This document shows, in pieces, positions 1 through 64,000 of a stretch of 64,000 bases of DNA. The stretch's first letter is position 1; each line of letters begins with the position of its first letter. Below the pieces are notes generated by a model. It had not been told where the DNA came from. It searched no databases and worked only from the letters and a program-made list of their open reading frames with translations. The stretch is from Xanthobacteraceae bacterium (lineage in GTDB: Bacteria; Pseudomonadota; Alphaproteobacteria; Rhizobiales; Xanthobacteraceae): positions 124,001-188,000 of the forward strand of contig JARLIY010000103.1 in assembly GCA_031291475.1 (NCBI GenBank), given 5' to 3'. A program made the position numbers and the translations under genes.

Positions 1-168
1 GCCTTCATGGCGCAAAAGCGCTTCGACGCCACAAAAATCCACACCCACACCTTCGCGCTCGACGATTTGCCCACCGCGATCCGCTACGCCAAGGATCGGG
101 TCGACGATGCGATCAAGGTGGTGGTGAAAGCGCGCGGCGTGGCCGCGCAGCGGGTCGCCGCCGAGTGA
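1..168 (+). CDS. Zinc-type alcohol dehydrogenase, C-terminal end (partial)
   Basis: The window opens inside a reading frame that runs to TGA at 166-168 and gives the last 55 residues of a protein. The tail contains HTFALDDLPTAIRYA, the usual end of medium-chain Zn-dependent alcohol dehydrogenases, where the last helix carries a (L/D)D(L/I)xxAI pattern. The catalytic and NAD-binding parts lie outside the window, so substrate and metal content cannot be judged. It ends 6 bases before the stop of the convergent tusA-like gene. The family call rests on the tail alone. Confidence 0.65.
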   Translation, partial: AFMAQKRFDATKIHTHTFALDDLPTAIRYAKDRVDDAIKVVVKARGVAAQRVAAE

Positions 169-174
169 TGCAAT

Positions 175-399
175 TCAGCGCTTGCGGATACGGAACGTGA
201 TAACCCGCGCGTCCCGGCGCGTTTCTTCAAGCGTATCGCCGGTTTCCCGCAGCAGATTGGGAATATCGACGCCGGCGAGCGGATCGGTGCAAGCCACAGT
301 CAGAATGTCGCCGGCCGCGCTGGCGTCGAGCGCCTTGCGCGTGCGCAGCACCGGCAGCGGGCATTTGAGACCGCGCAGATCGAAGAGTTTTTCCGCCAT
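175..399 (-). CDS. tusA: TusA-family sulfur carrier protein
   Basis: This 74-residue protein starts MAEKLFDLRGLKCPLPVL. The CPxP motif with its sulfur-carrying cysteine (Cys14) and the preceding LDxRGLxCP pattern define the TusA/SirA/YedF fold. TusA proteins relay persulfide sulfur from cysteine desulfurases to tRNA thiolation, molybdenum cofactor or other sulfur acceptors. The frame is open further upstream, but the extra 61 residues are arginine-rich and overlap mobB, so the ATG at 399 is preferred. Its position beside mobB/mobA fits a role in sulfur supply for molybdoenzymes, which is an inference from context. Confidence 0.85.
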   Translation of the reverse strand: MAEKLFDLRGLKCPLPVLRTRKALDASAAGDILTVACTDPLAGVDIPNLLRETGDTLEETRRDARVITFRIRKR

Positions 400-438
400 G
401 GGCAAGGGTCGCAAAATCGGCAAACCCTCTCTATCATA

Positions 439-987
439 ATGACGATGAAACATTCCACGTCGATGCGCGTCATCGGGCTTGCCGGCTGGAGCGGGTCCGG
501 GAAAACGACGCTGATCACCAAGGTGATCCCGGTGCTGCTCGGGCGCGGCCTGAAGGTGGCGACGGTCAAGCATGCGCATCACGAGTTCGACATCGACCGG
601 CCGGGCAAGGATTCATGGCTGCACCGCGAAGCCGGGGCGAGCGAGGTCGCGGTGGTGTCGAGCCGGCGCTGGGCGGTCATCCACGAGCTGCGCGGCGAAG
701 CCGAACCGCCGCTTGCCGAGATTCTGGCCAAGCTCGGCCCCGCCGATCTGGTGATCGTCGAAGGCTTCAAGCGCTACGCCCATCCGAAACTCGAAATTTA
801 TCGCGCCGCAATCGGCAAGCCGCTCCTCTACCCCGAGGACGATTGCATCGTGGCGATCGCGACCGACTCGCCATTGCCGCAGGCGCAATTGCCGGTGCTC
901 CGGCTCGACGACATCGAAGGCATCGCCAATGTTCTCGAGGCCGAAGCGCGGCCGCGCGAGCAGATCAGGCCTGCGACCCAAGCGTAA
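439..987 (+). CDS. mobB: Molybdopterin-guanine dinucleotide biosynthesis protein MobB
   Basis: MobB is a P-loop GTP-binding accessory protein that helps MobA attach GMP to molybdopterin. The Walker A motif GWSGSGKTT is near residues 16-24. The conserved KHAHHxFDIDxPGKDS segment follows, then the VIVEGFK motif typical of MobB. The length of 182 residues is normal for single-domain MobB. Starts at 439, 445 or 463 are all ATG in frame; the first is given and no strong ribosome site separates them. It converges on mobA with a 13-base gap, an unusual tail-to-tail arrangement for the pair. Confidence 0.95.
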   Translation: MTMKHSTSMRVIGLAGWSGSGKTTLITKVIPVLLGRGLKVATVKHAHHEFDIDRPGKDSWLHREAGASEVAVVSSRRWAVIHELRGEAEPPLAEILAKLGPADLVIVEGFKRYAHPKLEIYRAAIGKPLLYPEDDCIVAIATDSPLPQAQLPVLRLDDIEGIANVLEAEARPREQIRPATQA

Positions 988-1000
988 CGATTTCAGCGTT

Positions 1001-1627
1001 TCACATATCCGGATGTTCCGCCGCCATGCGCTCGGCCGCGGCGGCCTGTTCGGGCGTATTGACGTTGAAGAACGGATCGACCGGCGCGGCCGGCCATTGG
1101 GCGATGCCGATCGGGTAGCGCGCCGTCCATTGGTCCACCTTGCGCACGCCTTCAACGGTGAGCGCGTGCCGCAGCTCTTCGCGCAGCGTGACCGGCCAGA
1201 GTGCGACGACCGGGTGGGTCCATTCTCCCGAACGCGCGCAGGCGAGTTGCGCGCCCGCGGCGGCGCGCGCCTGATGCAGCCGCGCCGCCAAATCGTGCGG
1301 CAGGAAAGGGCAGTCGCCCGGCACGCTCACGATCCATTCGATCTCGGGCGCGTGGCGCGCCGTCCAGTCGAGGCCGGCGAGAATACCGGCCAACGGGCCG
1401 GCATGATCGGGCACGCTGTCGGCAACGACCGGCAGCTTCAAATCGCCAAAGCGCGCCGGGTCGGCGTTGGCGCTGACAATGATTCCGCTGCACTGCGCAC
1501 GGAGCCGATCAAGCACGCGCTCGAGAATGCTGGCGCCGCCGATGCGGATGCGCGCCTTGTCGCCGCCGCCCATGCGGCGCGCGCGCCCGCCGGCAAGTAC
1601 CACGCCAAGGGTTTCAGGATGCGCCAC
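1001..1627 (-). CDS. mobA: Molybdenum cofactor guanylyltransferase MobA
   Basis: MobA transfers GMP from GTP to molybdopterin to make MGD, the cofactor of DMSO-reductase-family enzymes. The N-terminus carries the nucleotidyltransferase signature LAGGRARRMGGGDKA (residues 11-25). Further motifs are GPLAGILAGL and VPGDCPFLP, the metal-binding Asp region. The length of 208 residues is normal. CoxL-type hydroxylases such as the one at 35925-38339 normally use the cytosine form of the cofactor, so this gene serves other molybdoenzymes, not necessarily any in the window. Confidence 0.95.
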   Translation of the reverse strand: MAHPETLGVVLAGGRARRMGGGDKARIRIGGASILERVLDRLRAQCSGIIVSANADPARFGDLKLPVVADSVPDHAGPLAGILAGLDWTARHAPEIEWIVSVPGDCPFLPHDLAARLHQARAAAGAQLACARSGEWTHPVVALWPVTLREELRHALTVEGVRKVDQWTARYPIGIAQWPAAPVDPFFNVNTPEQAAAAERMAAEHPDM

Positions 1628-1932
1628 GAGCCGTCCGATTGCTTGGAAACGATCTAGCCTGCGTACTCATAAAGCACGTTCGCTGCTGCGTCCGTTTTTG
1701 CCCGCTCCCGCCATTATTATTTGCGGCTGTATTAAATCAATTTTGAACGAGGCGAAGCTCAATAAGACTAAAATTACGGCAGTAGCCATTTTGCCGCCGG
1801 GGGGTGAGCCCAATGATCCTGGTGAACAATTTTGACCAGATGGCCATTGCCGAGGCAGTGCATGCAGGTACCGCATGAAAGTGATAGCATCGAATGTAGA
1901 GTGCATCTGCGGACACGTGATGAGGTGACGTA
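1628..1932. other. Intergenic region, AT-richer than surroundings
   Basis: These 305 bases between mobA and the FkbM-type gene contain no convincing gene. The stretch 1700-1800 is clearly richer in A and T than the flanks and holds runs such as TTATTATTT. It could carry promoters for the two divergently read genes, but I cannot pick out a clear -35/-10 pair. Confidence 0.5.
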
Positions 1933-2751
1933 GTGGTCGAACTGAACGTTGGACTTCCCAATGGCACGGTATGCCATCTGACATCCGAATCGATGAGGCC
2001 GCTCGCAAAATATTTGAGGTGGGAAATCTTCAAGCGGGGCCGTTATGCTCGTGCAGGTTTTGAGCTGCGGCCTAGCGACACCGTGGTGGACATCGGCGGC
2101 AATATCGGCGTGTTCGTCCTCTGGGCGGCTCCGCAAGTTCCGCTAGGCTGGATCGTCAGCGTGGAACCCAATCCCGTGTCACTCGGGTGCCTGCAGCTGA
2201 ACATCGAACGAAACGGTCTCGGCAACGTGACGGCGATGCAGGCGGCCGCCGGGAGCGATGGCGGAACCATGGAGCTGATCTGCCATCCCGGTTGGGAAAT
2301 GATCGCCCATGACGCCAAGGTTTCGGCGCCGTGGTTCTACAAGCACGGCGGACCGGCGCGGTTGGTCCGATGGATCATTGCCGGATTGACCAACCGGCAC
2401 ACTACCGCCGAGTCCGCACAGCGCATCGTCACGCCGCTGATGTCGCTCGAACACATCATGGACGACCACGGGATCGAGGTCGTGAATTATCTCAAGCTCG
2501 ATTGCGAAGGCAGCGAATTTGAAGTTCTGAGAAATATCAGCGGCGCCTGTTGGTCTCGCATCGAGCGCGCTGCGATCGAGTATCATGAATTCGGACGCGA
2601 TCGCCGGGTTGCCGAGCTGGTTACGATCCTCGAAGGTAACGGCTTCGAGGTTGAAGTGCATCAGTCGCTTGTCGAAAAGCTCGGTCGCCCGTTCGGAGCG
2701 AGTATCGGTGAGATCTGGGCTTGGAAACCGGCCACCGCTACCCGCCACTAA
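1933..2751 (+). CDS. FkbM-family SAM-dependent methyltransferase
   Basis: This 272-residue protein has the class I SAM-binding motif TVVDIGGNIGVF (about residues 51-62). The acidic motif II is VEPNP, and the later NYLKLDCEGSEFEVL is the FkbM signature. FkbM proteins O-methylate sugars or polyketide hydroxyls; the substrate here is unknown. The start is GTG at 1933, preceded by GAGGTGA at a good ribosome-site distance. It ends 9 bases from the convergent binding-protein gene. No glycosyltransferases or polysaccharide genes lie nearby, so context does not narrow the substrate. Confidence 0.85.
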   Translation: MVELNVGLPNGTVCHLTSESMRPLAKYLRWEIFKRGRYARAGFELRPSDTVVDIGGNIGVFVLWAAPQVPLGWIVSVEPNPVSLGCLQLNIERNGLGNVTAMQAAAGSDGGTMELICHPGWEMIAHDAKVSAPWFYKHGGPARLVRWIIAGLTNRHTTAESAQRIVTPLMSLEHIMDDHGIEVVNYLKLDCEGSEFEVLRNISGACWSRIERAAIEYHEFGRDRRVAELVTILEGNGFEVEVHQSLVEKLGRPFGASIGEIWAWKPATATRH

Positions 2752-2760
2752 AACCGTATC

Positions 2761-3792
2761 CTAATCGCCGCCCGCCAGCACGCGCCCAATCTGTGCCGCC
2801 GTCGGGGTCACGTGATAAAACACCGTGTAGAAGTGGCGCGCCAGCGCGTTGATGTCTTCCGGGAAGCGGTCGGGATAGAAAATCTTCGCGAGCCACCACA
2901 GCCCGATCAGCCGATTGACCGCCGGCGGATAATCGATCCAGCCGAACGGCAGCCGCGGCGCCAAATAGATACGGCCCTTCTCGACCGCGGCGATCGCCGC
3001 CCATGCCGGATCGCTGCGCACGAGCTTGGTGAATTCCCGGTCGCCGGCGATGATGATCTCGGGGTTCCAGGCGGTCACCTGCTCGAGCGTGGCAACGCCG
3101 TGGGCGCCGTGCAGCTCGGCCGCCGCGTTGCGCGCGCCGATAAACTCGATCGGCTCGCTGATCATCGAGCCGCCGAAGCCAGTTTGCAGGCCGCTCTTGT
3201 CGCGGGCGTAATAGACCAGGGGGCGCGCGTCGCTCGGCACTTCCGCGCTGCGTTGCGTGATCGTCGCGATCGTGGTTTCGGCGTAGCGCGCCAGCGTTTC
3301 GGCCTGTTCACTGCGGCCGATGAGGTGGCCGATCGCGCGGTAGGTCGCGCCGATGCGGTCGAGGTGTCCGTCGAGCAGCACGTAGGGAATGCTGCTCTGC
3401 TGCTGCACGCGTTCGGCGAGCGATGAATACGCTTCGCCGGTATTGCTGACGTCGAGGATGAGATCGGGCTTGAGCGCAGCGAGCGCGTCGAGATTGATGG
3501 TGTCGCCGCCGCGGCCGGTGAGCCGTGGAATTTTCGGCAGCGCGGCGCTTTCGGGCAGGAGGAATTCGCGGTCCGCCTGTCCGATCGGTTCCAGCCAGCC
3601 CATGAGCAGGTCGGGTGCGAGCGTATAAAGTTCGACCGCGGCCGGCGGCCCGGCCGGATAGATCCGCATCAGGCGGTCCGACGCCATCACCGTGCGGCCG
3701 GTGGCGTCGGTGATGCTGGCGGCGAAACCATCGCGCGGCGCAACGAGCGCCACCGCGAGGCCGCCGACAAAGGCGCGGCGATCGATCTTCAT
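2761..3792 (-). CDS. Tat-exported periplasmic binding protein of iron-siderophore/cobalamin type
   Basis: The protein has 343 residues with an N-terminal twin-arginine signal (DRRAFVGG followed by a hydrophobic stretch ending near AASIT). The body has the two-lobed helical-backbone layout of FecB/BtuF/FhuD proteins: a D-x-x-GR-T-V strand near residue 28, NLDALAALKPDLI near residues 99-111, and a second lobe with WNPEIIIAGDREF. Such proteins deliver Fe-siderophores, haem or cobalamin to an ABC importer. No FecCD permease or ATPase is adjacent, so it is either an orphan or uses a distant transporter. It reads in the same direction as the AhpD-like gene 9 bases upstream, suggesting co-transcription. 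Confidence 0.85.
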   Translation of the reverse strand: MKIDRRAFVGGLAVALVAPRDGFAASITDATGRTVMASDRLMRIYPAGPPAAVELYTLAPDLLMGWLEPIGQADREFLLPESAALPKIPRLTGRGGDTINLDALAALKPDLILDVSNTGEAYSSLAERVQQQSSIPYVLLDGHLDRIGATYRAIGHLIGRSEQAETLARYAETTIATITQRSAEVPSDARPLVYYARDKSGLQTGFGGSMISEPIEFIGARNAAAELHGAHGVATLEQVTAWNPEIIIAGDREFTKLVRSDPAWAAIAAVEKGRIYLAPRLPFGWIDYPPAVNRLIGLWWLAKIFYPDRFPEDINALARHFYTVFYHVTPTAAQIGRVLAGGD

Positions 3793-3801
3793 CTGTGCAT
3801 C

Positions 3802-4374
3802 TCACTCCGCCTCGGATTCCGGCACCGGGACATCAAACCCATTCAGCGTGACCGAGACGAGGCAATAAAGTCCGACCAGATAGATCAATTCGGCGGCTCC
3901 GTGCCGGCCGAATGCCGCCGCAGCCTGCCGATAGTTCAACTCCGGCAAAGTGCCGTGGTGGAGCAACGCCGAGGCCACATCGTAGGCGATCATTTCTTCG
4001 CGGGTAAGATCGCCGGGACGCTGGCCGGCGACGATGGTCGCGAGCTTGTCGTCGGACAAACCGCGCCGTTCCGCGGCGATGACGTGGGCGTAAAGCTCGT
4101 AGGCGGAGTGAAACGTCGTTCCGGTCACCAGGATCGCCACCTCGCGCACCGTGCGCGGCAACGAGGGCGATACCGAAAGCGCCAAGGTCAGGTCCCAAAT
4201 CGGCTTGCCGAATTTCGGCTCGTGCAGCCATGGATTCCACGGCCCCAGCAGCGCCCCGTTTTCGGCGATCGTCTTGAAGCCCTGGAAGTTCTTTTCGATG
4301 CCCGCGCGCATGTCGTCGTATACGGGCCGTTGTTCCGGGGTGAGGTCGGCCGGAGCGATCAAAGGCAGGCGCAT
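3802..4374 (-). CDS. Carboxymuconolactone decarboxylase (AhpD-like) family protein
   Basis: The protein starts MRLPLIAPADLTPEQRPVYD at 4374 and has 190 residues. The motif EVAILVTGTTFHSAYELYAHVIAAERRGLSD matches the CMD/AhpD helix pair. The usual CxxC of alkylhydroperoxidases is absent: FHSAYELYAH carries no cysteines. It therefore more likely belongs to the decarboxylase-like branch than to the peroxidase branch. The frame is open upstream through the tRNA-Ser gene, but that extension is not coding. It is 9 bases from the downstream binding-protein gene. The substrate cannot be told from sequence. Confidence 0.85.
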   Translation of the reverse strand: MRLPLIAPADLTPEQRPVYDDMRAGIEKNFQGFKTIAENGALLGPWNPWLHEPKFGKPIWDLTLALSVSPSLPRTVREVAILVTGTTFHSAYELYAHVIAAERRGLSDDKLATIVAGQRPGDLTREEMIAYDVASALLHHGTLPELNYRQAAAAFGRHGAAELIYLVGLYCLVSVTLNGFDVPVPESEAE

Positions 4375-4507
4375 GCAATGTCTCCCTGGAGGAATCCGCC
4401 GCTTTAGACAGGTGTGGCCTGTAATGCGCCGCGCAATAGGCAAAAGAGCAAACGTGGCGCGCGGGTTGTCACTCGAAGCCACCTCGCTATATTGCGCTCC
4501 CGTGCCC

Positions 4508-4597
4508 GGAGGGATGGCCGAGTGGCTGAAGGCGCACGCTTGGAAAGCGTGTATACGGGAAACCGTATCGTGGGTTCGAATCCCACTCCCTCCGCCA
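4508..4597 (+). tRNA. tRNA-Ser (anticodon GGA), with encoded CCA
   Basis: This is a class II tRNA of 90 bases. Acceptor GGAGGGA (4508-4514) pairs perfectly with TCCCTCC (4587-4593), followed by discriminator G and encoded CCA (4595-4597). The D arm has GGCCGAGTGGC, the anticodon loop reads CTTGGAAAG with anticodon GGA, and a long variable arm pairs TACGG with CCGTA. The T arm has GGGTTCGAATCCC. Its 3' end is duplicated further along the window (see the att-like repeats), so it appears to be the insertion target for the accessory DNA to its right. Confidence 0.98.
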
Positions 4598-4621
4598 CAG
4601 GCCTTGTTCGCCTTTGTTCGC
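4585..4621 (+). repeat. att-like repeat copy A (tRNA-Ser 3' end and following bases)
   Basis: The last 13 bases of tRNA-Ser plus the next 24 (ACTCCCTCCGCCA followed by CAGGCCTTGTTCGCCTTTGTTCGC, described as two pieces) recur without mismatch at 24335-24371. Shorter or degenerate versions occur near 14920, 30909 and 38764. This is the structure expected of an integration core at a tRNA 3' end, with the intact tRNA as one boundary. Confidence 0.75.
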
Positions 4622-4850
4622 CTTAGAGCGAACTTGGCAAGATAGGGCCGCATCTCGTCGTAGATCGGCGCGGCGCCGAGATCGAAGCGCTCATAGAGCG
4701 AGCGATGCATGATAGCGTTCTTGCTTGGCAGCTTCCGGTTCTGCTTGCTCCATGTCAGGCCGAACAAGGTCGTCAGGATGCCTCAGAGCGCTCTGGCTTG
4801 CTGTCCAGCGGAAACTCGGGACTGTTTGAGATCAAGTTTCCTGCGAATGG
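4622..4850. other. Junction between tRNA and Rut-like module; unrecognised minus-strand frame
   Basis: No intact gene is present. On the minus strand an open frame from about 4767 down to the tRNA encodes a segment with ERFDLGAAPIYDEMRPYLAK that looks protein-like. I cannot assign it to a family, and it runs without a stop into the tRNA. It may be a gene remnant fused to the integration core. Confidence 0.3.
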
Positions 4851-5951
4851 TCAGGCCCCGCCGAGACGGCAGGAGACGCCATACTCCGACATGCGGACCA
4901 ACGTTTTCTTCGCGACAGCTTCCAGATCGTTCACGTAGTCCGGCACAATCAGGATAATCCCATCGAGTTCGTAGTCTATGACGACTTGGGCGATACGTTT
5001 GGCGAGCGAAGCGTATGACCCCACGAACGCTCCCGGCGCAACGGCGCTACGCTTTTCCCTGCCCGCGGCGAGACGCAGCGATGTCGGGCTGACATCTTTA
5101 ATGTTGGGGTTCAGGTTGTATCCCAACGCGATATCATCCAGACATTCGATATCTACGCCTTCGTCGAAGTGATCCTTCCGGTCCTTTGCGTCTTTGTCGG
5201 TCTCGCCGGCGATCAGCGTGACAAGCCCGTAGACCTTTAGGTCTGCCTTGCCCATCGATCGAGCCGTCTGCTTGGCACGTATCGCGTCTGCCTTGTACTT
5301 TGGATCGTCGCTGCCTGAGAGGAACGCGATGTCGCAGTTCTGGACGGCGAATTTGAAGCCCCTCTCCGAGGCACCTGCATTCGCGAGGGGGGGCAAGTGT
5401 GATGGTTTCGGCCCCATCGTGGCTTCCGTCAATTCATAGAACCGGCCCTTGTGCGAAACGATGTCTTCTGTCCAAAGCCGCTTGACGACTTGTATCCACT
5501 CGTCCGCCAGATCGTAGCGTTCGTTATGGTCGAGCCCGTCACGCCAAAGTCCGACATGCGAAAGATCAAGGTAGCTGGAGCCGGTGACTAAATTCAGTCC
5601 GACACGACCCGGACCGATCTGATCCAGGGTCGTCATGATCTTCGCAACGACGGCGGGCGGGTAGATGGTCATGTGGACCGTGCCAAACACCGATATTCTA
5701 TCGGTCGCCTGAAGCAATGCCGCCGTGGTCGTCAAGGATTCCAGTGAACGCATCCAGTGTTCCGAGGGGCCTTTGCGTCCGCGCCAGATGCTAGGGCTGA
5801 GCACGAAGTCGAAACCCAACCCCTCTGCTCCTTTGGTCACCTCAAGCACACGCTGGAACGAGCCGTCCTCCACCGCCGGCGAGTTTATCGAATGAATCCA
5901 CCCGTGATTGCCGACCGGGATGAAGACGCCAGTATCGATCACTTTCGTCAT
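4851..5951 (-). CDS. RutA-like luciferase-family flavin monooxygenase
   Basis: This 366-residue LLM-class flavin-dependent oxidoreductase begins MTKVIDTGVFIPVGNHGWI. That opening, the later VGLNLVTGSSYLDLSHVGLW and the near-terminal GAFVGSYASLAKRI all resemble E. coli RutA, the FMN pyrimidine oxygenase that opens the uracil ring. It is less like SsuD or SfnG. Two-component enzymes of this kind need a flavin reductase; none (RutF-like) lies nearby. The ATG at 5951 is chosen over one 14 codons upstream because homology begins there. The RutC-like gene lies 70 bases upstream on the same strand. The true substrate may be a pyrimidine-like or other cyclic amide (inference). Confidence 0.8.
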   Translation of the reverse strand: MTKVIDTGVFIPVGNHGWIHSINSPAVEDGSFQRVLEVTKGAEGLGFDFVLSPSIWRGRKGPSEHWMRSLESLTTTAALLQATDRISVFGTVHMTIYPPAVVAKIMTTLDQIGPGRVGLNLVTGSSYLDLSHVGLWRDGLDHNERYDLADEWIQVVKRLWTEDIVSHKGRFYELTEATMGPKPSHLPPLANAGASERGFKFAVQNCDIAFLSGSDDPKYKADAIRAKQTARSMGKADLKVYGLVTLIAGETDKDAKDRKDHFDEGVDIECLDDIALGYNLNPNIKDVSPTSLRLAAGREKRSAVAPGAFVGSYASLAKRIAQVVIDYELDGIILIVPDYVNDLEAVAKKTLVRMSEYGVSCRLGGA

Positions 5952-6021
5952 GTCTTTGAAGCTCTGCAACTGGATGATTAGTAAAGCGCGCACGCAACTC
6001 CGCTTTGGGATCGTTCAGGGT

Positions 6022-6468
6022 TTATTTCTTGGCATTGGGAATCACTGCGCTCGGATTGATGACTACATTGGGCGCATAGGCAATGGCATCGATCTCAATC
6101 AAGAGTTCGGGAAGAATCAGCGCGGCGACTTTCACTCCGGTGCTCGCGGGACGATGTGTTCCGAAGAACTCCCGTCTTACGTCCCAGTACTTGTTTATCT
6201 GCTCCATATCGTCGAACGACACCGTGAAGTAGTTGGTCAGGCGAATGACAGAGGTGAGATCGCAGCTGGCAAGACTGAGGACCCTGCGCATAATAGTAAA
6301 GACTTGCCTGGCTTGAGCCTGAATATCGCCTGCACCAACGACTTTTCTGTTTTCGTCTAGCGCGACAATACCGGTGAGCCAAAGGAAATCGCCGGCTTTT
6401 ACCATATGGCACATCGGTGAATCTTCTCTCCAGCGAATGTCGTCTTTGAAAAACAGGGGATCGTTCAT
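6022..6468 (-). CDS. RutC-like member of the RidA/YjgF family
   Basis: The protein has 148 residues starting MNDPLFFKDDIRWRED, with a GAAAGGA ribosome site 8 bases before the ATG. The fold markers are AGDFLWLTGIVALDENRKVV, QARQVFTIMRRVL and the closing LLIEIDAIAYAP. At the position of the imine-deaminase arginine of true RidA (usually VARLPK near the end) it has VAALILP, so that arginine is missing. From memory, E. coli RutC also lacks it, which together with the adjacent RutA-like gene favours a RutC-type role in processing the ring-opened product. It is transcribed away from the deacetylase operon and towards the rutA-like gene. Confidence 0.8.
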   Translation of the reverse strand: MNDPLFFKDDIRWREDSPMCHMVKAGDFLWLTGIVALDENRKVVGAGDIQAQARQVFTIMRRVLSLASCDLTSVIRLTNYFTVSFDDMEQINKYWDVRREFFGTHRPASTGVKVAALILPELLIEIDAIAYAPNVVINPSAVIPNAKK

Positions 6469-6867
6469 GTAGACTATCCTTTCACTGGTATTTGAGAGCG
6501 CGCACTTTCCGCGACGCACATGGTGGAGAGCCGCTTCCATCGAGACCTGCAAGATTCATGCATCATCTTGTGTGACAGTCATTCGACGGGCCGGACCGTA
6601 GCGACAACCGTTCCCAAAAGGAAAGTCTCGCACCGGATAACGCGGGGCTGTGAAATAAGTGCGGGGACAGTCGCCTTGTCCGGCAGCTGGACTGATACGG
6701 CGGCCGATCACTCGCAGCGCCCCGATGCCTTGTCTCTCAAACGGTGTTCAGTGCATCTCATTGGAAGAGCGGCCGCACCACGCCCAGTAGATGGTAGCGC
6801 AATTAGTCCTTGGCGGCAGCTTATATTATCGACTAGGCTTGCCTGTAACGCAGGATACGGTCAGTCA
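6469..6867. promoter_or_regulatory. Divergent intergenic region between the RutC/RutA-like pair and the deacetylase-transport operon
   Basis: These 399 bases separate two outward-reading operons and must hold both promoters. No gene is recognisable, although the plus-strand frame stays open upstream of 6868. An AT-rich patch with TATATTATC around 6820-6830 is a plausible -10 region for the rightward genes. No clear operator palindrome was found and no regulator gene sits beside it. Confidence 0.5.
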
Positions 6868-7725
6868 ATGTCAAAGCGGCCCCGCTTCCCGCGCCAGTGG
6901 TCTTGGCCGGACAATGGGAAAATTGCGTTCAGCGTCGGCATTCCGTTCGAAGCATTCGAGAAGCAAAGCCAGGTCAATTTTGTTGCCGCCAAGGGCGTTT
7001 TGGATCGGTTCTCGCTGTCCTATGGCGACTATGGCTGGAAAGCAGGAATCTGGCGCCTTTTGAATCTCCTCGACGAGTACGGCCTCAAAGCTTCGGTTTC
7101 CGCCAACGGCCTCGCTGCCGAGCGCCATCCGGACATCATTAGAATGCTGGCGCAGGACGGCCACGAAGTGAATGGCCACGGCTGGGCGAACGATGTTTAC
7201 GCAAAGGATGCTTCGCCCGAGCTGGAACGCGCAGAGATTGCACGCTGTACCAAAATGCTCACCGAAGCGACCGGCGGCGTGCGGCCGGTGGGATGGACAA
7301 GTCCGGGATCGAGCGGATCGGACTTCACGATCGAATTTCTTGCCGAGCAGGGATACATTTGGCTCGGCGACGACGCGAGCGATGATTTGCCGTTCGTCCA
7401 ACAAACCAAAAGCGGTCCGTTCGTCATTCTCCCAAGAACCAATATAAGCACCAACGACATCTCGGCGTGGATATTCCCGGCCAATCCGCCGAGCGTCTTT
7501 TTTGAAAACTTCACTGAGACGTTCGATCAGCTCTATCGCGAAGGCAACGAGGGCGCACCGAAGTGGCTCAGCATGACTTTGCATGCTCATATGGCGGGAC
7601 GGCCGACCTTCGCTTCGACGGTTCGCCGTTGCCTCGGCTACGTCAAGAAGCACGACGGCGTGTTTTACACACGCAATCGCGATATAGCCGAGTGGACGCT
7701 TAAAAACCAAAAAGCTACGGCGTAA
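6868..7725 (+). CDS. PuuE-like polysaccharide-deacetylase-fold (NodB-type) amidase
   Basis: This 285-residue protein resembles the PuuE/allantoinase branch of the carbohydrate esterase 4 fold. It has GIPFEAFEKQ near residue 24, an ASVSANGLAAERHPDIIRML strand-helix, VNGHGWANDVYAKD with the fold histidine (His104), VGWTSPGSSGSD, and a C-terminal LHAHMAGRPTFASTVRRCLGY matching the LHxxxxGRPxR segment of PuuE. PuuE-type proteins hydrolyse cyclic amides rather than acetyl sugars. Here it could open or trim the product of the RutA-like enzyme, in place of RutB (inference). The ATG at 6868 is used; the 116 residues upstream in frame look non-coding. The broken SDR follows after 2 bases. Confidence 0.75.
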   Translation: MSKRPRFPRQWSWPDNGKIAFSVGIPFEAFEKQSQVNFVAAKGVLDRFSLSYGDYGWKAGIWRLLNLLDEYGLKASVSANGLAAERHPDIIRMLAQDGHEVNGHGWANDVYAKDASPELERAEIARCTKMLTEATGGVRPVGWTSPGSSGSDFTIEFLAEQGYIWLGDDASDDLPFVQQTKSGPFVILPRTNISTNDISAWIFPANPPSVFFENFTETFDQLYREGNEGAPKWLSMTLHAHMAGRPTFASTVRRCLGYVKKHDGVFYTRNRDIAEWTLKNQKATA

Positions 7726-7727
7726 GA

Positions 7728-8138
7728 ATGGCATTGGACGGTCAGTTGGCGTTGGTGACCGGCGGTGCGGCCGGCATCGGCGCGGCAATTACACGGCCTC
7801 TTGCCGAGGACGGCGCTGATGTTGCCGTCGTCGATATCTCCTCCACCGCCGACGAGGCTATTGAAAAACTCTCGGTGCGGCCGGGTCAGCGCGTCAAGTC
7901 ATGGCACTGCGACGTGAGCAAGCCTGCGGAGGTGTCCTCGACCTATGACACCATTCGCCGCGAACTTGGCGATCCGACAATCTTGATTAATAATGTCGAC
8001 GGCAGCGGGCACTGCAAGTATGTGCACAATTGGTCGACGGGCGATCTCCTGATCTGGGGTAATTTGTTGCTGCAGCACGCGCGTTTGCCATTCGATTCGA
8101 ATGAACCGCACACCCTGCGTCGGACGCCGATCATTTGA
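7728..8138 (+). pseudogene. Short-chain dehydrogenase, truncated
   Basis: The first 85 or so residues are a normal SDR start: ALVTGGAAGIGAAI carries the TGxxxGIG nucleotide motif at residues 11-17, VVDISS follows beta-2, and HCDVSKPAEV is the usual adenine-ring segment. After DPTILINN the sequence loses all similarity, with VDG replacing the NAG motif. It stops at 136 residues with no catalytic Ser or YxxxK, where an intact SDR would have about 250. It is probably a deletion remnant inside the operon rather than a working enzyme. Transcription probably continues into livH. Confidence 0.75.
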
Positions 8139-8177
8139 CATCAGGCGTTGCGGACGCGAGCAAGCTTCGAAAATCGC

Positions 8178-9053
8178 ATGCAGTGGAGTTCAGATATCGC
8201 GCAGGTAGCCGCAAGCGGCCTGTTGATGGGCCTTGCCTACGCGCTTGTCGCTGTCGGCTTTACCATCGTCTTCGGGGTAATGAACGTCGTCAATTTCGCC
8301 CATGGCCATATCGCCATGGCGGCGATGTTCGCGAGTTTTGTGCTGAACCGCTACCTCGGGCTTGATCCTTACATCGCAGCTTTATGCCTGTTTCCGATTT
8401 TTCTTGTCGTTGGCGCGCTTCTTTATCACACGTCGATAGCACCGGCCGTTGGTGCAAGTCCGGCGACACAAATGCTGGTCACACTTGGTCTGCTGATCGT
8501 GATTGAGAACACCGCTAACCTCATTTTCGGCGGCGATTTGCGCAGCGTTCGCTCGCCGATCGGCGAGGGTTCCTTGCATCTCGGCGCCTTGGTGCTACCG
8601 ATGTCGCGCGTGCTTGCGGCGGTCGGTAGCCTGCTCGCTATTGCCGCGCTATGGGCGTTTCTGCGGTTCACTCGGTTTGGCAAGGAAATTCGCGCCGCTG
8701 CCAGTAACGAACTCGGTGCGCGTCTGGTCGGCATACCAATCCAACGCGTATTTATCCAGGCATTTGCGCTTGCAACCGCGATGGCAGCGTTTGCCGGCGC
8801 GATGCTGGTGCCTTTTTATCTGATCAATCCGTTTATTGGTTACGATTTCATGCTCAAAGCGTTCGTGATCGCGATCATCGGCGGTCTTGGCAGTCTACCG
8901 GGTGCGGTCCTGGCAGGCTTGATCATCGGCGTGGTCGAGGCATTCGGCGATTTTTATCTGACCGCGTCGTACGCGACCGCTCTCGTGTTCGGCCTTCTGA
9001 TGCTCGTACTCCTGTTTAGGCCGGCGGGTCTGATGGGTTCGTTTCGCTCGTGA
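8178..9053 (+). CDS. LivH-type ABC transporter permease (module 1)
   Basis: This 291-residue inner-membrane permease of the branched-chain amino acid/amide importer family opens with GLLMGLAYALVAVGFTIVFG. It has the LivH signature MNVVNFAHGHIAMAAMF, and ends with the cytoplasmic-loop motif IIGGLGSLPGAVLAGLIIG and a last membrane helix. The ATG at 8178 is chosen; a TTG at 8148 is also in frame. It overlaps livM by 4 bases, so translation is coupled. Liv-type systems in soil alphaproteobacteria import amino acids, amides, urea and aromatic acids; the partner genes here suggest the Rut-like substrate or a related amide (inference). Confidence 0.92.
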   Translation: MQWSSDIAQVAASGLLMGLAYALVAVGFTIVFGVMNVVNFAHGHIAMAAMFASFVLNRYLGLDPYIAALCLFPIFLVVGALLYHTSIAPAVGASPATQMLVTLGLLIVIENTANLIFGGDLRSVRSPIGEGSLHLGALVLPMSRVLAAVGSLLAIAALWAFLRFTRFGKEIRAAASNELGARLVGIPIQRVFIQAFALATAMAAFAGAMLVPFYLINPFIGYDFMLKAFVIAIIGGLGSLPGAVLAGLIIGVVEAFGDFYLTASYATALVFGLLMLVLLFRPAGLMGSFRS

Positions 9054-10024
9054 GCGCAGCCGGAAAACCATCTCCATCAGCGCTGGTGGTTGCCGCAATT
9101 GCGGTAGCCGTCGCGCTTGCGGTGGTGTTTCCGTTTTTTGTTCGCCAACAGATGGTGGTCGCCGGCACATTCGTTTTGTTCAGTTGTTATCTTGCCCAGT
9201 GCTGGAATCTGGCGGCCGGCTATGCCGGCCAATTCTCCCTTGGTCATACCGTCTTTCTTGCCGTCGGTGCCTATACCTCCACTGTTCTGTTTCGTGACTA
9301 CGCCGTTTCGCCCTGGATCGGCATGTGGGTTGGTGCAGGCCTGGCGGCGCTTCTTGGCGCGGTTCTATCGGCCGTGGCGTTTTGGTATCGCGTCCGCGGC
9401 GTCTTTTTTGCCGTTATCACCCTTGGCTCTGTCGAAGTGTTTCGCGGTCTTTTTTCCGAGTTTGACATTCTTGGCGGCACCGCCGGCATCTTCCTGATCT
9501 CGGCAAACGACCCGGTGAACATGAATTTCCTCTCGCGCATTCCGTATTATGAAATTATCTTGGCGTTGGTCGTTCTGGCGGCAGCGGGAACGTTTTGGCT
9601 TGAGCGCTCGCGCCTCGGTCAATACGCGATGGCCTTGCGCGAAGATGAAGAGGCGGCCGAAGCGAGCGGCGTTCCGACCTTTCGCTGCAAGATCGTCGTT
9701 ATTGCAATAAGTGCCGCAGCCACGGCGCTTGCCGGCACCTTCTATGCGCAATTTCTGCTCTTCATCGTACCTGAGACGCTGTTTTCCTTCGATCACATGC
9801 TCAACATGATGCTGGGCACGATCGTCGGCGGCAGCGGAACAATCCTCGGACCGATTGTCGGCTCGCTGCTATTCGGCGTTCTTGGTGACGTGTTGCGCTC
9901 CTTGCCTGTCGTAAATTCGCAGGAGGCGGCAAGCTTGGTGCGGATCGGCTATGGATTGTTTCTGATCGTCGTAGTGCTGCGAATGCCGCGAGGCATCGTC
10001 AGTCTTTGGGAACGGCGGAACTGA
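9050..10024 (+). CDS. LivM-type ABC transporter permease (module 1)
   Basis: The protein has 324 residues and starts with GTG inside the livH stop (GTGA overlap). It has the LivM pattern: CWNLAAGYAGQFSLGHTVFLAVGAY for the first conserved loop, VRGVFFAVITLG in the middle, and MLGTIVGGSGTILGPIVGSLLFG as the EAA-like loop that contacts the ATPases. About eight hydrophobic segments are visible. It pairs with LivH at 8178-9053 and hands over to livG with a one-base overlap. Confidence 0.92.
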   Translation: MSAAGKPSPSALVVAAIAVAVALAVVFPFFVRQQMVVAGTFVLFSCYLAQCWNLAAGYAGQFSLGHTVFLAVGAYTSTVLFRDYAVSPWIGMWVGAGLAALLGAVLSAVAFWYRVRGVFFAVITLGSVEVFRGLFSEFDILGGTAGIFLISANDPVNMNFLSRIPYYEIILALVVLAAAGTFWLERSRLGQYAMALREDEEAAEASGVPTFRCKIVVIAISAAATALAGTFYAQFLLFIVPETLFSFDHMLNMMLGTIVGGSGTILGPIVGSLLFGVLGDVLRSLPVVNSQEAASLVRIGYGLFLIVVVLRMPRGIVSLWERRN

Positions 10025-10752
10025 TGAGCGATCTTCTGCAGATCGAGAGAATAGGTAAACGCTTTCGCGGTCTTAAAGCGCTTGACGACGTGTCTTTTAG
10101 TGTCGAGGAGGGCGGTATCTTCGGCATTATCGGTGCCAACGGCGCCGGCAAGACCACGCTGTTCAATATCATTTCCGGAGCGATCAAGCCGGATGTCGGC
10201 ATTGTGCGCTTTGCCGGCGTTGACGTCACCGGCCGAGCGCCGAGCCGCCTCTGCATAGCCGGGATTGGCCGGACGTTTCAGATCGCTCGTCCATTTCCGG
10301 ATTTGACGGTGCTGGAAACGATCCGCGTTGCGGTTCTGTGTCGCGTTCACGCCATGCGCGCGGCGACGGAACGAGCTGTCGCGATCGCGCATCGGTTCGG
10401 CCTTGCGCAAAAGCTCGATCGCCGAGGACGACATCTCAACGTGCTGGAGCGAAAGCGTCTCGAGCTGGCGCGAGCTTATGCCACGGGACCACGCTTGCTG
10501 CTGCTAGACGAGGTGGCGGCCGGCCTTCGTCCAAGCGAAGTGGACGTCTTTGTCGATATTGTTCGCGCCGTCGCATCCGAAAACATCACGGTTCTCATGA
10601 TCGAACACGTGCTCGCCGCGGTGTTCGCCTTGGCCAGGCGCGTGGTTGTTCTCGACCAAGGCAAAACGATAGCGGATGGCACGCCACAGGCCGTTGCGGC
10701 CGATCCTAAAGTCGTCGAAGCCTATCTGGGCGCCGGCTATGCCGCTCCTTGA
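10024..10752 (+). CDS. LivG-type ABC transporter ATP-binding protein (module 1)
   Basis: This 242-residue ATPase has Walker A GANGAGKTT (about residues 37-45), the Liv-specific AGIGRTFQIARPFPDLTVLE, and Walker B LLLLDEVAAGL, in which the residue after DE is V where P is usual. The C-terminal GTPQAVAADPKVVEAYLG is typical of LivG. The ABC signature region reads LNVLERKRLELARA rather than LxxGxxR; this glycine-poor form is unusual and could weaken ATPase coupling. The ATG overlaps the livM stop by one base (TGATG) and the frame overlaps livF by 14 bases. Confidence 0.9.
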   Translation: MSDLLQIERIGKRFRGLKALDDVSFSVEEGGIFGIIGANGAGKTTLFNIISGAIKPDVGIVRFAGVDVTGRAPSRLCIAGIGRTFQIARPFPDLTVLETIRVAVLCRVHAMRAATERAVAIAHRFGLAQKLDRRGRHLNVLERKRLELARAYATGPRLLLLDEVAAGLRPSEVDVFVDIVRAVASENITVLMIEHVLAAVFALARRVVVLDQGKTIADGTPQAVAADPKVVEAYLGAGYAAP

Positions 10753-11473
10753 AATCAAAGATTTGACGGCAGGGTATGGCGACGTGGATGTTCTCCACGG
10801 CGTATCGCTGACGGTGGAGGAGGGCGAGATCGTCTCCTTGGTGGGTGCCAACGGCGCCGGCAAGACCACATTGCTGCGTGCGATCTCGGGCGTGGTTCGC
10901 TCGCATGGGTACGTCGGTTTTCTCGGTTCAACCATTAGTGGATTGCCGTCGCACGACATCGTATCGCGAGGCATCGCTCATGTGCCGGAAGGCCGTGAGC
11001 TCTTTTCCGATATGACGGTCCTCGAAAACCTTTTGATAGGGGCGCCCCGTGGGCTGCCGCGCCACGAGGTGGCACGGAGGCTTGACGATATTTGGTCGTT
11101 GTTCCCGCGTTTGGCGGCACGACGAGACCAATACGCGGGGACACTGTCGGGCGGTGAGCAGCAGATGGCGGCCGTCGGCCGGGGGCTGATGCTGCATCCG
11201 AAGCTTCTGATGCTGGATGAGCCGTCGCTTGGACTCTCTCCCGCGATGGTGACCCATATTTTCGACGCCATCACGTCGGCCAACCGTGGCGGCATGGCTG
11301 TTTTGGTCGTTGAGCAGAATGTCGTGGAATCCCTGCGGCGGTCGCACCGCGGCTATGTGTTGGAGACCGGCAGCATGGTTGCGGAGGGGGAGGCGACTGC
11401 TCTATTAGAGAATGAACGCCTGCGCAGCGCTTTCCTCGGCGCCCTCTCGCACGTCCCAGCCGCAAGCGCATAA
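10739..11473 (+). CDS. LivF-type ABC transporter ATP-binding protein (module 1)
   Basis: This 244-residue protein starts MPLLEIKDLTAGYGDVDVLHGVSL. Walker A GANGAGKTT, the Liv F-type GIAHVPEGRELFSDMTVLENL, signature LSGGEQQM and Walker B LLMLDEPSLGLSP are all intact. Its ATG lies inside the end of livG, indicating coupled translation. It forms the ATPase heterodimer with LivG and is followed 11 bases later by the binding-protein gene. Confidence 0.93.
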   Translation: MPLLEIKDLTAGYGDVDVLHGVSLTVEEGEIVSLVGANGAGKTTLLRAISGVVRSHGYVGFLGSTISGLPSHDIVSRGIAHVPEGRELFSDMTVLENLLIGAPRGLPRHEVARRLDDIWSLFPRLAARRDQYAGTLSGGEQQMAAVGRGLMLHPKLLMLDEPSLGLSPAMVTHIFDAITSANRGGMAVLVVEQNVVESLRRSHRGYVLETGSMVAEGEATALLENERLRSAFLGALSHVPAASA

Positions 11474-11484
11474 CGGAGAGCATC

Positions 11485-12738
11485 ATGTCCAGAATTCCGC
11501 GATCCTTTGGGAGCGATATCCACCGCCGCAGCATTTTGGTCGGCGGCGGCGCGTTTGTGGCAAGCTTCGGCATGCCGACAATTGTGCGCGCGGCAGACGA
11601 AATCCTGGTCGCGGGCATTCTGCCGCTGACCGGACCCAGCGCGCAATTCGGTCAGCAATCATGGAAAGCGATGCAGTTCGCGGTCGATTTGATGAATGAG
11701 GCGGGCGGCGTCAAATCGATGGGCGGCGCTAAGCTGATCTTGGCGGTGTTCGATACAGAAACGAAACCTGAGATTGCGGTCACGCAAACTGAAAATGCGA
11801 TCCAACGCGGCGCCAAAGCCTTGATTGGTTGCAATCAGAGCGCCGCGACCATCGTCGCCAGCCAAGTCTCCGAGCGCAATGAAGTGCCATTTTTGACGGC
11901 CTACGATATCGATCCGACCATTACCGCGCGCGGTTTCAAGTACATATTCCGCTGCTCGCCACTGACCGGAAACTATGCAAGCGATTTGCTGACCACAGCC
12001 AAGGAGCTTATAGACAAAGCCGGCAGTTCGGCGAAGCGCGTCGGTTTGTTGAGCGAAAATTCCGTCGCCGGGCAAGGCGTGAACAAGGCTTTGACGGCGG
12101 TGGCGCAGAAGCTCGGCTTGGAGCTCGTCTATGCCGAAACTTACGACGTCGGCACCACGCAAAATTTTGCGCCTTTCATTACCAAGATGAAGGCCAATCG
12201 CGTCGACATCATGGTCGGCCAGAATCGCGTCAGCGACGGTATCCAGATTACACGTACCGCCAAAGAGCTGGCTTACAACCCATCGTTCATGGGCGGCGTG
12301 CTCGGCGCACCGATCACGCGCGAGTATATCGAAGCGCTGGGCAAGGATGCCGACAACGTCTTCGGTACCGATAGCTTCTCGCCGGCGCTGAACGCGCCCG
12401 GACTTCCGGCTGTCGTCGAGCGCGTCAAGGTCAAGATGAACCGCGTTATGGACGTTGGCGTTGCAACGATCATGGCGGATATTGCCGTCATATGGGACGC
12501 GCTTGAGCGCGCCAAGACCTCGGATCCTCGGGCGCTTCGCGATGCCATCGCGAGCACGGACCTCAATACCGGCGACCGCAATTTCTTCATGTTGCGCGGC
12601 GCGAAGTTCAGCGACAAGGGCGACAACGAAAAGGCTGCCGGCATCGTCACCCAAATCCAAAACGGCCTAGCTGTTCCGGTTTGGCCGGTTGAGTTTGCGA
12701 AAGCGCAGGCCGTCTATCCAAAGCCAGAGTGGAATTGA
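11485..12738 (+). CDS. Liv-type periplasmic binding protein (module 1)
   Basis: This 417-residue type I periplasmic binding protein has a twin-arginine-like signal (HRRSILVGGGAFVASFG, cleavage near VRAADE). The mature part begins ILVAGILPLTGPSAQFGQQ, the standard opening of amide/branched-chain amino acid receptors. LIGCNQSAATIVASQVSERNE and the later IMVGQNRVSDG follow the LivJ/AmiC fold. CGGAGAG precedes the ATG. It is the last transport gene of the 8.2-12.7 kb importer and sits directly before two hydrolases, so its ligand is probably processed by them (inference). Confidence 0.9.
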   Translation: MSRIPRSFGSDIHRRSILVGGGAFVASFGMPTIVRAADEILVAGILPLTGPSAQFGQQSWKAMQFAVDLMNEAGGVKSMGGAKLILAVFDTETKPEIAVTQTENAIQRGAKALIGCNQSAATIVASQVSERNEVPFLTAYDIDPTITARGFKYIFRCSPLTGNYASDLLTTAKELIDKAGSSAKRVGLLSENSVAGQGVNKALTAVAQKLGLELVYAETYDVGTTQNFAPFITKMKANRVDIMVGQNRVSDGIQITRTAKELAYNPSFMGGVLGAPITREYIEALGKDADNVFGTDSFSPALNAPGLPAVVERVKVKMNRVMDVGVATIMADIAVIWDALERAKTSDPRALRDAIASTDLNTGDRNFFMLRGAKFSDKGDNEKAAGIVTQIQNGLAVPVWPVEFAKAQAVYPKPEWN

Positions 12739-12777
12739 TCGACAACGTTCTTGCGAGTAAGGAGTGACTTGTCCCCA

Positions 12778-13695
12778 ATGAACTATCATTCCGCGTCCCC
12801 CGCCGCGTTGCCGCCGGCAAAGACCATCGATATCGAGGGGATCAAAACGTCCTACCACGTCGCCGGCACTCGCCAGCCGATCGTTTTCATCTATGGCGGA
12901 AACTTCGGAACGGCCGATTCCGCGCCGAGCGCACACGCATGGAATCTAAATTTCGTGCCGCTGGCGGAACGGTTTCAGGTGATCGCGTTCGACAAGATTG
13001 GCCAAGGATTTACCGGCAATCCGCTACGTGACGAGGACTACAGCATGGCGGCGGTGGTTCGGCATGCCGCCGCCTTTATTAAGACGCTTGGCATTCCGCC
13101 AGCTCACATAGTTGGCCATTCCCGCGGCGGCTATGCAGGCGCGCGTCTCGCGTTGGAATATCCGCACCTGGTTCGATCGTTGACAATTGTCTCGAGCGGA
13201 ACGCTGTCGCCGCGCGTGAGCACCAATGAAGTTGCGCTATCCAAATGCCCGCACCCGCCATATACCCGCGAAAGTGCGCGTTGGATTTACGAAGGTTACT
13301 GCTTTAGCCCCAAAAGCGTCACTGACGAGTGGATCGAAAAGGTTTACGAGGTCCTGCAGTTGCCCAAGTACCGCGAAAGCGTACGCAAAATGGTCGATGA
13401 GCAGCTTGGTACACGCGTTTTTCTGCCGGAACTTGCCAAGCAAAAGCGCGAAACCCTGCAGTGGTTACGGGAGGGTCGTCTGCAAAGGCCGACCCAGGTG
13501 GTGTTTGGCCGGAACGACCCAACCGTGGCGATTGAGGGGGCATTCGATTTGTTTGATGCCGTTGCCGCCCACCAGCGCAAGACGGAACTGCACATCTTCA
13601 ACCAGGCGGGCCATTTCAGCTACCGCGAGCATCCGGAGCGCTTCAACGCGCTGCTCGGCGGTTTCGTCGGTCTGATCGATAGGTGGTCAGAGTGA
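12778..13695 (+). CDS. Alpha/beta hydrolase of MhpC/RutD type
   Basis: The protein has 305 residues. The oxyanion loop is IYGGNFG near residues 38-44, the nucleophile elbow is GHSRGG (Ser115), the acid is in FGRNDPTVA (Asp247) and the base is in QAGHFSYREHP (His279), so the triad is complete. The layout matches C-C hydrolases (MhpC, BphD) and RutD-type amide hydrolases. Lying beside RutA/RutC-like genes it may play the RutD part. The start is set at ATG 12778; the AAGGAG at 12759-12764 is 13 bases away, and a TTG at 12769 is an alternative. The stop overlaps the next gene by one base. Confidence 0.82.
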   Translation: MNYHSASPAALPPAKTIDIEGIKTSYHVAGTRQPIVFIYGGNFGTADSAPSAHAWNLNFVPLAERFQVIAFDKIGQGFTGNPLRDEDYSMAAVVRHAAAFIKTLGIPPAHIVGHSRGGYAGARLALEYPHLVRSLTIVSSGTLSPRVSTNEVALSKCPHPPYTRESARWIYEGYCFSPKSVTDEWIEKVYEVLQLPKYRESVRKMVDEQLGTRVFLPELAKQKRETLQWLREGRLQRPTQVVFGRNDPTVAIEGAFDLFDAVAAHQRKTELHIFNQAGHFSYREHPERFNALLGGFVGLIDRWSE

Positions 13696-14594
13696 TGGCC
13701 TCTTTGAACCTTCAGACCAAAACACTCGGAAGCCGGCGGACGCGCCTTTTGCGCGGCGGCAAGGCAGGGGCACCCGCCGCGCTCTTTCTCCATGGCGGCA
13801 TCCCGGGCGCGACACTATTCTGCTCTGGCGCGCATATCTGGGGTGAGAGCCTTTTGTCGTTTGCCGAGGAGCTCGACGTCATCGCGCCCGATTGTCCCGG
13901 GAGCGGCGGGACCGATTTGGGTGAAGAACCTTTGACGGTCGAAGCCATCGGCTCTTTCGCCGTCGCGCTGTTGGCCGATTCTGGCGTCACATCGGTCGAA
14001 GTCGTCGGTCACGACATCGGAGGATTGGTCGGCATTTGGCTGGCGTTGAACCATCCAAAGACCGTCCGCTCCCTGTCGATCGTCGCAAGCCCAATGAGCG
14101 CGCCGGTCGGCGATGCGCTTGACGATATCTTGCTCGTTGCGCCGCCCCGTTCTTTGTGGAGCCGCGAATCGCAAGCCTGGGCGCTGGAGCGCCTGTCCTA
14201 TAGCCACATGCATATCGATCGGACGTTGCTAGATGCCTGTGTTGCCGCGAGCGACGGCGAGCCGCATCGCCACGCGGTGGCTATGGCCAAGACGAGCTCG
14301 GCAAAAACGCTCGGTGGGAGCATGAGCCGCACGCGGTCGCTGTTGTGGGAAGCCTGCCGCAATGCCGGCGTGCAAGTGCCTGTTCAAATCGTTTGGGCAA
14401 GCCACGATCCGGTGACGACGCGGGAAGCAGGTTTTGTGCTCTACGACACCATTGCTGCCAAACAGCGCGCCTCGCAATTCCACGTCATCAATCGCGCCGG
14501 CAGCCTGGTGTTTCGCGAACAGCCGTCGGCATTTCACCATGTCGTAGCGTCGTTCGGTCGCGGCGTTCGCGACGAAAAAGCGCGCGCCGCTTAA
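13695..14594 (+). CDS. Alpha/beta hydrolase homologue with altered catalytic triad
   Basis: This 299-residue protein is similar in plan to the preceding hydrolase and is translationally coupled to it (TGATG). Its nucleophile elbow reads GHDIGG, with Asp107 where hydrolases have Ser. Asp nucleophiles are normal in haloalkane dehalogenases and epoxide hydrolases. The acid Asp238 (ASHDPV) is present. The base is not: the segment that reads NQAGHFSYRE in its neighbour reads NRAGSLVFRE here, giving Ser270 in place of His. An Asp nucleophile without the histidine cannot complete the usual cycle, so this may be a non-hydrolytic partner or a decayed duplicate. It is the last gene of the operon. Confidence 0.78.
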   Translation: MASLNLQTKTLGSRRTRLLRGGKAGAPAALFLHGGIPGATLFCSGAHIWGESLLSFAEELDVIAPDCPGSGGTDLGEEPLTVEAIGSFAVALLADSGVTSVEVVGHDIGGLVGIWLALNHPKTVRSLSIVASPMSAPVGDALDDILLVAPPRSLWSRESQAWALERLSYSHMHIDRTLLDACVAASDGEPHRHAVAMAKTSSAKTLGGSMSRTRSLLWEACRNAGVQVPVQIVWASHDPVTTREAGFVLYDTIAAKQRASQFHVINRAGSLVFREQPSAFHHVVASFGRGVRDEKARAA

Positions 14595-15196
14595 AGTTGC
14601 TGTCTCGCGGCACGTATCAGGTAATTCCCTGACTCAGTGCGGGGCCGCTATCGCGGATTTACTTCTGCGCCGCCGCTGACAAGTTTGCGAGCTGGCACGG
14701 CCCGATATTCGATGCGGCCGTAAGGAGCCGGCATTTGGCAGTTCTAACCTTTCAGGGCAGGCAGCGAGACAGTATCGAATTATGCAAACGTTACTGTCCC
14801 CTGACGTTCGCCACCGTTCGCTGCAATCCGGCGATTCTTCGTGGGTAAATTTGTAGGTGCGCAACAAGGCGGATTCGTAATCGATTGATATTCCCTCGCA
14901 ATTGCTACTTTTATGCAGACAGTCCCTCGGCCAGGCGCCCTGTTCGCGGCCGTTCGCCGGCGGCCGCAATTATCCACATAAGCAATTGAATTAGGCGGAC
15001 TTTCCGGCTAAAAATGCGTTCGCAGCCGTCCGCCACGGATCGCCTCAATCCGGCATCTCCTTGTGGAAGATTTTGTGGGACGACCGTTCTTTCGCACTAA
15101 GTGACGCGATCGGCCAGAGCAGAAGCTGCTAGGCATGGTTCTTCGCCCGCTACGCGCACGCTCGCTCACAGCGGGCGGCGCTAGTGGTGCGCTGAC
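14595..15196. other. Gene-free region carrying att-like repeat B and a second decayed copy
   Basis: No gene is supported across these 602 bases. The first half contains repeat B (14801-14957). The stretch 15011-15090 is a weaker relative, recognisable by CAATCCGGCATCTCCTTGTGG and GATTTTGTGGGA. The rest, near 15120-15196, holds nothing I can identify. This gap separates the Rut-like module from the PPK2/exporter module. Confidence 0.6.
14801..14957 (+). repeat. att-like repeat copy B (degenerate)
   Basis: The order of blocks is the same as in copies C, D and E: CTGACGTTCG, GCTGCAATCCGGCGATTCTT, CGTGGGTAAATTTG, GATTGATATTCCCTCGCAAT, TGCAGACA, and then GTCCCTCGGCCAGGCGCCC in place of the tRNA end CTCCCTCCGCCACAGGCC. 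The tRNA-derived part has diverged here, so this copy looks oldest. Same orientation as the tRNA gene. Confidence 0.75.
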
Positions 15197-16003
15197 TCAG
15201 AATTTCTCGGGAACGAAGTTTAGTTTCCGCAACGATGCCTGATCGTCGTATTTTTTTTTAGTGGAACGTTTTGGTAGTTTGACCTTCGGTCGCGATACTT
15301 TCCTATATGGAACGAGCTCGAGAATTTTCGAGATGCAATTGAGGCGCCCGCGTCTCTTATCGTCAGATCTAACGATATGCCACCGTGCGTACTCGACGTC
15401 GGTGGCTTTTAACATGGCGTCGCGAGCTCTCGAATAATCGTACCAGCGCCGATAAGATTCCAGATCCATCGGACTCAACTTCCATTGTCGAAGCGGATCG
15501 TTGAGGCGCGCGTGAAACCGCCTTTCCTGTTCTTCTTGCCCGACTTCCATCCAAAATTTGATCAGAATGATGCCCGCGTCGGTGATGTATTTTTCGATTT
15601 CTGGGCAGAGGCTGAGGAAGCGATCCACCTCCTTCGCACCGGCAAATCCCATGACCCGCTCGACGCCCGCGCGATTGTACCAGCTCCGATCGAAAATAAC
15701 GATTTCGCCGGCTGCAGGAAAATGCTCGACGTAACGCTGCAAAAACATTTGCGTCTTTTCACGATCGGAAGGCGCGGGCAGCGCCACAAGCCTGAAGACA
15801 CGCGGGCTCACTCTTTCGGTTATTGCTTTGATCGTTCCGCCCTTGCCGGCGGCGTCGCGACCCTCGAACAAAATGATGATTCGTTGCCCTTCGGCTTTTA
15901 CCCAATCCTGCACATAGCAAAGCTCAACTTGGAGCTTGCGGAGCTCCTTTTCATAGTGCTTTCGCTTCATCTTGCCGTTGTCGGCCTGTTTGACTCGAAT
16001 CAT
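15197..16003 (-). CDS. ppk2: Polyphosphate kinase 2 (PPK2 family)
   Basis: This 268-residue cytoplasmic enzyme transfers phosphate between polyphosphate and nucleotides. Walker A is ILFEGRDAAGKGGTIKAI (core near residues 48-57), the lid and Walker B region is EIVIFDRSWYNRAGVERVMGF, and SPMDLESYRRWYDYSRARD is the PPK2 C-terminal helix motif. The length and the single domain suggest a class I-type PPK2. It begins 5 bases downstream of the exporter permease stop, so it probably shares a transcript with the exporter genes. Its C-terminus is lysine-rich. Confidence 0.95.
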   Translation of the reverse strand: MIRVKQADNGKMKRKHYEKELRKLQVELCYVQDWVKAEGQRIIILFEGRDAAGKGGTIKAITERVSPRVFRLVALPAPSDREKTQMFLQRYVEHFPAAGEIVIFDRSWYNRAGVERVMGFAGAKEVDRFLSLCPEIEKYITDAGIILIKFWMEVGQEEQERRFHARLNDPLRQWKLSPMDLESYRRWYDYSRARDAMLKATDVEYARWHIVRSDDKRRGRLNCISKILELVPYRKVSRPKVKLPKRSTKKKYDDQASLRKLNFVPEKF

Positions 16004-16008
16004 TTGGG

Positions 16009-17193
16009 TTAGCTCCCAAAAATAACGCGCCGGAAGCGGCTCATGGCCAGCGCAAAATAGACCGAGCCGATGATCGACATGGCGAGCAGCGGCCGCCAGA
16101 CCAATGTGATATCGGCACCGCGGAACAGCACCGCCTGTGCAAAGGCAACAAAATGCGGCGTCGGGCTAATGGTCCGCATCGTATATTGGAGCCACACCGG
16201 CATGCTCTCCATCGGCGTGCTGGAACCCGACAGAAGTTGCGTCACCATCAAGACCGGCATCGCCAAGAGCCCGAATTGACCCATGGTCGTGGCGAGCGTA
16301 CCGAGCAGGATGCCGAGCGCGGCCACGACCAGCGCATAAAGAGCTGCGCCGAGAAGGAACAAAAAGATCGAGCCGTTGATCGGCGCGCCGATCCACAGAT
16401 GCACCACGAATTGCAGCGACAGCATCGCCGCCACCAGGATGACGAGACCGTTGGCGAACATCTTTGCCAGCATAATTTCGGCCGGCACTACCGGCATCAC
16501 CAGGAGATGTTCCACCGTCCCTTGCTCACGCTCGCGAATCAGCGCGGCGCCGGTCAAGATCACGGTCAGCAGCGTGATCTGATTGATCACCTGCGTCATC
16601 GCCGAAAACCACGCAGTCTTCAGGTTCGGGTTGAACTTGGCGGTGACGACGAGATTGATCGGATCGATCGGCGGCCGTCCGCGCTGGGTCAGGAAAGTTT
16701 GCACCTCGTTGGCGAAGGCGGTCTTCAGATAATTGGCGCCGTTGCCGGCCTGCGCCACGGCGGTGGCATCGACATTGATCTGAACCTCGGTCTTGCGTTC
16801 AGCGAGAATGTTGGCCTGGAAATTCGGAGGAATTTCTGCCACCAGCAACAATTCGCCCTCGTCCATTTTCGTGTCGATTTCGGGCGCGGTTATCTGCACG
16901 GCGGGCTGGAAGGTCGGCCGCGTCAGCCCGGCCGCGATCTGCCGCGACAATTCCGAGCCGTCCTCGTCGACAATGCCGACCGACAGATTGGTCGCTTCCG
17001 TCACCGCCCCGGTCGCCACCGTATTGACGGAAATGCTGAAGGCATAAACCACCAGCACCAGCATCGTCGGATCGGCGCGGATGCTGCGCAACTCCTTGAT
17101 GACCAGGCGAAAAATGTTCACCACATGGTCGCGCAAAGTCATCGTTTTTGCTTCGGCGAGCTTCACGGTCGGGGGCGCGGCAGGCGAAGACAT
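16009..17193 (-). CDS. yhhJ: YhhJ-like ABC-2 exporter permease
   Basis: This 394-residue membrane protein of the ABC-2 type has an N-terminal helix (VVYAFSISVNTVATGAV), a large periplasmic domain, then five helices. The conserved GAALIREREQGTVEHLLVMPV coupling segment and QLLSGSSTPMESMPVWLQYTM mark the YhhJ/YbhR family. The start ATG at 17193 is preceded by AGGAGA. It starts only 2 bases after the RbbA-like stop and forms an exporter with the two genes upstream. Confidence 0.9.
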   Translation of the reverse strand: MSSPAAPPTVKLAEAKTMTLRDHVVNIFRLVIKELRSIRADPTMLVLVVYAFSISVNTVATGAVTEATNLSVGIVDEDGSELSRQIAAGLTRPTFQPAVQITAPEIDTKMDEGELLLVAEIPPNFQANILAERKTEVQINVDATAVAQAGNGANYLKTAFANEVQTFLTQRGRPPIDPINLVVTAKFNPNLKTAWFSAMTQVINQITLLTVILTGAALIREREQGTVEHLLVMPVVPAEIMLAKMFANGLVILVAAMLSLQFVVHLWIGAPINGSIFLFLLGAALYALVVAALGILLGTLATTMGQFGLLAMPVLMVTQLLSGSSTPMESMPVWLQYTMRTISPTPHFVAFAQAVLFRGADITLVWRPLLAMSIIGSVYFALAMSRFRRVIFGS

Positions 17194-17195
17194 CT

Positions 17196-19943
17196 TTAGG
17201 TCTCCTGCTTGCGAAGGAAGATTAGTGACAGGATGAAGTAAGCGATCGCAATCGCTGCGATCGCGACGATGCTGCGCCAAAGCTCCGGCATGCCGAGCGC
17301 TTTGGCGAAGACGCCGACCGTCACCGGTTGATACCAGGCCGACGGGAAGGAGAGGCCGATGATCTTGGCGCCGCCTGACAGCGAGGACACCGGCGCAAAC
17401 AGACCGGAAAAGTTGACTGCCGGCACGATAGAGAGGATGGCGGTGGCGAAAACCGCTGCGACCTGCGTGCGTGTGAACGATGAGATCAGTTGGCCAAAGC
17501 CGGTCGTTGCCACGACATAGACGATGGTGCCGATCAACAGCGTCAGAAACGGCCCTTTGAGAGGCACGTTGAACACAAAAATCGCCATCAGCAGCAGGAA
17601 AAAGAAATTCACCATGGCGACGGCGACGTATGGCAGCTGCTTGCCAAGCAGAAACTCGAATTTGGTGATCGGGGTCGAGCGGAAATTGGCGATCGAGCCG
17701 GTCTCCTTCTCGCGCACCACCGCGATCGCCGACATGATTGCCGGGATCAAACAGAGCATGAGCATGAACACGCTCGGCACCATGGCGTTGACGCTGAGAA
17801 ACGCCTGGTTGTAACGAAAGCGCACCTGCATGTCGCCGTCGGTCCAGGAATTCGGGCTGCCCGCACGCCGCAATTGTTGTTGAAGCTGTTCGCCCTGCTT
17901 GCGCACCACGCCGGTGACGTAATTGCGCGCGGTTTCGCCGCGGAAGGTCATGGCGCCGTCGACGGTGGCGTCGACTTCCGGCCGAGCGCCTCTGATCAGG
18001 TCGCGGCCGAAGCCGCTCGGGACTTCCACCACAATCTGGGTATTGCCGCTGCGTAGCCGCCGTTCCGCCTCGGCTTCGGAGGTGATCGGTGTCTGCATGG
18101 AGAAATATCGCGAGCCGGAAAAGCCATCGAGCAGCTCGCGGCTTTGCGGCGTATTGTCCTGGTCGAACGCGGCCGTTTGCAGGTTTTCGATATCGAAGGA
18201 AATACCGTAACCGAACGCCAGCATCAACAGGATCGGCCCGAAGACGGCAAAGGCGAGCCGGATGGGATCGCGCAACAGCTCCACGGTCTCGCGCCGCGCA
18301 TACGCCCACAGCCGGGCGTAATCAAACCGCCGTTGCCGCCGCACCGGTTCCATTACTTCGGTCACCGCAAACTGCGTCTCTGCCGCCTTGACCTTTTTGG
18401 TGCCGTCGATGCCGGCAGCGTCGGCGAGATAGCCGACGAAGGTGTCTTCAAGGGAATCGCTGCCGCGCTCCTTGACCAGATCGAGCGGGGCGCCAACCGC
18501 GAGTACTTTGCCCGCATGCATGAGCGAAATGCGGTCGCAGCGCTCCGCTTCGTTCATGAAGTGGGTCGACAGAAAGATCGTCACACCGTCGTCGCGAGAG
18601 AGATCGATCAGCGTCCGCCAGAAAGCATCGCGCGCGATCGGATCGACGCCCGAGGTTGGCTCATCGAGGATCAAAATCGCGGGTTCATGCAACACGGCGA
18701 CCGCAAGCTGCAGCCTTTGTTTGATGCCGAGCGGCAGGCTCTCGGGCTTGGCGTGGGCAACAGTCTCGAGATCGTAGCGTTGCAACAGCTCTTTGATGCG
18801 GCTTTCGATCTTGTCCGGCGGCAGATGATAGAGCTGCGCATGCAGTTCGAGATTCTGCCGGACGGTGAGTTCGCTGTAGAGCGAGAAGGCCTGCGTCATG
18901 TAGCCGACGTTGCGGCGCATCTCCATGTCGTTCGACCCCATCGGGCGGCCGAATAGCTTGGCCCAGCCTTCGCTGGCCGGCAGAAAGCCGGTGAGCATCT
19001 TCATGGTCGTCGACTTGCCGCAGCCGTTGGAGCCGAGAAAGCCGAAGATCTCGCCCGGCGCGATACGGAAATTGACGTGATCAACGGCGACGAAGTCGCC
19101 GAAACGCCGCGTCAATCCCTCCGCTTCGATGGCCGGCACCTCGTCGAGCGCGGCGACGCGCGGCCGCACGATCACATCCTTGTGCAGGGCGCGCTTTTCC
19201 GCCGGAAGGAGCTCGATAAAGGCCTCATCGAGATTGGGTTTCTGCGTTCGATCGAGCAGTTCCTTTAGCGTGCCGCTAGCGATGACCTTGCCGTCGTCCA
19301 TGGCCATCAGCCAATCGAAGCGCTGTGCCTCGTCCATGTAAGCGGTCGCAACCATCACACTCATTTGCGGACGCCGGCCCCTGATCGTGTTGATAAGATC
19401 CCAGAACTGGCCGCGCGACAGCGGATCGACGCCGGTGGTCGGCTCGTCGAGAATGAGTAAATCCGGATCGTTGATCAGCGCGCAGCAGAGGCTCAGCTTC
19501 TGCTTCATGCCGCCCGACAATTTGCCGGCGGGCCGGTCTTCGAATGGATCAAGCGCGGTGGCGGTCAGAAGTTCGGTGATGCGTGTGCGCCGTTCCGCTG
19601 CGCCCTGCCCGAACAGCCGGCCGAAGAAATCGATATTCTCAAACACCGAAAGCGTGGGATAAAGATTGCGGCCGAGGCCTTGCGGCATATAGGCGACGCG
19701 GCCCCGGATGGCGCGCAAATGCGCCTGTTTTGCCAAGTCTTCGCCGAAGACGATGACCTTGCCGCTTTGGATGGTGCGCACGCCGGAAATCAACGCCAGC
19801 ATGGAGGACTTGCCGACGCCGTCCGGTCCGATGACGCCCACCATGATATTTGGCGGGACGTCGATCGTCACATTGTCAAGTGCTGTGGTCGCACCGTAAT
19901 GGTGCGAAACGCCCTCGAGCCGGGCGATCGGGGCGTCGGTCAT
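17196..19943 (-). CDS. rbbA: RbbA/YhiH-like double ATPase-permease fusion
   Basis: This 915-residue protein has two ABC ATPase domains followed by an ABC-2 permease. The first ATPase has Walker A GPDGVGKSS, signature LSGGMKQK and Walker B LLILDEPTTGVDP. The second has GSNGCGKST, a degenerate signature LPLGIKQR, and LILDEPTSGVDP. The membrane part has the REKETGSIANFRSTPI loop. This architecture is that of RbbA (YhiH), described in E. coli as a ribosome-associated ATPase but usually encoded with HlyD-like and YhhJ-like partners as an exporter. The start ATG at 19943 overlaps the end of the upstream HlyD-like gene by 4 bases. Confidence 0.93.
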   Translation of the reverse strand: MTDAPIARLEGVSHHYGATTALDNVTIDVPPNIMVGVIGPDGVGKSSMLALISGVRTIQSGKVIVFGEDLAKQAHLRAIRGRVAYMPQGLGRNLYPTLSVFENIDFFGRLFGQGAAERRTRITELLTATALDPFEDRPAGKLSGGMKQKLSLCCALINDPDLLILDEPTTGVDPLSRGQFWDLINTIRGRRPQMSVMVATAYMDEAQRFDWLMAMDDGKVIASGTLKELLDRTQKPNLDEAFIELLPAEKRALHKDVIVRPRVAALDEVPAIEAEGLTRRFGDFVAVDHVNFRIAPGEIFGFLGSNGCGKSTTMKMLTGFLPASEGWAKLFGRPMGSNDMEMRRNVGYMTQAFSLYSELTVRQNLELHAQLYHLPPDKIESRIKELLQRYDLETVAHAKPESLPLGIKQRLQLAVAVLHEPAILILDEPTSGVDPIARDAFWRTLIDLSRDDGVTIFLSTHFMNEAERCDRISLMHAGKVLAVGAPLDLVKERGSDSLEDTFVGYLADAAGIDGTKKVKAAETQFAVTEVMEPVRRQRRFDYARLWAYARRETVELLRDPIRLAFAVFGPILLMLAFGYGISFDIENLQTAAFDQDNTPQSRELLDGFSGSRYFSMQTPITSEAEAERRLRSGNTQIVVEVPSGFGRDLIRGARPEVDATVDGAMTFRGETARNYVTGVVRKQGEQLQQQLRRAGSPNSWTDGDMQVRFRYNQAFLSVNAMVPSVFMLMLCLIPAIMSAIAVVREKETGSIANFRSTPITKFEFLLGKQLPYVAVAMVNFFFLLLMAIFVFNVPLKGPFLTLLIGTIVYVVATTGFGQLISSFTRTQVAAVFATAILSIVPAVNFSGLFAPVSSLSGGAKIIGLSFPSAWYQPVTVGVFAKALGMPELWRSIVAIAAIAIAYFILSLIFLRKQET

Positions 19944-20998
19944 TGCGGCAGCTTGACCTGCAGGTCGTCGGGCCACGGCGTCGCGGTATTGGTACGCACG
20001 ATGCCCAGCCCGCGCACGCCCGTTTTTACCCGCCGGCTATATTGCTTGAGTACCTCCGCGTCCAATTGCAGCTTGGCGCGGAACATCAGCTTTTCGCGTT
20101 CTTCTGTGGTCTCGACCGTCTTCGGCGTGAATTGCGCGTCGGCGGCGACAAAGCTGACCTTGGCCGGAATCACATAGTCCGGCGCCGGATCCAAAATGAT
20201 GCGCGCTTCGCTGCCCATTTCCAACCGGCCGGCGACTGCCGCCGGCAGGAAGATCGTCATGTAAACATCATGCAGGTCGAGAATGGTCATGATCTTGCCG
20301 CCGGCGGCAATCACTTCGCCGTTGCGAGCGAGCAGATATTGCACCCGCCCGGTTCGCGGCGAGACCAGAACCAAATCGTGCAAGATCGACTCGATGCGCT
20401 CGACCTCCGCTTGCGCGCCTTTTATCGCAGCGCCGGCTTGTTCGCGCTGCGCAATCGCTGCTGCCACGTTCGCTTGTGAGCTTTCGTAGTTGCGTTGGCG
20501 CTGATCGTAGGTTTGTTGGGTGATGATCTGGGTTTTGATCAGTTCTTGTCCGCGCTCGAAGTCGGATTTGGCCGCGGCCAGGACCGCTTTGCGCTGATCG
20601 ATCTGCGACTCCGCCTCGATCAGCGCTTGTTTGGCCCGTTCCACATTGGATTGGGCCGAACGCAGCTGCGCTTCATATTCCGGCGACGAGACGCGGCCGA
20701 CCACCTGCCCGGCTTTGACTTCGCTGCCTTCTTCGAAGGTGACGTCGACCAGGCGGCCGGGATATTTGGCGGCGACATCGACTTGCGTCGCTTCGATGCG
20801 GCCGTTGGTCTTGACTATGCCCTCCGGCATATTCCTGCCGAGCACGCGGTCGAGCATGTTGCGCACGCGCGACTGGGCCTGCGCGGCCATCGACAAATAA
20901 TTGCCGACGAAAGAATGTGTGGCAGCCGGCGGAAACGCGACAGTGCCAGCAACGAGAACGAGCGCAAGCGGCACGCCAACAAGCAAGCGACCATACAT
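19940..20998 (-). CDS. yhiI: HlyD-family periplasmic adaptor (YhiI-like)
   Basis: This 352-residue protein has an N-terminal membrane anchor (VGVPLALVLVAGTVAF). It has the biotinyl-lipoyl strand KYPGRLVDVTFEEGSEVKAGQ, a long coiled-coil hairpin (about residues 110-190, rich in Ala, Glu, Gln), and the second lipoyl half LVSPRTGRVQYLLARNGEVIAAG. AAAGGA precedes the ATG at 20998. It is the first gene of an operon yhiI-rbbA-yhhJ-ppk2. An outer membrane partner (TolC-like) is not in the window. Confidence 0.92.
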   Translation of the reverse strand: MYGRLLVGVPLALVLVAGTVAFPPAATHSFVGNYLSMAAQAQSRVRNMLDRVLGRNMPEGIVKTNGRIEATQVDVAAKYPGRLVDVTFEEGSEVKAGQVVGRVSSPEYEAQLRSAQSNVERAKQALIEAESQIDQRKAVLAAAKSDFERGQELIKTQIITQQTYDQRQRNYESSQANVAAAIAQREQAGAAIKGAQAEVERIESILHDLVLVSPRTGRVQYLLARNGEVIAAGGKIMTILDLHDVYMTIFLPAAVAGRLEMGSEARIILDPAPDYVIPAKVSFVAADAQFTPKTVETTEEREKLMFRAKLQLDAEVLKQYSRRVKTGVRGLGIVRTNTATPWPDDLQVKLPQ

Positions 20999-21135
20999 TT
21001 GTAGTTTCCTTTGAAATTTCTCCAACGGAATAATGTGTAACACACACTGCCGACGCGCCAAATCGCAATCGGTGCGACTCCCTGCGGCCGCGACCTGATA
21101 TTCGCACTTTCCAAGCCCTTGGCGTTCACCTGCAG

Positions 21136-22626
21136 TTAGTAGGCGAGGCGCCGGGCATGTGGCACGTGCGCGCCCGATGCGATCCATTGGTCGTAACTCT
21201 GGAACTTCAGGCCGAGTTTTTCATAATATACCAGCAAATAGCCATCCGGACCGCGAACCACGGCGTCCGGCGCGATTTGCTGCACGTCCTGCGCCATCAC
21301 TCCGACATAGGCTTTGGCGTCGCCATTGTAGGTGAAGCGGTAGAAACCCAGGCCGTTTTCAAGATAGCCAAGCAAGACGATGTCGTGCTTCAGCGTGATG
21401 TCGGATCGGCGCCCGCCGCCACCGCGGCCTCCGCCGCCGCGGTGACTACCGCCACCGCCACGATGGACTCCACCGCCGCCGCGCCCCGCCGCCCTGGCGA
21501 CGCCGTGCGCAGCGCTGCCTCCGCCGCGATGCGCGACATGCCCGCCACCCCCGCGATTACCTGCGCCCGCTCCTCCTCTATTGCCGCCACGATTGCCCAG
21601 ATTCGCGCTATTGCCCGCATGGCCGCGATGCGCGACATGCCCACCCCCGCGATTCCCTGCGCTCGCTCCTCCTCTATTGCCGCCGCGATTGCCCAGATTG
21701 GCGCGATTGCCCGCACCGCCGCGATTGCCGAGACTACCCGCGCCGCGGTTGCCGTGGAAATTCACCCCCTGCTGCCGCCCGCCACCGCCGAGGCCTTGGC
21801 GGTTTCCGCTGCCACGCTGCCAGTTGGTACCGCCGCCGTTGATCGGCCGATTGATATTGATGTTGTTGTTGTTCCAATTGACGCTGCCTCCCCAATGGGC
21901 TCCGCCTCCGGCCCAGCGCCCGAGCGCATAGCCCGCACCGAAAGCGAGACCACCGGCGATGAGCCCGGCGCCGATGTAAGCGGGCGGCGCGAAGTAATAC
22001 GGTGGATAATCGGGATAGGCCCAGCCGCCATAAACGACGCCAGGATCGTAATAAGGGACATAAACCGTATCGGGCTGCGTCGGCTCAATGGCAATGATTT
22101 GTCGGGTCTGCACTTGCTCAACTTTGACAGTCTGCTCTTTAGACGAGGCGAGCTTATTGTTCGCCTGAGCTTTGCCGCGCAGATCCTGCACCGCGTTCAT
22201 CACGTCCGCCTGCTGGGCAATCACCGCGTTGCCGAGTTTTTGAGTCCATTCGAGTTTTGAACTCATCATCGCCAGCACGTCTGGCGTCGCCACCAAGGCC
22301 TTGATGCTTTGATCCCACGGCTGTTTGTCGGCGCCCGCTTTCAACTGGTCGGGGCTAAGATTTTTGTTTTCCTCAAGCCAGCGCTCCGCATGGACGACGT
22401 CGACCGGATAGGTCGACGCCATCAGCACTTCGGCCAGCAGCGGATCGGGATAGAGCGCAATCGGCGCCACCAATTGATCGAGCTGGGCCGGGCTTAAGAG
22501 TTGGGCCGTTGCAGGAGCCGCCGGCGTTGATGTTTGCGCCATCGCGCCAAGCGGAAAGAGAAAAAGTGTAGCGAGCGCGATTGATCGAATTGCGCGCCCA
22601 ACAAGGAACCCGGCTGTGCTTCCCAT
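21136..22626 (-). CDS. DUF3300 protein with Gly/Arg-rich repeats and C-terminal S74-like domain
   Basis: This 496-residue exported protein has a signal peptide (residues 1-31, ending AMAQ). The DUF3300 domain follows, recognisable by LLSPAQLDQLVAPIALYPDP and VPYYDPGVVYGGWAYPDYPP. A low-complexity part of about 150 residues is dominated by GNRGG and GGGHVAHRG repeats. The C-terminal domain begins SDITLKHDIVLLGYLENGL, resembling peptidase S74 chaperone domains of tail-fibre proteins. The start ATG at 22626 has CGGAGG seven bases away, which decides against the longer frame. A FixK/FNR-type box lies 95 bases upstream. Function is unknown; the envelope is the likely site. Confidence 0.85.
   Translation of the reverse strand: MGSTAGFLVGRAIRSIALATLFLFPLGAMAQTSTPAAPATAQLLSPAQLDQLVAPIALYPDPLLAEVLMASTYPVDVVHAERWLEENKNLSPDQLKAGADKQPWDQSIKALVATPDVLAMMSSKLEWTQKLGNAVIAQQADVMNAVQDLRGKAQANNKLASSKEQTVKVEQVQTRQIIAIEPTQPDTVYVPYYDPGVVYGGWAYPDYPPYYFAPPAYIGAGLIAGGLAFGAGYALGRWAGGGAHWGGSVNWNNNNININRPINGGGTNWQRGSGNRQGLGGGGRQQGVNFHGNRGAGSLGNRGGAGNRANLGNRGGNRGGASAGNRGGGHVAHRGHAGNSANLGNRGGNRGGAGAGNRGGGGHVAHRGGGSAAHGVARAAGRGGGGVHRGGGGSHRGGGGRGGGGRRSDITLKHDIVLLGYLENGLGFYRFTYNGDAKAYVGVMAQDVQQIAPDAVVRGPDGYLLVYYEKLGLKFQSYDQWIASGAHVPHARRLAY
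21400..21770 (-). repeat. Imperfect tandem repeats within the DUF3300 gene
   Basis: The gene encodes two long repeats of the pattern GNRGG(A/N)...GGHVAHRG...GN(S/R)ANLGNRGGNRGG, visible as near-duplicate DNA around 21540-21625 and 21640-21715, surrounded by shorter GGGG and HRGGGG repeats. They are in frame and keep the reading frame open, so they are part of the coding sequence rather than an inserted element. They are prone to length change by slippage. Confidence 0.8.
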
Positions 22627-22720
22627 TCCGATCCTCCGTGCGGCGTTTTTCGTCATCTCATTCCGTCATTTGCCCTTTTTTACTCGACTTTTTTGTTATC
22701 GCAGATCGATTTCCTTTATT

Positions 22721-22734
22721 TTGATCCACGTCAA
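22721..22734. promoter_or_regulatory. FixK/FNR-type box upstream of the DUF3300 gene
   Basis: TTGATCCACGTCAA matches the TTGAT-N4-(A/G)TCAA consensus of FNR, FixK and Anr activators. It is centred about 101 bases before the DUF3300 start codon. A GATAAC element lies where a -10 box would be if the site acts at -41.5. This predicts induction at low oxygen. It also sits 24 bases beyond the stop of the acetate kinase remnant, a gene type that is often oxygen-controlled. Confidence 0.75.
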
Positions 22735-22757
22735 AATGTTTTTCGATGTTGCATCTT

Positions 22758-23195
22758 TCATTGCTTCGCGTTTTGCCTCCGCGCGAATGGCGCCGCTATC
22801 CGGACAACTTGCTTCAAGCAGCCAATGGTGTGCTGTGCAATCATCAGCTCTTCCTCGGTCGGCACGACATAGAGACAGATTTTGCTGTGCGGTTGCGAGA
22901 TGAGCAGTTTCGCGGCAGTATTGGCGTCGGCATCGAGGCTGGCGCCGAGCCACGACAGCTTTTCCGCAACGCGCGTGCGGATCAGCACCGAGTTTTCGGC
23001 GATCCCGGCGGTGAAGACAAAGGCGTCCAGTCCGCCGAGCGCAGCCGCCAGCATGCCGGCAAAGAGCGCAATGCGATAGACAAAATAATCGATCGCCAGC
23101 GCGGCGCCGGGAGCGACGCTCGCTTCCAGCTCGTCTCGTTGATGCTGTTCTGCCGTAAAATTCCCTTCAGCCGGATGCCTTCCCGACGCAAACAT
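22758..23195 (-). pseudogene. ackA: Acetate kinase, C-terminal remnant
   Basis: The reading frame of 145 codons matches only the last third of acetate kinase. [32 protein letters not shown] holds the GGLDxxxFTxGIGEN signature with one change, and [15 protein letters not shown] is the usual C-terminus. The N-terminal two thirds of a protein of about 400 residues, including the phosphate-binding site, is missing. The first 25 codons of the frame show no similarity. It is a truncated, non-functional gene. Confidence 0.85.
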
Positions 23196-23484
23196 ACCCC
23201 CTGTCAGACAATGGGCATTAACCCGCCGTCAGGCCAACCAGGGGTTTCTTTCCACTTCTTGGCGAGCCTTTAGAACCTCGCCCAATACCGCCATGCCTTT
23301 CGCCGCTGCGAAACGCTCGAACTTCTTGAAATTTTTTCTGACGCCTTCAGGGGGCGTAGCTCTTATGCGGCTTTTAGCCTGCCGCATTAATGCGGGTCCG
23401 CTGGTCGTTTCGCAACGACGATGAATTCGATGCCTTTGTCAATCAGTATGTGGCAGACTGACAACGCAAACGTTTGGGGGCGAT
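23196..23484. other. Gene-free region between the ackA remnant and the DUF502 gene
   Basis: The missing 5' part of ackA would have lain here but no trace is left. The stretch 23340-23400 contains the short inverted repeat TGCGGC...GCCGCA around 23367-23385, which could be a terminator-like hairpin or just chance. Nothing else is recognisable. Confidence 0.4.
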
Positions 23485-24102
23485 GTGAAGGAGTTCGTGA
23501 AAACGACCATCATCGGCGGAGTTTTATTCCTCTTGCCGGCGGCGTTCATTTTATTCGTGTTGTCGTTTGCATTGCGACTCATAAAGAAGCTTGCCGCGCC
23601 GATCGTTCACATCCTTCGCCTCGATCATTTGGGCAACGTCGCGGGCGTTGGCGCCGTCACCATCGCATCAGTTGTAGTTCTTATCCTCCTTTCTTTCGCC
23701 GCCGGCATGATCGCGCGCACCGCCGTCGGCAAGCGCGTTACCCGCTGGTCGGAGAAGTCGTTGCTCGGCCATGTCCCTTACTATCAACTGGTGAAAAGCA
23801 TGGCCGAAGGTCTCGCCCAGATCGAGAGAGGAAACGGCCTAAAGCCGGTATTGGTCAATATCGGTGCTAGCTGGCAGATCGGATACATGCTCGAGGAGCA
23901 ACTTGAAGGCGGCTGGGTCGTAGCGTTAGTTCCACGTGCGCCTTCGCCGCTGTCAGGCAATATCATGTACCTTCCGTCGGAGCGAGTGCGGCCACTTGGC
24001 ATCACGTTGGTTCAGGCGATGTCGATCGTGAAGGCTATGGGCGCCGGATCGAGCGCCGCTCTCCGTGGCGTGGATCTTAGATTGCCCAGCGCTGATCATT
24101 AA
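23485..24102 (+). CDS. DUF502 family membrane protein
   Basis: This 205-residue inner-membrane protein has two transmembrane segments near the N-terminus (TTIIGGVLFLLPAAFILFVL and AVTIASVVVLILLSFAAGMI). DUF502 landmarks follow: HVPYYQLVKSMAEGL, a region with GWVVALVPRAPSPLSGNIMYL, and GITLVQAMSIVKAMGAGS near the end. The start is GTG at 23485 with GGGGGCG upstream. The family has no established function. It is the last intact gene before repeat C, whose start lies about 110 bases downstream. Confidence 0.85.
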   Translation: MKEFVKTTIIGGVLFLLPAAFILFVLSFALRLIKKLAAPIVHILRLDHLGNVAGVGAVTIASVVVLILLSFAAGMIARTAVGKRVTRWSEKSLLGHVPYYQLVKSMAEGLAQIERGNGLKPVLVNIGASWQIGYMLEEQLEGGWVVALVPRAPSPLSGNIMYLPSERVRPLGITLVQAMSIVKAMGAGSSAALRGVDLRLPSADH

Positions 24103-24210
24103 AAGACGGGGGTTCCGCCCCTCCGATAAGTTGGAAGACCTTGAGAAGGCCAGGCAGCGAGTCTGAATCGAACCATTTTGGAACGCCTAGAGCAGTGCTG
24201 AGCCGCCAAC

Positions 24211-24401
24211 GCCGCTGACGTTCGCGATTGATCGCTGCAATCCGACAACTCTTCGTGGGTAAATTTGCGGGTACGAAACAAAGTGATTTCGTAGTTGATT
24301 GGTATTCCCACGCAATTTTCGCTTTTTTGCAGAGACTCCCTCCGCCACAGGCCTTGTTCGCCTTTGTTCGCTTTTGTTCAATAAGACCCTTTAAAATCAG
24401 C
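24211..24401 (+). repeat. att-like repeat copy C (with a perfect tRNA-Ser 3' end)
   Basis: The copy begins GCCGCTGACGTTCGCGATTG, runs through GATCGCTGCAATCCG, CTTCGTGGGTAAATTTGCGG, GATTGGTATTCCCACGCAAT and TTGCAGA, and reaches ACTCCCTCCGCCA at 24335-24347. From 24335 it matches the tRNA-Ser end and the bases after it for 37 positions. It continues into TTGTTCAATAAGACCC and TTTAAAATCAG, which form the end of the livF coding sequence. Same orientation as the tRNA gene. Confidence 0.85.
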
Positions 24402-25094
24402 CGGTTCGATACCGATGATCGTGGAGAGCATAGCGTCCTGTTCCGCCAATTGCGCGCTCGGAGCATCGGCGACAATCCGGCCGCGATCCATGACCAGACA
24501 GCGACCGGTTAGTTCAAGAGCTAGGTCGATCCGCTGCTCAACGATCAGGACCGCGAGTTCGCCGGTGCGCGTAATCTGCCGGATCGTCTCGGTCAGCTGC
24601 TCGACAACAATAGGGCCTAGTCCTTCGGTCGGCTCGTCCATCAGCAACAGCTTGGGATTGCCACACAGCGCCCGCGCGATCGATAACATCTGCTGCTCGC
24701 CACCTGAAAGGCGCCCGCTCAGACTGGAAGCGCGTTCGGCAAGGGCAGGAAACAGAGCGAACAGCCGCTTCTCCGTCCAGCGCCCCGACCGGCGCGCCAC
24801 CGAAAGATTCTCCCGCACCGTCAGGCTGCCGAACACCTCGCGTTCCTGCGGCACATAGCCGATGCCGGCCCGCGAACGTAGGTAGGTACGCGCTGCCGAC
24901 AAGTCTTCGCCGTCGAGATAGATGGTGCCGGAATGGTGGCGGGCGCGGCCGGTTATCAGCTCAAGCGTCGTGGTCTTGCCGACCCCGTTGCGGCCGATCA
25001 GGGCTACGATCTCCCCGTCGCTGATGGTTAGATTGAGATTCTCGACTACCGTCGTCTCGCCCCAGCCGCCGTTGAGTCCGCACACCTCAAGCAT
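24378..25094 (-). CDS. LivF-type ABC transporter ATP-binding protein (module 2)
   Basis: This 238-residue ATPase has Walker A GRNGVGKTT, the Liv-F type GIGYVPQEREVFGSLTVRENL, signature LSGGEQQM and Walker B LLLMDEPTEGLGP. The final residues ADFKGSY and the TGA lie inside repeat C. The same eight codons (ADFKG, then A instead of S, then Y and stop) recur in repeat D near 30943-30966 without the rest of the gene. A GTG at 25100 is an alternative start. It is the last gene of the minus-strand operon livH-livM-livG-livF. Confidence 0.92.
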   Translation of the reverse strand: MLEVCGLNGGWGETTVVENLNLTISDGEIVALIGRNGVGKTTTLELITGRARHHSGTIYLDGEDLSAARTYLRSRAGIGYVPQEREVFGSLTVRENLSVARRSGRWTEKRLFALFPALAERASSLSGRLSGGEQQMLSIARALCGNPKLLLMDEPTEGLGPIVVEQLTETIRQITRTGELAVLIVEQRIDLALELTGRCLVMDRGRIVADAPSAQLAEQDAMLSTIIGIEPADFKGSY

Positions 25095-25869
25095 GCGCAC
25101 TGTCGTGGAAGCGGGTATGCCCGGCGCGGCCGAGATATACCGCGCGCACGGCGTCTGCCGACATGACTTCCGACGGCGATCCGGTCATCAGAACGGCTCC
25201 CCTGACCAGCACGGTCACGCGCGAGGCGAACCGCTTCACCACTTGCATATCATGCTCGATCATCATCATCGCCATCTCGGCGGGCAAGCGACCGATTACG
25301 TCCAGCACAAGGATCACGTCCTCCGCGCGCAGCCCAGCGGCCGGCTCGTCAAGGATAAGAACCTTTGGACGTAAACTCAGCGCTATGCCGATCTCAAGGA
25401 GGCGCCGCCTGCCGTAGGGCAGCTCGGTGATGGTGCGGTGGCGATCCTCGATCAGCCCTAGGCGAACGAGAATGTCGTCGATCTCGTCGATTATCGCTGT
25501 CTCCCCCGCGGCCGGCGACCAGATATCGTTGCTCGCTCCAATACGTTCGCTCACCGGTAGATAAAGATTCTGCCGCACGGTGAGTTTGTTGAACAGGTTA
25601 GTGATCTGAAAAGTGCGCACCAGCCCAGCCTTGACTCGGTGATCGCTGCGCAATCGGGTGACGTCCTGCCCGTTGAGATGCACGCCACCCGCGTCGGGAC
25701 GAATGGTGCCCGAGACGAGGCCGACGAAACTTGTCTTGCCGGCACCGTTCGGTCCGATCAGCGCCGCGCGCTCGCCGGCATGCAGATCGAAATCGATGTT
25801 GTCAGCAACGACGACCGTTCCAAAGCGTTTGGTTAGACCGCGGGTCGACAACACCGGATCGGCATTCAT
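25087..25869 (-). CDS. LivG-type ABC transporter ATP-binding protein (module 2)
   Basis: This 260-residue protein has Walker A GPNGAGKTS. LVRTFQITNLFNKLTVRQNL is the LivG-specific loop, Walker B is [15 protein letters not shown], and MMMIEHDMQVVKRFA is the H-loop region. The signature motif is LPYGRRRLLEIG, as usual in this subfamily. The ATG at 25869 overlaps the livM stop, with GAGGTG upstream; a GTG at 25872 is possible. Confidence 0.92.
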   Translation of the reverse strand: MNADPVLSTRGLTKRFGTVVVADNIDFDLHAGERAALIGPNGAGKTSFVGLVSGTIRPDAGGVHLNGQDVTRLRSDHRVKAGLVRTFQITNLFNKLTVRQNLYLPVSERIGASNDIWSPAAGETAIIDEIDDILVRLGLIEDRHRTITELPYGRRRLLEIGIALSLRPKVLILDEPAAGLRAEDVILVLDVIGRLPAEMAMMMIEHDMQVVKRFASRVTVLVRGAVLMTGSPSEVMSADAVRAVYLGRAGHTRFHDSAHA

Positions 25870-26849
25870 CACGCACCTCGCACGCGAGTAACCGACGCGG
25901 CGAGCGTCTCAGCAAGGCCCAAAAGTCCGCCGCGCGCATACATCACGACTGCGACCAGGAGCGCGCCGATAACGAACATCCAGTGATACGGATTAATCTG
26001 TGCAGCGACATGGTGCACGAGCATGTAGGCGACGGTGCCAATCAGCGCACCGTAAAGCCGCCCGACGCCGCCGACTACCAGCATCACTAGAGCAGCAATC
26101 GACGTGTCCACGCTCAACACCGAGAGCCCGACGAAGCGGACCGTTTCCACCGAGAGCGCTCCGGCCAGCGCCGCCAGCGCGCCACCGATCACGTAGATGC
26201 GCAGCAGATGCCGTTGAACCGGCGCGCCCAAGAGCGCCATGCGCCAGAAGTTCTCACGCACGCCAACGACAGCGAGCCCGAAGGACGAGTTCACGATACG
26301 GCGGGCTATATATAGACAGACGCAAAGCCAGCAGACCGCGTAGACGTAAGCGGTATCGGACGACAGCGTCCATTCGAAGAGGCCAAGCACCGGCTTGAAC
26401 TCGATGCCGACGAGGCCATCGTCGCCACCGGTCAGCCAAGTGGCTTTGTTAGCGGCCTCGAATGCGATCGCTCCGAGCGCAAGTGTCACCATCAGGAGCG
26501 GCAGTTCGCGCAGCCGCAGCACGAAGGGCCCGGTCGCCAGCGCCACGGTAGCTCCGACCGCCGAGGCTGCGACCGCAACCGAGATCGGCTCATTCCAGCC
26601 GTAGATCGAGATTAATCCCGCCGCGTAGGCGCCGAAGCCAAAGAAAAGCGCGTGACCGAGCGTCACCACGCCGGCGTAGCCGAGCACCAGATCGAGGGAC
26701 ATCACGAAGATCGCCGTCACCAGGACGGACGTGCCGAATGACAGCTGATCAGGGAAAAGAACGAACCACAGCAAGGCGGCAGCCGCGATCCAGAGTTCAG
26801 GGAAGAGGAGATACTTCCGCATCCGCGATGGAGTTGCGTTGCCAGTCAT
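25869..26849 (-). CDS. LivM-type ABC transporter permease (module 2)
   Basis: This 326-residue permease carries LDLVLGYAGVVTLGHALFFG, the LivM version of the NFAHG loop, then RLRELPLLMVTLALGAIAFE and a C-terminal VMLVVGGVGRLYGALIGTVAY coupling loop. ATG 26849 is chosen; a TTG at 26894 overlapping the livH stop would add 15 residues and would give tighter translational coupling. It pairs with the LivH at 26891-27772. Confidence 0.9.
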   Translation of the reverse strand: MTGNATPSRMRKYLLFPELWIAAAALLWFVLFPDQLSFGTSVLVTAIFVMSLDLVLGYAGVVTLGHALFFGFGAYAAGLISIYGWNEPISVAVAASAVGATVALATGPFVLRLRELPLLMVTLALGAIAFEAANKATWLTGGDDGLVGIEFKPVLGLFEWTLSSDTAYVYAVCWLCVCLYIARRIVNSSFGLAVVGVRENFWRMALLGAPVQRHLLRIYVIGGALAALAGALSVETVRFVGLSVLSVDTSIAALVMLVVGGVGRLYGALIGTVAYMLVHHVAAQINPYHWMFVIGALLVAVVMYARGGLLGLAETLAASVTRVRGA

Positions 26850-26890
26850 CCCTCGGCCGCCGGTTCTGACGTGCGTGAGTTCCTCGACAT

Positions 26891-27772
26891 TCAAGGCTCG
26901 GCCATTCTCAGGTGTCGTGAGACCATCATCCCAATCAGAAAGACATAGATGACGAAACTGCCATAAGTGGGCGCGAGGAAGCGCGCCCCAGTGTCGACGA
27001 TGCCGACCGAAGCGGCGATGAAAGCCCCCGACTTGATGTTGCCGAATCCGGTAAGCGCAACAACGATCAAGATGATCACCAGATACTTGAACGGGTACAT
27101 CGGCTCGGGCGGCAGCATGGCATAGCCGACCGCGCCGCCGAGCGCGGCTAGGCAGCAGCCGAGCGCAAATGTGATCGCGAATAGGCGGTCCACATCGATG
27201 CCGACCGCTTCAGCCATTCGTCTATTGTCGACCGCCGCGCGAACACGCGCCCCGAAATCGGTCTTATCGAACAGCCACCAGAGTCCGAGCATGAGACAGG
27301 CTCCCAGCACCACTATAAACAGCCGGTAAAGTTGGACGGTGCGGATGCCAAGGTCGACATTGGCGGCAAGCGACGACGGCAGCGTGCTCGGCTGCGGATT
27401 CGGACCGAACAGTAGATTGAGAAACGCTGCCCCGAGGAATGCGAGCCCGATCGTGAGCAGCACCTGGTCGAGCTGGGCAGCAGTATAGAGGTGGCGGAAA
27501 AAAGTCCGTTCGATCAGGATGCTTAGCAATGTCACCACGACGCAAGCCACCACAACGGACAGCCATAGCGGCGCGCCCTGCTGGAACATCAACCACACCG
27601 TAACGTAGGCGCCAAGCGCAGCGAAGAAACCGTGCGCCATGTTCAGCACCCGCATCAGGCCCATCGTGATGACAAGACCGATGGAAATGGCGAACAGCAC
27701 CATGCCGAACGACAAGCCGTACAGGACGATGAAGATCAGGGATGCCGCGAAGTCGCTCAACGGTCCTCCCAA
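26891..27772 (-). CDS. LivH-type ABC transporter permease (module 2)
   Basis: This 293-residue permease has the signature LMRVLNMAHGFFAALGAYVTV, then LIERTFFRHLYTAAQLDQVLLTIGLAF, and ends with VVALTGFGNIKSGAFIAASVGI and a last helix. The only start near the N-terminus is TTG at 27772, since the next in-frame ATG would remove the first helix. It heads the operon and is divergent from the binding-protein gene at 27964, with which it must share the 191-base control region. Confidence 0.9.
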   Translation of the reverse strand: MGGPLSDFAASLIFIVLYGLSFGMVLFAISIGLVITMGLMRVLNMAHGFFAALGAYVTVWLMFQQGAPLWLSVVVACVVVTLLSILIERTFFRHLYTAAQLDQVLLTIGLAFLGAAFLNLLFGPNPQPSTLPSSLAANVDLGIRTVQLYRLFIVVLGACLMLGLWWLFDKTDFGARVRAAVDNRRMAEAVGIDVDRLFAITFALGCCLAALGGAVGYAMLPPEPMYPFKYLVIILIVVALTGFGNIKSGAFIAASVGIVDTGARFLAPTYGSFVIYVFLIGMMVSRHLRMAEP

Positions 27773-27963
27773 CAGGCCACAGAACGGCTTACGCGCCTCT
27801 TCGTGCGCGTTGTTGCGAGAATGTTACGAGGCTGCCCGGTAAGGCAAGCGATTTCTTCCGCGGACGATATCTTGCCAATGTCGTCCGTGCCGATATTATG
27901 ACCGAAAAGACCACAGCCGCTGCAACGCGCGGCCAGTTGGCTCCTGCCGACAGGGAGATTTTC
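27773..27963. promoter_or_regulatory. Divergent control region of Liv module 2, with an inverted repeat
   Basis: The 191 bases between the outward-facing livH and binding-protein genes hold CGGACGA at 27861-27867 and its exact inverse TCGTCCG at 27881-27887, separated by 13 bases. This could be an operator half-site pair; the spacing is longer than typical for most dimeric repressors. AGGGAG just before 27964 is the ribosome site of the binding protein. No regulator gene is adjacent. Confidence 0.4.
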
Positions 27964-29139
27964 ATGCGTGGCGGCCCTATTCTGGGTGGTATTCTCGCGA
28001 TTGCGGCAGTGACCGCGAGCGGCGCAGCCGGCGCGCAAGAGAAAATCAAGATTGGCGTCATCGCCGATTTCACAGGCCCGTTCGCCACGTCCGGAGCCCT
28101 GCTGCAACAGGGAATGGAAACTTATCTTTCGGCTGCCGGCACCAAGGTTGGCGATAAGGAGATTGAGATCATCTGGCGCGACGTCGGCAACCAAAATCCG
28201 GTGATTGCCAAACAAGTGGCCGAAGAATTGATCGTGCGCGACAAGGTGTCGATCCTCACCGGTTTTGACCTTACGCCGCAGGTGGCCGCGGTTGCCTCGG
28301 TGGCCAACCAGGCCAAGATCCCAGTCGTGATCCAAATACCGTCGACCCCGGCGCTGATGAAGATGTCCCCATACTTCCTGCGCGTTTCCAACAATATGCA
28401 GTCGACGGTCTGGCCGGGCGCTGATTGGGCAGCGAAGAATGGCAGGAAACGCGCCTATATCGCGGTGTCCGACTACGCGCCCGGCCATGAAGTACAGGCC
28501 ACGTTCAAGCGCAAATTCACCGAACTCGGCGGCATAATTGTCGGCGAGGACCGCATCCCGCTCAGCACCGTCGATTACGCACCCTTCGCCGAGCGCGTAG
28601 CTCGTTCCAATGCCGACGTGGTTCAGATTTTCATCCCGCCTGGACCGGCCGCAGTGTCGTTCACCCGCGGCTTGCTGGCGCAAGGCGTGCGCGAGAAGGG
28701 CACACTTATCATGGGCGTTGGCGAAACCGACGAAGCTTTCCTGGGAAGCTACGACGACTCTGTCGTCGGCATCTATTCGTCATTCCACTACTCGCGGGTG
28801 CTCGACAACAAAGCAAACGAGCAATTCAAGCAGCAGCTGGCAGCGAAGTTCGGAGACAACGCGGCGGCTGATGCCTTTGTGGTTCAGGGCTACGATGGGA
28901 TGCACGTTGTGAATCATCTGATCGAGGCGCTGGCCGGTAAGCCGTTCGACGCCGCCGCCGCAGTTGAGGTGATGAAGGGTTACAAGTGGAACGGCCCGCG
29001 TGGTCCGATGATGATCGACCCGGACAGTCGCGACATTGTCGAGAATATGTATATCCGGCGCGTCGAGCGCGTGAACGGCAGGCTCGAAAATGTGATCGTC
29101 GATACCTATCACGGAGTGAAGCCAACGTTCATTGAGTGA
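27964..29139 (+). CDS. Liv-type periplasmic binding protein (module 2)
   Basis: This 391-residue receptor has a Sec signal peptide (residues 1-24, ending GAAGAQ), then KIKIGVIADFTGPFATSGALLQ. SILTGFDLTPQVAAVASVANQAKIP and VVQIFIPPGPAAVSFTRGL are the type I PBP landmarks. It resembles receptors for aromatic or aliphatic acids found next to degradation genes. The Rieske oxygenase gene follows 69 bases downstream in the same direction, so the ligand is likely its substrate (inference). Confidence 0.9.
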   Translation: MRGGPILGGILAIAAVTASGAAGAQEKIKIGVIADFTGPFATSGALLQQGMETYLSAAGTKVGDKEIEIIWRDVGNQNPVIAKQVAEELIVRDKVSILTGFDLTPQVAAVASVANQAKIPVVIQIPSTPALMKMSPYFLRVSNNMQSTVWPGADWAAKNGRKRAYIAVSDYAPGHEVQATFKRKFTELGGIIVGEDRIPLSTVDYAPFAERVARSNADVVQIFIPPGPAAVSFTRGLLAQGVREKGTLIMGVGETDEAFLGSYDDSVVGIYSSFHYSRVLDNKANEQFKQQLAAKFGDNAAADAFVVQGYDGMHVVNHLIEALAGKPFDAAAAVEVMKGYKWNGPRGPMMIDPDSRDIVENMYIRRVERVNGRLENVIVDTYHGVKPTFIE

Positions 29140-29208
29140 CGGCACTCGCGGCGAGCCTAACGTTTCAACCAACATCTGCAGGCGGGTCGGGAAAAAGGGA
29201 TAACAGTC

Positions 29209-30519
29209 ATGATCAGCGCGCAAGAGAATGAAATCCTCACTCGCGTCGGACCCGAAACGCCGATGGGGCGCATGATGCGCCGCTACTGGCTCCCAGTCTG
29301 TACGTCGGCGCAGTTGCCGAAGCCAGATTGTGACCCGCTCCGCGTCCGTCTGTTGGGCGAACGCTTCGTTGCCTTCCGCGACACCTCGGGTCGGCCGGGA
29401 TTCCTCGAGGAATACTGTATGCATCGCCGTGCCTCGCTCGCCATGGGGCGCGTGGAAGACAACGGCATTCGGTGTCTTTATCACGGCTGGAAATTCGGGG
29501 TGGACGGCACCATTCAAGAGACCCCGAACCATTGCGATGAACGCTTTCGCAAGCGCTTCAAGGCGCCGGCATTTCCGGTGCACGAGGCGGGCGGGATGAT
29601 ATGGGCCTATGTGGGGCCGGCCGACAAAGAGCCGCCGTTTCAGAAATACGAATTTTTCGACGGTCCGGTAGAGAACCGGCTGGTGTTTCGCATCAATACA
29701 CCAGCCAATTACCTCCAGCTATTCGAGGGGGGCACCGATTCTTCTCATGTCGGTATTCTGCACTGCAATCTCGCCAATCCGGCATGGAAGACCAAGCCGG
29801 AGCACGTGCCGGACACTTCCGACTACACCTCAGTTGCGCTCGCCGTCGACGACAATGCCCCGGACATCGAAATCGAGAACACCGAATACGGCTACCACTA
29901 CGCCGCCAAGCGCACAGGCCCACGCACGGGGAATGGCCGCGAGACCCACAGCGTGCGCGTCACCGCAGTGATCCTGCCGACCTGCCGCATCATCCCGTTG
30001 ACGCGCTACCAGTTTTTTGTATTCGAAGTACCGCAGGATGATGTACGCACTAGCACTTATATAGTCGCACACGGCCCGCAGCCGTTCGACCGCAAGAAAA
30101 TGCTGGGCGTGCTGGGACTCGACAATGATCGACTGTGGAACGAAAAGGATTGCGACTACAAGGTCAGCGAGGCCAACCTCTTCGGCCAGGATCGTTCGAA
30201 GATGGACGTGGCTTGGTCGGGTTTAAGCGGGCTCGTGCCTGAAGACGCCAGCATCGGCGTCTCGATGGGGCCGATCGTCGAGCGGCATAAGGAGATGGTG
30301 GTCGCCGCTGACGCAGCGGTGGTTCGCCTGCGCCATCGTCTGCTCGATTCGGTACGCCGTCACGAGGCGGGGTTGGATCCGTTCGGTCTCAACATCGCGG
30401 ACTATTCGAAGGTGCGCAGCCTCGCGGATACCAACGTGCCAGTCGGCGATCGTTGGCAAAACCTGCTGCCGCACAACATGTCGCTGTCGAGAAAACGGCG
30501 CGAACTCTCCCCGGCCTAA
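29209..30519 (+). CDS. Rieske non-haem iron oxygenase, alpha subunit (phthalate-4,5-dioxygenase-like)
   Basis: The protein has 436 residues. The Rieske cluster is Cys70-Met-His72 and Cys89-Leu-Tyr-His92 (CMHRR...CLYHGWKF). The mononuclear iron ligands lie in EGGTDSSHVGILH: Asp177, His180 and His185, where the DxxHxxxxH spacing is as expected. The start MISAQENEILTRVGPETPMG is characteristic of the phthalate dioxygenase/carbazole-type group of homo-oligomeric oxygenases. These need a separate reductase, often fused ferredoxin-type, and none is adjacent. It could hydroxylate an aromatic ring or O-demethylate an aromatic ether. Confidence 0.92.
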   Translation: MISAQENEILTRVGPETPMGRMMRRYWLPVCTSAQLPKPDCDPLRVRLLGERFVAFRDTSGRPGFLEEYCMHRRASLAMGRVEDNGIRCLYHGWKFGVDGTIQETPNHCDERFRKRFKAPAFPVHEAGGMIWAYVGPADKEPPFQKYEFFDGPVENRLVFRINTPANYLQLFEGGTDSSHVGILHCNLANPAWKTKPEHVPDTSDYTSVALAVDDNAPDIEIENTEYGYHYAAKRTGPRTGNGRETHSVRVTAVILPTCRIIPLTRYQFFVFEVPQDDVRTSTYIVAHGPQPFDRKKMLGVLGLDNDRLWNEKDCDYKVSEANLFGQDRSKMDVAWSGLSGLVPEDASIGVSMGPIVERHKEMVVAADAAVVRLRHRLLDSVRRHEAGLDPFGLNIADYSKVRSLADTNVPVGDRWQNLLPHNMSLSRKRRELSPA

Positions 30520-30741
30520 CTTTGCGACGCATGGCTTAAATGAATATCAGGCCCGAGCGATGACCGCGCTTAATTGCTGTCTCAGTTGAAAATCACGTCA
30601 CGTACTCACCACTCGCTGTGCGCCCTCCAAGGCAACGCTTGCAGTGATTTCAGCGTTTTAACATTCGGACAGTGTTCTTCCCATGATTGGCTACTGGGAT
30701 TGCGCGCCAGCTCTCGCGCGCCACTTAAGGCGGGCTGCGCC

Positions 30742-30755
30742 TTGATCCATGTCAA
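30742..30755. promoter_or_regulatory. Orphan FixK/FNR-type box
   Basis: TTGATCCATGTCAA is a full match to the TTGAT-N4-(A/G)TCAA pattern and differs from the box at 22721-22734 by one base in the spacer. No gene starts within 300 bases on either strand, so it is probably left over from a gene lost at the junction with repeat D. Confidence 0.6.
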
Positions 30756-30788
30756 TTAACCGAAATCATTCGCGGCGTTGCCGCGTGA

Positions 30789-30965
30789 CCGCTGACGTTC
30801 GGCATTGATCGCTGCAATCCGGCGATTCTTCGTGGGTAAATTTGCGGGTACAAAGCTAAGCGGATGCGTAGTTGATTGATATTCCCTCACAATTTCCGCT
30901 TATGCAGACACTCCCTCCGCCACCGGGCTGTTCGCTTTTGTTCAATAAGCCCCTTTAAAATCAGC
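30789..30965 (+). repeat. att-like repeat copy D
   Basis: CCGCTGACGTTCGGCATTG, CGCTGCAATCCGGCGATTC, TTCGTGGGTAAATTTGCGGG and GTTGATTGATATTCCCTCAC match copies C and E. ACTCCCTCCGCCA at 30910-30922 equals the tRNA-Ser 3' end. It then shares TTCGCTTTTGTTCAATAAG and CCCTTTAAAATCAGCG with copy C, including the last codons of a livF-like gene that is not otherwise present here. Confidence 0.85.
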
Positions 30966-31056
30966 GCTGCCAACAATGGATTGCTCGCGCGGCGCGCCTA
31001 ACGGCCCGCACCAGTCACTCACCGAACTCGGCCAGACGACTTTTGCACCGAGCAGC

Positions 31057-32085
31057 TTATTGCGCGGCGGTTCGCGCCTTGATGCTATCCCACCACGGGC
31101 AGACGCCAGGCATGACCTGGTAATTGCCTTCGATGACCTGCACCGGCCGGCGAAAGCCGTTTGCCGCGTTGGCAAGGCGGAGCGCGCGGGCTTTGGCGCG
31201 GTCTTCGCCGGCAAGCCAAGCGCGCTCGTGACCCCACATGCTCGGCCCTTCCTTGCGCTCGTAAGCCTGCCAGGTGTCGACGTCGATCAAGCGCGCGCCC
31301 CAGCCGTACTCGACCATGAAAGCAGACGGCGTATCGCAATAGAACGAGGTGATGAAATCGCTGGTATGGCGCCCGAGCGTCACGCCGACGCGGTCTTCGT
31401 TCAAAGCCAGATCGTAGCCCTGGCCGACATCGTCGAAGCTGAAAAGCTCCATCATGAGGTGATGGACTGCGTTCTTGCCGGTTTGCACAAAGGCGAGACT
31501 GTGATGGCGCGGGTTGAGGTGAAGAAAGCGGGCGATGAATGGCTGTGAATAATAATCAGTCAGTCGGAAGCCAAGCGTGTCGCAATAAAACGCCATCATC
31601 CGGTCGACCGTCTCCGGCGTATCGACGTTGAGAACGATATGTCCGAGCCCGAGCGGGCCGGTGCGGAACCCCGAGATCGAGCGGCCAGGCTTGAACGGCT
31701 CAGTGGTCGTTTCGGCACCGTGAAAGATTTCGAGCCTGTTGCCTTGCGGATCGGCGAGCACGATCAAATCCTTCACGTGCCGCTCGTCGGCGAGGGCGCT
31801 CGCGCCATAAGCCACTTTGATCCGCGCGTTCTCGAGAGACCCGGCGAGTCGGTCCAGCGCCGCGGCATCTGCAACTTCCCAGCCGAAGAAGCCTATCCCC
31901 TCGCCGCCGTCGGCGTCGACGATGATGCGCTGCTTGCGGTCGTCCATGCGGAAGGCGAGGCTCGAGCGCGACTTGTCGATGCGCTGCAGGCCGAGGAGGC
32001 CCGAGCCGTAACTTGCCCAATCGCCCAAATCCTTAGCGCGAACCCCGATGTAACCGAGGGCCTGCGGAGCAACGGCTGTGGTCAT
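31057..32085 (-). CDS. BphC-type extradiol ring-cleavage dioxygenase
   Basis: This 342-residue two-domain VOC protein has a cupped-strand N-domain (GYIGVRAKDLGDWASYGSGL) and a catalytic C-domain. The iron ligands appear as His149 (GLGHIVLNV), His208/209 (NAVHHLMME) and Glu259 (FMVEYGW), spaced as in 2,3-dihydroxybiphenyl dioxygenase. It cleaves a catechol next to its hydroxyls to give a muconic semialdehyde-type product. It is divergent from the MetE-like gene. A matching C-C hydrolase is not adjacent; the nearest such fold is at 39019-40230. Confidence 0.9.
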   Translation of the reverse strand: MTTAVAPQALGYIGVRAKDLGDWASYGSGLLGLQRIDKSRSSLAFRMDDRKQRIIVDADGGEGIGFFGWEVADAAALDRLAGSLENARIKVAYGASALADERHVKDLIVLADPQGNRLEIFHGAETTTEPFKPGRSISGFRTGPLGLGHIVLNVDTPETVDRMMAFYCDTLGFRLTDYYSQPFIARFLHLNPRHHSLAFVQTGKNAVHHLMMELFSFDDVGQGYDLALNEDRVGVTLGRHTSDFITSFYCDTPSAFMVEYGWGARLIDVDTWQAYERKEGPSMWGHERAWLAGEDRAKARALRLANAANGFRRPVQVIEGNYQVMPGVCPWWDSIKARTAAQ

Positions 32086-32161
32086 GGCAATCCTCCGGTA
32101 TTTGCCAAGGTTTTACACTGATGGCATGACGGATGAAACCGCGCAAAAAGGCAGATGACCC

Positions 32162-33283
32162 ATGTTCGCGCGTACGACGCCGCCCTTTCGTGCCGACCAT
32201 GTCGGCAGCCTGATCCGGCCCGACGCGCTCATCAGCGCTCGGCAGGCGGCGGATGAAGGCAAGATCGCCCCGGGCGAGCTGACGCGGGTCCAGCACGACG
32301 CGATCCGCGACGTGGTGCGCCTGCAGGAGGAGATCGGGTTTCGAGTGGCCACCGACGGTGAATATAACCGCACCTTCTGGCAGCGCGATTTCCTGCTGAA
32401 GTTCCGCAATGTCGAGCAGGTCGCCGCCAAGCTCACCGTGCGCTTTCACTCGGCCGCGGGCACGCGCGCCCATTCGCCGCCCTCGCTGCAAGTGATCGGC
32501 AAACTCGCCAGGCCGGCCGGCATTTTTGTCGATGATTTTGAGTTTCTGAAATCGGTCGCCCACGCCACGCCGAAGATCACGATTCCATCACCGACGACGA
32601 TTCACTTCCGCGGCGGTCGCCAGGCCGTCGACGCCAACGCCTATCCTGACATCGGGCAATTCTACGCCGATCTCGCCCGCGTCTACCGCGAGGAGATTGA
32701 CGACCTAGCCCAAGCGGGCTGCCGCTATTTGCAGATCGACGAGGTCAACCTTGCCTATTTGTGCGATCCCGCGCTGCGGGCGCAGGTGCGTAATATCGGT
32801 GAGGACCCGGATACGCTGCCGCAAACCTACGCCCGGCTCCTCAACGACACTATCGCCGCGCGGCCGGCCGGCATGGTCGTCTGCATGCATCTATGCCGCG
32901 GGAATTTCGCCGGCGCTTGGGTGGCCGAAGGTGGCTACGATCCGATCGCGGAGCTTCTGTTCAATGAGATCGCAGTCGATGGTTATTTCCTCGAATACGA
33001 TTCGCCGCGGGCCGGGAGCTTCGCGCCGCTACGCTTTTTGCCGAAAGGCAAGATCGCGGTGCTCGGCCTCGTCAGCACCAAGAGTGCGAAGCTAGAAACG
33101 AAGGATGACCTCATGCGCCGCATCGATGAGGCCAGCCACTACGCGCCCCTTGAGCAGCTCGCGTTGTCGCCGCAATGCGGCTTTTCCAGCGGCATCGGCG
33201 GCCAGGCGATGACGGTGACGGACGAAATCGCGAAGTTAAAGCTCGTCGTCAACACCGCCTGCGAGGTGTGGGGATCGGCTTGA
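32162..33283 (+). CDS. MetE C-domain-like (cobalamin-independent methionine synthase-type) protein
   Basis: This 373-residue protein has only the catalytic barrel of MetE. It opens RADHVGSLIRP, then ATDGEYNRTFWQRDFL and RYLQIDEVNLAYL. Zinc-type ligands are in VVCMHLCRGN (His and Cys), FLEYDSPRAG (Glu) and SPQCGFSS (Cys). Such stand-alone proteins (YxjG/YxjH type) move methyl groups between folates or other donors and thiols. Its place between a ring-cleaving enzyme and a quinone reductase suggests handling of a methyl group from an aromatic ether, which is speculative. The quinone reductase gene follows after 40 bases. Confidence 0.85.
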   Translation: MFARTTPPFRADHVGSLIRPDALISARQAADEGKIAPGELTRVQHDAIRDVVRLQEEIGFRVATDGEYNRTFWQRDFLLKFRNVEQVAAKLTVRFHSAAGTRAHSPPSLQVIGKLARPAGIFVDDFEFLKSVAHATPKITIPSPTTIHFRGGRQAVDANAYPDIGQFYADLARVYREEIDDLAQAGCRYLQIDEVNLAYLCDPALRAQVRNIGEDPDTLPQTYARLLNDTIAARPAGMVVCMHLCRGNFAGAWVAEGGYDPIAELLFNEIAVDGYFLEYDSPRAGSFAPLRFLPKGKIAVLGLVSTKSAKLETKDDLMRRIDEASHYAPLEQLALSPQCGFSSGIGGQAMTVTDEIAKLKLVVNTACEVWGSA

Positions 33284-33323
33284 TGGTCGCGGTTGTTGCG
33301 AATTGCAAATCGGAGGAAGCACT

Positions 33324-34274
33324 GTGAAAGCTGTGGTCGCCGGTGAGAACGGAGCCGAGGTCCGCGATGTGCCGAAACCGGTGCCAGCGGCAAACGAGGT
33401 GGTGATTCGGGCACGCGCCTCGAGCCTTAACCGCGCCGATCTCCTGGCCGCTTCGCGCGGCGGCGGCGCGCGGCTTGGCCTGGAATGCGCCGGCGAAGTC
33501 GAGGCGGTCGGCAGCGCGGTCACCGGCGTGAAGCCCGGCGATCGTGTGCTGGCCTCGACGGCGGGCGGTTTCGCACAATATATTCTCACCGACGCCGGCC
33601 GCGTGCATGGGATTCCGGCCAACAACATGACCTACGAGCAGGCGGCGTGCCTGCCGGTCGCGCTGCAGACCATGCACAACGCCATCATCACCGCCGGACG
33701 GTTGAAGCGCGGCGAGACACTCCTGATGCAAGGCGCGAGCTCCGGCGTCGGACTCATGGGTCTGCAGATCGGCAAGCTGATGGGCGCGCCGCTGGTGATC
33801 GGCACCTCGACCAATGCACAGCGCCGGGCGCGGCTTAAGGACTTCGGGTGCGATCTCGCGCTCGATACCGGCGACCCGAAGTGGCCGGAGGAAGTCAAGA
33901 AAGCAACCGGCGGCAAAGGCGTCGATGTCATCGTCGACATGGTGTCGGGCGGCGTCGCCAATCAGAATCTCGAAGCGGCGGCGGTACTTGGGCGGATCGT
34001 GAACGTTGGGCGGCTCGGCGGCAACAGCGCGGAGTTCAACTTCGACGTCCATGCGCTCAAGCGCATCGACTATATCGGCGTGACCTTCCGCACCCGCTCA
34101 CTCGATGAAATCCGCGAGATCAATCGTTTGATGCGCGCGGACCTTTGGGCCGCGGTCGAGGCCGGCAAGCTGTCCTTGCCGATCTACAGGACCTACAAGC
34201 TGGACGATATCGCGGAGGCGCTCGCGCTCATGCGCGCAAATCAGCATTTCGGAAAGATCGCAATCACCATCTAG
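33324..34274 (+). CDS. Zn-independent medium-chain dehydrogenase (quinone oxidoreductase-like)
   Basis: The protein has 316 residues. It starts GTG with GGAGGA six bases before. The GroES-like N-domain (VVIRARASSLNRADLLA, LGLECAGEVEAVG) lacks structural zinc cysteines. The Rossmann domain has ETLLMQGASSGVGLMGLQIGKLMGAP, with the AxxGxxG NADPH motif. This is the quinone oxidoreductase/PIG3 type, reducing quinones or enones with NADPH. It likely shares a transcript with the MetE-like gene. Its last bases overlap the remnant methyltransferase frame on the other strand. Confidence 0.88.
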   Translation: MKAVVAGENGAEVRDVPKPVPAANEVVIRARASSLNRADLLAASRGGGARLGLECAGEVEAVGSAVTGVKPGDRVLASTAGGFAQYILTDAGRVHGIPANNMTYEQAACLPVALQTMHNAIITAGRLKRGETLLMQGASSGVGLMGLQIGKLMGAPLVIGTSTNAQRRARLKDFGCDLALDTGDPKWPEEVKKATGGKGVDVIVDMVSGGVANQNLEAAAVLGRIVNVGRLGGNSAEFNFDVHALKRIDYIGVTFRTRSLDEIREINRLMRADLWAAVEAGKLSLPIYRTYKLDDIAEALALMRANQHFGKIAITI

Positions 34275-34536
34275 TCCGTGGGACCGAAACAATCGATGCG
34301 AACCGGCTGATCAAACCTGCCGCATGCGCAGCAAACGTCTCGGCGAAACGGCGGCGCACGGCAGGCGCCAGCGCGGCTTCCTTGCTGTAGCCGTTGAACC
34401 GCATGTTGGCGATCATACGATCGGCAAATGAATCGAAGTCCGGATAACGTCGCGTATCGGTATAGGTCGAGATCCTGTCGGTGGCGAATTGCGGACGCGC
34501 GACGCGGGCAAGCGCGTTGGCCGCGGCTTTGCGCAC
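34264..34536 (-). pseudogene. Remnant of a class I methyltransferase (C-terminal part)
   Basis: A 90-codon frame contains RRYPDFDSFADRMIANMRFNG followed by a helix ending AETFAAHA. This resembles the YxSFxxYExRMIxxT...RVRAAF tail of ubiquinone/menaquinone-type methyltransferases that act on small molecules. The SAM-binding N-terminal two thirds is absent and there is no good ribosome site. It lies between the quinone reductase and the AAHS transporter, both intact. The assignment is tentative. Confidence 0.5.
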
Positions 34537-34543
34537 CGCCGTT

Positions 34544-35887
34544 TCATCGTGGGTCGGCTTTCAGCATCCGTATGTGTCTCCGATACAGTGGCATGATCGC
34601 CAACGTTGCAATCAACCCGACGATGAGCGGCAGCGTCGCGATCAGAAATATCTGCTGTGCCGGTAGTTTCGCGCCGAACGCGAAGCCGCCCAGCAACGGC
34701 CCGAGGGCACCGCCGATCCGTCCAATCGCGAAGTTCGATCCCACCCCCCACGCTCGGATATAGGTCGGATAGATATTCGCTTCGGTCGCGATATTCCCGA
34801 ACTGCACCCCGAGAATGCAAAATCCGGCGCCAAACACGAGTGCCACAAGGAAGTAGGGCGAAAGATTCGGAATGCCGATACAGGCGGCGATTGGTATCGA
34901 GCATGCAAAGAGAATGGGCACCGGGATGAATCCGTATTTATCAAGGAAGCGCATCGAGATAAAACCTGCCAACGTTCCTCCGAATTGGAAGAGCGTCGTT
35001 GCGATCGCCGCCTGAGCTACCGGGATGCCCGAGGCCGAAAGCACCGTCGGCATCCACTGATTCATGAAGTAGAGACTCATCACGGCGACGAAATTCGAAA
35101 TCCAGAAGAGCGGCGTAAGTACCGCGAGCCGACCTTCGAGCAAGGCCGGCATCGAGAAGCGCGAACGGTTCTCTTCCCCGCTTATGACAAACTCGGTGTC
35201 GGGATGAATCACGAGATCAGGGCGCAGTGCCTTGAGCAGCGTGACCAGCTCGTTGCGGCGCCGCGGGCGCAAAGCTAGGAACTTGATCGACTCCGGGAGT
35301 GCGATCGCAAGAATCGAGGCGATGACTATCGGGGCAATGCCCCCGATCCAAAACAGACTGCGCCAGCCGTACTCACCCATAAGCTTCGCCGCGATGAAGC
35401 CCGGTAGCCCGCCTCCGAAAGTCACGCCCGTGAAGATCAGCACAACTAGGGTCGCGCGGACGCGCGCTGGAGCGAATTCGTTATTTAATGTTACGACGAT
35501 CGGCAGCATTCCTCCGAGAGCGACGCCGGCAAGCGCGCGCACGGCAATCAACTCGATGAGGCTGTTGGTCAGCACCGCAGCCAACGTGAAGAGGCCGAAG
35601 AAATAGGCGCCGCAAACGATGACGCGCTTGCGGCCGAATTTGTCCGACAGAAATCCAAAAAGCGGCGGGCCGATGAAACCGGCCGCTAGCGAACTGGAGA
35701 ACAGCGCGCCGAGTTCCCGGCCGCTCAGGTTCCATTCTTTGAGAATGCCTGGTCCGGCATAGGCGGCGGCGCCGAGATCGAACCCGTCGGTCATCAACAC
35801 CAGAAAGGAAAGCAGTAGTAGCTTGATGTGAAAGCTGCCAATTTTCTGGTCGTCAAACACCCGCTCGATGTCGATCACCTTGGCCAT
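34544..35887 (-). CDS. MFS transporter, aromatic acid:H+ symporter (AAHS) family
   Basis: This 447-residue, twelve-helix carrier has the AAHS signature FLVLMTDGFDLGAAAYAGPGI in helix 1, where the Asp of DGFD is needed for transport in PcaK-like proteins. Loop 2-3 is GFLSDKFGRKRVI, and IYPTYIRAWGVGSNFAIGRIGG follows in the second half. Members import benzoates, hydroxybenzoates or phenoxyacetates. It is the second gene after the CoxL-type gene (37-base gap, same strand), so the pair may be co-transcribed. Confidence 0.92.
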   Translation of the reverse strand: MAKVIDIERVFDDQKIGSFHIKLLLLSFLVLMTDGFDLGAAAYAGPGILKEWNLSGRELGALFSSSLAAGFIGPPLFGFLSDKFGRKRVIVCGAYFFGLFTLAAVLTNSLIELIAVRALAGVALGGMLPIVVTLNNEFAPARVRATLVVLIFTGVTFGGGLPGFIAAKLMGEYGWRSLFWIGGIAPIVIASILAIALPESIKFLALRPRRRNELVTLLKALRPDLVIHPDTEFVISGEENRSRFSMPALLEGRLAVLTPLFWISNFVAVMSLYFMNQWMPTVLSASGIPVAQAAIATTLFQFGGTLAGFISMRFLDKYGFIPVPILFACSIPIAACIGIPNLSPYFLVALVFGAGFCILGVQFGNIATEANIYPTYIRAWGVGSNFAIGRIGGALGPLLGGFAFGAKLPAQQIFLIATLPLIVGLIATLAIMPLYRRHIRMLKADPR

Positions 35888-35924
35888 GGTCGTCTCTTAC
35901 CTTGTTGTGTCGATTCGTGCGCAG

Positions 35925-38339
35925 CTACGGCCTGGTCGGAACAGTATTATGCAACCCAGGGTTTCTCGCTCCCTGGTCTGTTTTCGCGGCAGCGATGGCC
36001 TGCCAGATCCGCGACGGCGTCGCGGGCATTTCGACATGCGTTACGCCGAACTCGGCCAGCGCGTCGACGATGGCGTTGATCGTAACGGCAAGCGCGGGCG
36101 TTGTTCCGCCTTCGCTCCCAGGGCGGAAGCCGAGCGGGTGGCTGCTGGCCGGCACCTCGCTGAGCGCCGTCGTGAAGGACGGCAAGTCAGCCGCCCGCGG
36201 CAGCGCGTAGTCCATTAACGAGGCCGACAGGTTCTGGCCGGATTCCGGATCGAAGCAACATTGCTCGAACAGCGCTTGCCCAATGCCCTGCGCGATTCCG
36301 CCATGGGTCTGTCCGTGCAGGATCATCGGATTGAGCGCGCGGCCGACATCGTCCACTGATGTGTAGCGTTGGATGGCCAGCGCACCAGTTTCTGGATCGA
36401 CCTCCAGTTCGCAGACTGCGGTGCCGTAGGGAAATGCGAGACCGGGCCGCGTCTGATCGGATATTGCAGCCAGCGGCCCCTTCAATTCATCGGGCAACGC
36501 GCTTTCGTCAGTCGCGGCGCTGGCTACCCGGAAGATGTCGATCGCGTGGTCGGTCCCAGTTACGCGAAAGCAACCATCGGCGAAACTGACGTCGGCCACA
36601 TCGGTTTCGAACAGCACAGCAGCGATCCGCCGACCTTTGTTAATTATGTCGGTCGTGGCCCGATGCATTACGACACTGGCCTGCCGTAGCGATCGCCCCG
36701 AATGGCTGCCACCGCCTGCCTTGACGAAAGAGGTGTCGCCCGTGCAGAGCACCACCGCGGCAGGTGAGACGCCGAACCATTCGGCGACAAGTTGCGGAAA
36801 TGCCGTTTCGTGGCCCTGACCGGTGCTCTGCGTTCCAACGATCACCTCGATCGTTTTGTCGGGACGAACCAGGACTTCGGCACGCTCGCGCGGGGCGCCA
36901 CTCGTGGTTTCGATGTAGTTCCCGATCGCAATTCCGCGGCACAGGCCACGCGCACGCGACGCCTCGCGCCGCGCCGGGAAGCCGGCCCAATCGGACAGGT
37001 CTAGTGCTGTCTGCATTACACCTTCATAATCGCCATTGTCGTAGATGACGCCGAGTGGATTGCGATAGGGCTGCTCCGTTGGTCCGATGATATTACGGCG
37101 GCGCAACGCTAGCCGTTCGAACCCGCACTGCCGCGCGGTCAGATCGATGAGACGTTCCATCGCGTAGATCGCTTCCGGACGGCCGGCGCTCCGGTACGGT
37201 ATCGTTGCCGGCGTGTTTGTAACGGCGGCGCGCGCGATCACGTGCGCTGCTGGAATGCGGTAAAGGCTCGGCATCAGCTGCGCCCCTTTATTTAAGGGAA
37301 CGAACGAGGTCGTATAGGCGCCGTTGTTCGCCGTATTCACCGAGCGGAGCGCGAGGAAATTTCCCTCCGCGTCGAGCGCAAGCTCGACGTCGATGTGCAG
37401 ATCGCGGCCCTGACAATCCGAAAGAAAGGCCTCTGAGCGTTCCGCCTTGAAGACGACGGGGCGCTGCAGCCGCCGCGCGGCCCACGCGGCCAATGCAAAT
37501 TCCGGATAAGTCGCGTTGCGAGTTCCGAAATTGCCGCCCACGTCCCGGGGAGCTACCACCCGCACGCGCTCCGGCGGCACACTGAGCACGGCCGCCAATT
37601 CGTCGCGCAATTGCACGACGCCGATCCCATGCGAAGCATGGACCGTATAGAGCTCCTTCATCTCGTCCCACGTGGCAACGACGGCGCGAGGTTCCAAATG
37701 CGCTCCGGTGACGCGCTGCACCCAGCTACTCAGACGAACGCGATGGGCCGCGCGCGCGAACGCTGCGGTGGTCGCCGCTTCGTCGCCAAGATGCGCTTCG
37801 AGCGTACGATTGCCGGGGACGTGGTCCCACAGCTGCGGTGCATTGTCCCCGAGCGCATCGATTGCATGAGTGACCGCTGGAAGCGGCTCCCAGTCGATCA
37901 CTACCGCCTCGGCGGCGTCCTTCGCCCTTGCTTCGGTCTCCGCGACGACCATAACGACGGCTTCTCCTACAAAACGTGCGCGGTCGACCGGCAACGGGTG
38001 CTGTCGGGTAACTATTCGCTCGGATCCGTCGCGGTGGGCCAGCGGCATGTCAGACCCGACCTTCGAACTGCCAGTCGGATGCGGAATTGTCTGTAGTCCG
38101 TCGGCAAGCGCGTCGGCGCCTGAGAGAACCACCAACACCCCGGGATGGGCCAGCGCATTGGCAACATCCATGCTGCGGATGGCGGCATGGGCATGGGGCG
38201 ACCGGACCATTACCGCACGCGCTGCATGCGGTAGATTAAGATCGTCAGCGTATTGCCCGTGCCCGGTAACGAGGCGCAAATCCTCTCGGCGAAAGGTCGG
38301 AAAATCGCCGTGCAAACGGGCCTCAGGCTTCATTCGCAT
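35925..38339 (-). CDS. Xanthine dehydrogenase/CoxL-type molybdenum hydroxylase large subunit
   Basis: This 804-residue protein has the Mo-binding fold of CoxL/aldehyde oxidase. It has VTGHGQYADDLNLP at the start, VGEAVVMVVAETEARAKDAAE, GGNFGTRNATYPEFALAAWAA in the cofactor region and TGQGHETAFPQLVAEWFGVS. The catalytic Glu is in GSEGGTTPA near the C-terminus. The CO-dehydrogenase loop AYxCSFR is absent, so it is an organic-substrate hydroxylase. The FAD (CoxM) and 2Fe-2S (CoxS) partners that form the usual three-gene operon are not in the window. Start at 38339 (ATG) or two codons later. Confidence 0.9.
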   Translation of the reverse strand: MRMKPEARLHGDFPTFRREDLRLVTGHGQYADDLNLPHAARAVMVRSPHAHAAIRSMDVANALAHPGVLVVLSGADALADGLQTIPHPTGSSKVGSDMPLAHRDGSERIVTRQHPLPVDRARFVGEAVVMVVAETEARAKDAAEAVVIDWEPLPAVTHAIDALGDNAPQLWDHVPGNRTLEAHLGDEAATTAAFARAAHRVRLSSWVQRVTGAHLEPRAVVATWDEMKELYTVHASHGIGVVQLRDELAAVLSVPPERVRVVAPRDVGGNFGTRNATYPEFALAAWAARRLQRPVVFKAERSEAFLSDCQGRDLHIDVELALDAEGNFLALRSVNTANNGAYTTSFVPLNKGAQLMPSLYRIPAAHVIARAAVTNTPATIPYRSAGRPEAIYAMERLIDLTARQCGFERLALRRRNIIGPTEQPYRNPLGVIYDNGDYEGVMQTALDLSDWAGFPARREASRARGLCRGIAIGNYIETTSGAPRERAEVLVRPDKTIEVIVGTQSTGQGHETAFPQLVAEWFGVSPAAVVLCTGDTSFVKAGGGSHSGRSLRQASVVMHRATTDIINKGRRIAAVLFETDVADVSFADGCFRVTGTDHAIDIFRVASAATDESALPDELKGPLAAISDQTRPGLAFPYGTAVCELEVDPETGALAIQRYTSVDDVGRALNPMILHGQTHGGIAQGIGQALFEQCCFDPESGQNLSASLMDYALPRAADLPSFTTALSEVPASSHPLGFRPGSEGGTTPALAVTINAIVDALAEFGVTHVEMPATPSRIWQAIAAAKTDQGARNPGLHNTVPTRP

Positions 38340-38454
38340 TCCGTCACGGGTCTGCTTGCGTAAACGCGGCCGGCCTTATTGTGCCGGCTCAACCCTCGGA
38401 TATTACTGATTATACCGCAAAGCTAGTGACGTCATGCAGCAATAGGAGGAGATA

Positions 38455-38661
38455 GTGGAGCTTAAAATCATTAGACGCGTAGTCGTCGGCCACGATCCGC
38501 AAGGGAAGGCGATCGCACTCTTTGACGGTCCGGCCGTGCCAAAGCAGTGCAGCCCCGGCGGCAATGCCGTCGTCAATCTGTGGGTCACGAGCGAGTTTCC
38601 CGTCGGCTTGAGCGGCACTGCAGACATGGCGGAAGGTTCGGCCGCTGACGTTCGCGATTGA
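38455..38661 (+). pseudogene. Cupin gene truncated by repeat E
   Basis: The first 50 residues (MELKIIRRVVVGHDPQGKAI, then a region with SPGGNAVVNLWVTSEFPV) align without gaps to the start of the intact cupin at 46304-46876. The gene has a GTG start and a strong AGGAGGA ribosome site. Similarity stops at about 38640, exactly where repeat E begins (38641), and the frame closes at 38661. The cupin barrel, about 140 residues, is missing. This is a clean junction between gene and repeat. Confidence 0.88.
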
Positions 38662-38790
38662 TCGCTGCAATCCGACGGTTCTTCGTGGCTAAATTTGCGG
38701 GTACGAAACAAAGCGATGTCGTAGTCGATTGATATTTCCTCGCAATTTCAACTTTTGCGCAGACACTCCCTCCGCCACTGGGGCCGTTCT
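38641..38790 (+). repeat. att-like repeat copy E
   Basis: GCCGCTGACGTTCGCGATTG and ATCGCTGCAATCCGACGG equal copy C closely, followed by TTCGTGGCTAAATTTGCGGG, CGATTGATATTTCCTCGCAA, GCAGACACTCCCTCCGCCA and GGCCGTTCT. The tRNA-Ser end ACTCCCTCCGCCA (38765-38777) is perfect, but the following GTTCG-rich part is shorter than in A and C. Same orientation as the tRNA gene. It interrupts the cupin frame on its left. Confidence 0.85.
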
Positions 38791-38933
38791 ACTTTTTCGC
38801 CAGCAAACTTGCTGCGTGAAGCGAGTTTAAAAATGCCGAGGGGATGTCCGCTTCCAGTAGCTGCGTGATATCCGGTTTTGACCCAATAGCGAAGTCGGCT
38901 ATCCACCCATCCCCCGCGTTGACTCCAGAATAT

Positions 38934-38960
38934 TTTGTTGTTACGTGTCGTAACGACAAA
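38934..38960. promoter_or_regulatory. Near-perfect palindrome, probable operator of the 39-48.8 kb cluster
   Basis: TTTGTTGTTACG (38934-38945), a TGT spacer, and CGTAACGACAAA (38949-38960) form a 27-bp inverted repeat with 11 of 12 matching pairs. It lies 58 bases before the GTG of the first cluster gene. Its length and symmetry suit a TetR-family dimer, and a TetR gene lies in the cluster at 43745-44419. Binding is an inference. Confidence 0.6.
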
Positions 38961-39018
38961 CTCGGTGACGGTTCTTACTGATCACTAAGAAGAATTCGAC
39001 CGAGCGTCGGGAGGGAAA

Positions 39019-40230
39019 GTGTTCGAATATTTCCCGGACAATTACCCTTGGAGCCTTGCAGTCATGCTTGCGCTCCAATGCGGCGGGGTTCTTTCTGATA
39101 TTGATTCCGCCTGTCGCGAGTTGAAACCTATTGCGGCCGGTCCGGAAGATCAGACCTTGTCCGAGTGGCGGCAGCGTTGGGCCAAGCTCTCCGAAACCAC
39201 GGTAGCAATGGCTGAGGCGGACCTTCAGCGCGGGTTCCGCCCAAGTGCCGGCTCGAAGCTCCAGCGCGCCGCAGCCTATGCGCTGATGAGCGAGCGGATG
39301 ATGCGCGGGCATGACATCGCGCGGGAGGAGGCGTACACGCGCGCCCGTGACTTAGTGCGAAAGAGCATCGAATTGTTGAACGATCCGGTCGAACAGGTCG
39401 AAGTTCCGTTCGAGCACAACTCCCTCCCCGGGTTATTGTACAAGGCGCAGAGTGCGGGGCCTCGACCTTGTCTTATCTTTTTCAGCGGCTTCGACGTCTC
39501 GAAAGAATATCTGCTTTTGTTCGGCATCGGGCCTGAGCTTTCGGCGCGCGGCATTTCCGTTCTGTTCATAGATCATCCCGGTGTCGGGGAGGCGCTGCGC
39601 CTGCGCGGCCTGCACGCATTTCCCGAGACCGAGCGCGCGACGACACCTTGCGTCGATTATCTGCAAACACGCCGAGATATTGATTCCGACCGCATCGGGG
39701 TCATTGGCGTGAGCCTCGGCGGCTATTATGCGGCTCGGTCGGCGGCTTTCGAAAAGCGATTGGCGGCATGTATTTGCTGGGGCGCCCAATGGGATTACGG
39801 CGCTGTGACGCTTGCACGTGCACGCCGGCAAGGGAGCGCATTGTCGGTCGCGAACTGGGCTGAACATGCACAATGGGTGTTCGGCGTCGACAGCATGGAC
39901 GAGGTGCTCGAGATTACGGCCCGCATGAAACTCGAGGGGGTTGCGGCCTCGATCGAATGCCCGCTTCTGATCATTCATGGAGAGGGCGACCGTCAAATTC
40001 CGGTTGCCCACGCGCATAAGCTCCTTGCCGCAGCCACGCGCGCGCCGATTAAGGAACTTAAACTGTTTGACAAGAGCACGGGCGGTACCGAGCACTGCCA
40101 GGCCGACAATTCGCTGCTTGGGATCGAATTTTTCTCTGATTGGGCGGCTCAAATCTTGAACAGGCCGGCTCCCACGCAAACAGTTCAAACCACCGGAGCA
40201 AACAAGGTGCATGACGCTTCGGTCGCATAA
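39019..40230 (+). CDS. Alpha/beta hydrolase of the 2,6-dihydroxypseudooxynicotine hydrolase type
   Basis: The protein has 403 residues. A helical N-terminal domain (about 1-125) precedes a hydrolase core with IFFSGFDVSKEYLL, VLFIDHPGVGEALRL, nucleophile elbow GVSLGG (Ser232), acid in HGEGDRQIP (Asp324) and base in TEHCQAD (His359). This layout matches the C-C bond-cleaving hydrolase of nicotine breakdown and related vinylogous-ketone hydrolases. The start is GTG at 39019 with GGGAGGG upstream. It is the first gene of a seven-gene plus-strand cluster, behind the palindrome. It likely hydrolyses a side chain or the ring-opened product (inference). Confidence 0.82.
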   Translation: MFEYFPDNYPWSLAVMLALQCGGVLSDIDSACRELKPIAAGPEDQTLSEWRQRWAKLSETTVAMAEADLQRGFRPSAGSKLQRAAAYALMSERMMRGHDIAREEAYTRARDLVRKSIELLNDPVEQVEVPFEHNSLPGLLYKAQSAGPRPCLIFFSGFDVSKEYLLLFGIGPELSARGISVLFIDHPGVGEALRLRGLHAFPETERATTPCVDYLQTRRDIDSDRIGVIGVSLGGYYAARSAAFEKRLAACICWGAQWDYGAVTLARARRQGSALSVANWAEHAQWVFGVDSMDEVLEITARMKLEGVAASIECPLLIIHGEGDRQIPVAHAHKLLAAATRAPIKELKLFDKSTGGTEHCQADNSLLGIEFFSDWAAQILNRPAPTQTVQTTGANKVHDASVA

Positions 40231-40279
40231 AAACTGACGGCGGGAATAACCGCTGAAAAAAAATCAAGGGGAGTATCGA

Positions 40280-41449
40280 ATGGCGACGTCCACGGAAGGA
40301 GTTGTCGGCAGGGGAGCACTGCTGATCGGCCATGCGGCCGGCATGCTGGATCTCGTGTCCATGCCGCTTTGGGTCGGGGTCTTGATCCAATTTCGACATA
40401 TGAGCCCGCCCGAGGCGGGTCTGTTGATAACGGCCTATATGATGGGGGTTTTTCTCACCAGCGTTTCGCTCGCGCCGCGCTTCGATCGACTTCCCGCGCG
40501 TCTGATTGCGATCGGCGGTTTCATTGTCGGCGCTGTTGCTTTTTTTGCGATTATCAATGTCGACGGGTTTGCGGCACTTGTGCCGACGCATTTCATCGCC
40601 GGAATAGGAGCCGGATCGGCTCTGTCGATGGTGCACGGCACGATCTCCCGGAGCGTTCGCCCGCACCGGCTCTTTGCCATCGTCAACTTCGGCGTTGCGA
40701 TCTTCTCGATTTTGTTCTTCGCCACCCTTCCGGATGTGGTGCAGCACAGCCCCAACGTTCTTTTCTACGTTCTGGGTGGCCTGCTGATCCTCGGCGCGAT
40801 TGCAGCAGCCACCGCCTTTCCGCAACCGCCAGAAGGTGCGGTCGGTCAGGCAGGAAAACCGGCAACCGTGGCAGGTGCCGTCCCGCTCAGGCTTGCGGTC
40901 ATTCTTGCGTTCGTCGGCGTCGCGCTTTTGTCCGCCGGCCAAGGGCAGACATATGCTTTTCTCGAACGCATCGGTGCATGGAGGGATTTTCCAGCATCGG
41001 ACATTGGCCACATGTTGGTCATCAGCGGTTTCCTCAATCTGCTGGCACCAATTGTCGCCGCCCTGCTTGAGAATATGGTGCCGCGCCTTGGCGCGATCTG
41101 CGTGGCTTTGCTGATCCACGCGGGTATCTGCATAACTGCTTCGACTTCCGCACTGTTCCTGCCATATGCAGTGGCGGGAAGTCTCCTCGTCTTCATGACG
41201 ATCTTCAATCACACTTTCATGTTCGGAACGATCGCGAAACTCGACCCGAGCGGGCGCGCTGCCTCTTCGACACCGGCGATGTTGACGCTCGGCGCAGCAG
41301 TCGGCCCGGCGCTCGGAGGCGCCGTCACGCAGTTCGCTGGATTTGCTGCGATCGGCTGGGTCTCCGCGGCTATTCTGATCGTCAGTGCCGTTTGTTTTGT
41401 CCTGATCGGCAGCTTGCGCGCGCCGGCTATGCAACCTGGAGCCGCGTGA
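40280..41449 (+). CDS. MFS transporter
   Basis: This 389-residue major facilitator has about twelve hydrophobic segments. Helix 1 is LLIGHAAGMLDLVSMPLWVGVL, the loop 2-3 motif is weak (APRFDRLPARLI), and FIAGIGAGSALSMVHGTISR lies near helix 4. The lack of the GxxxDRxGRR loop places it among divergent sugar or aromatic carriers, and the substrate is unknown. AAGGGGAG precedes the ATG at good spacing. It lies between the hydrolase and the flavin monooxygenase of the cluster and probably takes up the substrate. Confidence 0.85.
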   Translation: MATSTEGVVGRGALLIGHAAGMLDLVSMPLWVGVLIQFRHMSPPEAGLLITAYMMGVFLTSVSLAPRFDRLPARLIAIGGFIVGAVAFFAIINVDGFAALVPTHFIAGIGAGSALSMVHGTISRSVRPHRLFAIVNFGVAIFSILFFATLPDVVQHSPNVLFYVLGGLLILGAIAAATAFPQPPEGAVGQAGKPATVAGAVPLRLAVILAFVGVALLSAGQGQTYAFLERIGAWRDFPASDIGHMLVISGFLNLLAPIVAALLENMVPRLGAICVALLIHAGICITASTSALFLPYAVAGSLLVFMTIFNHTFMFGTIAKLDPSGRAASSTPAMLTLGAAVGPALGGAVTQFAGFAAIGWVSAAILIVSAVCFVLIGSLRAPAMQPGAA

Positions 41450-41480
41450 GGCGAAAATCGTCCTAATGTGGAGTGAATTC

Positions 41481-42674
41481 ATGTCGGTCACAACTCTGAG
41501 CTCGGAAGCGATTTCACCCACCCGCGACGAGGTCATTCGCCGGGCGCGCGGCTTGGCGCCGATGTTGCGCGAGCACGCGCAACAGGTGGAAACCGACCGG
41601 CGCATTGCGATCGAGACGATCGAAGCGATCGTCGGAGCTGGATTGGCGCGCATCCTTCAGCCGCGAAAATGGGGTGGATACGAAATCAGCCACGATGCCG
41701 CTTTCGATGTGGCAATTGAAATCGCCTCAGCGTGCGGCTCGACTGGCTGGTGCGCTAGTCTCCTCAACATTCATGATTGGTGGCTCGCCGCTTTCCCCGA
41801 GGAAGCGCAGCACGACGTTTGGCGCGACACGCCGGATCGCAACATCGCCGCCATGGTCTATCCGACTGGCAAGGCGACGCCCGTGGCGGGCGGGTATCAG
41901 CTGTCTGGGCGCTGGGCGTTTGTCAGCGGCGTCGATTACAGCGAATGGGCGATCGTCGCAGCGATGGTCTTTGGTCCGCAAGGTCCGCCGCACGCTAGGC
42001 AATTCCTGATCCCGCGGAAGGATTATGCGATCGAGGACACCTGGTACAACGTCGGAATGCGGGGGACTGGAAGCAACGACCTCCTGGTTCAGGACGTAAA
42101 CGTTCCCGCGCATCGTACGTTGGCAATGGACGACTTCCGCGAAGGCACGACACCGGGCTCACGTGTCAACGCCGGACCGCTCTATCGGGGCGCGATGATT
42201 TGCACGTTTCCGCATGCGCTGTCCGCGCCCGCTCTGGGCGTAGCGCGCGGCGCCCTCACCAACTGGCTCAACTGGACGCGAGAGAAAGTCGCGACATCGA
42301 CTGGTGAAGCCGTAGCGGAATGGCCGCACGTGCAAATGCGCATCACCCAGACCGAACTCGATCTGGACAGCGCAGAGTTATTGCTGCGGCGCAATCTCGA
42401 TATCATTCGCGACGGTGGTCCCAGCGACGCCGCCGCACGTACGCGGAGCTTTGCCACTTATGGCTATGCGGTACGCACGATCTGCACGGCCGTCGACACT
42501 TTATTTGACATGAGCGGCGCGCGCGGTATGCGCGACGAGAATCTGATCCAGCGGGCCTGGCGGGATGTGCATGCCATCGCCGCGCATGTCGGACTAAGCA
42601 CGGATCTCAGCGGCCAGTCGCGCGGACGGTTTCTGCTCGGGCTCCCACGCGATCCGAAAGTGCGGATGTACTGA
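41481..42674 (+). CDS. Flavin-dependent monooxygenase, acyl-CoA-dehydrogenase fold (HsaA/HpaH type)
   Basis: This 397-residue group D flavin monooxygenase has RILQPRKWGGYEISHDAAFD, then ACGSTGWCASLLNIHDWWL (the STGW motif of HsaA-like oxygenases), then SGVDYSEWAIVAAMVFGP, and a helical C-domain with LFDMSGARGMRDENLIQRAWRD. Such enzymes use reduced flavin from a partner reductase to hydroxylate phenols ortho, making catechols. The next gene is an extradiol dioxygenase, so the pair would hydroxylate and then cleave a ring. ATG 41481 is chosen because GGAG lies seven bases before it; ATG 41466 is possible. No reductase gene is nearby. Confidence 0.85.
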   Translation: MSVTTLSSEAISPTRDEVIRRARGLAPMLREHAQQVETDRRIAIETIEAIVGAGLARILQPRKWGGYEISHDAAFDVAIEIASACGSTGWCASLLNIHDWWLAAFPEEAQHDVWRDTPDRNIAAMVYPTGKATPVAGGYQLSGRWAFVSGVDYSEWAIVAAMVFGPQGPPHARQFLIPRKDYAIEDTWYNVGMRGTGSNDLLVQDVNVPAHRTLAMDDFREGTTPGSRVNAGPLYRGAMICTFPHALSAPALGVARGALTNWLNWTREKVATSTGEAVAEWPHVQMRITQTELDLDSAELLLRRNLDIIRDGGPSDAAARTRSFATYGYAVRTICTAVDTLFDMSGARGMRDENLIQRAWRDVHAIAAHVGLSTDLSGQSRGRFLLGLPRDPKVRMY

Positions 42675-42716
42675 GAGCGCGCTTACCGCCTGTCCTTTGG
42701 TTCTTGGAGGAAAACG

Positions 42717-43730
42717 ATGGTCAACCGCTTAATCTCGCAGCTCGCTCATATCGAAGTGATCACGCCAAAGCCGGAAGAATCGCTTCGGTTTTATCGGGAT
42801 GTATTGGGCCTCGAAGTATCGGGACAAGCAGGGCAGTCCGTCTATTTGCGCGGATGGGGCGAGTTCTTCTTTCATAGCTTGCAGATTACCGAGGGCCCGG
42901 CTCCCGCAGTTGCACATAGCGCTTGGCGGACCGAAGGACCGGACGAGCTGACTGAGGCGGTCGCGCGGATAGAACGAGCGGGCGCTGGGCTCGGCTGGCG
43001 CGACGCGGACATGGGGCAGGGTCCGGCGTATCGCTACCGCAGCCCCGGCGGGCACGTGCACGAAGTGTTTTGGGAGGTCGAGCGATATCGGCCAAGCCCC
43101 GAGCTCGCACCGCTCTATCCCAACAGGCCGCAGCGCTACGTCCCGAGAGGCGCCGCAGTAAGGCGCATCGATCATGTGACATTTAACACCGACGATACGT
43201 TGCGCGACGCGCACTGGTATCGGGACGTGCTCGGCTACCGGTTCACGGAGCTAATCCGTTTCGACCACGCGCCAAATGTCGTTCTTGGCGCATTCGTTTC
43301 AACGACGCCGATGTCGCACGATCTCGGGCTGATCAGGGACGCTATCGATCGTTCGGGCAAGCTTAGCGGGGTCCCGGGACGAACCAATCACATTGCATTC
43401 TGGCTCGACCAGCGCGAGGATGTGCTGCGCGCTTGCGAAGTCTATCGCGAGAACGGAGTGGAGCTGGAATTCGGTCCAGGGCGCCACGGCGTCGGAGAGA
43501 ACTTTTTCACCTATGTGCGCGAACCGGGCGGCATGCGCGTTGAATTGTTCTCGAGCGGATATCTGCAGTATGCGCCGGATCTATTTCCGTTCGAGTGGCG
43601 GGTTTCGAAAGGGGCGCTGAACTTCTGGAGCCCGTCGCAGCTCGCGCCCGAACCGTTCCTATTCGACGCCTTTCCGCCGGTCGAGGCCGAAAAACATACG
43701 CGATCGGCTGCACAAGCTGTGGCGCATTAA
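42717..43730 (+). CDS. Extradiol dioxygenase, catechol 2,3-dioxygenase (XylE) type
   Basis: This 337-residue two-domain VOC protein begins with SQLAHIEVITPKPEESLRFY, a non-catalytic domain. The iron ligands in the second domain are His153 (IDHVTF), His225 (TNHIAFW) and Glu276 (MRVELF), at the spacing of XylE. It cleaves a catechol produced by the upstream monooxygenase. TTGGAGGA precedes the ATG. The C-terminal 40 residues extend beyond the usual domain and include FPFEWRVSKGALNFWSPSQ. Confidence 0.9.
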   Translation: MVNRLISQLAHIEVITPKPEESLRFYRDVLGLEVSGQAGQSVYLRGWGEFFFHSLQITEGPAPAVAHSAWRTEGPDELTEAVARIERAGAGLGWRDADMGQGPAYRYRSPGGHVHEVFWEVERYRPSPELAPLYPNRPQRYVPRGAAVRRIDHVTFNTDDTLRDAHWYRDVLGYRFTELIRFDHAPNVVLGAFVSTTPMSHDLGLIRDAIDRSGKLSGVPGRTNHIAFWLDQREDVLRACEVYRENGVELEFGPGRHGVGENFFTYVREPGGMRVELFSSGYLQYAPDLFPFEWRVSKGALNFWSPSQLAPEPFLFDAFPPVEAEKHTRSAAQAVAH

Positions 43731-43744
43731 GGCAACACCGCCGC

Positions 43745-44419
43745 ATGGAGCAAATTGTCAAACGGATGCAGAAACGCATTAAACCGCGCCCGTTGGCCGG
43801 CAGTGTCCGCAACCGCGCCACCCACGCTGCAATTATTGAAGCCGCCATCGCCATACTGAATGAACGCGGATATGGTGGCTTCACAATAGACGCTGTCGCG
43901 CGCCGCTGCGGCGCAGGAAAACCAACAATTTATCGATGGTGGAAGAGTAAGTCCGAACTCTTTATGGAGCTCTACAATCGCGAGAGCGCAGCCATGATGC
44001 CTGTCGAAGATTTAGGTTCGATACGCGCGGAGCTGATTGCGCAGATTAAATCGATCTTTGATTTCTGGCGAACAACGGCTTGTGGCCGGGCATTTCGCGG
44101 GATGATTGCCGAATCGCAGGCCGACGCGCGGTCACTGGCGCAATTGCGCGATCAATTCCTGCCGCCTCGCCGCAACCTCGCGCGCACAATCCTGGAACGG
44201 GCTCAGCGCCGAGGTGAGCTAGCTGGCGACAAAATCGGGACCGCGCTCGATCTCCTCTATGGCTTTTCGATTTATCATCTCATTACCGACCAGTTGCAGG
44301 ATGGCGCCGCGATCGAAGCGATGGTCGATCTTCTGGTTCAAGGCCTGGCGGGCGGCAGAGATCTGCCGACTGCGGACCAGATCATTGACCATCCACAACG
44401 GCTCGCGCGTCGAAGCTGA
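43745..44419 (+). CDS. TetR/AcrR-family transcriptional regulator
   Basis: The protein has 224 residues. The helix-turn-helix is at about residues 24-70: THAAIIEAAIAILNERGYGG, then TIDAVARRCGAGKPTIYRWW and KSKSELF, a classic TetR N-domain. The C-domain resembles TetR_C_11 (SIFDFWRTTACGRAFRGMIAESQ). It sits 14 bases after the dioxygenase gene and is read with it, so it likely controls its own cluster. The palindrome at 38934-38960 is the best operator candidate. ATG 43766 is an alternative start. Confidence 0.9.
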   Translation: MEQIVKRMQKRIKPRPLAGSVRNRATHAAIIEAAIAILNERGYGGFTIDAVARRCGAGKPTIYRWWKSKSELFMELYNRESAAMMPVEDLGSIRAELIAQIKSIFDFWRTTACGRAFRGMIAESQADARSLAQLRDQFLPPRRNLARTILERAQRRGELAGDKIGTALDLLYGFSIYHLITDQLQDGAAIEAMVDLLVQGLAGGRDLPTADQIIDHPQRLARRS

Positions 44420-44445
44420 TAGATCCATACGCCAAGGACCAAATA

Positions 44446-46254
44446 ATGAGTGACAAGCCACACTATCCGGAACCGTTTTCGCTTTCAGGGGACCGGCCGC
44501 CAGTAAACTATGATCGCGAGCCAACTTCTTCGGGAATGATAGCCGAGAAAGACGTCACCGTAGCGATGCGTGACGGTGTGAATCTATCGGTTGATCTCTA
44601 TCGCCCAAATGCCGAAGGACGATTTCCTGCTTTGCTGGCATTCTCGATCTACAACAAGGATCTGCAAGGTCCGGATGTCGCAGCGGCTTTGCCGCCGCAG
44701 CCGGCGTGGTCGTCGCTTTGGGCCGGCCCGCTCGAGGCCGGTGACACCAAGTTTTTCGTTACGCGCGGTTACGTGCACATCATTGGTTCGCCGCGAGGCG
44801 TCGGCAAGTCTGACGGCGGCGGCTCTCGGCAATGGGATAGTTACGATTTGATCGAATGGATCGCTCAACAGCCCTGGTGTGACGGTAACGTCGGTATGGT
44901 CGGGATCTCCGGCTTTGGTGCTGAGCAGCTGTTTGTCGCCCGACAGAATCCGCCGCACCTGAAGGCGGTCTTTCCGTACGATCCGCGCGGCGCCTACGGA
45001 AGCCTGGGGAGCTTCCGCGAGGAATATCCCGGCGGCGTAATTCATCTCTTCCGCTATTTGGTCATGCATTTCGCCGCCATTCACGGCGTCAAGGGCAAGC
45101 CAGGGGCACTACCGTCGGACAAGGAGGTCTTGTGGCAGCAAGCCATGAACAACCCGGACTATAAGATGTATCCGCACCTGTACAACGTGCTGACTCAAAA
45201 AGGTCAGCACATGCCACCATATTTCCAGCTCCTCATCGATCCCTATGATAGTGAGGCCAACGTCAAGGAAGCTGAGAGCAGCTTTGAAAAAATTAAGATT
45301 CCCACTTACACAGGGGCGGGCTGGTACGCCTACACTTACAAGACGCACCTTAACGGCGCTCAAACCTATTTTGAAAAAATAACTGCTCCTAAAAAACTGA
45401 TATTCTCAGGACCAGCGCACCTCGAACGTCCCTTCCACACGTTCCATAGTGAAATCCTGCGATGGTACGATTACTGGCTGAAGAACATCGACACCGGAAT
45501 TATGAACGAGCCCCCGGTGCGCTATTGGCTGATGGGCGCTAACGAATGGCGCACCGGTACCGACTGGCCGCTACCCGAAACGCAGTGGACAAAGTTCTAT
45601 CTCAACGCGTGGGAGCGGCTGCGGACGGCACCGTTCACGCCCTCAAGCGCCGAGGACGAGCTTCCCCCGGATGCGTTCGTGCAGATGCCACCCACCCAGA
45701 CAAATGCGGTGCAGCGCCTACGCTATATGACCGATCCGCTTCCGGCGGATGTTCTCGTCGCAGGCCCGTCGGTTCTCAATCTGTTCGCCGAGATCGATCA
45801 GAACGACACGAATTGGGTTATAACCTTGAAGGACATTGGACCGGACCCATCAGTGCGCTCCGGCCGTGAGGGCGAGCGCGAACTTCCCGCCGGCCTTCCC
45901 GAACGCGAACTGACTCGCGGGTGGCTTAAAGCGTCTCATCGCGCCGTCGACAAAGAGCGCTCGAAACCGTGGCGACCGTGGCGTCCCTTAACCCGCACGG
46001 CACAGAAGAAAGTCAATCCTGGAGAAATCACCGAATACGCCATCGAGATTCTGGCGACCGCTAATCTGTTCCGCCGCGGCCATCGAATTTGCATCGAGAT
46101 TGCCAGCGCCGATATGCCGACCGGAGTCGCCGGCGCGACTAACACCGAATACATTCCTAATCATATCGTGAGTAGCCGGACGACGTTGCACAAGATCTAT
46201 CACGATGTGAGACGGCCTTCGCATCTGTTACTGCCGGTGATTCCGCAGCAATAA
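44446..46254 (+). CDS. CocE/NonD-family hydrolase (S15 peptidase type)
   Basis: The protein has 602 residues. The N-terminal S15 domain has VAMRDGVNLSVDLYRPNAEG, GYVHIIGSPRGVGKSDGG and the nucleophile elbow GISGFG (Ser155). The acid would be within the segment around GAGWYAYTYKTHL and the base in SGPAHLERPFHTFHSE. A C-terminal jelly-roll domain (PEP-XPro-type, GEITEYAIEILATANLFRRG) completes the family architecture. Relatives are cocaine esterase and acyl hydrolases. It could cleave an ester or amide in the compound that the cluster degrades. AAGGA precedes the ATG. Confidence 0.88.
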   Translation: MSDKPHYPEPFSLSGDRPPVNYDREPTSSGMIAEKDVTVAMRDGVNLSVDLYRPNAEGRFPALLAFSIYNKDLQGPDVAAALPPQPAWSSLWAGPLEAGDTKFFVTRGYVHIIGSPRGVGKSDGGGSRQWDSYDLIEWIAQQPWCDGNVGMVGISGFGAEQLFVARQNPPHLKAVFPYDPRGAYGSLGSFREEYPGGVIHLFRYLVMHFAAIHGVKGKPGALPSDKEVLWQQAMNNPDYKMYPHLYNVLTQKGQHMPPYFQLLIDPYDSEANVKEAESSFEKIKIPTYTGAGWYAYTYKTHLNGAQTYFEKITAPKKLIFSGPAHLERPFHTFHSEILRWYDYWLKNIDTGIMNEPPVRYWLMGANEWRTGTDWPLPETQWTKFYLNAWERLRTAPFTPSSAEDELPPDAFVQMPPTQTNAVQRLRYMTDPLPADVLVAGPSVLNLFAEIDQNDTNWVITLKDIGPDPSVRSGREGERELPAGLPERELTRGWLKASHRAVDKERSKPWRPWRPLTRTAQKKVNPGEITEYAIEILATANLFRRGHRICIEIASADMPTGVAGATNTEYIPNHIVSSRTTLHKIYHDVRRPSHLLLPVIPQQ

Positions 46255-46303
46255 CCACATCGAGGGCCGCGCGGCTGTTTGTATCTTAGCAGGGGAGGAA
46301 AAT

Positions 46304-46876
46304 GTGGACTTCAAACCCGTCAGACGCGTCGTGATCGGTCATGATCGAGCTGGAAAGGCAGTCGCGTTATATGATGGCGATCTGAAACCGAAACAACGCA
46401 GCGCCGGCGGAAACGCAGTGACGACGCTTTGGGTGACCAGCGAATTTCCCGTGGACGTCAACGGAGCAGGTGATCGCGGTGAGACGCAAACAGGTGTGCC
46501 GCCGCCGCCAAACGGGACAGTGTTTCGTATTGTCGATTTTCCGCCTCCTGCCAACGCGGCCGTGCCTTCGCCTGTCGACCATGACAGGGTGCTGATAGCG
46601 ATGGGGATCGATCCTGCGACTCAGGGCTACGCCAGACATCCTAATACGCATAGAACTAAAAGCATCGACTACGCGATCGTGCTCGATGGCGAAATCGACA
46701 TGCTCATGGACGATTCAGAAGTCCATGTGAAGAGCGGCGATGTCTTGGTTCAACAGAGCACTAACCACGCTTGGGTTAATAATAGCGGAAGGAACTGCCG
46801 CATAGCATTTGTTCTGATCGATGCGAAAACTCCAAGCGCGTGGCAGCAGAGATGGACAGGTAAGATTATTAAATAG
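46304..46876 (+). CDS. Single-domain cupin protein
   Basis: This 190-residue protein has a GTG start with AGGGGAGG upstream. The N-terminal strand RRVVIGHDRAGKAVALYDGD resembles that of the truncated paralogue at 38455. The cupin barrel has HPNTHRTKSIDYAIVLDGEI (motif 1) and SGDVLVQQSTNHAWVNNSG (motif 2), with histidines suited to bind a metal. Cupins of this type act as dioxygenases, isomerases or hydrolases of ring-opened acids; the exact reaction cannot be inferred. It is the seventh plus-strand gene of the cluster. Confidence 0.85.
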   Translation: MDFKPVRRVVIGHDRAGKAVALYDGDLKPKQRSAGGNAVTTLWVTSEFPVDVNGAGDRGETQTGVPPPPNGTVFRIVDFPPPANAAVPSPVDHDRVLIAMGIDPATQGYARHPNTHRTKSIDYAIVLDGEIDMLMDDSEVHVKSGDVLVQQSTNHAWVNNSGRNCRIAFVLIDAKTPSAWQQRWTGKIIK

Positions 46877-47222
46877 CTCCGCCGGCTTGGACGTACGGAT
46901 GGTTTTCCCTCCGTTCCCTGCGCTAGTTCGCTATGTCGCTTTCGTCGCCTCGGGGTGATTGTGCACTTGGAGAAGTTCTTGTCGGCGAACCGCCAATAGG
47001 CGGTGCGCCTCGTTATTGGCGCGGCAATTGATGTTTCGGAGCGTTCACTCGGAGCAAACTGCCAGGAGTTACGAGGGGTGCGCCCCATGCGGGCTGTGGT
47101 CCACGCCGAAATGTGGCCTTCTGGCCCGAGGCGGACATCGAAAAGCGACCGACGAATGTCCGCTTTCAGTAAAAGCGAACAGCGAATGCTAACGCTGCCT
47201 CGACCGGGCGGGGTCGCGATTG

Positions 47223-47248
47223 GTTCCGATAAGGGGGTTTATCGGAAC
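47223..47248. repeat. Palindrome copy 1 (GTTCCGATAA / TTATCGGAAC)
   Basis: A perfect ten-base inverted repeat with a six-base loop (GGGGGT). Together with copy 2 at 47423-47446 it brackets about 175 bases. The hairpin lies about 350 bases after the cupin stop with no T-run, so it is not a convincing terminator. Confidence 0.7.
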
Positions 47249-47422
47249 TAAGCTAAAGAGGGGTTGCGAGACGCGCCGCCCGAGGCTGCTCGCATTTGTT
47301 CGTGGGTGACTTTGTGGGTAGGGCACCCCTGGCGGCGAAAACCTGAGTCAATTCAAGAGGGGGAGGCGGAGGGGGCCTCTGCCATGCAAAACCCGGTTTC
47401 TGTGTGGCTCAATCAAAATAGG

Positions 47423-47446
47423 TTCCGATAACGGCATTTATCGGAA
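47423..47446. repeat. Palindrome copy 2 (TTCCGATAA / TTATCGGAA)
   Basis: A nine-base perfect inverted repeat with a six-base loop (CGGCAT), sharing its arms and the preceding G with copy 1. It lies about 114 bases before the exported hydrolase gene. Confidence 0.7.
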
Positions 47447-47536
47447 GTCAATGACTTTATCCTGAGCTACTCATCGTGGGCTATTCTGGCGCTCGCCTTC
47501 GAGAAGCAATTGATCTGTAATAAGGGAGGAATCGTT

Positions 47537-48847
47537 ATGGACCGCCGCGGTCTTCTTCGCTCCTTCGCTGCCGCCAGTATTGGCGCGGGCCTTGCGGCTA
47601 CACGCGGGCCGGCGTTCGCCGGCGCGGAGGATGAGACCATGACCAAGCGCTTTGCCGAACAACGTTGGGCGCTCGACAACATCATTCGTGCCAACGGTAT
47701 CGATTGGGACCAGCCGCGTTCACTCTATCTTTCGGCGCCGTGCGGCGTGGAGGCGAGTGCCGATTTCGCGGCCATCCGCGCGCGCGTGCAGAAGATGGCC
47801 GATATCGGCCCGGTCTTCGAAAGCACCGCCAAGCGCCGGGAGGCCAGGGCGCGCGCCGCCGAGGCCGAGGGCAATCTCATCACCGCGCGTGACAATTGGT
47901 TTATGGCGGCCGTCCACTATGGCGCTGCCGAGTGGCCCTATGATGATTCCAGCAAGCCCCACCTAGACCTGCATGCCAAGAAGCGGGCGTGCTACGCCAA
48001 TTACGCTCGGCTCGCCGATCACAAGGTCGAGGCGGTTTCTATCCCCTTCCACGATAAAACGATCCCGGCCTGGCTGCATCTGCCGCCCGGCTACGGCGGC
48101 GGCCGAGTGCCGGTCGTCATTGCCATTCCAGGAATGGACAGCTTCAAGGAGATCAATGTCGCGCTGGCGAACGACCGCTGGCTCGCGCGCGGCGTTGCGG
48201 TGCTAGCGATCGACGGACCGGGCCAATACGAAAGCCCGCTTCTGGGGGTCTATGTTTCGATGCAGAACTGGATCGATGCCGGGCCGGCGCTGGTCGATTG
48301 GCTCGTCCGCCGGCAGGAGGTGGACGCGCAGAAAATCGGGGTGGCCGGGGTGAGTTTTGGCTCCTTCTTCAGCACCATAATGGTTGCCCACGAGCCGCGC
48401 ATCGCCGCGACCGCGGTGATGTCGACCTGCCTTGAGCCGGGCTGCCACACCATTTTCGAGGAGGCATCGCCGACCTTCAAGAAGCGCTTCATGTGGATGG
48501 CGAACTATACTGACGAGGGCAAATTCGACGAATTCGTCAAGACGCTGACCCGGGAAGACCACGCCGAAAAAATCCGCAGTCCTTATCTGGTGGTGGCGGG
48601 GGAGGCCGATGAATTGAGCCCGCTCGAATATACCGAGCGAATGATCGCAACGATGAGCGCGCCGCGCCAGCTCGTTATCTACGCCGAAAGTCGTCATTCG
48701 GTCGGCAATGTGCCGGCAGCCAACCTCGGCCCATTCCCGCCGACGCTCGTCGCCGATTGGTTGGTGGCGCGGCTTGCCGGCAAATCATTCAAGAGCGAGC
48801 GCTGGTTTGTGGAGCCCACCGGGCGGATTGCCGTGTCCTCTTTATAA
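47537..48847 (+). CDS. Tat-exported alpha/beta hydrolase of pseudooxynicotine-hydrolase type
   Basis: The protein has 436 residues. A twin-arginine signal (MDRRGLLRSFAAASIGAGLA, cleavage near AFAGA) is followed by a helical cap (about 40-160) and a hydrolase core: IPAWLHLPPGYGGGRVPVVI, VLAIDGPGQYESPL, nucleophile elbow GVSFGS (Ser273), acid in GEADELSP and base in ESRHSVGN. It is a distant paralogue of the cytoplasmic hydrolase at 39019. Export to the periplasm is unusual for this family and suggests that it acts on the substrate before uptake. ATG 47537 is chosen for its GGGAGGA; an earlier start would spoil the signal. Confidence 0.85.
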   Translation: MDRRGLLRSFAAASIGAGLAATRGPAFAGAEDETMTKRFAEQRWALDNIIRANGIDWDQPRSLYLSAPCGVEASADFAAIRARVQKMADIGPVFESTAKRREARARAAEAEGNLITARDNWFMAAVHYGAAEWPYDDSSKPHLDLHAKKRACYANYARLADHKVEAVSIPFHDKTIPAWLHLPPGYGGGRVPVVIAIPGMDSFKEINVALANDRWLARGVAVLAIDGPGQYESPLLGVYVSMQNWIDAGPALVDWLVRRQEVDAQKIGVAGVSFGSFFSTIMVAHEPRIAATAVMSTCLEPGCHTIFEEASPTFKKRFMWMANYTDEGKFDEFVKTLTREDHAEKIRSPYLVVAGEADELSPLEYTERMIATMSAPRQLVIYAESRHSVGNVPAANLGPFPPTLVADWLVARLAGKSFKSERWFVEPTGRIAVSSL

Positions 48848-48865
48848 CGCGCGGCGCAGGACCTA

Positions 48866-49076
48866 GTGGCGCGCACTGATGTCATCGTGCTGGGAGATTG
48901 CCGGCACCTCGATTGCGCTCCATCTCGTCAAGCGCGGCCTATCCGTTGCCTTGGCAGATCGCGGTTTCGCCTGCTTCAGGACCGCTGAGCCTCCTCAGCA
49001 AGTTTTTCATCGTTCCAACGCGCTTTCAGCAATGGCACTCGTCGCAACATCGCGCGCGACCCGGTCGGCGCTTTAG
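48866..49076 (+). pseudogene. FAD-dependent oxidoreductase, frameshifted N-terminal remnant
   Basis: From GTG 48866 the sequence reads ARTDVIVLG. A frame change then occurs within the glycine-rich loop, and the next frame reads IAGTSIALHLVKRGLSVALADR. Joined, these give the dinucleotide-binding start of DadA-type oxidoreductases (GxGxxGxxxA...G-x-x-V). Similarity ends about residue 35 and the frame closes at 49076. Two or so bases are lost in the GGG run, and everything after the first 100 bases is missing. Confidence 0.7.
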
Positions 49077-50674
49077 TGTCCAGTCACAACGCGCGCCACT
49101 CTGTCCGGGTCCTTTGGCAAGGCGTCGCCACGCCAGCAAACGTGCAAATCCGGTCTGACAAGAAGGTAGTCGACGTCATACGCGCGCCGAGCAGCTTCGC
49201 TCTCAATGTCGAGCGTCGAGAAAGGCGCCCCGACGGCACCGAAGGCTGTTCGTAAACCCGCGGCGCCGTCTTTGTTTCGACCGAGCCGCAAAAGCGTGAA
49301 CCCGTCGGCGATCCGATCGTGCACCGAGATTTCACCGGGCTTGAGCCAAACATGCGGCAAACGCGCACCAGGCCAACTCGTTGGCACATATTCCTCGATG
49401 TTTGGCGCGGGCCCGCCGGGTTCGTCGCAAATCACCGGAGAACCGGCATAGCGATAGCCCAGCTCGGCACCGATGACGCGGAACGTTTTCGGCGCCTCCT
49501 CTCTGGCAATTGCCAACAGATTGGCCAACGCGGCCCTGCCTTCAGCAGTGTCGTCCTCGATGTTCGGACGATAGGCGGCGCGCCATTTCATCCGGCCCGC
49601 TGTGCCGCCGCCGGAGGCTTTGACGTTAATTGCGCCAATCGGCCGCCGCTCGGCTTCGTAGGACTGTAGCAACGTCCGGCCACCCCAGCCTCGCAGCATC
49701 GCGGCAAGCTTCCAGGAGATGTCGATTGCATCGCCGACGCCGGTATTCATGCCGAGACCGCCGGTCGGAATTACAAGGTGGGCTGCATCTCCGGCGATAA
49801 AGACACGACCCTGCTGATAATGCTCCGCTAGCAGCAGCCTTTGCACCCATTTTGCGCAATGCACCATCTCGTATTTCACCGGCGTGCCGACGGTTGTCTC
49901 GAACAATTGCGCCATGTCCTCGTCCTTCTCGACGACGGCATGAAGCGTGAAGTGCTTGCGCGAGTCTTGGACAATCATCAACGTCCAATGGTCGTCGATG
50001 CGGTGATAATGCCGGGCACGCGGCGCGCGTACCTTGTCGTAAAGCTCCGGACAATGGAAAAGGGCCTGACGCATCTCCAAGAGGTGCGGCTCGCCTTCCA
50101 TTTTGAAGCCGAGCTGCTTGCGAACCGCGCTCGATCCGCCGTCGCAACCGACCATGTATCGGGCACGGATCGCGATTGTATCACCGTTTGTTTTTCTGAC
50201 TTGCGCTGCAACCCCGTCCGGGTCTTCAGTGTACGATAGCAATTCATGGCCAAATCTCAGCGCCAGATTTGGAATCCGTTCCGCAATGGATTTGAGCAAC
50301 GGCTCGAGAGTGTATTGGGAAATGATTTGATAGGGTTCGAGCGGCATCGACCCGTCCATAGTGGCGTCACGCTGGGCCCTGGCTTGCGCCACCGTGGGAT
50401 AAGCCATCTTGAACAGCGGCGGCCGCATCAGATCGAACACCAGATAAGTGTCCATCGGCCACTCCGGCGGATACCCCGCAGCGCGCACAGTATCGACCAG
50501 ACCGAGACGACGGAAAATCTCCATCGTCCGCGGATTGCACCGCTCCATTTTCGGATAACCTAGCGGCGCTTCATTCTTTTCGATCAGGATGCAGCGGATA
50601 CCGCGCTTGCCGAGATCGATACTTAGTGTGAGGCCGACGGGGCCGGCGCCAACGATAAGAACTTCCGTGTCCAT
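49073..50674 (-). CDS. FAD-dependent aromatic hydroxylase (MhpA/PHBH-like)
   Basis: The protein has 533 residues. The FAD motif GAGPVGLTLSIDLGKRG is at residues 9-25, the DG motif is VGCDGGSSAVRK and the GD motif is VFIAGDAAHLVIPTGGLGMNTG. A C-terminal thioredoxin-like tail follows (IADGFTLLRLG), as in MhpA, PheA and related phenol hydroxylases. It adds one hydroxyl to a phenolic acid using NAD(P)H and oxygen. It ends next to the FAD-oxidoreductase remnant and shares direction with the aldolase and SLC13 carrier, all on the minus strand. Confidence 0.9.
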   Translation of the reverse strand: MDTEVLIVGAGPVGLTLSIDLGKRGIRCILIEKNEAPLGYPKMERCNPRTMEIFRRLGLVDTVRAAGYPPEWPMDTYLVFDLMRPPLFKMAYPTVAQARAQRDATMDGSMPLEPYQIISQYTLEPLLKSIAERIPNLALRFGHELLSYTEDPDGVAAQVRKTNGDTIAIRARYMVGCDGGSSAVRKQLGFKMEGEPHLLEMRQALFHCPELYDKVRAPRARHYHRIDDHWTLMIVQDSRKHFTLHAVVEKDEDMAQLFETTVGTPVKYEMVHCAKWVQRLLLAEHYQQGRVFIAGDAAHLVIPTGGLGMNTGVGDAIDISWKLAAMLRGWGGRTLLQSYEAERRPIGAINVKASGGGTAGRMKWRAAYRPNIEDDTAEGRAALANLLAIAREEAPKTFRVIGAELGYRYAGSPVICDEPGGPAPNIEEYVPTSWPGARLPHVWLKPGEISVHDRIADGFTLLRLGRNKDGAAGLRTAFGAVGAPFSTLDIESEAARRAYDVDYLLVRPDLHVCWRGDALPKDPDRVARVVTGH

Positions 50675-50905
50675 GCTTGTCTCACAGCCGCGACATTTTG
50701 TCGGGTTAACGCGGCAAACGGTTTGGTCGGCCCGTCGCGCCCTGACGTCGAGAAATAGTTAGCTCACGCGACGACTTGCTCAAAACTAACGCCGCGCAGG
50801 ATTTCGGTTGATCGGTTCATGACGGAGAACGGAACTGCAAGCGTGGAAGTGCAGACTGCGGTGCCCTGCCGAGCGCGCAGTTATTGGGTTCTGTGTGGCT
50901 CAGGA

Positions 50906-51652
50906 TCATCCTTCCGCTTGCCGATACGGTTCGCCGCAGCCCGCGCGGGTGGCCCAGTATTCCCAAGCGCGCCAACTCTCCGGGGCGTGCGGCTTGTAGC
51001 TTGCCGTGCGCGCGGCGATCTCCCCAGGGGATAGCGGCTTCGGCTCGCCAAGCCGCATCGCGTTCATCTGCACGCGGGCATTGCGCGGCAGATAGACCGC
51101 AAGCCGGACCACTTCGAAGATTGAGCCTGCGGCCGCGGAAAAGCCGTGCCCGCGCATCAGCGCAGCTTTGCCAGCGCCAAGACAGCCCGCCAGATCGCGC
51201 CCCTGCGCCATATTGGTGACCAAGAGATTGGTGTCGCCGAATTTGTCGCGGATATCCCAGACCGGCACCGCGCCGCCGACGAAAGCCGCGGAATGGATGA
51301 CCGGCACAAGCGGCGTCGCGACCAAGCCGAAGGGCAGAGTGTCCTCGGCATGCGCGTGTACCACCGCTTGTACGTCGGGCCGCGCCTCGAAAATCGCCGC
51401 ATGAATGAAACGCTCGAGATACGGGGGACGCTTATCGTTGACCGGCTCGCCCATCTCATCGAATTCGATCAGATCGCGGCGCTCGACCAGTTCGGGCGAG
51501 AGCGAGCGCGACAGAAAGAAATGCTTCGGATTGTCGGGATGGCGCACACTGATGTGACCGTAGGCGTCGACGACGTCCTCCCGGGCAAGAACGCGGTTGG
51601 CGACAACAAGATCGCGCAGCAGATCTTCGAGTTGGTTCATATTCGCGCCCAT
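50906..51652 (-). CDS. Class II aldolase/adducin family protein
   Basis: The protein has 248 residues. YGHISVRHPDNPKHFFLSRS is the conserved substrate loop, and the metal ligands are in VVHAHAEDTLPFG (His99, His101) and RGHGFS (His near 169), with Glu80 as a possible acid. Members include fuculose-phosphate aldolase and aromatic-degradation decarboxylases or aldolases. Placed between a hydroxylase and a carrier it may act on a C-C bond or a carboxylate of the same substrate. Start at 51652 (ATG) or 51640; ribosome sites do not decide. Confidence 0.85.
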   Translation of the reverse strand: MGANMNQLEDLLRDLVVANRVLAREDVVDAYGHISVRHPDNPKHFFLSRSLSPELVERRDLIEFDEMGEPVNDKRPPYLERFIHAAIFEARPDVQAVVHAHAEDTLPFGLVATPLVPVIHSAAFVGGAVPVWDIRDKFGDTNLLVTNMAQGRDLAGCLGAGKAALMRGHGFSAAAGSIFEVVRLAVYLPRNARVQMNAMRLGEPKPLSPGEIAARTASYKPHAPESWRAWEYWATRAGCGEPYRQAEG

Positions 51653-51729
51653 CCTTTACGTTGCTTGTGCTAACGATATTGTCGGCATTGCGTGCCGGCA
51701 AGCCGGCGCCGCGTTCAGACGTTCTGCGC

Positions 51730-53169
51730 TCAGTGCAGGCCGATGAGCGGCCAATAGAACGTAACCAGCAAAAGCAGCATGACGAATTCGATGACCGTCA
51801 GCAGCGCGCCCATATACAGGAGGTCACGGGCGGCGAAGTATCCGTAAGAGTAGCCGACAATCAGGACGCCCGATTGATAGACGAAAAGTTTGCCACCCGC
51901 GGCGAACGTCCAGATCATGCCAAGCAGCAGCGGATTGAGGCCGTCCGTCTTGGCGAACTCCATGACCAGCGGAATCGTCGCACCGAGCATCGAGATTTCG
52001 CTCGCCAGGAAGAAATGCGAGACGACCGCGGTCCAGTACATGACGATCGTGGTCATGATGATGTTGGTCATGAACGGCTGCACGAACGCGAACACTGAGC
52101 CAGTCAGAACGTGCAAGCCGTTCGTTGCCTCCAGCACCGCGCCCATGCTGACCGCGGCGGCGACGAAAAATACCGGCAGATAATTGAGCCGCCTGAGGTC
52201 TTCGATCTCGAGCACGCCGACGCGCGGTAACAGCGCGAACAGGCCAGCGCCCATGGCAATGACCGCAGGCGAGATGTGATGCAGAAAGTCCGTCAGCCAT
52301 AGCAGGATCGCCGCCGCCATCAGGACGGCCGCTCGCTTCTCGAGCGGCGATAGCGTTCCCAAATTCCGCATTTCCGCACGCAAATAATCGCGGCCACCGG
52401 CGAGCGCGACGTTTTCTGGCGGATAGAGCTTGAGCGTCAGCCACCAGGCGGCGAGCACGGTAACAATGCTGCACGGCAGGAAGGCGATGAACCAATAGCT
52501 CCACAGCAGCGTGACGCCGCCTACCTTCTCGATCAAGCCGCGGGCGGCGATTGAGGCGGCTCCGGCGATGATCATTTTGTCGAAGATATTGGCGGTGTAG
52601 GTGAGCACCAGGAACATGCCGCGCGCTACATTGCTACCGGGCGGCAAGTTGAAGGCCTCGACCAGACCGATTGCAATCGAGGCCATTATGACGACGCGGG
52701 CTGCTCCGGCCGGGACGATGAAGGTGAGCAGGAAATCCGTGACAATGAGGCTAAGCAGGATGCGCGGATAGGTAACGCCGACCCGCAGCATGACGAAATA
52801 GGCTAGGCGGCGCGCGATCGACGATCGGGTGGCGACCGTACCGAGCAGCAGAGCGCCGAACAAAAACCAAGGAGTGTCGTTAGCGAAGCCGCTGAACGCC
52901 ACGGGAAATCGAACGATACCGAGCGCCCAAAACAGAAAGCAGCCGATCAATCCGGTCAAGGCAAATTCCATGGCCCGGGTAATCCAGGCCACGATCATGA
53001 ATCCGACGATCGCAAAGCAGTGCTTGGTTTCGAGCTCGAGCGGGAGCGGTGCGAACCAAATAATCAGCGGAACCAGAACGCTGAGAATCTGCCCGATAAT
53101 GACGAGGCAGGAGTTCGGATTTTCAAGAGACGCGGGCGACGGCAAAGCTCCGGCGTCGGCGGCCACCAT
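51730..53169 (-). CDS. SLC13-type anion/dicarboxylate carrier
   Basis: The protein has 479 residues with about eleven membrane segments. The family features are VVAWITRAMEFALTGLIG near helix 3, GALLLGTVATRSSIARRLAYF and ARVVIMASIAIGLVEAFNLP, and the mirrored second half with VSHFFLASEISMLGATIPLV. The start is ATG 53169 with GAGGGAG upstream, which excludes the basic N-terminal extension of the longer frame. It would import a dicarboxylate or aromatic acid for the adjacent hydroxylase and aldolase. Confidence 0.85.
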   Translation of the reverse strand: MVAADAGALPSPASLENPNSCLVIIGQILSVLVPLIIWFAPLPLELETKHCFAIVGFMIVAWITRAMEFALTGLIGCFLFWALGIVRFPVAFSGFANDTPWFLFGALLLGTVATRSSIARRLAYFVMLRVGVTYPRILLSLIVTDFLLTFIVPAGAARVVIMASIAIGLVEAFNLPPGSNVARGMFLVLTYTANIFDKMIIAGAASIAARGLIEKVGGVTLLWSYWFIAFLPCSIVTVLAAWWLTLKLYPPENVALAGGRDYLRAEMRNLGTLSPLEKRAAVLMAAAILLWLTDFLHHISPAVIAMGAGLFALLPRVGVLEIEDLRRLNYLPVFFVAAAVSMGAVLEATNGLHVLTGSVFAFVQPFMTNIIMTTIVMYWTAVVSHFFLASEISMLGATIPLVMEFAKTDGLNPLLLGMIWTFAAGGKLFVYQSGVLIVGYSYGYFAARDLLYMGALLTVIEFVMLLLLVTFYWPLIGLH

Positions 53170-53594
53170 GCGTTTCTCCCTCTCCGAGGTCGGGTCCGCC
53201 CGGCTGGCGGGGCGCCTGGCTCGCGCTCTTCGAATCGACCCGTGCGAGTTGATCAAAACGCGTCAACGTCGCGGAGTGAGCTGCTGTTGCAATGCCTAGT
53301 TTCTAACTATGCCCTTTGTCAAAGCAAGAGTATCGAGGCGGTTACGTGACGGTCGATATTACTCTACCAGCATTTGACTTCTAGGTCGCGATAAGGAAAG
53401 GGCGGCAGTTAATCATAGCTCTCGGCCCCAAAGCGCGTAGCTCCCACGGGGACAACACGGCCACATTCGTGGTGTCCGCGCAACGTCCGCTTTCACTCCG
53501 ACAGCGACTAAATTGCTGAATTACGGCAAGGCACGTGACGGGCCACCTCCGGAAGTTTTTTCCAGCGCCCAAAGGCGTAGTGCGATCTCGGCCG
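53170..53594. other. Gene-free region between the SLC13 and cyclase genes
   Basis: No gene is supported in about 425 bases. The first 90 bases may hold the SLC13 promoter. A dispersed sequence (AACGTCCGCTTTCACTCC) lies near 53482, similar to motifs at 38844, 47156 and 57268. Nothing else is recognisable. Confidence 0.5.
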
Positions 53595-55358
53595 TTAGTT
53601 TGGCAATCCGGCTTTCGTGAGACCCTCGGCAACACTTTCGACATCCTCTTGCCGGAAGGGTTGCCGGCTGAAATGTTCTTTGAATGAGTATTTCGGATTG
53701 ATTTCTTTGAGCTCGCGCCAGATGCGACGGGCCTCATCGAGCTGACCGAGATGACCAAGAGCGGAAGTTAGCGCGGCGCGCGAAAAATCCGTCTTGGGCA
53801 CGAGGAGAATACGCTGCCTGAGAAGGGTCGCCGCTGTTTCGTACTTGCCGGCAAGCAGGTACGCCATGCCGAGGAAGTGGACATATTGGTGATTAGAAGC
53901 GGGATCTAGGCGCATTGCGCGCTCTATCATTGGAACCGCCTCCAGCGGTTGTCCCGAGTAGCTGCGAATGCCGCCAAGAGTGTTGTAGGCCATGGCGAGA
54001 TTCGGATTGAGGGACAGCGCGATCTCTGCCTCGGATTTCGCCCGATCGAGGTCCTTTTCGTATATTGCGGCCCACGACGCGACAAGTCGCGCCAGCGGTT
54101 CTTTCGGATTCTTTTCGATCGCTTGTTTCGCATACCGCTTGCCAAGCGGTAGCGAGCTGTCAGGGTCATCGCTCCAACGATTTTGGTAGTCGAACATGTA
54201 CGCCATACCTAGTCCTGCATAGGCTTGCGAATAGCTGGGATCGATTTCGATTGCCCTCGTGAAGAACGCTTTCGACTGCTCAAACGTCTCCCGGTTTTTG
54301 GAATTCCCAAGCAGGAGCTCGCGGCCGCGAAGGGCCCAGTCGTAAGCGTCGATATTGGACGTCCCGCTGTCGGTAAGCCGAGCGTTCTCGGCCGGGCTGA
54401 GAGTCACTTTCAGCGCCTCGACTATGCGGTGCGTGACGTCGTCCTGAACTTCAAAGATATCTGTTAAATCACGGTCGTAGCGCTCGGCCCAGACATGGGC
54501 GCCGCTTGCGGTGTCGATGAGCTGTGCGGTGATGCGCACGCGTTGGCCGGCTCGGCGGATCGAGCCTTCGAGCACCGAACGCACAACAAGCTCGCGGCCG
54601 ACAGTGCGGACGTCGACCGCGCGTCCCTTGTAGGTGAAGCTGGAATTGCGCGCGATGACCGTCAAGCCGCCGATCTTCGACAGATCGGTGATGATGTCTT
54701 CGGTGATGCCGTCGGAAAAGTACTCCTGCTCCGGATCGCCGGACATGTTGGTGAACGGCAACACGGCGATCGAGGGCTTGTCGTCGGGCTGTAGTGGAGG
54801 CGCTGGCCGCGCGGGTGCCGGCTGTGCCGGAGCAGCATCAAGGCGGATGCGGTACACCCGTACCGGCCGCGCGATGTTCTTGAGCTGGCGATCGCCGAGA
54901 TCTTCGCAGGAAAAATTCATCTTGCCGTCGATTTCGTCGCGCACCTTGGCGGAAACGCAAATGCCGCCCGGTTCGGCGATGCCCTCGAGTCGCGCAGCGA
55001 TGTTGATGCCGTCGCCGAAAATGCGCTCGCTGTCGTAGATGACATCGCCGAGGTTGATGCCGATGCGAAACTGCATGCGCCGCGCCGGCTCGACGGCGCT
55101 ATTGCGTTCGGCCATCGCGCGCTGAATGGTGACGGCGCATTCGACCGCGTTCACGACGCTGGAAAACTCGGCCAATATGCCGTCGCCCGCGGTGTCGATG
55201 ATCCGTCCGCTGAAGTCGCCCACCATTGGCAGCACCACGGCCTGATGGCTCTTCAAGTCGTTGACAGTGCGCGCTTCATCGGCGCCCATGAGGGCACTAT
55301 AATCGGCGATATCGGCGGCCAAGATCGCTGCGAGCCTGCGCGAATGGCTCTCAGGCAT
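53595..55358 (-). CDS. Class III adenylate/guanylate cyclase with TPR domain
   Basis: The protein has 587 residues. The cyclase domain (about 1-175) starts LAAILAADIADYSALMGADE, with metal Asp16 and the second metal Asp59 in DTAGDGILAEF. Asn119 and Arg123 in INIAARLEGIAEPGG are the transition-state residues, so the active site is complete. A linker rich in Ala and Pro follows, then the FlgO/CadC-like domain PSIAVLPFTNMSGDPEQEYFS. TPR repeats (about 330-560) carry SQAYAGLGMAYM and AMAYNTLGGIRSY. This architecture is common in Bradyrhizobium-like genomes. Starts at ATG 55358 with AGAGGA upstream. Confidence 0.92.
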   Translation of the reverse strand: MPESHSRRLAAILAADIADYSALMGADEARTVNDLKSHQAVVLPMVGDFSGRIIDTAGDGILAEFSSVVNAVECAVTIQRAMAERNSAVEPARRMQFRIGINLGDVIYDSERIFGDGINIAARLEGIAEPGGICVSAKVRDEIDGKMNFSCEDLGDRQLKNIARPVRVYRIRLDAAPAQPAPARPAPPLQPDDKPSIAVLPFTNMSGDPEQEYFSDGITEDIITDLSKIGGLTVIARNSSFTYKGRAVDVRTVGRELVVRSVLEGSIRRAGQRVRITAQLIDTASGAHVWAERYDRDLTDIFEVQDDVTHRIVEALKVTLSPAENARLTDSGTSNIDAYDWALRGRELLLGNSKNRETFEQSKAFFTRAIEIDPSYSQAYAGLGMAYMFDYQNRWSDDPDSSLPLGKRYAKQAIEKNPKEPLARLVASWAAIYEKDLDRAKSEAEIALSLNPNLAMAYNTLGGIRSYSGQPLEAVPMIERAMRLDPASNHQYVHFLGMAYLLAGKYETAATLLRQRILLVPKTDFSRAALTSALGHLGQLDEARRIWRELKEINPKYSFKEHFSRQPFRQEDVESVAEGLTKAGLPN

Positions 55359-55758
55359 AGGGAATCCTCTGTTCCGACGCTGCGATGGGCGTCGGGGAAC
55401 ACGTATATTGTAGCCCAAAAGATACCACACCCGTCAGCGGTGCTGGAACCCGATCAGGATTCCACAGCCGGCCATTCATCGCCGCGCTTGTCGCCTTCGG
55501 GTCAAACGCGTCGCTTTCGCGCCGTCCACGGCACGTCCGATCTACCCTCAACAGCAGGCGTTCGTTTGACAGTTCGTGCCGGCAGCGATGGGCCAACAGT
55601 TGCCTCACGCACCGCAGCAAAATCGGGCCAGTTTTGGCATGTCCAGAGCAGTTGGCCTTTATCCGCTTTGCCGTCCTCAAGGATGGGTATCCCCGGGCAT
55701 TAAAATCGACCTAGGATATTAGGGCTGACCTCAACAACTCGGAAGCTGGGAGGACGTT
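55359..55758. other. Intergenic region beside the cyclase gene; no gene supported
   Basis: Open frames cross this stretch on both strands, but their translations are arginine- and serine-rich and show no recognisable fold. I regard them as chance frames, possibly a dispersed repeat frequent beside cyclase genes in this group. GGGAGGACGTT at the right end is the ribosome site of the next gene. Confidence 0.5.
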
Positions 55759-56427
55759 ATGACAAGTCGCAACGCGAGCATTGCAGGTGGTATCGCCGGA
55801 ATTGTTGGTTGGGTCGTATTCTTCGTGGCCTTTGTTCTTGCACCGACGCCGCCGACGCTGGGGGCTTCGGCAGCGGATATCGCCGGCTACTATACGGAAA
55901 ATCATCACGGAACCCTGATCTCAGCATTCCTCTTCGCAACCACGGCACCATTGTTCACAATTTGGGCCGGGGTCCTGGCAGCGAGACTACGCGATGCCGA
56001 GCGAGAGGGTGCATGGCTGTACCTGGCATTCTTGGCAGGAGTGATTGTCACCCTGGCAGTTGATGTGTCGGCCTCATTCATCACGATGGCTCTGTCGGGT
56101 CGTGGATCGACTGCGGGTGACGCAACCGCGCAGACGCTTTCGGATATTGCGAACTACGGTTACATCTTCACTGGCTTCGGCTCGGTCGCGTTCGTCTGAG
56201 CGGCTTCTGTGGTCATGATCCGTACCGGCGAAATCGCTCGGACCCTCGGGCAGTTGGGCCTTCTGGTGGCTGCGATTCAAGTCGTTTATTTACTCACCGC
56301 ATTCTTCAACGATGGACTCATGGTCGGTGGTGGCCTGATCGCGGGCTTCACGTTGCTCGGGCTGTGGTTGCTGGCCGTTTCAATAGCGATGATTGTTCGT
56401 GAGCCGGTGGTCAAAACAATGCGCTGA
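55759..56427 (+). pseudogene. Four-to-six-helix membrane protein interrupted by an in-frame TGA
   Basis: The frame begins with a strong GGGAGGACGTT ribosome site. It codes for three to four membrane segments (IAGGIAGIVGWVVFFVAFVL and others) to FTGFGSVAFV, where TGA occurs at 56197-56199. The same frame continues AASVVMIRTGEIARTLGQLG and two further helices to a stop at 56425-56427. Together it would give about 222 residues of a DUF4386-like protein. A single TGG-to-TGA change would explain the break. Readthrough is unlikely without evidence. Confidence 0.75.
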
Positions 56428-56451
56428 AACTTCGCGCGGGAGGTTGGAGTC

Positions 56452-57171
56452 TTGGCGATTATTGTGCTTGCCCACGGCGCTTGGTCGGCGGCTTGGGCTT
56501 GGAAGAAAGTGCGGCCCTTGATGGCCGCAGCCGGGCATCAGTTCTTCACGCCGACTTACACCGGGCTGGGCGAGCGGGCACACTTGGCAAGCCCGTCAAA
56601 CGATCTCGAAACTCATATTCAGGATGTGCTTGGCGTTTTGCAGTTTGAAGAGCTGCGCGAGGTCGTGCTGATCGGACACAGCTACGGTGGCATGGTGGCG
56701 ACCGGTGTGGCCGACCGAGCGCGCGATCGCGTGGCACGGCTGATCTATCTCGATGCCTTCGTACCCGCGAACGGACAGGCTTTGATCGACATGGTACCGT
56801 CTGCCGAGCGGCAACGGCTGCTGGATAGCGTCAAGGCGGGCGACGGTTGGCGCGTCACGCCCAATCCTACTCCGCCCGATACGTCTCCAGAGGATTTGGA
56901 ATGGATTAGCAAGTACAGGATGCCGCAGTCCGTTAAGTGCTTCCAGCAGCCGCTTCAATTGCAGGGAGAGCTTAGCTTACCGCGCGCATACATACACTGC
57001 ACACGATATGCCGACAAAAAACCATTCAGTCAGTTTGCGGACCGTGCGAAAGGCGAAGCTGGATGGCAGGCATATGAACTCGACGCCAGCCATAGTCCCA
57101 ATGTCACCGCGCCGACAGCTCTTGTGGAGGCCCTCACGCAGATTGTGGGTCGAACACATAGTGGGGAGTGA
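56452..57171 (+). CDS. Alpha/beta hydrolase, small esterase type (EstC/PNAE-like)
   Basis: The protein has 239 residues. It starts with TTG at 56452 after a GGGAGG-rich stretch. IVLAHGAWSAAWAWKKVRPLM holds the oxyanion loop HGAW, the nucleophile elbow is GHSYGG near residue 75, and the base is in DASHSPNVTAP near the C-terminus. The acid residue is not obvious: the region at YIHCTRYADKKPF has Asp in a fitting place. Relatives are plant-type methylesterases, hydroxynitrile lyases and bacterial EstC. The substrate is unknown. Confidence 0.85.
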   Translation: MAIIVLAHGAWSAAWAWKKVRPLMAAAGHQFFTPTYTGLGERAHLASPSNDLETHIQDVLGVLQFEELREVVLIGHSYGGMVATGVADRARDRVARLIYLDAFVPANGQALIDMVPSAERQRLLDSVKAGDGWRVTPNPTPPDTSPEDLEWISKYRMPQSVKCFQQPLQLQGELSLPRAYIHCTRYADKKPFSQFADRAKGEAGWQAYELDASHSPNVTAPTALVEALTQIVGRTHSGE

Positions 57172-57233
57172 CATTGACGCTGACGACGTAATCGAATGAA
57201 CCGTTTCGCAATGCGACAACTGAAGGTGGCGAA

Positions 57234-57425
57234 GTGACGTCATGGGTCAATTGCTACCGAAATGGGATGTCCGCCGTCACGTCCGGTTTCCCCGATAACG
57301 GACATTCGCCGAAAGCGGCTAGTATTTTCCTTGCCGCCTACAAAGACGCTCTCACGGTGCTCGGGGAAGCGGTTGAGAGCGCCGTGCTGTACGATAATGC
57401 GGCAAGGGTTTATCGGCTCGATTGA
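57234..57425 (+). pseudogene. Amidohydrolase-type C-terminal remnant
   Basis: The last 27 residues of a 63-codon frame, DALTVLGEAVESAVLYDNAA then RVYRLD, match the usual end of amidohydrolase-2 family proteins, where the pattern is L(Y/F)(D/G)NAARLYxL. The first half of the frame shows no similarity and includes a dispersed GTCCGC-type motif. The metal-binding barrel is missing. Remnant only. Confidence 0.55.
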
Positions 57426-58243
57426 CGCGGGGCATTCCCCGGCACGATGGCGAACACACGCAAAGGACTGCCGCTTCCTTCGAGGATTTTGAGCGGCGCC
57501 GCGACGATCAGCGCCCCGGTCGCCGGCAGGCGATCGAGGTTGCACAGGCATTGCAGCCCGTATTTGCCGGCGCCGTGCATGTAATAATGACACGGATAGG
57601 GTGGCTTGAAATGTGCCGCCTGTCCCGCGTCGGTGCCGATCGTCTCGGTGCCAAAGCCGAGAACGTCGCGCTCCTTGACCAGGAAGCGGACGCAGTCCGG
57701 ATCGGGGCCGGGCGTGTGCTGGCCGGTTTCGTCGAGATTCTGAAAGGCGACGGCGTCGGCGCGTTTCGACCAGTCGGTGCGCATCAGCACCCACGAGCCG
57801 ACGGCAATGCGGCCGTGGCGTTTCTCGAAAGCTTTCACATGGCCGACGGTAAGGAGGAAATCGGCATCGGCAGCGGCCTCGGCGCTGCAATCGATGACAT
57901 TTGCCGGCACGATGAAATGCTCGATCGGTAGCGTATCGACGGAATTGTTCGGCCGATCGCGGCCGGAAATCCAGTGGATCGGCGCGTCGAAATGCGTGCC
58001 GGTATGCTCGCCGAAGCTCACGTTGTTCCAGTACCAGCCGGGGCCGCGGTCGTCGTAGCGGGAAATTTCTTCCGAGCGGAACGGACGGCACTGGCCCATC
58101 TCCGGCGGCAACACGATCGCCGGAAAATCGGGAGAGAGCGTCTGCGTCAAATCGACCAGCCGGACATTACCCGCTGCAACAAGGCCGCCGAAGCCCCCGC
58201 GGCGGCCGCTTGCGGGCGTTTTCGTTTTTTTCGACGCCTTCAT
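57410..58243 (-). CDS. Cyclase family protein (kynurenine formamidase-like, HxGTHxDxPxH)
   Basis: This 277-residue metal hydrolase has the signature EHTGTHFDAPIHW (His80, His84, Asp86, His90), LVDLTQTLSPDFPAIVLPP at the start and VLGFGTETIGTDAGQAAH in the second half. Members hydrolyse amide or lactam-like bonds in kynurenine, isatin (isatin hydrolase) or related cyclic compounds. It is the last gene of the minus-strand operon and overlaps the DUF35-SDR stop by 4 bases. An N-terminal Lys/Arg tail (residues 3-17) is unusual. Confidence 0.88.
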   Translation of the reverse strand: MKASKKTKTPASGRRGGFGGLVAAGNVRLVDLTQTLSPDFPAIVLPPEMGQCRPFRSEEISRYDDRGPGWYWNNVSFGEHTGTHFDAPIHWISGRDRPNNSVDTLPIEHFIVPANVIDCSAEAAADADFLLTVGHVKAFEKRHGRIAVGSWVLMRTDWSKRADAVAFQNLDETGQHTPGPDPDCVRFLVKERDVLGFGTETIGTDAGQAAHFKPPYPCHYYMHGAGKYGLQCLCNLDRLPATGALIVAAPLKILEGSGSPLRVFAIVPGNAPRQSSR

Positions 58244-59493
58244 GGCGCGTTCCCGCTCAGTTCGCGCTCGAGCGCCTTTGGATTTTCCAGATGCCGCGCC
58301 AGCCAATCCTGCGCCACGTCGCCCGGATAGACGTCTTCGACGGAGCCCTTCAGCGCTTCGATCACGACATGTGCCACGGCGGTCGGCGAAAGCTTCGGCG
58401 GCTGTTCCAGCTGGTCCCAGTCGTCGTCGATCGGACCGGGGAACAGATTGATGACGCGCACGCCGGCCGGCCGCAACTCGGCGCGCAAGGCTTGCGACAA
58501 CGACAGCGCCGCCGCTTTCGAGGCCGAATAGGTGCCGTGCGACGGGTAGTTGGCGAGCGCGAAGATGGAAAGCAAGTTTACCCAGGCGATGGCGTTCGCG
58601 GCGCCGTCTGCCGCGCGCGCTTGAAGCACCGGAGCAAATTCCTGGGCGAGCCGCAACAGCCCGAAATAATTCACGTCCATCTCAAGTTGAGCGGTTTCAA
58701 CGCCGCGGCGCGAGGCAATAGTGAAGGTGCGATGGTAATCGCCGGTGTTGACCACGATATCGACCTTGCCGCCGATCTCGCCGGCAAGTTCGCGTACCGA
58801 GCGGCCATCTGTGACGTCGAGCGGAACGATTGCCGCCTGCGGCAGCGCGCGCAGTGCTTCGAAGCCCGGCACTTTCTTCCAGGGCTCGGCTTCGCCGATC
58901 CAGATCAGATCCGCGCCGGCGGCCGAAAGCGCGCGCACGATTGCTTGTCCGAGCGCCGATTTGCCGTCGGTGACCAGGATTTTGCGGGAGCGCGGATCGC
59001 AAGTCATCTCGCGCAGCTTCGGATCGTCCGACATGAGAGTCCTCCCCTGGTCCGGAACGGCGACGAGCACTGCCTGGCTGGCCCGATCGAGCGCCGCTTC
59101 GACGCGCACCCGGCAGGGTGCAGCGCCGACATTTTCGTGCACATAAGCAATCACGTTGACGCCGGCGTCCAAGCGAACGTTGCCGACGCGCCAGGGCAGG
59201 CGCTCGCGAAAGAACAGCTCCTGAGCGTTGCGTAGCGTCGTTTCGGCGATGAGTTCGCCGCGACCGTCCTGCGGGCGCCAGATCAAACGGTGCGACAGGC
59301 AGGCGCGGCAGACTTCGCGCGGCGGATACTGGACGGCGCCGCAATCGAGGCAGACTTGCAGCTCGAGCCGGCCGCGGGCGGCGGCGGCGGTGAGCCCCAG
59401 TGCGACGCGGCTGCGCGGAGCAGGCGGCAGCGTCGGCAGCCGCGTGCGCAGCACCGGATTTTTCTGCTTCGGCCGTTTTGCCGGCTCGCCCAT
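58240..59493 (-). CDS. DUF35 (Zn-ribbon OB-fold) fused to a short-chain dehydrogenase
   Basis: The protein has 417 residues. Residues about 40-150 are a DUF35 domain: a rubredoxin-like zinc ribbon with Cys48, Cys51, Cys62 and Cys65 (CLDCGAVQYPPREVCRAC) and an OB part (VGNVRLDAGVNVIAYVHENV). Residues about 165-417 are an SDR with Ser309, Tyr322 and Lys326 (LLSIFALANY, TYSASKAA) and a degenerate nucleotide loop TDGKSALG. DUF35 proteins pair with thiolase-fold enzymes and bind acyl-CoA. The fusion is unusual. It starts 26 bases after the thiolase-like stop. Confidence 0.88.
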   Translation of the reverse strand: MGEPAKRPKQKNPVLRTRLPTLPPAPRSRVALGLTAAAARGRLELQVCLDCGAVQYPPREVCRACLSHRLIWRPQDGRGELIAETTLRNAQELFFRERLPWRVGNVRLDAGVNVIAYVHENVGAAPCRVRVEAALDRASQAVLVAVPDQGRTLMSDDPKLREMTCDPRSRKILVTDGKSALGQAIVRALSAAGADLIWIGEAEPWKKVPGFEALRALPQAAIVPLDVTDGRSVRELAGEIGGKVDIVVNTGDYHRTFTIASRRGVETAQLEMDVNYFGLLRLAQEFAPVLQARAADGAANAIAWVNLLSIFALANYPSHGTYSASKAAALSLSQALRAELRPAGVRVINLFPGPIDDDWDQLEQPPKLSPTAVAHVVIEALKGSVEDVYPGDVAQDWLARHLENPKALERELSGNAP

Positions 59494-59519
59494 TCTTCGC
59501 TTCCTCACCCGTTCCAAAC

Positions 59520-60682
59520 TCAGGCCGTTGCAAGTATTGCGGCGCCGCTGCAGATGCCGCGATCGTAATTGATCATGCCGAAGCCGGAGACAAGCCCGTA
59601 CCGCGCCTTGGGCACGCGCGCGCCGAGCGTTTGCCCGGTCAGCTGACGGATGGCTTCGACAATGCCGAGATGTCCGCCAGCCGCGCCGGCCTGACCGACC
59701 GATAATTGGCCGCCCGAAGTATTGAGCGGGAACGTGCCCGCGCCCTCGAAGGTGTTGGCGCGGATGAAGGCCGCGCCTTCGCCGTGGCCGCAAAAGCCGA
59801 GGCCTTCGAATTGCAGCACGTTGATGACCGGATAGTCGTCGTAGGTCTCGATGAAGTCCATGTCCCGCGGTCCGATGCCCGCTTGCTCGTAGAGCGCATC
59901 GCGGTCGAGCGCCCAGCCGCCGCGATCCTGGATTGGATCGTCGGCAAACCCATTGTGGCGTTCGATGGCGCCGAGAAGTCGCACGAAAGACAGGCCGAGC
60001 GTCTCGGCCGTTGCGCGCGACATGACCAGAAACCCTTCCGCGCCGGCACACGGCATCACGCAATCGAACAGCCGCAGCGGATCGGCGACCAGGCGGGCAT
60101 TGAGATATTCCTCGAGCGTCAGCGGCTTTTTGAACAGCGCCATCGGGTTCTTCAGCGCGTTGCTGCGCTGGGCGACGCACAGTTTGCCGAAGTCCTCACA
60201 ATTGGCGCCGTGCTTGCGCATATAATGTTCGGTCAACAAGGCGAAGCTCGCATTCGGTCCGCCCGAGCCATACGGGTAGACCGCGTCCTGGGCAAACTGG
60301 CTGAAGCTTGCCGTGTTGCGGCGGAAGCTATCGGTGCGATTGGTATCGCCGGCAATGCAGGCCACGATCTCGGCATCGCCGCTCTGCACGGCGCGCGCGG
60401 CGCGGCGGATCGAGACGATGCCGGACGCGCCGCCCATCCGCACATCGTCGAGCCAGCGCAATGTCAGTCCCAGATGCTGGGTGAGGCCGACGGCTGTGTC
60501 GGGGGAAAGCGTGAAGCTTGCAACCGCAAGCCCATCGATGCGCGCTTTCGGGACTTTCGCGGCAGCGATCAGTCCGGCCATGGCGCGGCCGAGAAACCAA
60601 TGCGCGCTCCGGATTGAATAGCGGACATAGGGAACCGTCACCGGCGCCGCCAGAACGACATCGTCATAGCCGCGCGCGGGCA

Positions 60683-60683
<1 letters not shown>
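59520..60683 (-). CDS. Thiolase-fold protein without the catalytic cysteine (Ltp2/SCP-x type)
   Basis: This 387-residue protein of the thiolase fold has GGAGAAGGHLGIVEAIRQLTG as the C-terminal core. At the position of the thiolase nucleophile (CASG) it has GGASG, with Gly85 where Cys should be. The second half has ETYDDYPVINVLQFEGLGF and HGEGAAFI in place of the usual NEAFA. This pattern, together with a DUF35 neighbour, resembles Ltp2, the retro-aldolase of steroid side-chain degradation, which also lacks the thiolase triad. Start ATG 60683 overlaps the livF stop by one base. The activity is inferred. Confidence 0.85.
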
Positions 60684-61398
<715 letters not shown>

Positions 61399-61402
<4 letters not shown>

Positions 61403-63165
61403 GCGACGCTCCCGAGATAGGCTTCCTGCACGCGCGGATCGGCGCGCACCGCCGCCGGCGTTCCTTCGACGAGCTTGGCGCCGAAATCCATCACGACGAT
61501 ACGATCGACCAAACCCATGACGAACTCCACGTCGTGTTCCACCAGGAGCACGGTGACGCCTTCTTGGCGCAGCCCGCGCATCAATTCGGCGAGTGCCGCT
61601 TTTTCCGGCCGGCTCAAACCGGCGGCGGGCTCGTCGAGGATGATCAGCGCCGGATCGGCGGCGAGCGCGCGGGCGACTTCGAGGATACGCTGGCGGCCGA
61701 GCGGAAGATTGCCGGCGAGGTCGTGCGGGTTGGCGTCGATGCCGACGCGCTTGAGTTGGCGTTGGGCTTCGGATCGGGCGCGCGTCTCTTCCGCCCGATC
61801 GAGCCGCAGCGCGCCGCTGATAAAGCCCGAGCGGGTGCGCAAATAGGTTCCGAGCAGCACGTTGTCGATCAGCGACAGGCCGGGTCGCAATTTGACATGC
61901 TGGAAGGTGCGGGCGATGCCGGCTTCGGCGATGCGCCGCTGGCCGGCGCGGGTGATATCCTGCCCGAGAAAAATGATCTTGCCATCGTCGCTCGGCAGCG
62001 CGCCGGTGATGAGATTGAACACCGTGCTTTTGCCGGCGCCGTTCGGACCGATCAGGCCGACGATTTCGCCGGCATTCACAGCGAAACCGACCTGATTGAC
62101 CGCTTCGAGGCCACCGAAGCGTTTGAACAGACGCTCGACGGTGAGGAGCGGGGTGCCGCTCGCCGGCATCGTCCGTCGCGGCAACGGCGCGGCTGACGTG
62201 ATCGTCGACCAAGCGCGGTTCGGCAGGAAGCGCAGTGCGAACGGCATTACGCCGCCGCGGGCGAATTGCAGCGCCAACACGTAGATGATGGCAAAGACGA
62301 TGACTTCGAGTTGCTCGCCGTTGCGCGAGAAGTGCGGCAACACATCCTGCAACGCGTTTTGCAGCAGCGTGATCAACGCCGCGCCGACGACGGCGCCAAG
62401 AATATGTCCCGATCCGCCGAGGATCGCCATGAACAGATATTGGATCCCCATGCGCAGGTCGAACGGAGCCGGGCTCACATAACGGCTCATGTGGGCGTAA
62501 AGCCAGCCCGACAATCCGGCGAGCAGCGCGGCGATCATGAACGTGATGAGCCGGATGCGAAACACGCTGATGCCGAGGCTCTCGACCATCACCACGCCGC
62601 CGCGCAGGCTGCGAATGGCGCGCCCCTCGCGCGATTCGAGCAGGTTGGCGATCACGAAGGTCGCGACCGCGAGCACGCCCCAGATCAAATAATAGATCGC
62701 GGTGGTCGGTTCGAGCGAGATCGATCCGATAAAAATCGGCGGCACGCCGGAGATGCCGTTATGGCGGCCGAGCGCGTCCAGATTGCCGAACAGGAAGAAA
62801 ATCGACAAACCCCAGGCGATCGTGCCCAGCGGCAGGAAATGCCCGCCGAGCCGGAGCGTGACGGCGCCGAGCAACGCCGCGACCAGGACGGTCAGAGCGA
62901 GCGCGAAGACAAGCCCGAGCCAAGGGGAAGCGCCCTCGACCGTCGTCAGCCACGCCGTGGCGTAAGCGGCGATGCCGACGAAGGCCGCCTGGCCGAACGA
63001 CGTCAGTCCGCCGAACCCGGTCAGCAGCACGACGCCCAGCGCCACCAGCGCATAGATGCCGATGTAGTTCAGCAGCGTAATGGTGAAGGAAGCGACGTAG
63101 AGCGGCGCCGCCGCCAAGAGGACGACGACGGCGATCGCCAGCAGGATTCCGGCTCGCCGTGTCAT
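61399..63165 (-). CDS. LivM-LivG fusion (permease plus ATPase, module 3)
   Basis: This 588-residue protein combines a LivM permease (about 1-330: [60 protein letters not shown]) with a LivG ATPase (about 340-588: Walker [60 protein letters not shown]). The linker includes basic residues and a Pro/Ala-rich region. Fusions of LivM with LivG occur naturally in Bradyrhizobium-like genomes. It pairs with LivH at the right edge. Confidence 0.92.
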
Positions 63166-64000
63166 CCCTCGACCTCCACATCTTCCTCTTCGGCCTGCGG
63201 CAGAGACAGCGAGCGCCACAACATCACCGGAATGAGCACGCTAAAGACCACCACCTCCTTGAACGCGCTGTCCCAAAAGGAGGCGAAGCTTTCAAGTACG
63301 CCGATGAAAAGGGCGCCGAGCGCGGTGCCCGGATAGCTGACGAGACCGCCGATAATGGCGCCGACGAAAGCCTTGAGCCCGATGATGAAACCTGAATCGT
63401 AATAGAGCGTTGTGGTCGGGCCGATCAGAATGCCGGAGACGGCGCCAAGCAAAGAGGCGAGCAGAAAGGCGAGCGTCGCCGTGCTACCGGGCCGAATGCC
63501 AACGAGGCGCGCGCCGATGCGGTTGACCGAAGTCGCGCGCAACGCCTTGCCCGACAAGGTATGCTCGAAGAAAAGAAACAGCAGCAGGCTGAAGATGGCG
63601 GCGGTCGCCACCATCAGCAAAGTCTGCGACGTCACGATTACGCTGCCGAAGCGGAAGATTTCATTGGTCAGCGGCTTGGTGCGGAATCCTTCCGGCCCGA
63701 AGAACAGGAGACCCAATCCCGAGAGCCCGAAAGTCAGCGCCACCGAAACAATGAGCAGCAAGAGGACCGAAGCGTCCGCGAGCGGGCGCAACGCGATGCG
63801 CTCGATCAGCGGCCCGATCGGGACCACCAGCGCAATGGCGAGCGGAATTTGGGCACCTGCGGGCAGTATCATCCCGGCGGTGAGCCAAGCGATGGAGGCT
63901 GGGATGAGCGGCAAGAGGCCGTAACCGACGACGCCGTGGGCGATGCGCCGGGTCTGGCCGCGCCGCCATTGATGCACGCCCTCCACGAGACAGGCCGTGA
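63162..64000 (-). CDS. LivH-type ABC transporter permease (module 3), partial
   Basis: The gene runs off the right edge; 278 residues are visible. The permease features are LIERIALRPLADASVLLLLI, ALRATSVNRIGARLVGIRPG, AFVGAIIGGLVSYPGTALGALFIG and a last helix. The region next to the edge, TACLVEGVHQWRRGQTRRIAHGV in shortened form, is an odd match to the usual G-x-x-x-A-L-x-A-x-G-L-x-L-I-F-G plus INxAHG start. It appears compressed, so the true start or a frameshift near 63950 cannot be excluded. It overlaps the fusion gene by 4 bases. Confidence 0.85.
   Translation of the reverse strand, partial: TACLVEGVHQWRRGQTRRIAHGVVGYGLLPLIPASIAWLTAGMILPAGAQIPLAIALVVPIGPLIERIALRPLADASVLLLLIVSVALTFGLSGLGLLFFGPEGFRTKPLTNEIFRFGSVIVTSQTLLMVATAAIFSLLLFLFFEHTLSGKALRATSVNRIGARLVGIRPGSTATLAFLLASLLGAVSGILIGPTTTLYYDSGFIIGLKAFVGAIIGGLVSYPGTALGALFIGVLESFASFWDSAFKEVVVFSVLIPVMLWRSLSLPQAEEEDVEVEG

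Follow-up and report, generated by a model that had tools for sequence, protein, structure and literature searches.

The closest described system is the Rut pathway of E. coli (rutABCDEFG), in which a RutA-type gene and a Rid-type gene occur together. RutA uses reduced FMN to cleave uracil at N3-C4. Rid proteins are associated with nitrogenous intermediates. The dioxygen reactivity motif of the monooxygenase RutA, as set out in PMC8234197, consists of F/L, T/S, NxV, A and F/L/Y. The RutA numbering used here for T105, N134 and W139 follows PMC10005588, where Trp139 is described as bordering the substrate-side cavity. As for the Rid partner, the deaminase activity of RutC requires Arg104, and Rid subfamilies that lack this arginine are reported to have no deaminase activity demonstrated so far (PMC8113886).

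We analyzed a stretch of 64,000 nucleotides from a Xanthobacteraceae bacterium (the window), in which RutA-type and Rid-type genes likewise lie together; matches to RutB, RutE, RutF and RutG types, however, were absent among the nine window proteins scanned. All genes named in the preliminary description are present, as judged from family matches and, for both ABC ATPases, by eye from the open reading frames, and the ORF map agrees with its statement that the monooxygenase and Rid genes run divergent from the remaining ones. No gene starts at 4622, the first position given for the locus, which is instead the first base past a 37-bp repeat. One reading frame, at 7728-8138, had been overlooked. 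The features are as follows.

4508-4597, plus strand: tRNA-Ser (GGA), the likely insertion point of an island (ARAGORN)
4585-4621, plus strand: 37-bp direct repeat made of the tRNA-Ser 3' end and flank, identical at 24335-24371
4851-5951, minus strand: RutA-like luciferase-family monooxygenase (LLM), 366 aa (family, profile and structure-database matches, alignment, tree)
6022-6468, minus strand: Rid-family protein, 148 aa, with Ser replacing the catalytic Arg of RutC/RidA (family match and alignment)
6868-7725, plus strand: polysaccharide-deacetylase (NodB) / PuuE-type hydrolase, 285 aa (family and profile matches)
7728-8138, plus strand: SDR-TauD remnant (family matches)
8178-9053, plus strand: LivH-type permease (BPD_transp_2; family match)
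9050-10024, plus strand: LivM-type permease (BPD_transp_2; family match)
10024-10752, plus strand: LivG-type ATPase (ORF judged by eye)
10739-11473, plus strand: LivF-type ATPase (ORF judged by eye)
11485-12738, plus strand: periplasmic binding protein, LivJ-type (Peripla_BP_6; family match)
12778-13695, plus strand: alpha/beta hydrolase 1 (Abhydrolase_1), Ser-Asp-His triad residues present (family match; triad by eye)
13683-14594, plus strand: alpha/beta hydrolase 2 (Abhydrolase_1), degenerate triad (family match; triad by eye)

The Liv-type importer is complete, with two BPD_transp_2 permeases, two ATPases (by eye) and a Peripla_BP_6 binding protein. A promoter and terminator scan gave 5 promoter-like sites versus 3.8 in shuffled sequences, and 22 terminator-like sites versus 13.2; neither count was used as evidence. 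The divergent layout would permit joint regulation of the LLM-Rid genes and the operon facing away from them.

Among solved structures RutA is the best match of the LLM (PDB E 3e-51; best non-RutA match 5e-27), and the alignment with RutA (PDB 5WAN, 6SGG, 6SGL) extends over residues 6-350 of 367. With 213.8 bits the LLM does not reach the cut-off of the RutA equivalog model (TIGR03612; 498.3 bits), which two control RutA rows pass (508.7 and 642.7 bits). The SfnG model gives 125.5 bits (cut-off 382.95 bits) and the SsuD model 85.4 bits (cut-off 518.2); SsuD-type models thus score the LLM lower than the RutA model does. The tree comprised 25 rows, with no SsuD row among them; four were RutA rows, and four were SfnG-like paralogues that this genome also encodes and that themselves stay under the SfnG cut-off. 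In it, the LLM and 11 relatives form their own clade of 12 (support 98/98), the four RutA rows form a separate branch (99/98), and the four SfnG-like paralogues branch separately from the LLM (100/100). Placement with DMSO2 (SfnG-like) enzymes, one outcome that the preliminary description had named as speaking against its assignment, was not seen in this tree. An identity as SfnG or SsuD was rejected on the scores together with the tree position.

In the alignment the LLM displays the RutA dioxygen motif (L, T105, N134-L-V, A, F); the positions of L, A and F, placed by alignment, are those we take to be the motif residues. The LLM groups with RutA-type enzymes and keeps this motif, in agreement with the RutA-like assignment made earlier. 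The motif discriminates weakly between RutA-type and SfnG-like enzymes, the four SfnG-like rows breaking it at one place (Val for Leu, position 65). Position 139 is Trp in all four RutA rows and all four SfnG-like rows; it is Ser in the LLM, and Ser or Gly in 12 of the 12 clade rows. Treating Trp139 as a RutA-defining residue was our choice, made from its presence in 4/4 RutA rows. PMC7662398 describes very few side-chain contacts of RutA to the pyrimidine, so the change from Trp139 to Ser need not alter the substrate. Residue E292 of RutA was abandoned as a marker because it varies among RutA rows. The structure model of the LLM, built from a 4-row alignment, was poor (mean pLDDT 49.9). No known substrate was found for any enzyme of the LLM clade.

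The Rid protein of the window scores 51.2 bits against the RutC model (TIGR03610; cut-off 169.1 bits) and 59.7 bits against the RidA model (TIGR00004; cut-off 106.25 bits). It has the Rid family and the genetic linkage to a RutA-like enzyme in common with RutC/RidA, but it carries Ser in the column of RutC Arg104, confirming the earlier observation that the RidA arginine is missing. Because this arginine is absent, an enamine deaminase role like that of RutC is not expected. A Rid protein with Ser in this column lies near the LLM in all 12 loci of the clade (the window and 11 relatives), and none of 11 hydrolase-centred control loci gave a match to the window Rid; this control covers window-like Rid proteins only, because the window Rid query misses E. 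coli RutC in L051. In addition, LLM and Rid identities co-vary (r 0.765, 9 rows), a value as high being obtained in 8 of 5000 permutations. The LLM-Rid pair is a conserved unit, and the neighbouring importers vary, with at least three types apart from Liv beside it: NMT1, BMP and MFS. NMT1/THI5-type binding proteins adjoin the pair in several relatives; three of them match SsuA below the cut-off (77-94 versus 163.5 bits). A module joining a RutA-like enzyme with a Rid protein was not met in the literature searched, which lay mostly outside subscription papers.

A flavin reductase match is found close to the pair in 10 of the 11 other loci. No PF01613 reductase lies on the contig that carries the LLM-Rid pair; the two found in this genome are on other contigs, so supply of a partner reductase of this type from elsewhere, as proposed earlier, is possible.

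In the divergent operon, the nearest relative of the polysaccharide-deacetylase protein is PuuE. The two proteins align over residues 47-275 (PuuE allantoinase, PDB 3CL6), but the window protein misses the allantoinase cut-off (TIGR03212; 143.4 versus 424.6 bits), and its best other matches in the sampled genomes are at most 40% identical. Among plasmids, the sole PuuE match at E 1e-40 was on a Streptomyces plasmid whose neighbourhood has nothing in common with the window, and no plasmid matches were obtained for the binding protein and the second hydrolase. No close relative of the LivJ-type protein was found in other genomes, in samples of 297 from the order and 248 from the family (many of them drafts) and among the best 6-7 candidates per genome. 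The frame at 7728-8138 is a gene reduced to a remnant, in which an SDR start (residues 7-91, profile positions 2-86 of 195) is fused to a TauD end (residues 96-133, profile positions 229-266 of 267). The closest solved relatives of both hydrolases are monoalkyl phthalate hydrolases (PDB 8HGV, 8HGW), matched by hydrolase 1 at E 7e-41 and by hydrolase 2 at E 2e-22. Unlike these enzymes, hydrolase 2 lacks the catalytic Ser and His; by eye, the nucleophile position is occupied by Asp and that of the catalytic His by Ser, and the protein is probably not an active esterase.

The locus is apparently part of an acquired, tRNA-anchored island, because the 37-bp tRNA-Ser repeat is present at both ends and the LLM has no match in 19 congeners (0/19 at E 1e-50). 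The DNA to the right of the tRNA-Ser differs in congeners. In the window, G+C content is 0.581 on that side, versus 0.635 to the left. Shorter similar copies of the repeat lie near 30910 and 38765. Strain-specific content was judged from the LLM (19 congeners) and the binding protein (family genomes sampled). No integrase was found among the subset of ORFs scanned, and the region beside the tRNA (4621-4767) gave no Pfam or PHROGs match, with no sign there of an integrase remnant.

We favor, with moderate confidence, the explanation that two separate units lie side by side in this island: an LLM-Rid core and a divergent catabolic operon. The LLM and the Arg-less Rid would constitute the first unit, a conserved two-gene core. 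Judged by sequence, the pair probably works like RutA, and the LLM probably opens a nitrogen-containing ring, perhaps that of a compound other than uracil; the predicted chemistry is that of an N5-peroxide acting on this presumed substrate class. Pyridine ring cleavage by PyrA-type enzymes is a possible parallel. The Rid protein may then act on the product, either on an intermediate different from that of RutC or in another role. The PuuE-type hydrolase, the Liv importer and the hydrolase pair would make up the second unit, presumably of separate origin. If this explanation holds, the RutA reaction would be separated from uracil, and the conserved pairing with the LLM would offer a defined setting in which to seek an activity of Arg-less Rid subfamilies.

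It is unlikely that all these genes act as a single integrated pathway, with the Liv importer taking up a cyclic amide that the LLM opens, the PuuE-type enzyme standing in for RutB and the hydrolases for RutD. The genes do lie within 10 kb, in divergent orientation, inside one repeat-bounded segment, and alpha/beta hydrolases are annotated near the pair in L012-L017. However, PuuE, LivM and LivJ matches near the pair were found in 0 of the 11 related loci, and a more sensitive search of these loci gave weak LivH matches in L016, L017 and L054 (43, 36 and 35 bits, respectively). Moreover, the window hydrolases are nearer to the monoalkyl phthalate hydrolases than to the hydrolases of the relatives (for hydrolase 1, 22-33% identity in five of six compared and no match in L014), and one operon gene, the SDR-TauD remnant, is broken. 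The larger module envisaged in the preliminary description is thus not shared by the 11 loci with the LLM-Rid pair, and its new integrated Rut pathway is not supported. We rejected a single conserved Rut-like pathway as the leading explanation, since the search of these loci did not find the PuuE-Liv part and that of the sampled genomes, at the thresholds used, did not find the binding protein. BMP-type importers are carried by L016, L017 and L054.

We consider it improbable that the LLM is a group C monooxygenase cleaving C-S or other C-heteroatom bonds, as in a sulfonate or sulfone. DszA and others have the RutA dioxygen motif too (PMC8234197), and the NMT1/SsuA-like binding proteins beside relatives would also suit a sulfonate; yet the tree parts the LLM from the SfnG-like paralogues, a Rid partner is present in 12/12 loci, five relatives have a second, Arg-bearing Rid, and aminohydrolases lie near the pair in L015, L016 and L054. 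Least probable is a reading of decay, in which the entire locus would be a relic that no longer functions. The SDR-TauD remnant, the degenerate second hydrolase, the contig without a PF01613 reductase and the congeners without an LLM match might suggest this, but the genes for the LLM, the Rid protein, the PuuE-type protein, LivH and the binding protein have uninterrupted frames of normal length, and the LLM motif is intact.

For the LLM-Rid core of the favored two-unit explanation, we tentatively raise a further possibility, itself rather doubtful: that the LLM and the Arg-less Rid are a module for oxygenolytic N-heterocycle opening outside the uracil route, serving thiamine-pyrimidine degradation in one branch (L016; L015, from Rhizobium daejeonense, and its near copy L054) and acting on another cyclic amide in the window branch. 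In the former, the thiamine pyrimidine would be deaminated to a 4-oxo ring, which would be opened oxygenolytically and its product deaminated; in the latter, the LLM would apply this chemistry to a different cyclic amide, and the Rid would carry out a reaction distinct from enamine deamination. Genes of the thiaminase II and NMT1/THI5 types and an aminohydrolase gene adjoin the pair in the L016/L015/L054 branch, which also has a second Rid, RutC-like and Arg-bearing, as well as a RutD-like hydrolase and a gene of the aldo/keto reductase type. In L016 there is, in addition, a PRK08596 match annotated as N-formyl-aminopyrimidine deformylase.

The genes of the locus at 4851-14594 are as follows.

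4851-5951, minus strand: luciferase-like monooxygenase (LLM), by family search
6022-6468, minus strand: Rid protein, by family search
6868-7725, plus strand: polysaccharide-deacetylase/PuuE-type protein, by family search
Plus strand: LivH and LivM, by family search; LivG and LivF, read by eye
11485-12738, plus strand: periplasmic binding protein (LivJ), by family search
12778-13695, plus strand: alpha/beta hydrolase 1, overlapping hydrolase 2
13683-14594, plus strand: alpha/beta hydrolase 2, overlapping hydrolase 1

ORFs and family searches bore out the gene list of the preliminary description, with LivG and LivF read by eye, and confirmed that the LLM/Rid pair is divergent from the PuuE-Liv-hydrolase set. 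All the genes it named are present, but ORF 7728-8138 had been overlooked. In family searches residues 7-91 of this ORF matched adh_short (profile positions 2-86 of 195) and residues 96-133 matched TauD (229-266 of 267). When the TauD end was searched alone it matched the 2,4-D dioxygenase 5BKE (E 0.001) and also PvcB (E 0.002); the top row was a repeat protein (9.5e-5), whose score is built from many weak repeat matches. The ORF joins an SDR start in frame to a TauD end and is likely what remained after a deletion that ran from an SDR gene into a TauD gene; alternatively, the junction would be an assembly error.

Among solved structures the best match of the LLM was RutA (E 3e-51; best non-RutA match 5e-27), and RutA was also its best NCBIfam model. 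The score of 213.8 bits falls below the cut-off of 498.3, and hence the LLM is not a RutA equivalog. Relatives were collected from 77 plasmid records matched at E 1e-30 (16 retrieved, including all seven with at least 44% identity), from three near-identical loci (74%) and from one genome of the same order. In a 25-row tree rooted on SfnG-like rows, and lacking SsuD, DszA and NtaA rows, the window protein falls inside a 98/98 clade of 12 that is separate from the four RutA rows (99/98) and from four SfnG-like paralogues of its own genome, which score under the SfnG cut-off. Judged from sequence, the clade is RutA-like, its members are consistently accompanied by an arginine-less Rid, and it forms a predicted variant of the RutA-type system. 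The nearest branch, with weak support (76/80), holds four other plasmid LLMs, whose annotated neighbours include an isochorismatase-family gene in L046 and L048 and a 'cysteine hydrolase' in L047 (L045 is without annotation). The neighbourhoods of L047 and L048, on a Paraburkholderia plasmid and an Acinetobacter plasmid, have cysteine-hydrolase/isochorismatase-type and flavin reductase genes, and L048 also an M20 peptidase.

The published dioxygen motif is retained in the LLM; it is a weak discriminator, since the SfnG-like rows depart from it at the first position only (Val for Leu). Trp139, the RutA residue beside the substrate cavity, is replaced by Ser. A small residue at this position (Ser, Gly or Ala) is common to the clade of 12 and the plasmid branch of four, and Trp is found in all four RutA rows, in L049 and in all four SfnG-like rows. 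No assay reports for enzymes of the clade were found in the open-access literature.

According to PMC8113886, RutC requires Arg104 to deaminate 3-aminoacrylate, whereas the Rid subfamilies without this Arg (4-7) have displayed no deaminase activity. The corresponding residue is Ser in the window Rid, and every remaining clade locus (11 in all) has one Rid with Ser there. The Rid gene adjoins the LLM gene in 10 of the 12, the exceptions being L014 (~2.4 kb apart) and L017 (~6.7 kb), and five loci (L013, L015, L016, L017 and L054) have a second, Arg-bearing Rid. The window Rid query gave no match in 11 hydrolase-centred control loci (18.4-19.0 kb), a control of limited sensitivity because the query overlooks some Rids, such as RutC of the E. 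coli Rut locus (L051). After removal of the near copies L010, L011 and L054, pairwise identities of LLM and Rid correlate (r 0.765, 9 rows; 8 of 5000 permutations as high). The Ser-bearing Rid in 12/12 loci, the absence of matches from the control loci and the correlated identities together mark LLM and Rid as the conserved unit of the locus.

A single new Rut-like pathway had been proposed, in which this pair acts with the PuuE-type amidase, the Liv importer and the two hydrolases. The RutA-like LLM with an arginine-less Rid stands, but the remainder shows no such conservation. When 11 loci around related LLMs (13-21 kb each) were searched with the window proteins (tblastn, E 1e-5; blastp, E 1e-4), PuuE, LivM and LivJ were found in none by either method, and tblastn likewise gave no LivH match. 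Weak blastp matches to LivH (E 1e-4) occurred in L016, L017 and L054 (43.1, 36.2 and 35.0 bits), all three of which carry BMP-type importers; LivG and LivF gave matches, as expected of any ABC ATPase. Importers near related LLMs include ones of NMT1/THI5 type (L009, L012, L015, L016) and of BMP type (annotated in L015, L017 and L054, by BLAST in L016), as well as MFS transporters in L013 and L014. A flavin reductase, searched with that of L012, matched in 10/11, L016 being the exception. The LLM itself was detected in 2/297 genomes of the order (E 1e-60, own genome counted) and, within the genus, only in its own (1/20, E 1e-50; 8 of the 20 have completeness of 90% or more and contamination of 5% or less). 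The binding protein was found only in its own genome (1/297 in the order, E 1e-75; 1/248 in the family, E 1e-60). PuuE-type matches are frequent in the order (114/297, E 1e-30), at no more than 38% identity excluding the window's own; in a phylum sample there were 5/349 (E 1e-40, own counted), the other four 37-40% identical.

The closest solved structures for both hydrolases are monoalkyl phthalate hydrolases. Read by eye, hydrolase 1 retains the Ser, Asp, His triad, and hydrolase 2 has Asp at the nucleophile position and Ser replacing His. Relatives of hydrolase 1 at E 1e-42 were present in 6/318 genomes of the class, own counted. Tandem hydrolases of the window type occur in L055, L056, L098, L100, L101 and L102, in hosts that include Sagittula and Ponticoccus; the second hydrolase of L055 and that of L056 likewise show Asp at the nucleophile position, with His retained. 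In these two loci the tandem adjoins annotated ABC importer genes, in L100 and L102 it adjoins matches to those genes, and in L101 it lies ~5 kb from Liv-type matches; L098 gave no importer match. This occurrence elsewhere, mostly by importer genes or matches, points to the PuuE-Liv-hydrolase set being a separate catabolic unit.

The pair sits in a probable island beside a partly broken Liv operon that is apparently unrelated to it. Sixteen congener loci have a copy, 95.6-100% identical, of the tRNA-Ser (GGA) at 4508-4597. Over the following 90 bases every congener locus is, by eye, unlike the window; part of the repeat described here is present in L060 and L063, and L065 and L070 are alike at the start. 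This 37-bp repeat (4585-4621) comprises the last 13 bases of the tRNA and 24 more; an identical copy lies at 24335-24371, and shorter ones lie near 30910 and 38765. Both 4622-14594 (0.581) and 4622-24334 (0.586) are lower in G+C than 1-4500 (0.635). Given the tRNA repeat, the differing congener flanks and the lower G+C, the locus was most likely acquired as a segment at a tRNA hot spot, and the succession of repeats suggests that catabolic segments were inserted one after another at this tRNA. No integrase was found among the window stretches scanned (part of the ORFs). In the second inter-repeat segment (24372-30909), ORFs within 24378-29139 encode a further Liv-type importer and its binding protein, and 29209-30519 encodes a Rieske/LigXa-type oxygenase; in the third (about 30925-38764), 31057-32085 encodes an extradiol-dioxygenase-like protein, 32162-33283 a Meth_synt_2 protein and 34544-35887 an MFS transporter.

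As described in PMC7662398 and PMC8283759, RutA-type enzymes form a flavin-N5-peroxide from reduced FMN and O2, which attacks an electrophilic carbon so that a C-heteroatom bond is cleaved. With its retained dioxygen motif, the LLM would use the same O2 chemistry. Because few RutA side chains contact uracil (PMC7662398), the change of Trp139 to Ser does not alone decide the substrate. The linkage to Rid favours an N-heterocycle as the putative substrate class; so do, in some relatives, a second Rid of RutC type, RutD-like hydrolases and aminohydrolases. In L016, in L015 (Rhizobium daejeonense) and in its near copy L054, the LLM-Rid pair adjoins thiaminase II-type, NMT1/THI5-type or 'thiamine biosynthesis', and aminohydrolase genes; the TenA model scored 124.0 bits on L015, slightly below its cut-off of 130. 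The thiaminase II-type and NMT1-type/'thiamine biosynthesis' neighbours suggest, purely as a working hypothesis, that a thiamine-derived pyrimidine may be the substrate in this branch, making these three clusters a candidate pathway for degrading the thiamine pyrimidine. The LLM-Rid clusters of L012 and L014 each include a Rieske oxygenase, of VanA type in L014, together with a PDR/VanB-type reductase, and that of L012 also has riboflavin biosynthesis genes and a formaldehyde dehydrogenase.
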